Shown here piece by piece: positions 1-21,700 of a stretch of 21,700 bases of DNA (position 1 is its first letter; every line of letters begins with the position of its first letter). The DNA comes from a virus. Under the pieces are notes generated by a model, which saw only the letters and a program-made list of their open reading frames with translations, had not been told where the DNA came from and did not search any database. A program made the translations under genes and the position numbers. The DNA is taken from the IMG/VR virus record IMGVR_UViG_3300023219_000062, positions 1 to 21,700 of that record, one strand, 5' to 3'.

Positions 1-234
1 GTGCTTGAGCTTTAATACCTAACTCTTGCTGTTGGTTCTGGGCTTTAAGCATTTCTGCTTGAGCCGCGAGTATCATTCCAATAGAGCAACTGACCGATGA
101 AGAAAAACAAATGATGGCGCAACAACAGCAGAACAAGCAGCCACAAGTTGACCCTGCAATGATGCTCGCGGCTCAAGCAGAAATGCTTAAAGCCCAGAAC
201 CAACAGCAAGAGTTAGGTATTAAAGCTCAAGCAC
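1..234. repeat. Fold-back inverted repeat at left end (arms 1-70 and 165-234)
   Basis: Bases 1-70 are the exact reverse complement of 165-234 inside the portal gene. The match continues imperfectly to 80/155 (mismatches at 71/164 and 78/157). A six-base ATCATT homology (72-77 against the complement of 158-163) sits at the junction. An inverted copy of nearby coding sequence, joined at microhomology and located exactly at a sequence end, is typical of chimeras made during multiple-displacement amplification or assembly. A genuine terminal hairpin is much less likely because the copy carries a meaningless antisense piece of the portal gene. Confidence 0.85.
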
Positions 235-446
235 AACAAATTGAAATGGCTAAGCTACAACAAGCAGGGTACAAAATCGGATTGGATGAGCAGAAACAAG
301 CTAGTGATATTGGAAATACTAATGCGGATACCATTAAGAAAATGGCTGAAACGGAGCAGATTAGCACCAACACAACAGGGCAGCAGATTAATAACATGAA
401 GGCAATCACGCCACAGGTAACAGTGATTAAAGCGGAAGTTATCTAG
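72..446 (+). CDS. Portal protein, C-terminal fragment (P22 gp1-like)
   Basis: This is the open reading frame tail before the scaffold gene. It reads in frame from about 72 (IIPIEQLTDEEK...) to TAG at 444-446. About 124 residues remain, very rich in Gln, Ala, Met and Lys, and probably almost all helical. That suits the C-terminal barrel and crown region of P22-type portals, the dodecameric DNA channel at one capsid vertex. The identification rests mainly on position: the next virion genes are scaffold, coat and gp4-like, as in P22. The 5' part is missing because the sequence folds back at about 71. An ATG at 111 is an internal methionine, not a start. What else it could be: a separate Gln-rich protein, but the frame remains open upstream of 111. 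Confidence 0.72.
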   Translation: MIPIEQLTDEEKQMMAQQQQNKQPQVDPAMMLAAQAEMLKAQNQQQELGIKAQAQQIEMAKLQQAGYKIGLDEQKQASDIGNTNADTIKKMAETEQISTNTTGQQINNMKAITPQVTVIKAEVI

Positions 447-628
447 TGCGAGAAAAGCTACTTAAAATGCAGGGTGAGAAATTACCCTGTGAGAAAGTAT
501 GGGCTGATGCCAATGAAATGTATGAGGTTAATCAATCATTAGAAATAGATATCAATGGTGATGGCGCTAGGAAATACATCATTATAGATATCACTGATGA
601 GGGATTAATCGTTATAGATGTTCACTGA
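446..628 (+). CDS. Hypothetical 60-residue protein
   Basis: Starts with GTG overlapping the portal TAG by one base (TAGTG), so it is probably translated by coupling to the portal gene. There is only a weak purine-rich stretch (gcggaag) upstream. The product is acidic in its second half, with alternating hydrophobic and charged residues (a probable beta hairpin, YIIIDITDEGLIVIDVH). I do not recognise a family. Small genes of unknown role are common at this portal-scaffold junction in podophages. No signal peptide or membrane span is visible. Confidence 0.6.
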   Translation: MREKLLKMQGEKLPCEKVWADANEMYEVNQSLEIDINGDGARKYIIIDITDEGLIVIDVH

Positions 629-646
629 TTTAATCAAGGATATTGA

Positions 647-793
647 ATGAGAGATTTAATTGTAAGGTTTGCATTTATACTGCTTCATATAATACCAATA
701 GCCATGATAGCCACTATTAATCCTATTGGTGTTATTGCTGGAGTATGGCTATTCATGGTAATAAATGGCGCATATAGAAAGCAGAGATGGTAA
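647..793 (+). CDS. Small two-span membrane protein (48 residues)
   Basis: ATG at 647 follows a good AAGGA at 635-639 and lies 19 bases after the previous stop. The 48-residue product has two hydrophobic stretches, about residues 5-22 and 26-40, separated by NPIGV. It ends in a short basic tail (YRKQRW), as in many small inner-membrane proteins with positive-inside topology. Function is unknown. Holin-like size and topology are compatible, but no endolysin gene is nearby, so I do not call it a holin. It is the last gene before the terminator at 866-891. Confidence 0.6.
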   Translation: MRDLIVRFAFILLHIIPIAMIATINPIGVIAGVWLFMVINGAYRKQRW

Positions 794-805
794 CTAACGG
801 AGGTG

Positions 806-850
806 ATGCAACTTGGCTCTAGGAATAGACTAGCGCAACAGTCAGCGTAA
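806..850 (+). CDS. Possible 14-codon mini-ORF
   Basis: A very strong Shine-Dalgarno sequence (GGAGG, 799-803) is followed after only two bases by ATG and a 14-codon frame (MQLGSRNRLAQQSA). The spacing is too short for efficient initiation, so this may be a decayed gene start or leader peptide rather than a real gene. It lies between the membrane protein and the terminator. Confidence 0.15.
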   Translation: MQLGSRNRLAQQSA

Positions 851-865
851 TGACTTAACGCATAT

Positions 866-897
866 AAAAACCTACTTAATTGTGGGTTTTTCTTTTT
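866..897 (+). terminator. Rho-independent terminator before scaffold gene
   Basis: A ten-base stem AAAAACCTAC (866-875) pairs with GTGGGTTTTT (882-891) with one G-T wobble and a TTAATT loop. It is followed by CTTTTT. It separates the portal transcription unit from the scaffold-coat unit. Confidence 0.8.
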
Positions 898-908
898 GTA
901 CAGTATGG

Positions 909-917
909 TGTTATAAT
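909..917 (+). promoter_or_regulatory. Extended -10 promoter for scaffold-coat
   Basis: TG (909-910), one base, then a perfect TATAAT (912-917) forms an extended -10. The best -35 at a 17-base spacing, TTTCTT (889-894), is weak, which fits extended -10 promoters. It lies right after a terminator and 58 bases before the scaffold ATG. A hairpin CGTAG/CTACG (933-948) lies in the resulting leader. Confidence 0.65.
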
Positions 918-974
918 GATTTCATTACCGAACGTAGCGGATACTACGGCTAAAATTCACTTTAGGGTGCTTAA

Positions 975-1778
975 ATGTCAGAAGAACTAGATGCAAACGC
1001 TCAACAAGACGATTCTATTATCATGCCAGTACAGCTTGATAAGAATAATACAGTTGCAGCGGAGTCCGAATCATCAACGGATAGTGGAGTAAACCACGAT
1101 AACAACCACAATGGGGTTCAAGATAGAATCAACAAGGTTACTGCTCAGAAATATACAGAACAACGTAGAGCAGATGGTTTGCAGCGAGAGCTTGACGAGA
1201 TGAAGAATCTCCAGCCTAAGCCAGTAGATAAACCAGTTGTTGCTATCAGTGCACCACAGTTACCAGAAGATTTATATGATGACGATGCTATGCGTAAATA
1301 TCACGCAGACAATCAGAAGTATAATCAAGAGCTGGTAAATGGCGCAGCAAAGAACGCTTACGAATCCCAAATAAAACAGGGCGAACAACAGAAAGCACAA
1401 CAAGCACAGCAACAAGTTATCGATGGTTATTACCAGAATGCACAGCGTGATGGTGTAGACCTTGATAAACTACGAGTTGCAGAGCAAACGTTTAATAACT
1501 CAGGTATTAGCAATGAGTTAGCACAGCACGTTATGGCTGATGTTAACGGCGGTAAGATTGTAGAGTTTCTACATGATAACCCGGCTTTACTGCATGAGAT
1601 TTCAAATATGAATCCAATGCAAGCAGCTATTAAACTAGCAAATGAGATTAAACCTCAAGTGCTTTCTAGAACGCCCAAAGTATCTAGCGCGCCTATTCCT
1701 CCAATTGAAGTAAGTGGTGGTGGGGTACATGAACAGGATGAGTTCGAAAAGAATTACCCTGGCGCAACGTTTATTTAA
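975..1778 (+). CDS. Scaffolding protein (P22 gp8-like)
   Basis: A 267-residue protein with no large hydrophobic core, an acidic Asn/Asp-rich N-terminus, a probable coiled coil at residues 50-80 (...YTEQRRADGLQRELDEMK) and a Gln/Ala helix at about 130-155. It is directly upstream of the coat gene, as in P22 (gp8 is 303 residues). Scaffolds of this group direct coat assembly into procapsids and then exit through the coat lattice. The usual strongly basic C-terminal coat-binding hook is not obvious. Here the protein ends in EFEKNYPGATFI, so the coat contact may differ. Start at ATG 975 with AGGGTG upstream. It is probably transcribed from the promoter at 909-917. The call rests on position and composition more than on motif. 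Confidence 0.8.
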   Translation: MSEELDANAQQDDSIIMPVQLDKNNTVAAESESSTDSGVNHDNNHNGVQDRINKVTAQKYTEQRRADGLQRELDEMKNLQPKPVDKPVVAISAPQLPEDLYDDDAMRKYHADNQKYNQELVNGAAKNAYESQIKQGEQQKAQQAQQQVIDGYYQNAQRDGVDLDKLRVAEQTFNNSGISNELAQHVMADVNGGKIVEFLHDNPALLHEISNMNPMQAAIKLANEIKPQVLSRTPKVSSAPIPPIEVSGGGVHEQDEFEKNYPGATFI

Positions 1779-1798
1779 TTTAATTAAGGTGAATTACC

Positions 1799-3094
1799 AT
1801 GGCATTACCAAATGACTACCAGAGCAACACCAACAAGAAGCTTTTAAAATCTTTCATTAAAGGCTTCGAAAGTACAACCATTTTAACAAACACAGTTTCA
1901 AAACAGTTAGTAAATGAAATTGATTCATCTACTGGCGGTACTCCTGGTGCTGGCGACCCTGTAGCAATGAAGCGCCCGACTCAATATGTACCAACTCGCT
2001 CACCAGATGGCAACATGTCGTCTCTTGATAAAAACCCGGTGCGTACTGGTAAAGTAGTTGGTAACGTATCTGAAAACGGTTACATCACTGTAATGGTTGA
2101 GAATAGTCAGATTGAAGAAGCATTAGAAACTGACCAATTAGATGAGCTTTTACGCCCTATTGCAGAAGATATGGTTGTTGAATGTGAATCAGAACTGGCT
2201 AAGTTCATGACTAAAAATGCAGCTTTAGTATCAGGCGACCATGATGTAGCAATCAATAAATGGTCTGATATTGCAAAAGCAGGCGCTCTATTTAAAGAGT
2301 CAGGCGCTCCAGCAGGCAAACGTTATGCAGCAATCAATAGCTTCGATGAAACTGTTTTAGCTGACCTTCAAACCCAATTGGGTGTAAATCCTAATGTAAA
2401 TGAAGCATGGGCAGGCGCAGTAGTTAAAGAGAAATTCGCTGGCCTTGACCAAGTATTAACAACTAACAATCTTGATGAGTACACAACAGGCACAGAGTCA
2501 GCGGGTATTACACTTGCTTCTACTCCATCGCCTAGCTACACAACCTATAAAGACAGCTACCAAATGACGCTTGCGTTAACTGGTTTAACAATCACAACTG
2601 GTACATTAACAGCGGGTACTCAAATCCAGTTCGCTAGCTCTTTATTGCTTAACATGCGTAACCGTAAAATCGTGCGTGAATCTGGCACTGGTATTCCAAT
2701 TACATTAACTATCCTTGAAGATGTTATTGCTGATGGTTCAGGCGATGTAACAGTGAAAGTGTCTGGTGCTGCTATTGCTGAATCTGGCGTTGATGGTGCT
2801 TACAATACAGTTAGCCAAGCATTAACATCTGGTGATACAGTTATCGTACTTGGTACGGTTGATACTTCTTACCGCCCAGCTCTTGCTTACTGCGAAGGCT
2901 TCGTTGGCATGGGTTCAGTTGTATTGCCTAAACTACACGCTTTAGACTCTATGATTATCAATCACAAAGGTATGTCTATCCGAGTTCACAAATTCTCCGA
3001 TGGTACTGCGAATATCAATAAATACCGTTTTGATATTCTACCAACCTTTGCATGTTTCAACCCGTTCTGGGGTATGCAGTTGTTTGGTTCTTAG
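1799..3094 (+). CDS. Major capsid (coat) protein, P22 gp5-like
   Basis: A 431-residue protein, almost exactly the length of P22 coat (430), placed after the scaffold. It reads as a P22-type coat protein: an N-terminal arm, a beta-rich region (about residues 220-345, likely including the inserted I-domain; repeated short strands such as TLALTGLTITTGTLTAGTQI), and a conserved C-terminal part ending in FNPFWGMQLFGS. It assembles the icosahedral shell. The ribosome site AAGGTG lies before ATG 1799, 20 bases after the scaffold stop. The two genes share a transcript, and the terminator at 3102-3124 follows at once, which should favour abundant coat mRNA. Confidence 0.9.
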   Translation: MALPNDYQSNTNKKLLKSFIKGFESTTILTNTVSKQLVNEIDSSTGGTPGAGDPVAMKRPTQYVPTRSPDGNMSSLDKNPVRTGKVVGNVSENGYITVMVENSQIEEALETDQLDELLRPIAEDMVVECESELAKFMTKNAALVSGDHDVAINKWSDIAKAGALFKESGAPAGKRYAAINSFDETVLADLQTQLGVNPNVNEAWAGAVVKEKFAGLDQVLTTNNLDEYTTGTESAGITLASTPSPSYTTYKDSYQMTLALTGLTITTGTLTAGTQIQFASSLLLNMRNRKIVRESGTGIPITLTILEDVIADGSGDVTVKVSGAAIAESGVDGAYNTVSQALTSGDTVIVLGTVDTSYRPALAYCEGFVGMGSVVLPKLHALDSMIINHKGMSIRVHKFSDGTANINKYRFDILPTFACFNPFWGMQLFGS

Positions 3095-3101
3095 TAATTA
3101 T

Positions 3102-3124
3102 GGGGGGCTTCGGCCTCCTTTTTT
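3102..3124 (+). terminator. Rho-independent terminator after coat gene (UUCG loop)
   Basis: GGGGGC and GCCTCC form a stem closed by a C(TTCG)G tetraloop (3109-3112) and followed by six T residues. It sits eight bases after the coat stop. I see no convincing promoter just downstream, so partial read-through or antitermination must express the next genes. Confidence 0.85.
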
Positions 3125-3136
3125 AAAGGGTTTATT

Positions 3137-3304
3137 ATGCGACATCGTACAATGTTAAAATACTCAGATAATGACAAGGGATTTATTCAGTGTGTTATTC
3201 GAGATGATGTTAAGTCTGACTTTGAATCACTTGGATTTGTTGACCATATCGATAAGGTTAAGAAACCAGTGAAGCGTAAAAAGGCTGTGAAAAATGATAA
3301 CTAA
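3137..3304 (+). CDS. Small basic protein between coat and gp4
   Basis: A 55-residue product that starts at ATG 3137 with AAAGGG at 3125-3130. The N-terminal two thirds are mixed (MLKYSDNDKGFIQCVIRDDV...) and the C-terminus is strongly basic (KKPVKRKKAVKNDN). The gene overlaps the next start by 11 bases, which suggests coupling. I do not recognise the family. A basic tail and its position among head genes could suit contact with packaged DNA or the head-tail junction, but that is inference. Confidence 0.7.
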   Translation: MRHRTMLKYSDNDKGFIQCVIRDDVKSDFESLGFVDHIDKVKKPVKRKKAVKNDN

Positions 3305-3803
3305 AGGCGCTATCACAGAAGGTGCATTCAAGCTATTAGTAATCTGGGGTGTTACATCAAAGCCACGTCCAGAAGAGATTGATACCGCTTTAGGTGTTCT
3401 TGATGATTATGCTTTAGAGCTTGAAAGTACAGGGCTTTTAACAGGGTATGCCCCTCCAGGTAACTATGGCGAATCAGATCCAAATGATGACAGTGGATTA
3501 ACAGATTGGATGGCTGGCCCATTTAAAAAGTTATTGGCTGTGGAGCTTATTAGCATCTATGGTAAGGCGATTACTCCAACGCTTGGCACATTGGCATCTA
3601 TGGCTATTAAGTCTTTAGAACACGCGCTTGTTAGAGTTGACCCAGCACGCCCACCAGCTACATTACCTAAAGGTAGTGGTAATGAGTTCGAGTATAGAGA
3701 TACCAAGTTTTATTCAGAGCAACCGGAAAGATTAGATACAGAAACAGATGGTGTTCTTGACGATATAACCTTAACTGGTGAGTCGATAGAATACTTCCCA
3801 TAA
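3294..3803 (+). CDS. Portal-ring head completion protein, P22 gp4-like
   Basis: 169 residues, against 166 for P22 gp4 (tail accessory factor). It has the family layout: an N-terminal helix bundle (KGAITEGAFKLLVIWG...), a TGLLTGYAPP turn matching DGIITGYVF in P22, a middle helix, and the conserved LPKGSGNEF motif (MPTGSGNSF in P22) near residues 124-132. P22 gp4 binds under the portal after packaging and starts tail assembly; some homologues have muramidase-like activity. ATG 3294 overlaps the upstream gene. The C-terminal 35 residues are acidic and differ from P22. Confidence 0.88.
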   Translation: MITKGAITEGAFKLLVIWGVTSKPRPEEIDTALGVLDDYALELESTGLLTGYAPPGNYGESDPNDDSGLTDWMAGPFKKLLAVELISIYGKAITPTLGTLASMAIKSLEHALVRVDPARPPATLPKGSGNEFEYRDTKFYSEQPERLDTETDGVLDDITLTGESIEYFP

Positions 3804-3833
3804 CTTTATGATGCCTTATGGCGCGGAGTTAAC

Positions 3834-4055
3834 ATGACAGCAATAAATAGATTAGTATCCAAAGATAAGCCTGCCACAAATGACCTAATCCCTATCTGGG
3901 ATAATGCATCAGGTCGAACTAGAAACACCTCATTCCAAGGAGCTTTAGAGCTTCTATTCGGCAATGTCAATCCAGTTGTAGACATTACCTTTTCCACGCC
4001 CAACCTAGTAGTAACCTATTACGATGGCACCATTAAAAATGTAGATATCACATAG
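3834..4055 (+). CDS. Hypothetical virion-associated protein (73 residues)
   Basis: Starts at ATG 3834 after GGAG. The N-terminal segment (AINRLVSKDKPATNDLIPIWDNASGRTRNTSF) resembles short adaptor segments that begin phage fibre or spike proteins (ending in DLIPIWD...GRTR..SF). The rest is predicted beta strand. It is the first of four consecutive genes inserted between gp4 and the lysine-rich genes. A structural role next to the 566-residue fibre-like protein is likely but not proven. Confidence 0.6.
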   Translation: MTAINRLVSKDKPATNDLIPIWDNASGRTRNTSFQGALELLFGNVNPVVDITFSTPNLVVTYYDGTIKNVDIT

Positions 4056-4065
4056 AGGGATTTTC

Positions 4066-4347
4066 ATGATTACTTTACCAGCCGCAGACGGCGTAGTTGT
4101 AGTAACGAATACACGACCTAGACACAAGTTTCACGACATTGCTGTAAAGGGAAATAAGACGGGCACCCTAACTATAAGAGGTAAAAAAGTTGGCTCTGAT
4201 ATGTTCGAAGATATCCCCGATGCTGTGATTACTTTATCCGCTCCTTTATCAGTTCAAGTGGAAGGTGTTATTGGTGAGTTTGAATTTACACTGGCAGGCG
4301 TAACGGGTACAGACGTGATAATCGTTACCGATACCTCAAGGAATTGA
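4066..4347 (+). CDS. Hypothetical beta-rich protein (93 residues)
   Basis: ATG 4066 is preceded by GAGGGA at a five-base spacing. The product is almost entirely short beta strands with turns (TLTIRGKKVG, AVITLSAPLSVQVEG, EFEFTLAGVTGTDVIIV), as in small immunoglobulin-like or jelly-roll virion decoration domains. No membrane span or catalytic motif is seen. It lies between two other probable virion genes in the same short operon. Family not recognised. Confidence 0.6.
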   Translation: MITLPAADGVVVVTNTRPRHKFHDIAVKGNKTGTLTIRGKKVGSDMFEDIPDAVITLSAPLSVQVEGVIGEFEFTLAGVTGTDVIIVTDTSRN

Positions 4348-4348
4348 T

Positions 4349-4885
4349 ATGCCTTATAAATCCAATAATGGGTATTTATCAAACCTAGGATACCTATCAC
4401 TACCCGGTTACAAATCATCATCTGGTTACAGCCCTATTGCGCCTCCTGTTGGCTTTGAACGGCAGTGGACAATAGGAAATCTAGGTGATGATTACGGCTA
4501 CCACGCTGTTAATGCTTACGGTGATTTAGACTCAAACTTATGGTTTAACTTCATTGATACTGTTGCCGTTCTGATAGTTGATGACTCTGCTAATGCGGCT
4601 ATATTGCAATCAAATATAAGTAACATGTGGGGATTAGCTACTAATGTCACGCTTAACGTTGAAGGCTTTGGTGAAATCGTTCTTACATGGAATGGTGCTA
4701 CATCATATGTAAATATCGGTGATACTGATTTCGTAACCTATATCATGGGGCAGTTAGGAAACACTATCGGTGTAGATATCCTACCTAAAAATGGCGCATC
4801 ACCAACATCAAGAAATGAAATCACAACCTTGTTAGACGATATAGTTACAACCTTAGGCGACAACATAATTCATACAGGAAGTTAA
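4349..4885 (+). CDS. Hypothetical protein with GY repeats (178 residues)
   Basis: ATG 4349 follows AAGGA and lies one base after the previous stop. The N-terminus holds four tandem six-residue units built on GY (NGYLSN, LGYLSL, PGYKSS, SGYSPI, about residues 7-30), then a Pro-rich hinge (APPVGF). The rest is a mixed domain of about 145 residues rich in Asn, Val and Thr. The architecture (short repeat, linker, domain) looks like a virion-anchored decoration or fibre subunit. Family not recognised. Confidence 0.6.
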   Translation: MPYKSNNGYLSNLGYLSLPGYKSSSGYSPIAPPVGFERQWTIGNLGDDYGYHAVNAYGDLDSNLWFNFIDTVAVLIVDDSANAAILQSNISNMWGLATNVTLNVEGFGEIVLTWNGATSYVNIGDTDFVTYIMGQLGNTIGVDILPKNGASPTSRNEITTLLDDIVTTLGDNIIHTGS

Positions 4886-4888
4886 AAG

Positions 4889-6589
4889 ATGCCAAATAAA
4901 TTACCCATAGATTTACCAGATGCAACCCCAGGAACTAAATTTGTTCATGGGGTTAATGTGGATGACCTAACAGATGGCCCGCAAGGAACAAGCCAGAAGG
5001 TTGCGCTTATACCTGTTACTAGGGATATATTAATCAGTCAATTCTCAACGGCTACATCACAAGAGCCATCATCAATTAACACGCCCATCAGGATAGAGTT
5101 TGGCCCTGCATTTGGCACAGCATTAGACCCAGTTGAGATGGATGTGACAGGTTTATTTACTGTGAATGAAGCAGGCTCATACTTTATTAAAACTATCGTT
5201 CATTTCGGTAGAACAACATCAACGGGCGAGGTTGAATTGTTCTTTAGACTGCTAATTAATGGCACTCAACTGGGTAACTCTGCATTTGCACGATTGGATG
5301 ATGATGACACTGTCATACCATCAAGCAGCGAATCATTCATACCATTTGCTATTGGTGACACCTTTGAGTTTGAATTAATCAGAGACAGCTCTAACGGTGG
5401 CATAAATAATGGCGGATTATTCCAAGGCGATCCCGCAACAGTTGGATGGGCCAATGCACAAACAGCACTGATAGCAATATCTCGATTAACAGGTAACGCT
5501 GCAAACCTACAAGCGGATGGTGATGTGGTTGGTGGTGGTGCATCTCAATTAAATGAAGTTGCAACATACTCAAGCCTTACAGGTTTAGCAATCAAATCAA
5601 CGGCTGATGTATCAATTGAGGCAGGCGTAATAGATCGCATAACTCCAGATGAGGATTTATGGATTAGAGTCGATTCAACTCAAGAGAATATATTTATAGG
5701 TAGGCATGTAGATACTACTGGCGCGCCAAACGTAAACAATACCACGTTATTTGTAACAGCTAATTCAACAAATGAAATGGTGCTTTCTACACTTGGAAAT
5801 AACTCCCAAGCTATTAACTTTGTAAAATCAGGGGTATTTAGAGGTAAGCTATCTAATAACCGAGATAGAAACTCAATAGCAATTGAAAACGCCAACGGTA
5901 AGCGACTTGAAATATTACCTAATGATACAGCAACCTTTCTAGTTGATAAAATTGGTATCGGAGCAACTGCATCGGCTAATGATGCTGCTCTGTCATTTCT
6001 TGCTGGCCTTGGTGTGTTGCGAGTGCCAAACAATACAGAGGCTCAATTAGCTGCTTATACTTACGCTCAAGGTGGAAACATCTCTTGGAACTCAACAGAG
6101 AATCAATTACAAGTTGAATCAGGCGGCGTTCGTACTCAATTCAGTAACCCGCAAAAAGGATTTTGTTCAGCAACTAACAATGGCTTATCAACTCCAATAT
6201 CAGGGATAGGCGCTTATAATATCATTGATTTGGGTCCTACATTTAACATACAGAAAGATAAGAATTTTGCGATAAGCACCAATCAAGTAGAATTCACAGG
6301 CACTGCATTTGCTGGAACAATTAGATTTGTATTTGAAATATGGTCACCACCCGCAACTACTGGAACCAAAGATTATGATATTAGATTCCATCTTAATAAC
6401 TTTGCATCTGGACCATTCCCTACCATCCACCAACTAGCGCCCGGTGAATATAGACAAATATCAATAACCGTTAGCGTGTCAAGCTTAACAGTTGGCGCAT
6501 TGTTCGGATTGAGATTACGTCAAGTTAGCGGAGCGATTAACACAACGCCGATATTTCCAATGGCAACAATTGAAATCATAGAGGATTAA
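4889..6589 (+). CDS. Fibre-like virion protein with C1q-like jelly-roll domains
   Basis: A 566-residue protein. An N-terminal adaptor (NKLPIDLPDATPGTKFVHG) is followed at about 50-200 by a domain with the C1q/TNF-like pattern (FTVNEAGSYFIKTIVHF, LLINGTQLGNSAFARL, PFAIGDTFEFELI). The middle (about 205-420) carries fibre-type segments (DGDVVGGGASQLNEVATYSSLTG). A second beta-sandwich lies at about 420-566. Such proteins form trimeric fibres or head fibres that bind surfaces; the receptor is unknown. RBS is AGGAAG. P22 has no fibre gene between gp4 and gp10, so this is an accessory insertion. Whether it attaches to head or tail cannot be told from sequence. Confidence 0.75.
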   Translation: MPNKLPIDLPDATPGTKFVHGVNVDDLTDGPQGTSQKVALIPVTRDILISQFSTATSQEPSSINTPIRIEFGPAFGTALDPVEMDVTGLFTVNEAGSYFIKTIVHFGRTTSTGEVELFFRLLINGTQLGNSAFARLDDDDTVIPSSSESFIPFAIGDTFEFELIRDSSNGGINNGGLFQGDPATVGWANAQTALIAISRLTGNAANLQADGDVVGGGASQLNEVATYSSLTGLAIKSTADVSIEAGVIDRITPDEDLWIRVDSTQENIFIGRHVDTTGAPNVNNTTLFVTANSTNEMVLSTLGNNSQAINFVKSGVFRGKLSNNRDRNSIAIENANGKRLEILPNDTATFLVDKIGIGATASANDAALSFLAGLGVLRVPNNTEAQLAAYTYAQGGNISWNSTENQLQVESGGVRTQFSNPQKGFCSATNNGLSTPISGIGAYNIIDLGPTFNIQKDKNFAISTNQVEFTGTAFAGTIRFVFEIWSPPATTGTKDYDIRFHLNNFASGPFPTIHQLAPGEYRQISITVSVSSLTVGALFGLRLRQVSGAINTTPIFPMATIEIIED

Positions 6590-6591
6590 TC

Positions 6592-6681
6592 ATGCACGAA
6601 TCAAACAAGCGCGGTAAACGAGTAGGCACGCACAAAGCCAAAAAGAAGCCAGCACCCAAGAAACCAAAGAGTAAAAAATAG
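6592..6681 (+). CDS. Lysine-rich micro-protein (29 residues)
   Basis: ATG 6592 follows GAGG (6581-6584). The 29-residue product is about half Lys/Arg and Pro/Ala (KAKKKPAPKKPK core), like histone H1 or nucleoid-protein tails. It lies two bases after the fibre gene and nine bases before the next start. A role in binding DNA or RNA, or neutralising charge in the capsid, is inference. Confidence 0.55.
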   Translation: MHESNKRGKRVGTHKAKKKPAPKKPKSKK

Positions 6682-6689
6682 GAGTTACT

Positions 6690-6836
6690 ATGATAGTAAA
6701 GCGTAAAGATGGTTATCACGTAATGAGCGAATCAAAAGGTAAAAATGGTAAGCGAAAGAACTTAGGTGGCCCATATAAAACCAAAGGAGGCGCAGAGAAG
6801 CGCCTCAAGCAGGTTGAGTATTTTAAAAATCAGTAG
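6690..6836 (+). CDS. Small basic protein with LGGPYKTK motif (48 residues)
   Basis: ATG 6690 follows AGGAG (6680-6684) at a good distance. The sequence GYHVMSES..GKRKNLGGPYKTKGGAEKRL ends in KQVEYFK. It matches a short module seen as stand-alone proteins and as termini of phage prohead proteins: a small strand, GGPYKTK turn, then an AEKRLKQVEYFK helix. The function of the module is not known to me. It is the last rightward gene before the terminator at 6841-6864. Confidence 0.68.
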   Translation: MIVKRKDGYHVMSESKGKNGKRKNLGGPYKTKGGAEKRLKQVEYFKNQ

Positions 6837-6840
6837 TAAC

Positions 6841-6864
6841 TAAGCCCCTTTAACGAGGGGCTTA
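6841..6864. terminator. Bidirectional hairpin terminator
   Basis: TAAGCCCCT (6841-6849) pairs with AGGGGCTTA (6856-6864) around a TTAACG loop. It lies four bases after a rightward stop and five bases before a leftward stop, so it serves both convergent units. The T-runs are weak on both sides. Confidence 0.75.
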
Positions 6865-6868
6865 TCAT

Positions 6869-7111
6869 TTACACCTCACTATGATGCGGCTTAACTTTAA
6901 CGGGCTTACATGTACTTTCATTAAGCCCTTCGTAATTATGCTTAAACTCTTTCTCTGCATCTTCAATCTCTCGCTGCTCAGGCTTATAGCTAAAGCGTTT
7001 CTGATAGGGCAAATCGTTAACGTAAGCAGTCACAAACCAACATGCTTTATGCTCACCTGCTGCTTTACGAAATGATAACTCTGGTTTAGATGTTGAATTA
7101 ATCTTACTCAT
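6869..7111 (-). CDS. Hypothetical protein (80 residues), leftward cassette
   Basis: Last gene of the leftward cassette. It starts with ATG overlapping the upstream TGA (ATGA), with AAGGG before it. The product is hydrophilic, with a short strand region (CWFVTAYVNDLPYQKRFSY) followed by a charged helix (EQREIEDAEKEFKHNY). No family recognised. Its start region (leader and first codons) is nearly identical to that of the gene just upstream. Confidence 0.65.
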   Translation of the reverse strand: MSKINSTSKPELSFRKAAGEHKACWFVTAYVNDLPYQKRFSYKPEQREIEDAEKEFKHNYEGLNESTCKPVKVKPHHSEV

Positions 7112-7401
7112 AATTTACCCTTAGCAAAGTCACGAAGATTGTTAGGGTTCATTAAGTAACCCATTCTTTCGCGATGCCTTTGAAGCTCTTCGTTTATTTC
7201 AATATCACGATTAGCCATTGCATTGCTCGTATTGAACAGCCCCCAGCTATGAACCTTCACGCCACTAAAGCTCTCACCATTAAATAAGGTTTCTGCAATC
7301 TTCTCAGCGCCATCGAATTCAGTTATTTCTAGGTCAACAGATATTATCTTGCCAACTCTACAAAATTCCTGCCTTACTTTATTCGCATCTACTTTATTCA
7401 T
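7108..7401 (-). CDS. Hypothetical protein (97 residues), leftward cassette
   Basis: ATG at 7401 overlaps the upstream stop as ATGA, with GAGGG before it. The product is mixed alpha/beta with a charged C-terminal half (EINEELQRHRERMGYLM). It ends in GKL, as does the product of the upstream gene. No membrane span or catalytic motif. No family recognised. It is part of a co-transcribed, coupled set of five genes led by the Rha-like protein. Confidence 0.65.
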   Translation of the reverse strand: MNKVDANKVRQEFCRVGKIISVDLEITEFDGAEKIAETLFNGESFSGVKVHSWGLFNTSNAMANRDIEINEELQRHRERMGYLMNPNNLRDFAKGKL

Positions 7402-7514
7402 AATTTACCCTCTGATTTTAATATGCATTCGATAACTGCGCGTGGTATTCCCCTCTTATCTTCAAAGCTAAACTCACCATAAACCGTAAGCTCTTTAAAT
7501 ATAAATACCTTCAT
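7398..7514 (-). CDS. Hypothetical micro-protein (38 residues), leftward cassette
   Basis: Fills the gap between its neighbours: ATG at 7514, TGA at 7398-7400 overlapping the next ATG (ATGA). The product begins MKVFIFKELTVYGEF and ends SEGKL, a plausible small strand-strand-helix fold. A GGCGGA sequence lies directly at the start, so its spacing is poor. No other start is available because an in-frame TAA at 7530-7532 ends the upstream gene. Family unknown. Confidence 0.5.
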   Translation of the reverse strand: MKVFIFKELTVYGEFSFEDKRGIPRAVIECILKSEGKL

Positions 7515-7529
7515 TCCGCCGTAATCAAC

Positions 7530-7727
7530 TTACACATCATATTTATCACGCGCCGCACAGTTTAACGCTAGGTCTGTGATTACATCTAAAATAGGCCAAC
7601 TACTAAACCCAGCGACCTCAACCCAATAACAAGACTGCCTTTCATCAAACTCAGTTGACTTAGCATCTGGATATTTAGCCTCAAGCTCCATTAACGTAAA
7701 CAATTTACATAGTTGTAACTGGTTCAT
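7530..7727 (-). CDS. Hypothetical protein (65 residues), leftward cassette
   Basis: ATG 7727 is preceded by AAGGA in the leader AATAAGGATTAATTATG and lies two bases after the stop of the Rha-like gene. The sequence MNQLQLCKLFTLMELEAKYPDA... with YWVEVAGF and a C-terminal hydrophobic helix (PILDVITDLALNCAA) suggests a small soluble alpha/beta protein. Family not recognised. The same 17-base leader recurs at 16497-16513. Confidence 0.65.
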   Translation of the reverse strand: MNQLQLCKLFTLMELEAKYPDAKSTEFDERQSCYWVEVAGFSSWPILDVITDLALNCAARDKYDV

Positions 7728-7729
7728 AA

Positions 7730-8443
7730 TTAATCCTTATTCTCTAATAAGTGAACTTGACTCTTGCCAATGATTGCAGCGAAAGAAATTATTCTTTCCT
7801 TTGCTAGCTTGTAAATCTCTTTGTATGGTAATTCTCCATTCATGCCATCAAGCAAAGCTTTCTCGATAACATCATCAGCCGTACATACTTGCATCAACTG
7901 TTTAATGGTTAATATCTCGCGCAAGTTATCGTACTTTTGCTCAATGAGGAATAACGCTTTGTTTTCCATCTTGGCTAAGTTGGTGTAATACATTGAAGCA
8001 GACTTACTACCTTGAGCTGTTGCATAATAAACAAAGTTTTTAATAACATCTGTTTTCTGTTTATATACAATCTTTCCATCAGAGCGGATATTCTGCCAGT
8101 TAGGATCTCTTTGTTGAGCAACTATATTAGCTGCAATGCTTTTAAGTCGAGCAAACTCTTTTGCTACCCTTACCTTTAGCTTAATAACTTCCTTTGAGTT
8201 ACGAGCAAGCAAAACAAGTAAAATAAATTGGTCTTCATTAAGTAAATAACCTTGAGTTGGTCGCCCACCTTTACCACTAGGTTTCTGCATTTGAAAACGC
8301 ACTACTCCAAAATCTTCAAAGTCATTAATGTTATCTACTATTAACTTTTTTAAAGCTCTATGCTCTCCGTAACCCATCGCAACAAACAAATCAAACGTGC
8401 TAACTGTTGGCTGGTTATTAATAAGCACTACCAAATCATTCAT
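7730..8443 (-). CDS. Rha-family phage regulatory / antirepressor-type protein
   Basis: 237 residues from the ATG at 8443. That ATG lies six bases after AAAGGA, whereas the ATG two codons upstream (8449) abuts the ribosome site. The N-terminal domain (about 1-105) matches the Rha pattern: a winged-helix-like start, then GKGGRPTQGYLLNEDQFILL and KLKVRVAKEFARLK. The C-terminal domain (about 115-225; YATAQGSKSASMYY, KMENKALFLIEQKYDNLRE) is shared with many phage antirepressor-like proteins. Such proteins often counter a repressor or alter host regulation. Here it leads a five-gene leftward operon opposite a strong rightward promoter, with a palindrome over its own -35 region. DNA binding and the target are inference. 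Confidence 0.78.
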   Translation of the reverse strand: MNDLVVLINNQPTVSTFDLFVAMGYGEHRALKKLIVDNINDFEDFGVVRFQMQKPSGKGGRPTQGYLLNEDQFILLVLLARNSKEVIKLKVRVAKEFARLKSIAANIVAQQRDPNWQNIRSDGKIVYKQKTDVIKNFVYYATAQGSKSASMYYTNLAKMENKALFLIEQKYDNLREILTIKQLMQVCTADDVIEKALLDGMNGELPYKEIYKLAKERIISFAAIIGKSQVHLLENKD

Positions 8444-8475
8444 AAACATTCCTTTAATAATTAACGTGTATGATT

Positions 8476-8505
8476 ACTATAACATAATATCGTAAATATT
8501 TACAA
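8476..8505 (-). promoter_or_regulatory. Leftward promoter of the Rha-like operon
   Basis: On the minus strand TTGTAA (complement of 8500-8505), an 18-base spacer and TATAGT (complement of 8476-8481) with a TGT extension make an extended -10 promoter. It lies 33 bases before the Rha-like start. Confidence 0.6.
8492..8503. promoter_or_regulatory. Perfect 12-bp palindrome, candidate operator
   Basis: GTAAATATTTAC is a perfect inverted repeat. It overlaps the -35 box of the leftward promoter and ends nine bases before the -35 box of the rightward promoter, so one dimer bound here could govern both. A repressor is not identified; the Rha-like protein or an off-window repressor are candidates. Confidence 0.5.
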
Positions 8506-8511
8506 TAACCT

Positions 8512-8540
8512 TTGACACCTTATTAATTAACCATTATATT
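8512..8540 (+). promoter_or_regulatory. Strong sigma70 promoter (rightward)
   Basis: A perfect TTGACA (8512-8517), a 17-base spacer and TATATT (8535-8540, five of six consensus) form the best classical promoter in the window. It should start transcription near 8547, about 29 bases before the membrane-protein ATG. The spacer contains the palindrome TTAATTAA (8523-8530). Confidence 0.8.
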
Positions 8541-8575
8541 CAACTCACCAATAACGGAAACCAAAGGAAATGATT

Positions 8576-8758
8576 ATGGAAACTTATGTAACAGTGGCAT
8601 TTTGGCTAGGGCTTGTAGCAACAATAATTAGAGGCTCTATTATGTCTACCTCTAAATACCCACGAATCGAAGAGAAAACACTTGGCTCTGATATCTTTAT
8701 GATGATGATTCAAATAGGATTCATGGCTTGGTGTGCAGTATTACTATGGATTGTGTAA
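8576..8758 (+). CDS. Small two-span membrane protein (60 residues)
   Basis: The start chosen is ATG 8576, seven bases after AAAGGA; the ATG at 8570 is too close to it. The product has two hydrophobic spans: about residues 5-22 (VTVAFWLGLVATIIRGSI) and 42-60 (MMMIQIGFMAWCAVLLWIV), joined by a charged loop (SKYPRIEEKTLGSD). It is the first gene behind the strongest promoter and divergent from the Rha-like gene. P22 keeps a membrane exclusion protein in its antirepressor region, so an exclusion or host-modifying role is a reasonable guess, but there is no sequence match that I can claim. Confidence 0.68.
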   Translation: METYVTVAFWLGLVATIIRGSIMSTSKYPRIEEKTLGSDIFMMMIQIGFMAWCAVLLWIV

Positions 8759-8847
8759 TGAGCTAACAAACACAAGACGAACTAGACGAAAGCATGGCAA
8801 GTATAAATAAAAGTATCGAGCTGATTACTGGTTTGAAATTTAATTAA
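8758..8847 (+). pseudogene. Micro-gene interrupted by TAA at codon 3
   Basis: ATG at 8758 overlaps the previous stop (TAATG) and the frame reads M-S-stop, then 27 sense codons (QTQDELDESMASINKSIELI to TGLKFN) and TAA at 8845-8847. The downstream codons look coding: a charged amphipathic helix. A single C-to-T change at 8764 (CAA to TAA) would explain the stop. Recoding is unlikely because TAA ends many genes here. A late start at ATG 8794 could give an 18-residue remnant. Confidence 0.4.
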
Positions 8848-8859
8848 CGGAGAGAAGAG

Positions 8860-9783
8860 ATGAATAAATTAAGATTGGATTACTATAAATCACTAGGGCT
8901 TAAATTAGAGATTGGAGATGTTTACACTATAACTGGCGCACGTGGTGAAGATGTAATTACCTGTGATAGTCAGCATTTAGACGCTCAAAACTCAGCGTGT
9001 AGTAATGATAAAAATAGATTCATTATCTCATTCGCACCTCGCAAGAATACAGGTGAGCAACATGATTGCGGAGACATTCCAATCATTGCACGATATAACG
9101 AGACTAGAACTCGATGCGATTTAAAGTCAAAGTTAAGCTTTGAAATAATTGATGCGCCATGTGTATTGAGTATGGAGTCGTGGATTCCAGATTTAGAGCT
9201 ACTAATCAAAATGCAAGATGAGAATGACAATAAAGGCAATAATATGATTACAGAAGCAGAGCAAAAGATATTAGATAATGCGCCAGATGGTGCTCAGTAT
9301 TACTACAGGGATGGTCACACTGATAAGATTCATTATTCTGAACATGCAGGTCAAGCAAGGCTTGATACGCTACGCAAGAAGCAAGGTAAATCTGTGGTTG
9401 ATGCTAGTAAATACAGAAAAGCTGAGCTAAGTGTCAATGGGGCTGCTAGTGCGATGAAAGAATTAGGTGATGCAATAAATGGTAAGCCACGCATGAAGGT
9501 TGAGTATATTGGCGTTCATAACTCCGAAGCAATCAAGGGTGTAATGGAGGGCGAAGATTACTATTACGAAGGATATAGAGGCGCATTCGTTTTATTGGCG
9601 ATGAACTCTGCATTGAGTCGTTTTTGTAAGGCATTTAAAAAAGTTGAAACTGAAATCACTTGGCAAGATGAGGCTGAGAAATTCGGAGTTACTGAGGATT
9701 GCGGTGATGTTCATTTTGCTCATATGCTGGATAGAGATGAATTCATAACATTATGCCACCTAGTAAGTTCAATGAATAAATAA
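8860..9783 (+). CDS. Hypothetical two-module protein (307 residues)
   Basis: ATG 8860 follows GGAGAGAAGAG. The N-terminal module (about 1-125) is mixed alpha/beta with four Cys and ends in an acidic-Asn linker (MQDENDNKGNN). The C-terminal module begins at an internal Met (codon at 9244) as MITEAEQKILDNAPDGAQYYYRDG, an opening typical of small phage proteins of unknown function, and ends in a helix-rich part (GAFVLLAMNSALSRFCKAFKKV). An AAAGG-like sequence before the internal Met could allow a separate shorter product. The gene closes the rightward arm of the cassette and is followed by a terminator. Function unknown. Confidence 0.72.
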   Translation: MNKLRLDYYKSLGLKLEIGDVYTITGARGEDVITCDSQHLDAQNSACSNDKNRFIISFAPRKNTGEQHDCGDIPIIARYNETRTRCDLKSKLSFEIIDAPCVLSMESWIPDLELLIKMQDENDNKGNNMITEAEQKILDNAPDGAQYYYRDGHTDKIHYSEHAGQARLDTLRKKQGKSVVDASKYRKAELSVNGAASAMKELGDAINGKPRMKVEYIGVHNSEAIKGVMEGEDYYYEGYRGAFVLLAMNSALSRFCKAFKKVETEITWQDEAEKFGVTEDCGDVHFAHMLDRDEFITLCHLVSSMNK

Positions 9784-9800
9784 CCAATCCCCACCTAAAC

Positions 9801-9824
9801 AAAGCCCTCTTGATTGAGGGCTTT
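9801..9824 (+). terminator. Rho-independent-like terminator at cassette right edge
   Basis: AAAGCCCTC (9801-9809) pairs exactly with GAGGGCTTT (9816-9824) around TTGATT. The T-run is short, but the nine-base perfect stem right after a stop codon makes termination likely. Confidence 0.75.
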
Positions 9825-9862
9825 CTGCATCATCCCACTCAATTCTTATTTTTACCTATAAG

Positions 9863-9871
9863 TGTTATACT
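9863..9871 (+). promoter_or_regulatory. Extended -10 promoter for the gp10 tail operon
   Basis: TG-T-TATACT (9863-9871) is an extended -10 with only a weak -35 (TTCTTA, 9843-9848, spacer 17). It has the same design as the scaffold promoter at 909-917 and lies 30 bases before the gp10 start, after the cassette terminator. It would restart late transcription. Confidence 0.6.
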
Positions 9872-9900
9872 TGCATTAATAAATATTATTAGGTGTGATT

Positions 9901-11328
9901 ATGGCTCAAGTTCAAGTTGATATATTCCAAGGTCAAGTGACAGATGGAGAAGTTGATTATCGTGACTCCCTGCCTGTTAACATGTATCACATTCCTAAAA
10001 TGATTGGTAAATCAACGGGTTATCTACGCTCTCAATGGGGGCTTGAAGCATTCGCAAGTGTCCCAGGTAAAGATGGTGGCGGCTTTTGGTCGAGTGTATT
10101 TAATAATCATTTTCGTGTAAGTGGTGGCGATTTAATAACAGTTTCTAGAGATGGAATTATTGATAACCTTGGAGCTATTGGATACTTAGGGCAATGTACA
10201 TTTAACCAGACAGAACGTAACGTTGCAATTACAACTGATTCAGGTTGTTGGCTGTATAATATACTGGATGGATTAAGGCAGATAACTGATCCGGATTTGG
10301 GGCCAGTATTCGATACTATTTATATTAATCAACGTTTAATTCATACTGATGGTGAATTCATTGTTGTATCAAATCCCGGTAATGATGAAGAATATGACAC
10401 ATTGAAATATGGCACTGCTGAAATTGACCCGGATGGTATTGTTGGCCTTGCTTCTATATCTAATCGCTTGCTTGCAATTGGCACAGATACAATAGAATGG
10501 TTTGCAGACCAACCCACTAGTGGTGACACTTTCCCTTATGTAAGAATTGAAGCGCAACTAATTGAAGTGGGAGCTGTCGGAACTCACGCCAAAGTTCAAA
10601 TGATTGATAGCAATGGGTTTAAAACAGTTTACTTTATTGGTGGTGGGAAAAATGACCCTGTAGCGTTTAGGCAAACGGGCGCAGGTAATGCCCCTAAGCT
10701 ATCAACAAAAGAGATTGACCAGATACTGCAGAGTTATACTAATGAAGAGCTATCAACTGCTATTTTAGAAAACAGAACTATTGAAGCTAACAACTTTGTA
10801 TTCATTCATCTTCCTAATCACACGTTATCATTTGACATTGCAGCAAGCACAGAAATGAAAATGTTTGCTTGGACAATCCAAAAAACAGACGTTAAAGGTG
10901 ACACCCCATCAGCATGGATAAACGGTGTTTACGACCCAAGAAATTCCAGTTTTATCTACGGAGACAAGAGATTTGAAAGACTTGGTAAATTAAGTAAGGC
11001 ATTATCAACACAGTACGGCGAAACTGTTGAGAATATATTTTACACGCCTATATTGCCATTCAAGAGAAAGACTGTATCAGAGTTGACGCTAGAAACGCTA
11101 CCAGGAAGAAACGAACCTGATACGGAGCCAGTTATTTTTATATCGTCATCAACTAACGGATTGATTTATAGTCAGGAATATTTAATTAGCATGGGTACGC
11201 AAGGCGATTACAACCATAACTTAGTCGTTAGAATGAATGATTATTTTTCACGACCTACATCATATAAATTTAGAATGGCGAATAATCAGCCTGTTAATGT
11301 ATCTGATTTAACTTTGGAAATAATCTAA
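9901..11328 (+). CDS. Packaged DNA stabilisation protein, P22 gp10-like
   Basis: 475 residues from ATG 9901; the GTG six bases upstream overlaps the ribosome site AGGTG, so ATG is preferred. P22 gp10 has 472 residues. Matching segments include DYRDSLPVNMYHIPK near the N-terminus (P22 YIDYLPVNMLATPK), STGYLRS (SSGYLRS), and QSYTNEELSTAILENR...FIHLPNHTLSFD (RSYTAEEMATGVMETL...IIHLPRHVLVYD). gp10 forms a beta-propeller hexamer that plugs the portal channel beneath gp4. In P22 gp10 follows gp4 directly; here 6 kb of other genes lie between. Its stop overlaps the next ATG (TAATG). Confidence 0.93.
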   Translation: MAQVQVDIFQGQVTDGEVDYRDSLPVNMYHIPKMIGKSTGYLRSQWGLEAFASVPGKDGGGFWSSVFNNHFRVSGGDLITVSRDGIIDNLGAIGYLGQCTFNQTERNVAITTDSGCWLYNILDGLRQITDPDLGPVFDTIYINQRLIHTDGEFIVVSNPGNDEEYDTLKYGTAEIDPDGIVGLASISNRLLAIGTDTIEWFADQPTSGDTFPYVRIEAQLIEVGAVGTHAKVQMIDSNGFKTVYFIGGGKNDPVAFRQTGAGNAPKLSTKEIDQILQSYTNEELSTAILENRTIEANNFVFIHLPNHTLSFDIAASTEMKMFAWTIQKTDVKGDTPSAWINGVYDPRNSSFIYGDKRFERLGKLSKALSTQYGETVENIFYTPILPFKRKTVSELTLETLPGRNEPDTEPVIFISSSTNGLIYSQEYLISMGTQGDYNHNLVVRMNDYFSRPTSYKFRMANNQPVNVSDLTLEII

Positions 11329-12104
11329 TGGCAATCAACAAGTTTGAATATGAATTCTGGACAGTTTCTCAACTTCAATCCATAGGATTATCACCAGATT
11401 TTGCAATATCTTTTAGTTATTTTGTTCGAGACGTAGCAAATATAAACGAGAGCTCTGCCGATATAGAAGATGAACTTGATGCTCTAGTGCTGGTAGTTGA
11501 CCAGAATGTAATAGATATAGACATTCTACAAACAGAGATGGGTAACGTTCAGATTTTAGCGGCTGATAACAGAGATAGATTGGATGATGTAGAGCCAGTT
11601 GTTGCATTGAACACGGTAACAATTGAGTTGAATTTAACTTATTTAAATGGACAAGATAAGCCGTTTGACTATGTAGATACTACAAATTATTTAATAGGTG
11701 AATACTCAACAGAATCTAATTCCCAATATAAATGCATAACCAATACAACTGGCGTTTTCAACCCTTTAGATTGGGAGCAAATAGGTGTATCACAGAACGA
11801 TTTAAAAACATCTGCACATATAGACAATGACTCTGCTCATGGCGTTACGGGTGACGTTGTTGGCGATGAGGATTACTGCACAGAGGTATTAGGTGGAGTT
11901 GTTGATTTAGCTGCATTGATTGCTGATTTAACACCTATTGCAACAGCTGATATTGCAGCGGCTCCAGTGGCTTATGATGAATCCTATACTAATCTAGTAA
12001 CCGATTTAACTAATGAAAACAAAGCCAAGATTAATGAAATAGTCACAAAAGTAAATAGCATTCTAGCGGGTCAAATTTTAGCTAAGCAGATGAATAATGT
12101 TTAG
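11328..12104 (+). CDS. Tail needle protein, P22 gp26-like, with extra C-terminal modules
   Basis: 258 residues directly after gp10, as gp26 (233) in P22. Residues 20-35 form the plug-like start (SPDFAISFSYFVRDV). Residues 38-95 show hydrophobic heptads of a trimeric coiled coil (IEDELDALVLVVDQNVIDID...). Residues 107-152 hold a Trp/Tyr-rich module (YSTESNSQYKCITN...FNPLDWEQIG) similar to small carbohydrate-binding modules. Residues 163-180 hold the fibre motif HGVTGDVVGD, and the last 45 residues form another coil. gp26 plugs the tail and penetrates the outer membrane. The extra module may bind glycan, which is inference. Confidence 0.75.
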   Translation: MAINKFEYEFWTVSQLQSIGLSPDFAISFSYFVRDVANINESSADIEDELDALVLVVDQNVIDIDILQTEMGNVQILAADNRDRLDDVEPVVALNTVTIELNLTYLNGQDKPFDYVDTTNYLIGEYSTESNSQYKCITNTTGVFNPLDWEQIGVSQNDLKTSAHIDNDSAHGVTGDVVGDEDYCTEVLGGVVDLAALIADLTPIATADIAAAPVAYDESYTNLVTDLTNENKAKINEIVTKVNSILAGQILAKQMNNV

Positions 12105-12450
12105 AGTTGATAAGTCGTTAGGACTTAAATCGATAAGAGAATTCGGGCTTAGCAACTTTCCTGATGATAATTTTTATTATTTTATTGTTGATGGTGGGGT
12201 TATTGCAGTCAGGCCTTTTTTAGATGGATGCGAAATGCATGTGGCATTCCATGACCGTTCTAAAGTTAGAAAATCATGTGATAAATTTTGCCGTTGGTTT
12301 GGTGGTAAGTGGTTTGCTATAATAGACTGCAATAAAAAAAGTTTAATAAATGGAGCTAAAAAAATAGGCTTCGTTAAAATAAAAGAATTGATAATTAAAT
12401 CAAGCATCGATGGCAAAACCAAGCCTCATGCATTATTAAAGCGAGGTTAG
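12097..12450 (+). CDS. P22 gp14-like head assembly protein (GNAT-like fold)
   Basis: 117 residues, overlapping the needle gene by eight bases, in the exact place of P22 gene 14. The pattern IAVRPFLDGCEMHVAFHDRSKVRKSCDKFCRWF...FAIIDCNKKSLINGAKKIGFVKI follows the acetyltransferase-like (GNAT) layout, with a helix near the cofactor loop and the N-x-x-S-x-x-x-x-K-x-x-GF ending typical of that fold. The usual R/Q-x-x-G-x-G/A acetyl-CoA loop is not clear, so enzyme activity is doubtful. P22 gp14 is required for infectious particles but its role is poorly defined. The start has only a weak ribosome site and probably relies on coupling. Confidence 0.7.
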   Translation: MFRVDKSLGLKSIREFGLSNFPDDNFYYFIVDGGVIAVRPFLDGCEMHVAFHDRSKVRKSCDKFCRWFGGKWFAIIDCNKKSLINGAKKIGFVKIKELIIKSSIDGKTKPHALLKRG

Positions 12451-12451
12451 T

Positions 12452-13324
12452 ATGGGCGGCATATCAGATTTAGTAGGTAAAATAACAGACCCTGGAGACT
12501 TCTTTGGGGCGCAAGCTGGCAAAGATGCGGCGGCAACAAGTTCTGATTTAGGTTATCAAACTCTAGCAATGCAGCAAGAGTGGATGCAGTACATGAAAGA
12601 CCAGTTCGAACCATATTCTCAAGCTGGCCAAAGTGCATTAGAGCAGCAAATGGGAATGTTAGGTGGTTTGTCTGGTGGCCCAGATTATGCCGGAGCAGCA
12701 ACCTCTCCAATGTTCCTAGCTCAACAGGCTCAGATAGGGCAAATGGGTACAGACGCACAAAACGCAATGATGGCTCAATCAGCCGCAACAGGAGGGTTAA
12801 GAGGTGGGAATTACCAAGCTGGTACAAGTGATATTGCAGTGCAGCAAAATCTAGCAGAACAGCAGGCATTAAATGCAGCAGCCAATCAAAACTATGCAAA
12901 TGATATGGGTTTCTTCAATACTCTTGGTGCTATATCAGGCAAAGGGCTTCAAGGAAGTCAAAGCCTAGGTTCATTTGGTGGAAATACTATGTCTGGCATG
13001 TCGGGTACAATGTCTGGAATTGGGACGAGCGCCTTAAACTCTGCGGCACAACAACAGCAGCAAGGTAGCAATTTACTTAGTGCTGGGATTGGTATAGCTA
13101 GTTTATTCTCTGACCCTAGATTAAAAACAAACATTAAAGATACGGGTAAAAAATCTAAAAAAGGTTTCACCATTTATACGTGGGATTGGAATGAAAAAGC
13201 AAAAGAAATTGGAATGACTGGAAGTGACGAAGGTGTTTTATCTAGCGAAGTTAAAGCTAAAATACCTAGCGCTATTACTGTAGATAAATCAGGATATGAG
13301 AAGGTGAATTATGCAAGGGTATAA
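12452..13324 (+). CDS. DNA ejection protein, gp7-like, with C-terminal S74-type chaperone-like tail
   Basis: 290 residues after gp14, the place of P22 gene 7. Residues 1-215 are Ala, Gly, Gln, Met and Ser rich and low in complexity (QQQQQGSNLLSAGIGIASLF), as in ejection proteins that leave the virion with the DNA. Residues 220-290 (SDPRLKTNI...YTWDWN...GVLSSEV...GYEKVNY) match the pattern of the intramolecular chaperone of endosialidase family (peptidase S74), which normally trims or folds fibre proteins. RBS GAGG. It overlaps the next gene by 14 bases. The chaperone-like tail could aid folding or assembly of the ejection proteins; cleavage residues were not verified. Confidence 0.78.
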   Translation: MGGISDLVGKITDPGDFFGAQAGKDAAATSSDLGYQTLAMQQEWMQYMKDQFEPYSQAGQSALEQQMGMLGGLSGGPDYAGAATSPMFLAQQAQIGQMGTDAQNAMMAQSAATGGLRGGNYQAGTSDIAVQQNLAEQQALNAAANQNYANDMGFFNTLGAISGKGLQGSQSLGSFGGNTMSGMSGTMSGIGTSALNSAAQQQQQGSNLLSAGIGIASLFSDPRLKTNIKDTGKKSKKGFTIYTWDWNEKAKEIGMTGSDEGVLSSEVKAKIPSAITVDKSGYEKVNYARV

Positions 13325-14492
13325 TCCAGACTGGAGCGGCTTATTAAACGCTCAAGCTAGACAAGGCCAAGTTTTAGGTCAAGCAGGTCAGCAGATTGGC
13401 GGAATGATAGCCCAAAAAAGACAAGCCAATAAAATGCAAGAGGTTTTCGCTCAAGGCAAAGAGGCTTTCTCATCTGGCGACTTGTCTAAAATTGAAGATT
13501 TTTCAATTCAAAACCCAGAAATGGCTAATCAATTTAGACAGAATATGCAGTTTGCAGATGAGCAGTCAGAAGCCCAGGCAACAAAGGGGATGATTGATAT
13601 CATATCAGGTGCAGACCCTTTGCAAGTATTGACTGATAGAGTTACATTCATCGAATCAAGAGGGGGCAATCCCACTGATACGCTAAAAGAAATTGAAGAT
13701 TATCAGAAAAATCCGAAAGGCTACCAGGACAAGATGCGTAATTTATTGGCCGTTACAAATCCACAGGCGTCTAGAGAGCTTCGTGAATTAGCAGGCAAAG
13801 ATACACCAACCATTACAAGCCCTGCATCAGTAAAAGAAACTGAATGGTTTATGAAGCAATCACCAGAAGTCCAAAAGAAACACATTGAACTTAAGCGCAA
13901 AACAAACCCTACAATGGCGCAGCAGTTAGAGCAAAAACAAGCAGAGTCGGACATAAAAGTTGGCGAAGAAGGTAAAAAGGTAGCATCAAAAGGAAAAGCT
14001 CAACGAACGCAAGGATATATTGATTCAGGAATAGAGGCGGCTGATTCCCTAGGTAACATAGCAAGAGTTAGTGAGCTACTTAATAGCGTTGAAACAGGCG
14101 GCTTTGATAATGCCGCATTAAGAGCTAAGCAAATGTTTGGTATTGAGTCTGGTGATGAGGCTGAATTATCCGCCGGACTTGGCAAGGCGATATTGTCACA
14201 GCTTAAGCCTATTTTTGGTGCGGCATTTACAGCGGCAGAAGGTGAGAGACTAGAAAGAATAGAAGCTAGTTTCGGTAAATCTACAGCAGGCAATAAACGA
14301 TTAGTTGAAGAAGTTAAAAAGATAACTGAACGAGCCGCAAGGCGTGGCTTATCCGCTGCTAAATCTGCGGGTGATGACTTCACCGTTCAAGAAATAGAGA
14401 ATATATTAGAAGGATTAAAAGGCGGAACCGCACCAACCACCAACAAATCCAAAGCAGCACCACAAACTGTTAGCTGGGGAGATTTGAAATAA
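13311..14492 (+). CDS. DNA ejection protein, gp20-like
   Basis: 393 residues, second of three ejection-type genes (P22 gp20 is 471). ATG 13311 has AAGGTG upstream and lies within the end of the previous gene. The protein is mostly helical and Gln/Lys rich. Its N-terminus (NPDWSGLLNAQARQGQVLGQ) and the helical stretches at 200-330 (KGKAQRTQGYIDSG..., AELSAGLGKAILSQLKP) are typical of phage DNA transfer proteins. P22 gp20 enters the host with gp7 and gp16 to make a path for DNA across the envelope. No enzyme motif is seen. The call depends on order, size and composition. Confidence 0.72.
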   Translation: MQGYNPDWSGLLNAQARQGQVLGQAGQQIGGMIAQKRQANKMQEVFAQGKEAFSSGDLSKIEDFSIQNPEMANQFRQNMQFADEQSEAQATKGMIDIISGADPLQVLTDRVTFIESRGGNPTDTLKEIEDYQKNPKGYQDKMRNLLAVTNPQASRELRELAGKDTPTITSPASVKETEWFMKQSPEVQKKHIELKRKTNPTMAQQLEQKQAESDIKVGEEGKKVASKGKAQRTQGYIDSGIEAADSLGNIARVSELLNSVETGGFDNAALRAKQMFGIESGDEAELSAGLGKAILSQLKPIFGAAFTAAEGERLERIEASFGKSTAGNKRLVEEVKKITERAARRGLSAAKSAGDDFTVQEIENILEGLKGGTAPTTNKSKAAPQTVSWGDLK

Positions 14493-16468
14493 TGAATGTA
14501 ACATTACCCAATGGCGTAGTAATGGAAGGCGTCCCAGATGGGACATCAAAAGACATGGTTATGCAGAAAGCTATCTTGAATGGATTGGCTCAAGAATCAG
14601 ACTTTTCATCTGCTCAGCCCGCACAAGAACAAGCTGTTGCGCCTGATGTTGTCACTACAACTGAACCAGAAGAACAAGGTTTTCTATCTAAGGCTAGTGA
14701 TTTTATAACAGGAGCAGATAGAAGCACCCCAGAGATGGAATCAATGGGTGAGATTGGCAATGCACCTGAATTAAATGAAATGTCTTGGTCATCGTTTAAA
14801 ACGGCTTTAGGCTTACTTGCTACTGGAGATGAAACGAAAGCTAAAAGCGTAATACAATCAAATATTCCAGAAGCTAAATTCACAGAAGACTCGGCAGGTA
14901 ACGTAATTGTTAATCTTCCATCTGGTCAGTATGCATTAAACAAACCTGGTGTTAGTGGTCAAGATATTATAAAAGGTGTATTTGATATGCTTGCATTTAC
15001 TCCGGCAGGCAGAGGCGCAACCGTTGCTAATGTAGCAGGAAGAAGCGCAGCAACAGAAGCAGCTTTACAAGGTGCTACTCAACAAGTTGGTGGTGGTGAC
15101 GTTGACATTAAAGACATCGCTTTCGCTGGTGCACTTGGTGGTGCTGGCAAAGGTTTGGAAAATGTTATTGGTACAGGATATCGAGCTTTGAAAGGCAATG
15201 TACCAGATGAAGCGGCTGGTATAATTAGAGAAGGTGCTGATGCCGGCATTCCAGTAATGACATCTGATGTTATTGAACCAACTACATTCGCGGGTAAAAT
15301 GGCACGTTCAACGGGTGAGAAAATACCGCTAGTTGGTACGGGCGCAGCAAGAGCAGAGCAGCAAGCGGCAAGGCAAGAGGCTGTGTCTCAGTTTGTAGAT
15401 AAGTATCAAGCACCATCGTACAAAGAGATAGTAGACAGCCTTAAGAATAAATCAAAAGGCGTTAAGAGTGCAGCTGGTAGCATACTCAATAAAACGGGTG
15501 TTAAGTTAGATGAGTTGGGAGATATTCCAACAGTTAAAACCAGTGAAGCTATCGACAGTGCAATTACGGAATTATCAAAGACCAATGTAAGGCTTGATGA
15601 ATCAGCAGCTGCAGAACTAACCGAGCTTAAAAACTTAATGGATATGCCTCAAACATTTTCTAGCCTTAAAGAAAATAGAACAATTGCAAGAGATGTTCTT
15701 GATTCATTCGGAAAAGGCGATCGCTCTCAGTTACCAACAAGGTCTAAATCTTTAATCCAGAAAGCAGTTGTTGGAATGGGTAAGGATATGGACGAATTCG
15801 CTAAATCCAACTTAACGCCAAAAGAATACGGAAGCTGGAAAAAGGCTAATCAAATCTATGCGGGTGAAGCAATTAAGCTTAAGAAATCTAAGATTAAAAA
15901 TATTTTAGATAAAGGTGATGTTACGCCTGAAAATGTTGAGTCTATGTTATTCAGCAAAAAGCCAAGTGAGGTTAAATCTCTTTATGATTCACTGACCACA
16001 AAGGGAAAAGATAATGCTAGGTCTGCATTAATATATAAAGCATTTGATAATTCATCAAAACGAGCTGGTGGAGTTACACCTAATTCTTTTGCATCTGAAT
16101 TAAATAAGATAGCTAAAAACACAGGCGTTTTCTTTAAGGGGGAGCAGAAGAAGCAATTAGAAGGATTTAAGCGCCTAATTGAATCAACTAGACGAGCACA
16201 GGATGCAGCAGTTGAAACGCCAACAGGTCAACAAGTCTTAGGTGCTGGCGCTGGTTACGCTGCATTTACAGACTTAGGCGCAACATTAGGATTAGGAGGG
16301 ACAGCAGGAGGATTAGCGCGCCTGTATGAATCTGCGCCTGTTCGTAACGCTTTACTAAGACTCGGTTCTGTTCCAAAAGGTTCAGACCGTTATCAGCAAG
16401 CTCTTTCCGAAGCTCAAGCCGTGATGACTGCCGCTGGTCAATCAATAAGACGCGAAGAAGAGGAGTAA
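14492..16468 (+). CDS. DNA ejection protein, gp16-like
   Basis: 658 residues (609 in P22 gp16), starting in a TAATG overlap with the gp20-like gene; a GGGGAG lies ten bases upstream. The N-terminus (VTLPNGVVMEGVPDGTSKDM) is an opening common to large phage injection proteins. Residues 185-245 and the last 70 or so residues are Gly/Ala-rich helices (AGALGGAGKGLENVIGTG; GAGAGYAAFTDLGATLGLGG), compatible with membrane insertion. The middle is charged helix. P22 gp16 is needed for DNA transfer into the cytoplasm and inserts in membranes. No lytic transglycosylase motif is visible. Confidence 0.75.
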   Translation: MNVTLPNGVVMEGVPDGTSKDMVMQKAILNGLAQESDFSSAQPAQEQAVAPDVVTTTEPEEQGFLSKASDFITGADRSTPEMESMGEIGNAPELNEMSWSSFKTALGLLATGDETKAKSVIQSNIPEAKFTEDSAGNVIVNLPSGQYALNKPGVSGQDIIKGVFDMLAFTPAGRGATVANVAGRSAATEAALQGATQQVGGGDVDIKDIAFAGALGGAGKGLENVIGTGYRALKGNVPDEAAGIIREGADAGIPVMTSDVIEPTTFAGKMARSTGEKIPLVGTGAARAEQQAARQEAVSQFVDKYQAPSYKEIVDSLKNKSKGVKSAAGSILNKTGVKLDELGDIPTVKTSEAIDSAITELSKTNVRLDESAAAELTELKNLMDMPQTFSSLKENRTIARDVLDSFGKGDRSQLPTRSKSLIQKAVVGMGKDMDEFAKSNLTPKEYGSWKKANQIYAGEAIKLKKSKIKNILDKGDVTPENVESMLFSKKPSEVKSLYDSLTTKGKDNARSALIYKAFDNSSKRAGGVTPNSFASELNKIAKNTGVFFKGEQKKQLEGFKRLIESTRRAQDAAVETPTGQQVLGAGAGYAAFTDLGATLGLGGTAGGLARLYESAPVRNALLRLGSVPKGSDRYQQALSEAQAVMTAAGQSIRREEEE

Positions 16469-16499
16469 ATATTGCACCAATTAAAATGTAAGTTAGCAT
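16266..16499 (-). other. Antisense ORF with a cassette-type start site (possible gene remnant)
   Basis: A 77-codon leftward frame starts at 16499 in the gp16/tailspike gap with leader AATAAGGATTAATTATG, identical over 17 bases to the leader of the 65-residue cassette gene at 7727. The first ten or so codons (MLTYILIGAIF) lie outside gp16; the rest is antisense to the gp16-like gene, so its hydrophobic tail may be a reading artefact. I treat it as a probable remnant of a lost leftward gene, or a small membrane protein. Confidence 0.25.
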
Positions 16500-16568
16500 A
16501 ATTAATCCTTATTATTGAAAGTATAAATTGTAACATAAAATCAAAATCAAAACTAAAAGGTATGCAAA

Positions 16569-18683
16569 ATGACAACTAGAACTATTTTCCCTTTCGACTA
16601 TATAGCCGATCCCGACAAAGGACGCCCACTATTTCAGGCAAAACTTTACTTTGGTGAGGCTGATAAGAACCCGAAGCAATTTCCACGACAAGCTTTTGCT
16701 ATTCAAGAGGATGGTACGGAAATACCATTACCCTCATCAATAAATACGCCTGCAATATTTACGGGTAGTGGGGGCGTTCCTGAATATAATGGGTTGCCGG
16801 TTAGAATTGCAATTGATGGAAATTATTCTTTTTTAGTTGAAGATAGGTTAGGCGTACAAAAATACTTTGTAGAGGATGCATTGCAAGGTGATCCAGTTCT
16901 GCAATCAATAGCAAGGTCTCTTAATATACTTGATAGTGATATTATTTACGATACAGACCTATTAACCCCAATTCCTAGATATATTTACTCTGCTTCACAG
17001 CAAGTAACATATGAAGTTCCCGATGCTGCACTTGGTGAGATGATTATTAGTGTTGTTGGCGCGGTACTAACAACTAACATGGGCGTATATTATTTATTAA
17101 ACCCATTACCTGTAAGCACTAGCACTACACTAGAAAAATTTGGCGGCATTGCTGATGCATATAATTCAGATGGAACATTAAACGGCAGTAGAACGGATAA
17201 CACTCCCGCACTTCTAAGACTAATAGAAGAAGTGTCAACAATACAAAAATCCATAACCTATGGGGATATAAAATCAGCAGGTAAGATACTATTAAATCCT
17301 GGCGGTTATTATTTCTCTGAGCCTATATCGCTGAAAGTGCAATTGATTATAGAGGGTTCTACTTCTGGTTTATTTGGCGGCTGGGCTTCATCTCTTGTAT
17401 TCGATGGCGACCAAGGGACTTTAGGTGGTTGTGCAGGTGTGACATTCCATAGAGCAGATACAGACTCGACAACTGATTCACAAGTAGCGTCTACTTTTGG
17501 CGGGGATGGCTCAATCCTTAGAAATCTCCGTATTGTTGCGATTAATAATGTTCCAGAAGTAACAGATGAGATTGACCAAAGAAACCAAGGAGTTTGGTAC
17601 CGGGCAAGGGCCGTGCTAGATAACGTCATTATAGAGAATTTTGGTTCGCATGGATTCATGGTGCAAGCGGTTCAAGCATCCGGTGAAGGTGCTCATGGTA
17701 ATGCTAATTTATGGGAAGCAAACACGGTATTTTCTGTTTCTTGTGGATATCACGGTGCGTATATTATTGGCGGCGATTCTAACGCTGGTTCATCGTATAA
17801 ATTCAATGCAATTGCATGTAACGGTAATGGCATAAAAGATTCATCATTTCTAGGTAATACACATACAGCCTCACATATAAGCCTTTGCTATCGTGATGAG
17901 CATTACAGCACACACTTAGGAAACACTTGGTGGTGTCAAAATCCAGCATTAGCTAATGCAACAGAGCCCGGCACTGATGATGAAGTGTGGTTTGATAACG
18001 GTGCGTCACTTCCAAGTAAGCCTTGGTCTGGTTCGGATACATATGAGCTAGCAGGAGCTGTTACCACTACAAATGCAAATTCAAACTGTGTTTTTATTGG
18101 GTTATATACAGAGGTTGGCAATCAAGGTCCAGTATATTTATTACAAAGAGATGCATTGATTGGCGGTCTAGTATCTGTTGGTTTTTCACCACAAACAATA
18201 CTTGCTGACAATCATATCGTATCAAGAGGACGCTCAGTAGCTCCGAAGTTTCGCAGTGAGGGCCTAGACGATGGCGAGCAGAGAATAGAATTTTTAAGCA
18301 GAAATGGAATACTGGCGCAATACAAAGGGCCAGATTCTTTAATATCAAACAACCCTAGGTTAGCTATAGGAAACACTGCAACAGGCGATACAACTTTAAT
18401 TGGATTTGGTCATGCAGATTATCCAAGTGTTGGTCTGTGTTTAACTAATGCCCCTACCAGTGTCGATGGATTAGCTAAGGGGGATTGGTCATGTGAAAGT
18501 GGTGTTATGTTAGGAACGAGAGAGCTTTCATTGCGAAGAGGGGCTATATTAACCGGTCAATTCTACAAAAGAGGAAGTATAATATTCCAAACACCTAACG
18601 CACTGGCGCAGTCAAGCTATTTGCAGTGCATTACAGCAGGCTTAGGAAATTCAACAGCGGTTTTTGAATCGCACGTATTATAA
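16569..18683 (+). CDS. Tailspike protein, P22 gp9-type head-binding domain
   Basis: 704 residues. Residues 1-105 match the P22 tailspike head-binding domain: FQAKLYFGEADKNPKQFPRQ (P22 GKIYIGQIDTDPVNPANQ), a G-x-P-x-YNG-x-PV-x-I motif (YNGLPVRIAIDGNYSF), then an Asp-rich neck. The next 90 residues form a linker. From about 185 (FGGIADAYNSDGTLNGSRTDNTPAL) the right-handed beta-helix pattern begins, with repeated Asn/Gly/Val strands through about 560. The C-terminal 130 residues are beta-rich. Such spikes bind and usually cleave surface polysaccharide; the substrate is unknown. It has an AAAAGG site before ATG 16569. It lies after gp16, as in P22. Confidence 0.88.
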   Translation: MTTRTIFPFDYIADPDKGRPLFQAKLYFGEADKNPKQFPRQAFAIQEDGTEIPLPSSINTPAIFTGSGGVPEYNGLPVRIAIDGNYSFLVEDRLGVQKYFVEDALQGDPVLQSIARSLNILDSDIIYDTDLLTPIPRYIYSASQQVTYEVPDAALGEMIISVVGAVLTTNMGVYYLLNPLPVSTSTTLEKFGGIADAYNSDGTLNGSRTDNTPALLRLIEEVSTIQKSITYGDIKSAGKILLNPGGYYFSEPISLKVQLIIEGSTSGLFGGWASSLVFDGDQGTLGGCAGVTFHRADTDSTTDSQVASTFGGDGSILRNLRIVAINNVPEVTDEIDQRNQGVWYRARAVLDNVIIENFGSHGFMVQAVQASGEGAHGNANLWEANTVFSVSCGYHGAYIIGGDSNAGSSYKFNAIACNGNGIKDSSFLGNTHTASHISLCYRDEHYSTHLGNTWWCQNPALANATEPGTDDEVWFDNGASLPSKPWSGSDTYELAGAVTTTNANSNCVFIGLYTEVGNQGPVYLLQRDALIGGLVSVGFSPQTILADNHIVSRGRSVAPKFRSEGLDDGEQRIEFLSRNGILAQYKGPDSLISNNPRLAIGNTATGDTTLIGFGHADYPSVGLCLTNAPTSVDGLAKGDWSCESGVMLGTRELSLRRGAILTGQFYKRGSIIFQTPNALAQSSYLQCITAGLGNSTAVFESHVL

Positions 18684-18699
18684 TTTAAAGGGGTATAAG

Positions 18700-18999
18700 A
18701 TGGGAATCAAAGCAAGAGTAATGACTAAGTTTGGCGAGAAGCGCGATTGTTATGTGCGCATAAATAACGTCGATGATGTACAAAACAACAAAGATGGGAC
18801 AACAGTGAAGCCACGGCTTAGAGCTTACTTAGATAGCTTTGAAAATGGTAAACCTTATGTATGGGATTCCGTTGAAGCTGATTTAAAACTAGAATTTATT
18901 GTTGATATTTCTAAACCGTTATGGGATCAGATTTACGAGGAATTAATAAAAGATGAAGCATTTAAAAGTGCGTTAGAAATTATTGATACAAACGCATAA
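18700..18999 (+). CDS. Hypothetical protein following tailspike (99 residues)
   Basis: The start is ATG 18700 after a strong AAAGGGG (18687-18693); an upstream in-frame TTG inside the tailspike gene is unlikely. Residues 1-70 are beta-rich (GEKRDCYVRINNVDDV..., RAYLDSFENGKPYVWDSVEADLKLEFI) and the C-terminus is a helix (WDQIYEELIKDEAFKSALEI). The fold resembles small proteins found beside fibre or head genes in podophages, but I cannot name the family. It is the last gene before the strong terminator at 19005. Confidence 0.7.
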   Translation: MGIKARVMTKFGEKRDCYVRINNVDDVQNNKDGTTVKPRLRAYLDSFENGKPYVWDSVEADLKLEFIVDISKPLWDQIYEELIKDEAFKSALEIIDTNA

Positions 19000-19004
19000 T
19001 TAAT

Positions 19005-19036
19005 AAGCCACTCTTACGGGTGGCTTTCTTTTTATT
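19005..19036 (+). terminator. Strong terminator ending the late operon
   Basis: AAGCCACTC (19005-19013) pairs with GGGTGGCTT (19018-19026) around TTAC, with one wobble, followed by TCTTTTTATT. It sits between convergent operons. The minus side has only a weak T tract (TATTAATT), so it mainly serves the rightward genes. Confidence 0.85.
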
Positions 19037-19041
19037 GATAG

Positions 19042-19398
19042 CTAAAGAATGGTCACGGTAACATCTACGCGACCGCCTTTTACTTTCTCGCCCTTGGTAA
19101 CTGTAAGCTTTTGCACTTGCTCATCATCAACCCAAAATTCCGCATGGCTCATCGCGTCAAACAAAGCCTTGTTAAAATTATCTACATCATACTTTCTAAG
19201 TGTTGGCGGGTTAAGCACTAAAGTAACGCTAACTTTTGAATCTATCAGCTCTCCTTGCAATCCAAGCTCCTTTAAGCACTCTATGGCTTCGATTCTATAC
19301 TCGCGACCACGTTTGCTTAATATAAATCTATTCCTTACTGCGCGCCAACATGAACCAACAGAAGGAGGCCACGGCATTTCAAATTTGTAATCACTCAT
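19042..19398 (-). CDS. rusA: RusA-like Holliday junction resolvase
   Basis: 118 residues, against 120 for E. coli RusA. The N-terminus has the PWPPSVGSCWR motif (residues 9-19). The catalytic region KYDVDNFNKALFDAM...FWVDDEQV supplies Asp71, Asp73, Lys77 and Asp92, which correspond to RusA Asp70, Asp72, Lys76 and Asp91. RusA cuts four-way DNA junctions by a metal-dependent reaction and is common in the nin regions of lambdoid phages, where it resolves branched DNA before packaging. GGAG lies before ATG 19398, and it overlaps the upstream nuclease gene by eight bases. It is the last gene of the leftward operon. Confidence 0.93.
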   Translation of the reverse strand: MSDYKFEMPWPPSVGSCWRAVRNRFILSKRGREYRIEAIECLKELGLQGELIDSKVSVTLVLNPPTLRKYDVDNFNKALFDAMSHAEFWVDDEQVQKLTVTKGEKVKGGRVDVTVTIL

Positions 19399-19681
19399 AT
19401 TCCAACTCCATCAACGTTTGCGCTAATAATTCTTGCTCTGTTTTATGTGTAGCCTCAAATGCTTTTCGACCGCTATGAACTGCAACACCATGACCGCCGC
19501 CGCGATGATGCAAGTAACACAGGCCTATCACGCTATGATTATCTGACTTCTTACCCATCGTACCATTACCACAATGATGAGCCTCACAAGGCACGTCATA
19601 CACGTCTAAGCCATCGTTTCGACATGCAATACAACCTAGCCTAATAACTCTGTTTATATGGTCTCTATCTGCTTTAATCAT
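19391..19681 (-). CDS. HNH nuclease, Ref-like (RecA-dependent nuclease family)
   Basis: 96 residues with the pattern LGCIACRNDG (Cys17, Cys20), EAHHCGNGTMG (His35, His36), HSVIGLCYLHHRGGGHGVAVH (Cys55, His58, His59, His64, His69) and a GRKAFEATH...ELL ending. This is the arrangement of phage P1 Ref and related recombination nucleases that bind zinc and need RecA. It is shorter than P1 Ref (186), lacking the N-terminal extension, as do many phage members. ATG overlaps the upstream stop (ATGA), with TTGGAG eight bases upstream. With RusA it points to a recombination module. RecA dependence is inferred from family only. Confidence 0.83.
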   Translation of the reverse strand: MIKADRDHINRVIRLGCIACRNDGLDVYDVPCEAHHCGNGTMGKKSDNHSVIGLCYLHHRGGGHGVAVHSGRKAFEATHKTEQELLAQTLMELEYE

Positions 19682-20103
19682 TGTTTATACTCCAATATCA
19701 CACCCTGTTCATGCCAGAAATTAATCATATTATCTCGATAAATCGTATGCTCTTTGCTAGTGAATAAACTTGTTACCGGTATAAACTCCATCATGTTTAA
19801 TTGTTGCTGCTCTGACCGGTTGTAAAACTTTAATTGCTCGAGTAGCCAATGAGCTTTTATTCCATTATCACCAGCTAACAATATCGGCAAACCTAAATCA
19901 CGCTTCATTCGATGACCGGTTGTTTTAATATCTTCACCGGTATAATCAGCAATAATTTTATAGAAAACATGTTGCACAGCATTAGCCGGCAATGACCGCT
20001 TTTTAACATCATCAGTAACCGTTATCTTCAATGGCCAAACATTTACCTTAGCTATAAATGCTTGGGCCATGTTCATATTTTCGGCTACCGTTTCACGTTT
20101 CAA
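19678..20103 (-). CDS. NinB-like recombination-associated protein (tentative)
   Basis: 141 residues starting at TTG 20103, whose TTGA overlaps the upstream stop TGA; no other start has a ribosome site. The segment WPLKITVTDDVKKRSLPANAVQHVFYKIIAD parallels the NinB (lambda Orf) pattern IVVTIQERNRSLDQNRKLWACLGDV, and its place beside RusA fits the nin region. Later parts (VTSLFTSKEHTIYRDNMINFW) differ from NinB, so a different phage family of similar role is possible. Lambda NinB binds single-stranded DNA and helps recombination. The gene also contains four ACCGGT sites within 167 bases. Confidence 0.6.
   Translation of the reverse strand: MKRETVAENMNMAQAFIAKVNVWPLKITVTDDVKKRSLPANAVQHVFYKIIADYTGEDIKTTGHRMKRDLGLPILLAGDNGIKAHWLLEQLKFYNRSEQQQLNMMEFIPVTSLFTSKEHTIYRDNMINFWHEQGVILEYKQ
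19775..19941. repeat. Cluster of four ACCGGT palindromes (candidate iterons or operators)
   Basis: ACCGGT occurs at 19775, 19815, 19915 and 19936. Two lie in identical TGACCGGTTGT (19813-19823 and 19913-19923, exactly 100 apart) and two in ACCGGTATAA. They fall in different codon phases of the overlapping gene, so protein sequence does not explain them. I noticed only one other ACCGGT elsewhere (18552). A role in replication or regulation is a guess. Confidence 0.4.
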
Positions 20104-20249
20104 AATTTAAGCCTATCTAGTGCGCACTTGCTCATAATTACCGTTTTAAAATGCTTTTCTCGATTCTGCATTCTTACCGCATAACCTACCTGCTTTTTCC
20201 ATCGATGTTTATTAGTTAAATTCCGCTTAGTTTGTATTTTACTGCTCAT
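20100..20249 (-). CDS. Small basic hypothetical protein (49 residues)
   Basis: ATG 20249 follows GGGGT at eight bases and the frame runs to TGA at 20100-20102, which overlaps the TTG start of the next gene. The product is strongly basic (KIQTKRNLTNKHRWKKQVGY... KCALDRLKF) with a probable central helix, which would suit nucleic-acid contact. I do not recognise a Nin family. The coupled layout supports a real gene. Confidence 0.6.
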   Translation of the reverse strand: MSSKIQTKRNLTNKHRWKKQVGYAVRMQNREKHFKTVIMSKCALDRLKF

Positions 20250-20253
20250 TGCA

Positions 20254-20607
20254 TTACCCCATCATTTGACGATAAAAACTCTGATACTTATTGCGCTCAT
20301 CGATAAATATAAAGCCCTTTTGTAGCTCGCCTACTTGCTCCTTGTAAGCCTTATTCACACCTTGCTCAAAGTTATCCCTAACAGGATGCCCAAATGCAAA
20401 TCTATTGAATGCATAATATGACATATCAGTTTGTGTAACTGTCATCGCATCTCTTACATGGTCGGGTAAGTCTTGTTTAAACCGTTCGTTATTAGCTGAC
20501 TGCCAGTTTTGCTCTCTAACTAGCGGCGCTTTCTTTTCGATTACAGGAGCTTCATGGTCGCTACTCATGAAGTCGTACATTGACCCGCTTTCTTCTGGTT
20601 TAATCAT
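20254..20607 (-). CDS. Hypothetical protein (117 residues), replication operon
   Basis: ATG 20607 overlaps the upstream stop (ATGA). The N-terminal 35 residues are acidic and probably disordered (KPEESGSMYDFMSSDHEAP). The rest is helical and aromatic-rich (SYYAFNRFAFGHPV..., YQSFYRQMMG). No known motif or membrane span. Position between the helicase loader and recombination genes suggests a replication accessory, but this is inference only. Confidence 0.65.
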   Translation of the reverse strand: MIKPEESGSMYDFMSSDHEAPVIEKKAPLVREQNWQSANNERFKQDLPDHVRDAMTVTQTDMSYYAFNRFAFGHPVRDNFEQGVNKAYKEQVGELQKGFIFIDERNKYQSFYRQMMG

Positions 20608-20807
20608 AATTCATCCTGGCTAAGCTTAATCTTGTTTAGCTCTTGAATTGTGTACCCACCGTATAAATTCCAATCCTTAGATATATAATTACCTACTGAA
20701 TTGGGATCTGATTTTCCATCAAACGACCATCCCAATGGTGAGTTAAATTCGCCTACTTTAGTAATTAATAACTTTGGAATATTTGGCCTTGGTTCTTTAT
20801 AAGTCAT
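20604..20807 (-). CDS. Hypothetical protein (67 residues), replication operon
   Basis: Start chosen at ATG 20807, which overlaps the helicase-loader stop as TGATG and lies seven bases after AGGGGA. A GTG one codon earlier is possible. The product has a Pro-rich start (YKEPRPNIPKLLI) and an aromatic Gly/Asn middle (GWSFDGKSDPNSVGNYISKDWNLYGGYTI). Family not recognised. It is coupled on both sides. Confidence 0.6.
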   Translation of the reverse strand: MTYKEPRPNIPKLLITKVGEFNSPLGWSFDGKSDPNSVGNYISKDWNLYGGYTIQELNKIKLSQDEL

Positions 20808-21595
20808 CACATCTTCCCCTTAATTGCATCTAATTGACGTTGACGTTCTTCGTCTAATTGCTTAACTGATTTGTTATATGATTTCAAACTACCCTGTTTA
20901 ATTCCAATTACCTTTTCCACTATTTCAGTGGGAACATTGGGATTTTTCTCAGTGTAAGCGTTGAACTTAGCAAAAAACTCATTCTTAGCGTCCTCAGTGC
21001 GCCCCTGCTTAGCTTTCTGTGCTTCGGGCGATAGTTGCACTGTTTCGGTCAATGCGAACACCTCAAGCCCCTCTATGGGATTATTCTCTGCATATGATAA
21101 ATACAGTTCAATAAATTGTTTATTCGTTTCAGCCGCTTTCATTTGCTTCAAACTAAAAGCATGTTTACTCACAACCATCTGGCCAATGTTATCAATCTGC
21201 TTTTGAGCTGAGTTAAATAAATCTAAAGCTCTTTGTGCTAGTGGAAGAAGCTCATTAGATTGGTCGCACATCTTGATAAACTTGCCAACACTAGGAAGCC
21301 AATCAGTGTCCGACTCTTCACAAGCTAGTAATCCAGCTCTAACGTTTAGTTTCTTACCAACTTTTAATTCATGGCGCATTATTGCTTTCGTCCATGCGTT
21401 TTTTAATCTTCCTAAATCTTCTTTCTCAGGACAAGATTGTCTCCATGCTGGAAAGTGTGGTAACAGGCTTTTGAATATTCTGTTGGTATATTCTTTTGCT
21501 TCTGGTGTAACTTCAACCTCAGCACTCTTTTTAAATCTAGGGTCTGTTTGTGCAGACTGTTGAATATTAGCTACTTGCTTTTGAATCTCGTTCAT
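20807..21595 (-). CDS. Lambda P-like helicase loader (replication protein P)
   Basis: 262 residues from ATG 21595, with AAGGAG at an eight-base spacing (21604-21609) and TGATG overlap with the upstream gene. The core RIFKSLLPHFPAWRQSC...LKNAWTKAIMRHELKVGKKLNVRAGLLAC...DWLPSVGKFIKMC (about residues 38-110) follows the lambda P pattern: an early Trp-containing helix, a G-x-x-x-A region, and a W-x-P-x-x-x-x-F-x-x-x-C ending. Lambda P (233 residues) binds host DnaB and brings it to the origin-bound O protein. The C-terminal half is charged helix and Lys rich. The RBS and position fit a phage replication operon. Helicase partner is inferred. Confidence 0.72.
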   Translation of the reverse strand: MNEIQKQVANIQQSAQTDPRFKKSAEVEVTPEAKEYTNRIFKSLLPHFPAWRQSCPEKEDLGRLKNAWTKAIMRHELKVGKKLNVRAGLLACEESDTDWLPSVGKFIKMCDQSNELLPLAQRALDLFNSAQKQIDNIGQMVVSKHAFSLKQMKAAETNKQFIELYLSYAENNPIEGLEVFALTETVQLSPEAQKAKQGRTEDAKNEFFAKFNAYTEKNPNVPTEIVEKVIGIKQGSLKSYNKSVKQLDEERQRQLDAIKGKM

Positions 21596-21699
21596 CAAAA
21601 TGTCTCCTTATCGAATCGTTCCCAATCATCTGAATCATCGTTAACCACTTTGTTTGCTCGTTGTGGCTGATTCGCTTTGACGATTAATTTATCAAACTG
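21595..21699 (-). CDS. C-terminus of upstream gene, possible O-like initiator (partial)
   Basis: Minus-strand frame open from the window edge to TGA at 21595-21597, overlapping the helicase loader ATG. Thirty-four residues are visible: QFDKLIVKANQPQRANKVV then an acidic, Trp-containing tail (NDDSDDWERFDKETF). In lambdoid phages the O initiator precedes P, so an O-like protein is the best guess. A single-stranded DNA-binding protein with an acidic tail is the alternative. The gene continues beyond the window. Confidence 0.45.
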   Translation of the reverse strand, partial: QFDKLIVKANQPQRANKVVNDDSDDWERFDKETF

Positions 21700-21700
21700 T

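Follow-up and report, generated by a model that had tools for sequence, protein, structure and literature searches.

A probable moron with divergent operons and a mobile Rha-family regulator, placed before gp10 among P22-type morphogenesis genes

We find that a block of seven genes in a viral contig (the window, the whole 21.7-kb stretch that was analysed, which is not part of a larger assembly) is very probably a moron, an accessory cassette with transcription of its own that occupies a transcription-unit boundary upstream of gp10, in a morphogenetic cluster of the P22 type. The contig belongs to a short-tailed marine bacteriophage that resembles P22. The block (positions 6841-9824) consists of five leftward genes, the first of which encodes a Rha-like protein, and two rightward genes. 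It lies between two hairpins and its predicted promoters stand back-to-back. Such elements are already known as a kind; what is new is the site before gp10, where P22 has none.

The late cluster that hosts the block is P22-like, with genes for coat (PF11651, E 2e-49), gp4/Ad3, gp10/Hc3, a gp16-like DNA transfer protein and a tailspike with a weak match to the P22 head-binding domain, and the right end of the window carries leftward RusA and lambda P-type replication genes. An initial annotation had placed the block between gp4 and gp10. In fact gp10 does follow it on the right, but on the left four late frames (4349-4885, 4889-6589, 6592-6681 and 6690-6836) separate it from gp4. The block, its flanking genes and its signals are as follows.

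4889..6589, plus strand: left-flank late gene (N-terminal part phrog_3614; homologues abut gp10 in empty-site relatives)
6841..6864, no strand: predicted bidirectional terminator hairpin TAAGCCCCTTTAACGAGGGGCTTA (9-10 bp stem, -15.8 kcal/mol, z -4.7)
6869..7111, minus strand: 80-aa protein, fifth leftward gene (start overlaps the preceding stop; AAGGG ribosome site)
7108..7401, minus strand: 97-aa protein, fourth leftward gene (tblastn E 1e-29)
7398..7514, minus strand: 38-aa open reading frame, third leftward gene and the weakest (start-stop overlap with the next gene)
7530..7727, minus strand: 65-aa protein, second leftward gene (open reading frame and ribosome site)
7730..8449, minus strand: Rha-family regulator, 239 aa, first leftward gene (PF09669, phrog_2657)
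8476..8505, minus strand: predicted leftward promoter, TTGTAA-18-TATAGT, its -10 preceded by TG (conserved ahead of the Rha genes of relatives)
8512..8540, plus strand: predicted rightward promoter, TTGACA-17-TATATT (sigma-70-like match)
8570..8758, plus strand: 62-aa protein with two predicted membrane helices (tblastn homologues, hydropathy)
8860..9783, plus strand: 307-aa protein (N-terminal ~125 aa, MNKLRL...SFAPRxNTGEQ..., common to Rha-associated proteins)
9801..9824, no strand: predicted terminator hairpin AAAGCCCTCTTGATTGAGGGCTTT, 3' of the rightward operon (9-bp perfect stem, -15.2 kcal/mol, z -3.9)
9863..9871, plus strand: extended -10 box TGTTATACT, a promoter that probably restarts transcription of the late genes behind it (comparison across gp10 loci)
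9895..11328, plus strand: gp10-like head closure protein (Hc3), right flank (PF11134 E 7e-45, phrog_578 E 2e-76)

The two hairpins set the limits of the block, and their z values compare folding of the plus strand with shuffles, almost all of which fold less stably. The left one is shared by the upstream late genes, which end at 6836, and the leftward operon, which ends at 6869; the right one separates the rightward operon from gp10. When the window was searched for perfect stems of at least 8 bp, with a loop of 3-8 nt and at least 4 G-C pairs, these were the only two found, against about 0.6 list entries expected, an expectation in which one shuffled hairpin may count twice. The proposal that terminator-like hairpins enclose the block holds. 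Their T-tracts are short, weak and partly within the stem, as in bidirectional terminators. We also considered that the likeness of the two flanking hairpins might mark recombination ends; it is better explained as a terminator type common to these phages. Rfam and tRNA scans of the window gave no matches.

Inside these limits the leftward genes are packed, several with start/stop overlaps, and for most genes of the block a ribosome site can be recognised or the start overlaps the preceding stop, the 38-aa frame being the weakest. The rightward promoter is the only sigma-70-like match of at least 11/12 in the window (0.9 expected) and sits directly before the rightward genes. The arrangement proposed at the outset, five leftward and two rightward genes with promoter-like sites of their own, is confirmed in the sequence. 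In base composition the block is the lowest stretch of its size in the window, at 37.0% GC against 40-41% in the neighbouring late genes.

As is typical of a moron, the block is found between genes that are adjacent in relatives and is bounded by terminators, here predicted from sequence. Five viral contigs have the order gp4, homologue of the N-terminal part of the 4889-6589 gene, gp10, with 0-30 bp between the last two: the spacing is 0-3 bp in three of them (L100, L119, L124) and within about 30 bp in the other two (L116, L123). The contig with the nearest relative of gp10 (L047, 65% identity) also has no cassette; since it differs from the window upstream as well, exact insertion junctions are unplaced in the window. 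In Pseudomonas phage AH02 gp4 and gp10 are adjacent, and a survey of 65 gp10 loci found none with a comparable opposed multi-gene block directly before gp10. The block was first described as an independent, divergent and movable cassette in the late genes, a view that an identical gene order in all relatives would have refuted. The block is missing from relatives and its gene order is not common to them, so the description stands.

Why this position should accept an insertion is suggested by the spacer before gp10. A similar extended -10 box lies 29-36 nt before gp10 in the window, in L047, in Vibrio phage 1.275.O and in Vibrio phages 234P9/5P1a, and is absent from 12 other inspected loci; TGTTATACT is not significant within the window alone, its support being this comparison between loci. 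In 234P9 and 5P1a, where nothing is inserted, a terminator hairpin (AAAGCCCCTACATGGGGCTTT) is present in the gp10 spacer together with an extended -10 box (TGTTAAAAT). In 1.275.O one opposed gene, different from those of the window, stands between a hairpin, AAAGCCCCTACACGGGGCTTT, and gp10, and it is placed between the same hairpin and promoter box as seen in 234P9/5P1a. This insert is flanked by two copies of GCTTTTTCTTTA, which is present once in the empty relative. We infer that in the window's lineage gp10 opens a separately promoted unit whose boundary tolerates insertions. Because the terminator/promoter boundary is already there in the empty relative 234P9, there is a concrete reason for the site to tolerate an insertion. 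Alternatively, late transcription may cross the block under a Q-type antiterminator, as it does in the late operons of lambdoid phages.

The product of the first leftward gene scores 34.5 bits against PF09669, above the curated cut-off of 29.9, and matches phrog_2657 at E 5e-41; it falls below the stricter cut-off of TIGR02681 (19.2 vs 45.95). Weak matches extend to the N-termini of Ant proteins (phrog_63, 5e-8; phrog_373, 1e-7), and the C-terminal half weakly matches the PADLOC model PDC-S22 (24 bits). A structure model (pLDDT 87) has phage regulatory proteins as its best viral fold matches, while fold and sequence searches of the PDB gave no significant match and scans of bacterial and archaeal genomes confirmed no relative.

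Relatives of this Rha at 59-84% identity are opposed to the structural genes around them: among tail genes in Plesiomonas phage phiP4-7, between head genes in Vibrio phage 242E40-1, beside the head-tail adaptor gene in L018, and against portal, TerL and head genes in the viral contigs of the L002/L016/L019 group. Altogether, in five lineages of the window's Rha clade the gene is opposed inside structural operons, with a different insertion place in each. All opposed cases in a tree of 27 Rha sequences fall in one 11-member clade, which includes non-opposed members too. Directly after the Rha stop codon, phiP4-7, 242E40-1 and L018 each have a hairpin of the AGCCC..GGGCT type. On the other side of the gene, positions -80 to -1 are conserved in L002, L016, L017 and L018 (52-58 of 72-75 aligned bases, z 4-8). 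This promoter block of ~75-80 bp contains the -35 TTGTAA and a TG-TATART element, and similarity stops further upstream. The end of conservation at about -80 means that the Rha gene travels with its own promoter. Comparison of these genomes thus establishes that Rha moves into the late operons of unrelated phages together with its predicted promoter and a trailing predicted terminator. That one Rha clade has repeatedly reached the late operons of unrelated phages, promoter included, suggests that the regulator is portable.

Behind Rha, the leftward operon is largely anonymous. The 65-aa protein (7530-7727) and the 80-aa protein (6869-7111) have no match in phages, and in all three leftward proteins are without a known homologue. 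The 97-aa protein resembles hypothetical proteins encoded by Vibrio lentus phages at 58-60% identity, and in one of these phages, 1.285.O, its homologue sits between terL and the portal gene; a search of viral contigs confirmed no further homologues. Most genes of the block had been called unrecognised, which is borne out; Vibrio phages do, however, encode unnamed homologues of the 97-aa and 62-aa proteins.

For timing, regulation and effect, we envision the following scheme. The divergent promoters would be active while the late genes are silent, be it in a prophage, in a carrier state or early in infection. The prophage state would presuppose a temperate phage; neither an integrase nor a repressor was recognised on the 21.7-kb contig. 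Rha, as a DNA-binding protein of the antirepressor type, would regulate the divergent promoter region, a phage repressor, or both. Late transcription would cross the cassette or restart around it, by antitermination or from the extended -10 promoter before gp10, and in this way virion assembly would be unaffected. The rightward proteins may act on the host or on competing phages: the 62-aa membrane protein is the leading candidate for a role in superinfection exclusion, and the 307-aa protein, like the small proteins of the leftward operon, could be a host-directed accessory protein. Immunity, exclusion and host takeover are, as functions of the block, guesses.

Of the rightward products, neither the 62-aa nor the 307-aa protein matches a family in Pfam, PHROGs, NCBIfam or PADLOC. 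By tblastn the 62-aa protein has homologues in two Vibrio phages, PGA (E 4e-8) and 455E52-1 (E 7e-6), and in PGA the homologue is part of an opposed three-gene unit among late genes. The N-terminal ~125 aa of the 307-aa protein are 32-35% identical (E about 1e-13) to proteins of other viral contigs whose genes come immediately behind Rha and run the same way; in the L002 group such a relative usually comes next to Rha on its downstream side. This links the rightward operon with that cassette family, although in the window it is divergent. Scans of bacterial and archaeal genomes with this N-terminal domain confirmed no relative, and a structure model of the 307-aa protein was unusable (pLDDT 36). 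One reading of the block is a superinfection-exclusion or anti-phage cassette, in which the 62-aa protein, the 307-aa protein or both block incoming phages and Rha merely regulates. The 62-aa homologue in PGA, likewise in an opposed unit inside late genes, and the weak PDC-S22 match over the C-terminal half of Rha favour it, as does the precedent of small inner-membrane moron proteins of temperate phages that exclude superinfection (SieA; HK97 gp15, as cited in PMC10883804). Set against this, neither rightward protein has a family match and their homologues are uncharacterised, and we regard the reading as possible, on the doubtful side. A broader proposal, which we put forward only tentatively and think somewhat improbable, joins two claims: that the terminator/promoter junction before gp10 in marine P22-like phages is a moron-landing site analogous to the gene 16-9 site of P22 yet separate from it, and that the cassette is a new two-operon switch for exclusion or immunity, with the membrane protein and the 307-aa effector, both divergent, under the control of an opposed Rha gene that carries its own promoter.

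The cassette could also be a functional equivalent of P22 immunity I, with Rha inactivating the prophage repressor and an operator between the divergent promoters silencing expression in the lysogen. The layout matches the P22 record (13336-16035), where immI has mnt, orf59a and sieA leftward, arc and ant rightward, paired promoters and a terminator, followed by gene 9. Rha is similar, if weakly, to Ant N-termini, and its fold resembles viral antirepressor and regulatory proteins. A 12-bp palindrome, GTAAATATTTAC, at 8492-8503 overlaps the leftward promoter and is an operator candidate; looked for as a repeated operator, it was found in a single copy. Yet it is perfect in the window only, among the relatives compared, and no repressor gene was recognised on the contig. 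Family searches found no ribbon-helix-helix protein of the Arc/Mnt type and no Ant proper, the position is different, and in P22 itself rha is a gene separate from ant. We thus consider this equivalence unlikely.

A third possibility is that Rha is selfish: homing-type endonucleases encoded next to it would spread this regulator gene without benefit to the phage. Genes for HNH or GIY-YIG/T5orf172 proteins do adjoin Rha in L018, L002 and L017, and Rha moves with its own promoter. However, the window's block has no endonuclease and keeps seven genes in two operons open, which makes this reading quite improbable. An assembly artefact fusing two viruses, conceivable for a contig from a viral contig collection, is scarcely credible, since both flanks come from one P22-type cluster (gp4, gp10, DNA transfer protein, tailspike), so that two separate misjoins would be needed, and the block boundaries coincide with terminators.

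How does the probable moron before gp10 compare with known systems? P22 immI, called the ant moron in the e34 study (PMC2629481), is like the block in its divergent operons and rightward terminator before the next structural gene, and its paired promoters resemble the promoter-like sites predicted in the block. Both are accessory, variable between relatives and equipped with a DNA-binding protein of the antirepressor type, which in P22 is accompanied by a membrane exclusion protein. They differ in position, immI lying between gene 16 and the tailspike gene 9 and the block before gp10, and in content, immI having Ant and Arc/Mnt and the block having Rha, on its leftward side. The analogy to immI drawn in the initial annotation is therefore apt for layout and fails for membership, given the different position, the lack of Arc/Mnt and the presence of Rha instead of Ant. 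In the window the corresponding site is empty: the gp16-like gene ends at 16468 and the tailspike gene starts at 16569, 100 bp on.

The P22 pid moron, one 86-aa gene at the lysis-terminase junction (PMC3573128), is likewise opposed to the late genes, has its own terminator and is absent or replaced in relatives, but it is a single gene at that junction whereas the block has seven before gp10. P22 rha stands beside the pid moron. It is co-directional with the late genes and the window's Rha is opposed, both being in the late region. The P22 protein is only remotely similar to the window's (BLASTP E 0.004, with a profile match over about 100 residues), and the Rha of SPN9CC is closer (E 7e-15). 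The Rha proteins of phi80 and P22 harm phage growth in IHF-deficient hosts (PMC4936722). Near the Rha promoter, the IHF consensus has no exact match in the cassette, and one-mismatch sites exceed chance only window-wide.

Closer parallels are found outside P22. phiP4-7 and 242E40-1 share with the block a Rha 60-66% identical, opposed within structural genes and with an AGCCC..GGGCT terminator right behind; they differ in being other phage types (gene sets of the tape measure or tail-tube type) with other insertion points, and neither a 307-aa partner nor a membrane protein is recognised beside their Rha. L002, L016, L017 and L019 have a Rha 68-84% identical, the same promoter block and usually a 307-aa relative, all opposed to TerL, portal or head genes. 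There, the 307-aa relative is downstream in the Rha operon, not divergent, and its C-terminal part is variable. The e34 study raised the question of why P22-like phages have their morons in a single interval, from gene 16 to the tailspike gene, and proposed that insertions may not be tolerated elsewhere (PMC2629481). The window and Vibrio phage 1.275.O, both with opposed cargo right before gp10, contrast with this single-site view.

The site immediately before gp10 is seen as a clean occupied and empty pair in two Vibrio phages, 1.275.O (7667-8000) and 234P9 (5824-5964). In 1.275.O, the sequence GCTTTTTCTTTA is present in two copies, one on each side of the opposed inserted gene, and the empty 234P9 carries a single copy. 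Sites resembling the IHF consensus (at most one mismatch) are commoner across the whole window than in shuffled sequences (65 versus 44.2, sd 6.7), and the same whole-window scan revealed no clustering of such sites at the cassette.

The closest gp10 relative, contig L047, has extra genes of its own (1582-3770) downstream of its capsid-like gene, which suggests a second insertion site. These extras include a 329-aa protein, endonuclease-like when judged by eye, and an opposed unit of two genes (3223-3770).

Small frames are also found in and beside the cassette of the window:

6592-6836: two small late frames directly upstream of the left terminator, the one coding for a lysine-rich peptide of 29 aa and the other for a protein of 48 aa
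8763-8849: a frame of 29 codons, interrupted early by an in-frame stop, between the genes for the 62-aa membrane protein and the 307-aa protein; it may be a small gene that has been broken

In four contigs (L002, L016, L017 and L045), proteins related to the 307-aa protein have the N-terminal domain in common while the remainder is divergent or truncated, being reduced to the tail end in L016. From their sequences, these proteins look as if domains had been shuffled among them.

In several viral contigs (L018, L002, L017), Rha is adjoined by HNH or GIY-YIG/T5orf172-type genes, and we envision that such neighbours could aid its movement. The Rha gene of contig IMGVR_UViG_3300028301_000020 (L007/L019, 7001-7711) is split into several frames, and its late-strand neighbours are intact. 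In the window, the C-terminal half of Rha (residues 90-227; 7770-8182, minus strand) weakly matches PDC-S22 (24 bits, E 3e-6), a candidate defence family in PADLOC.
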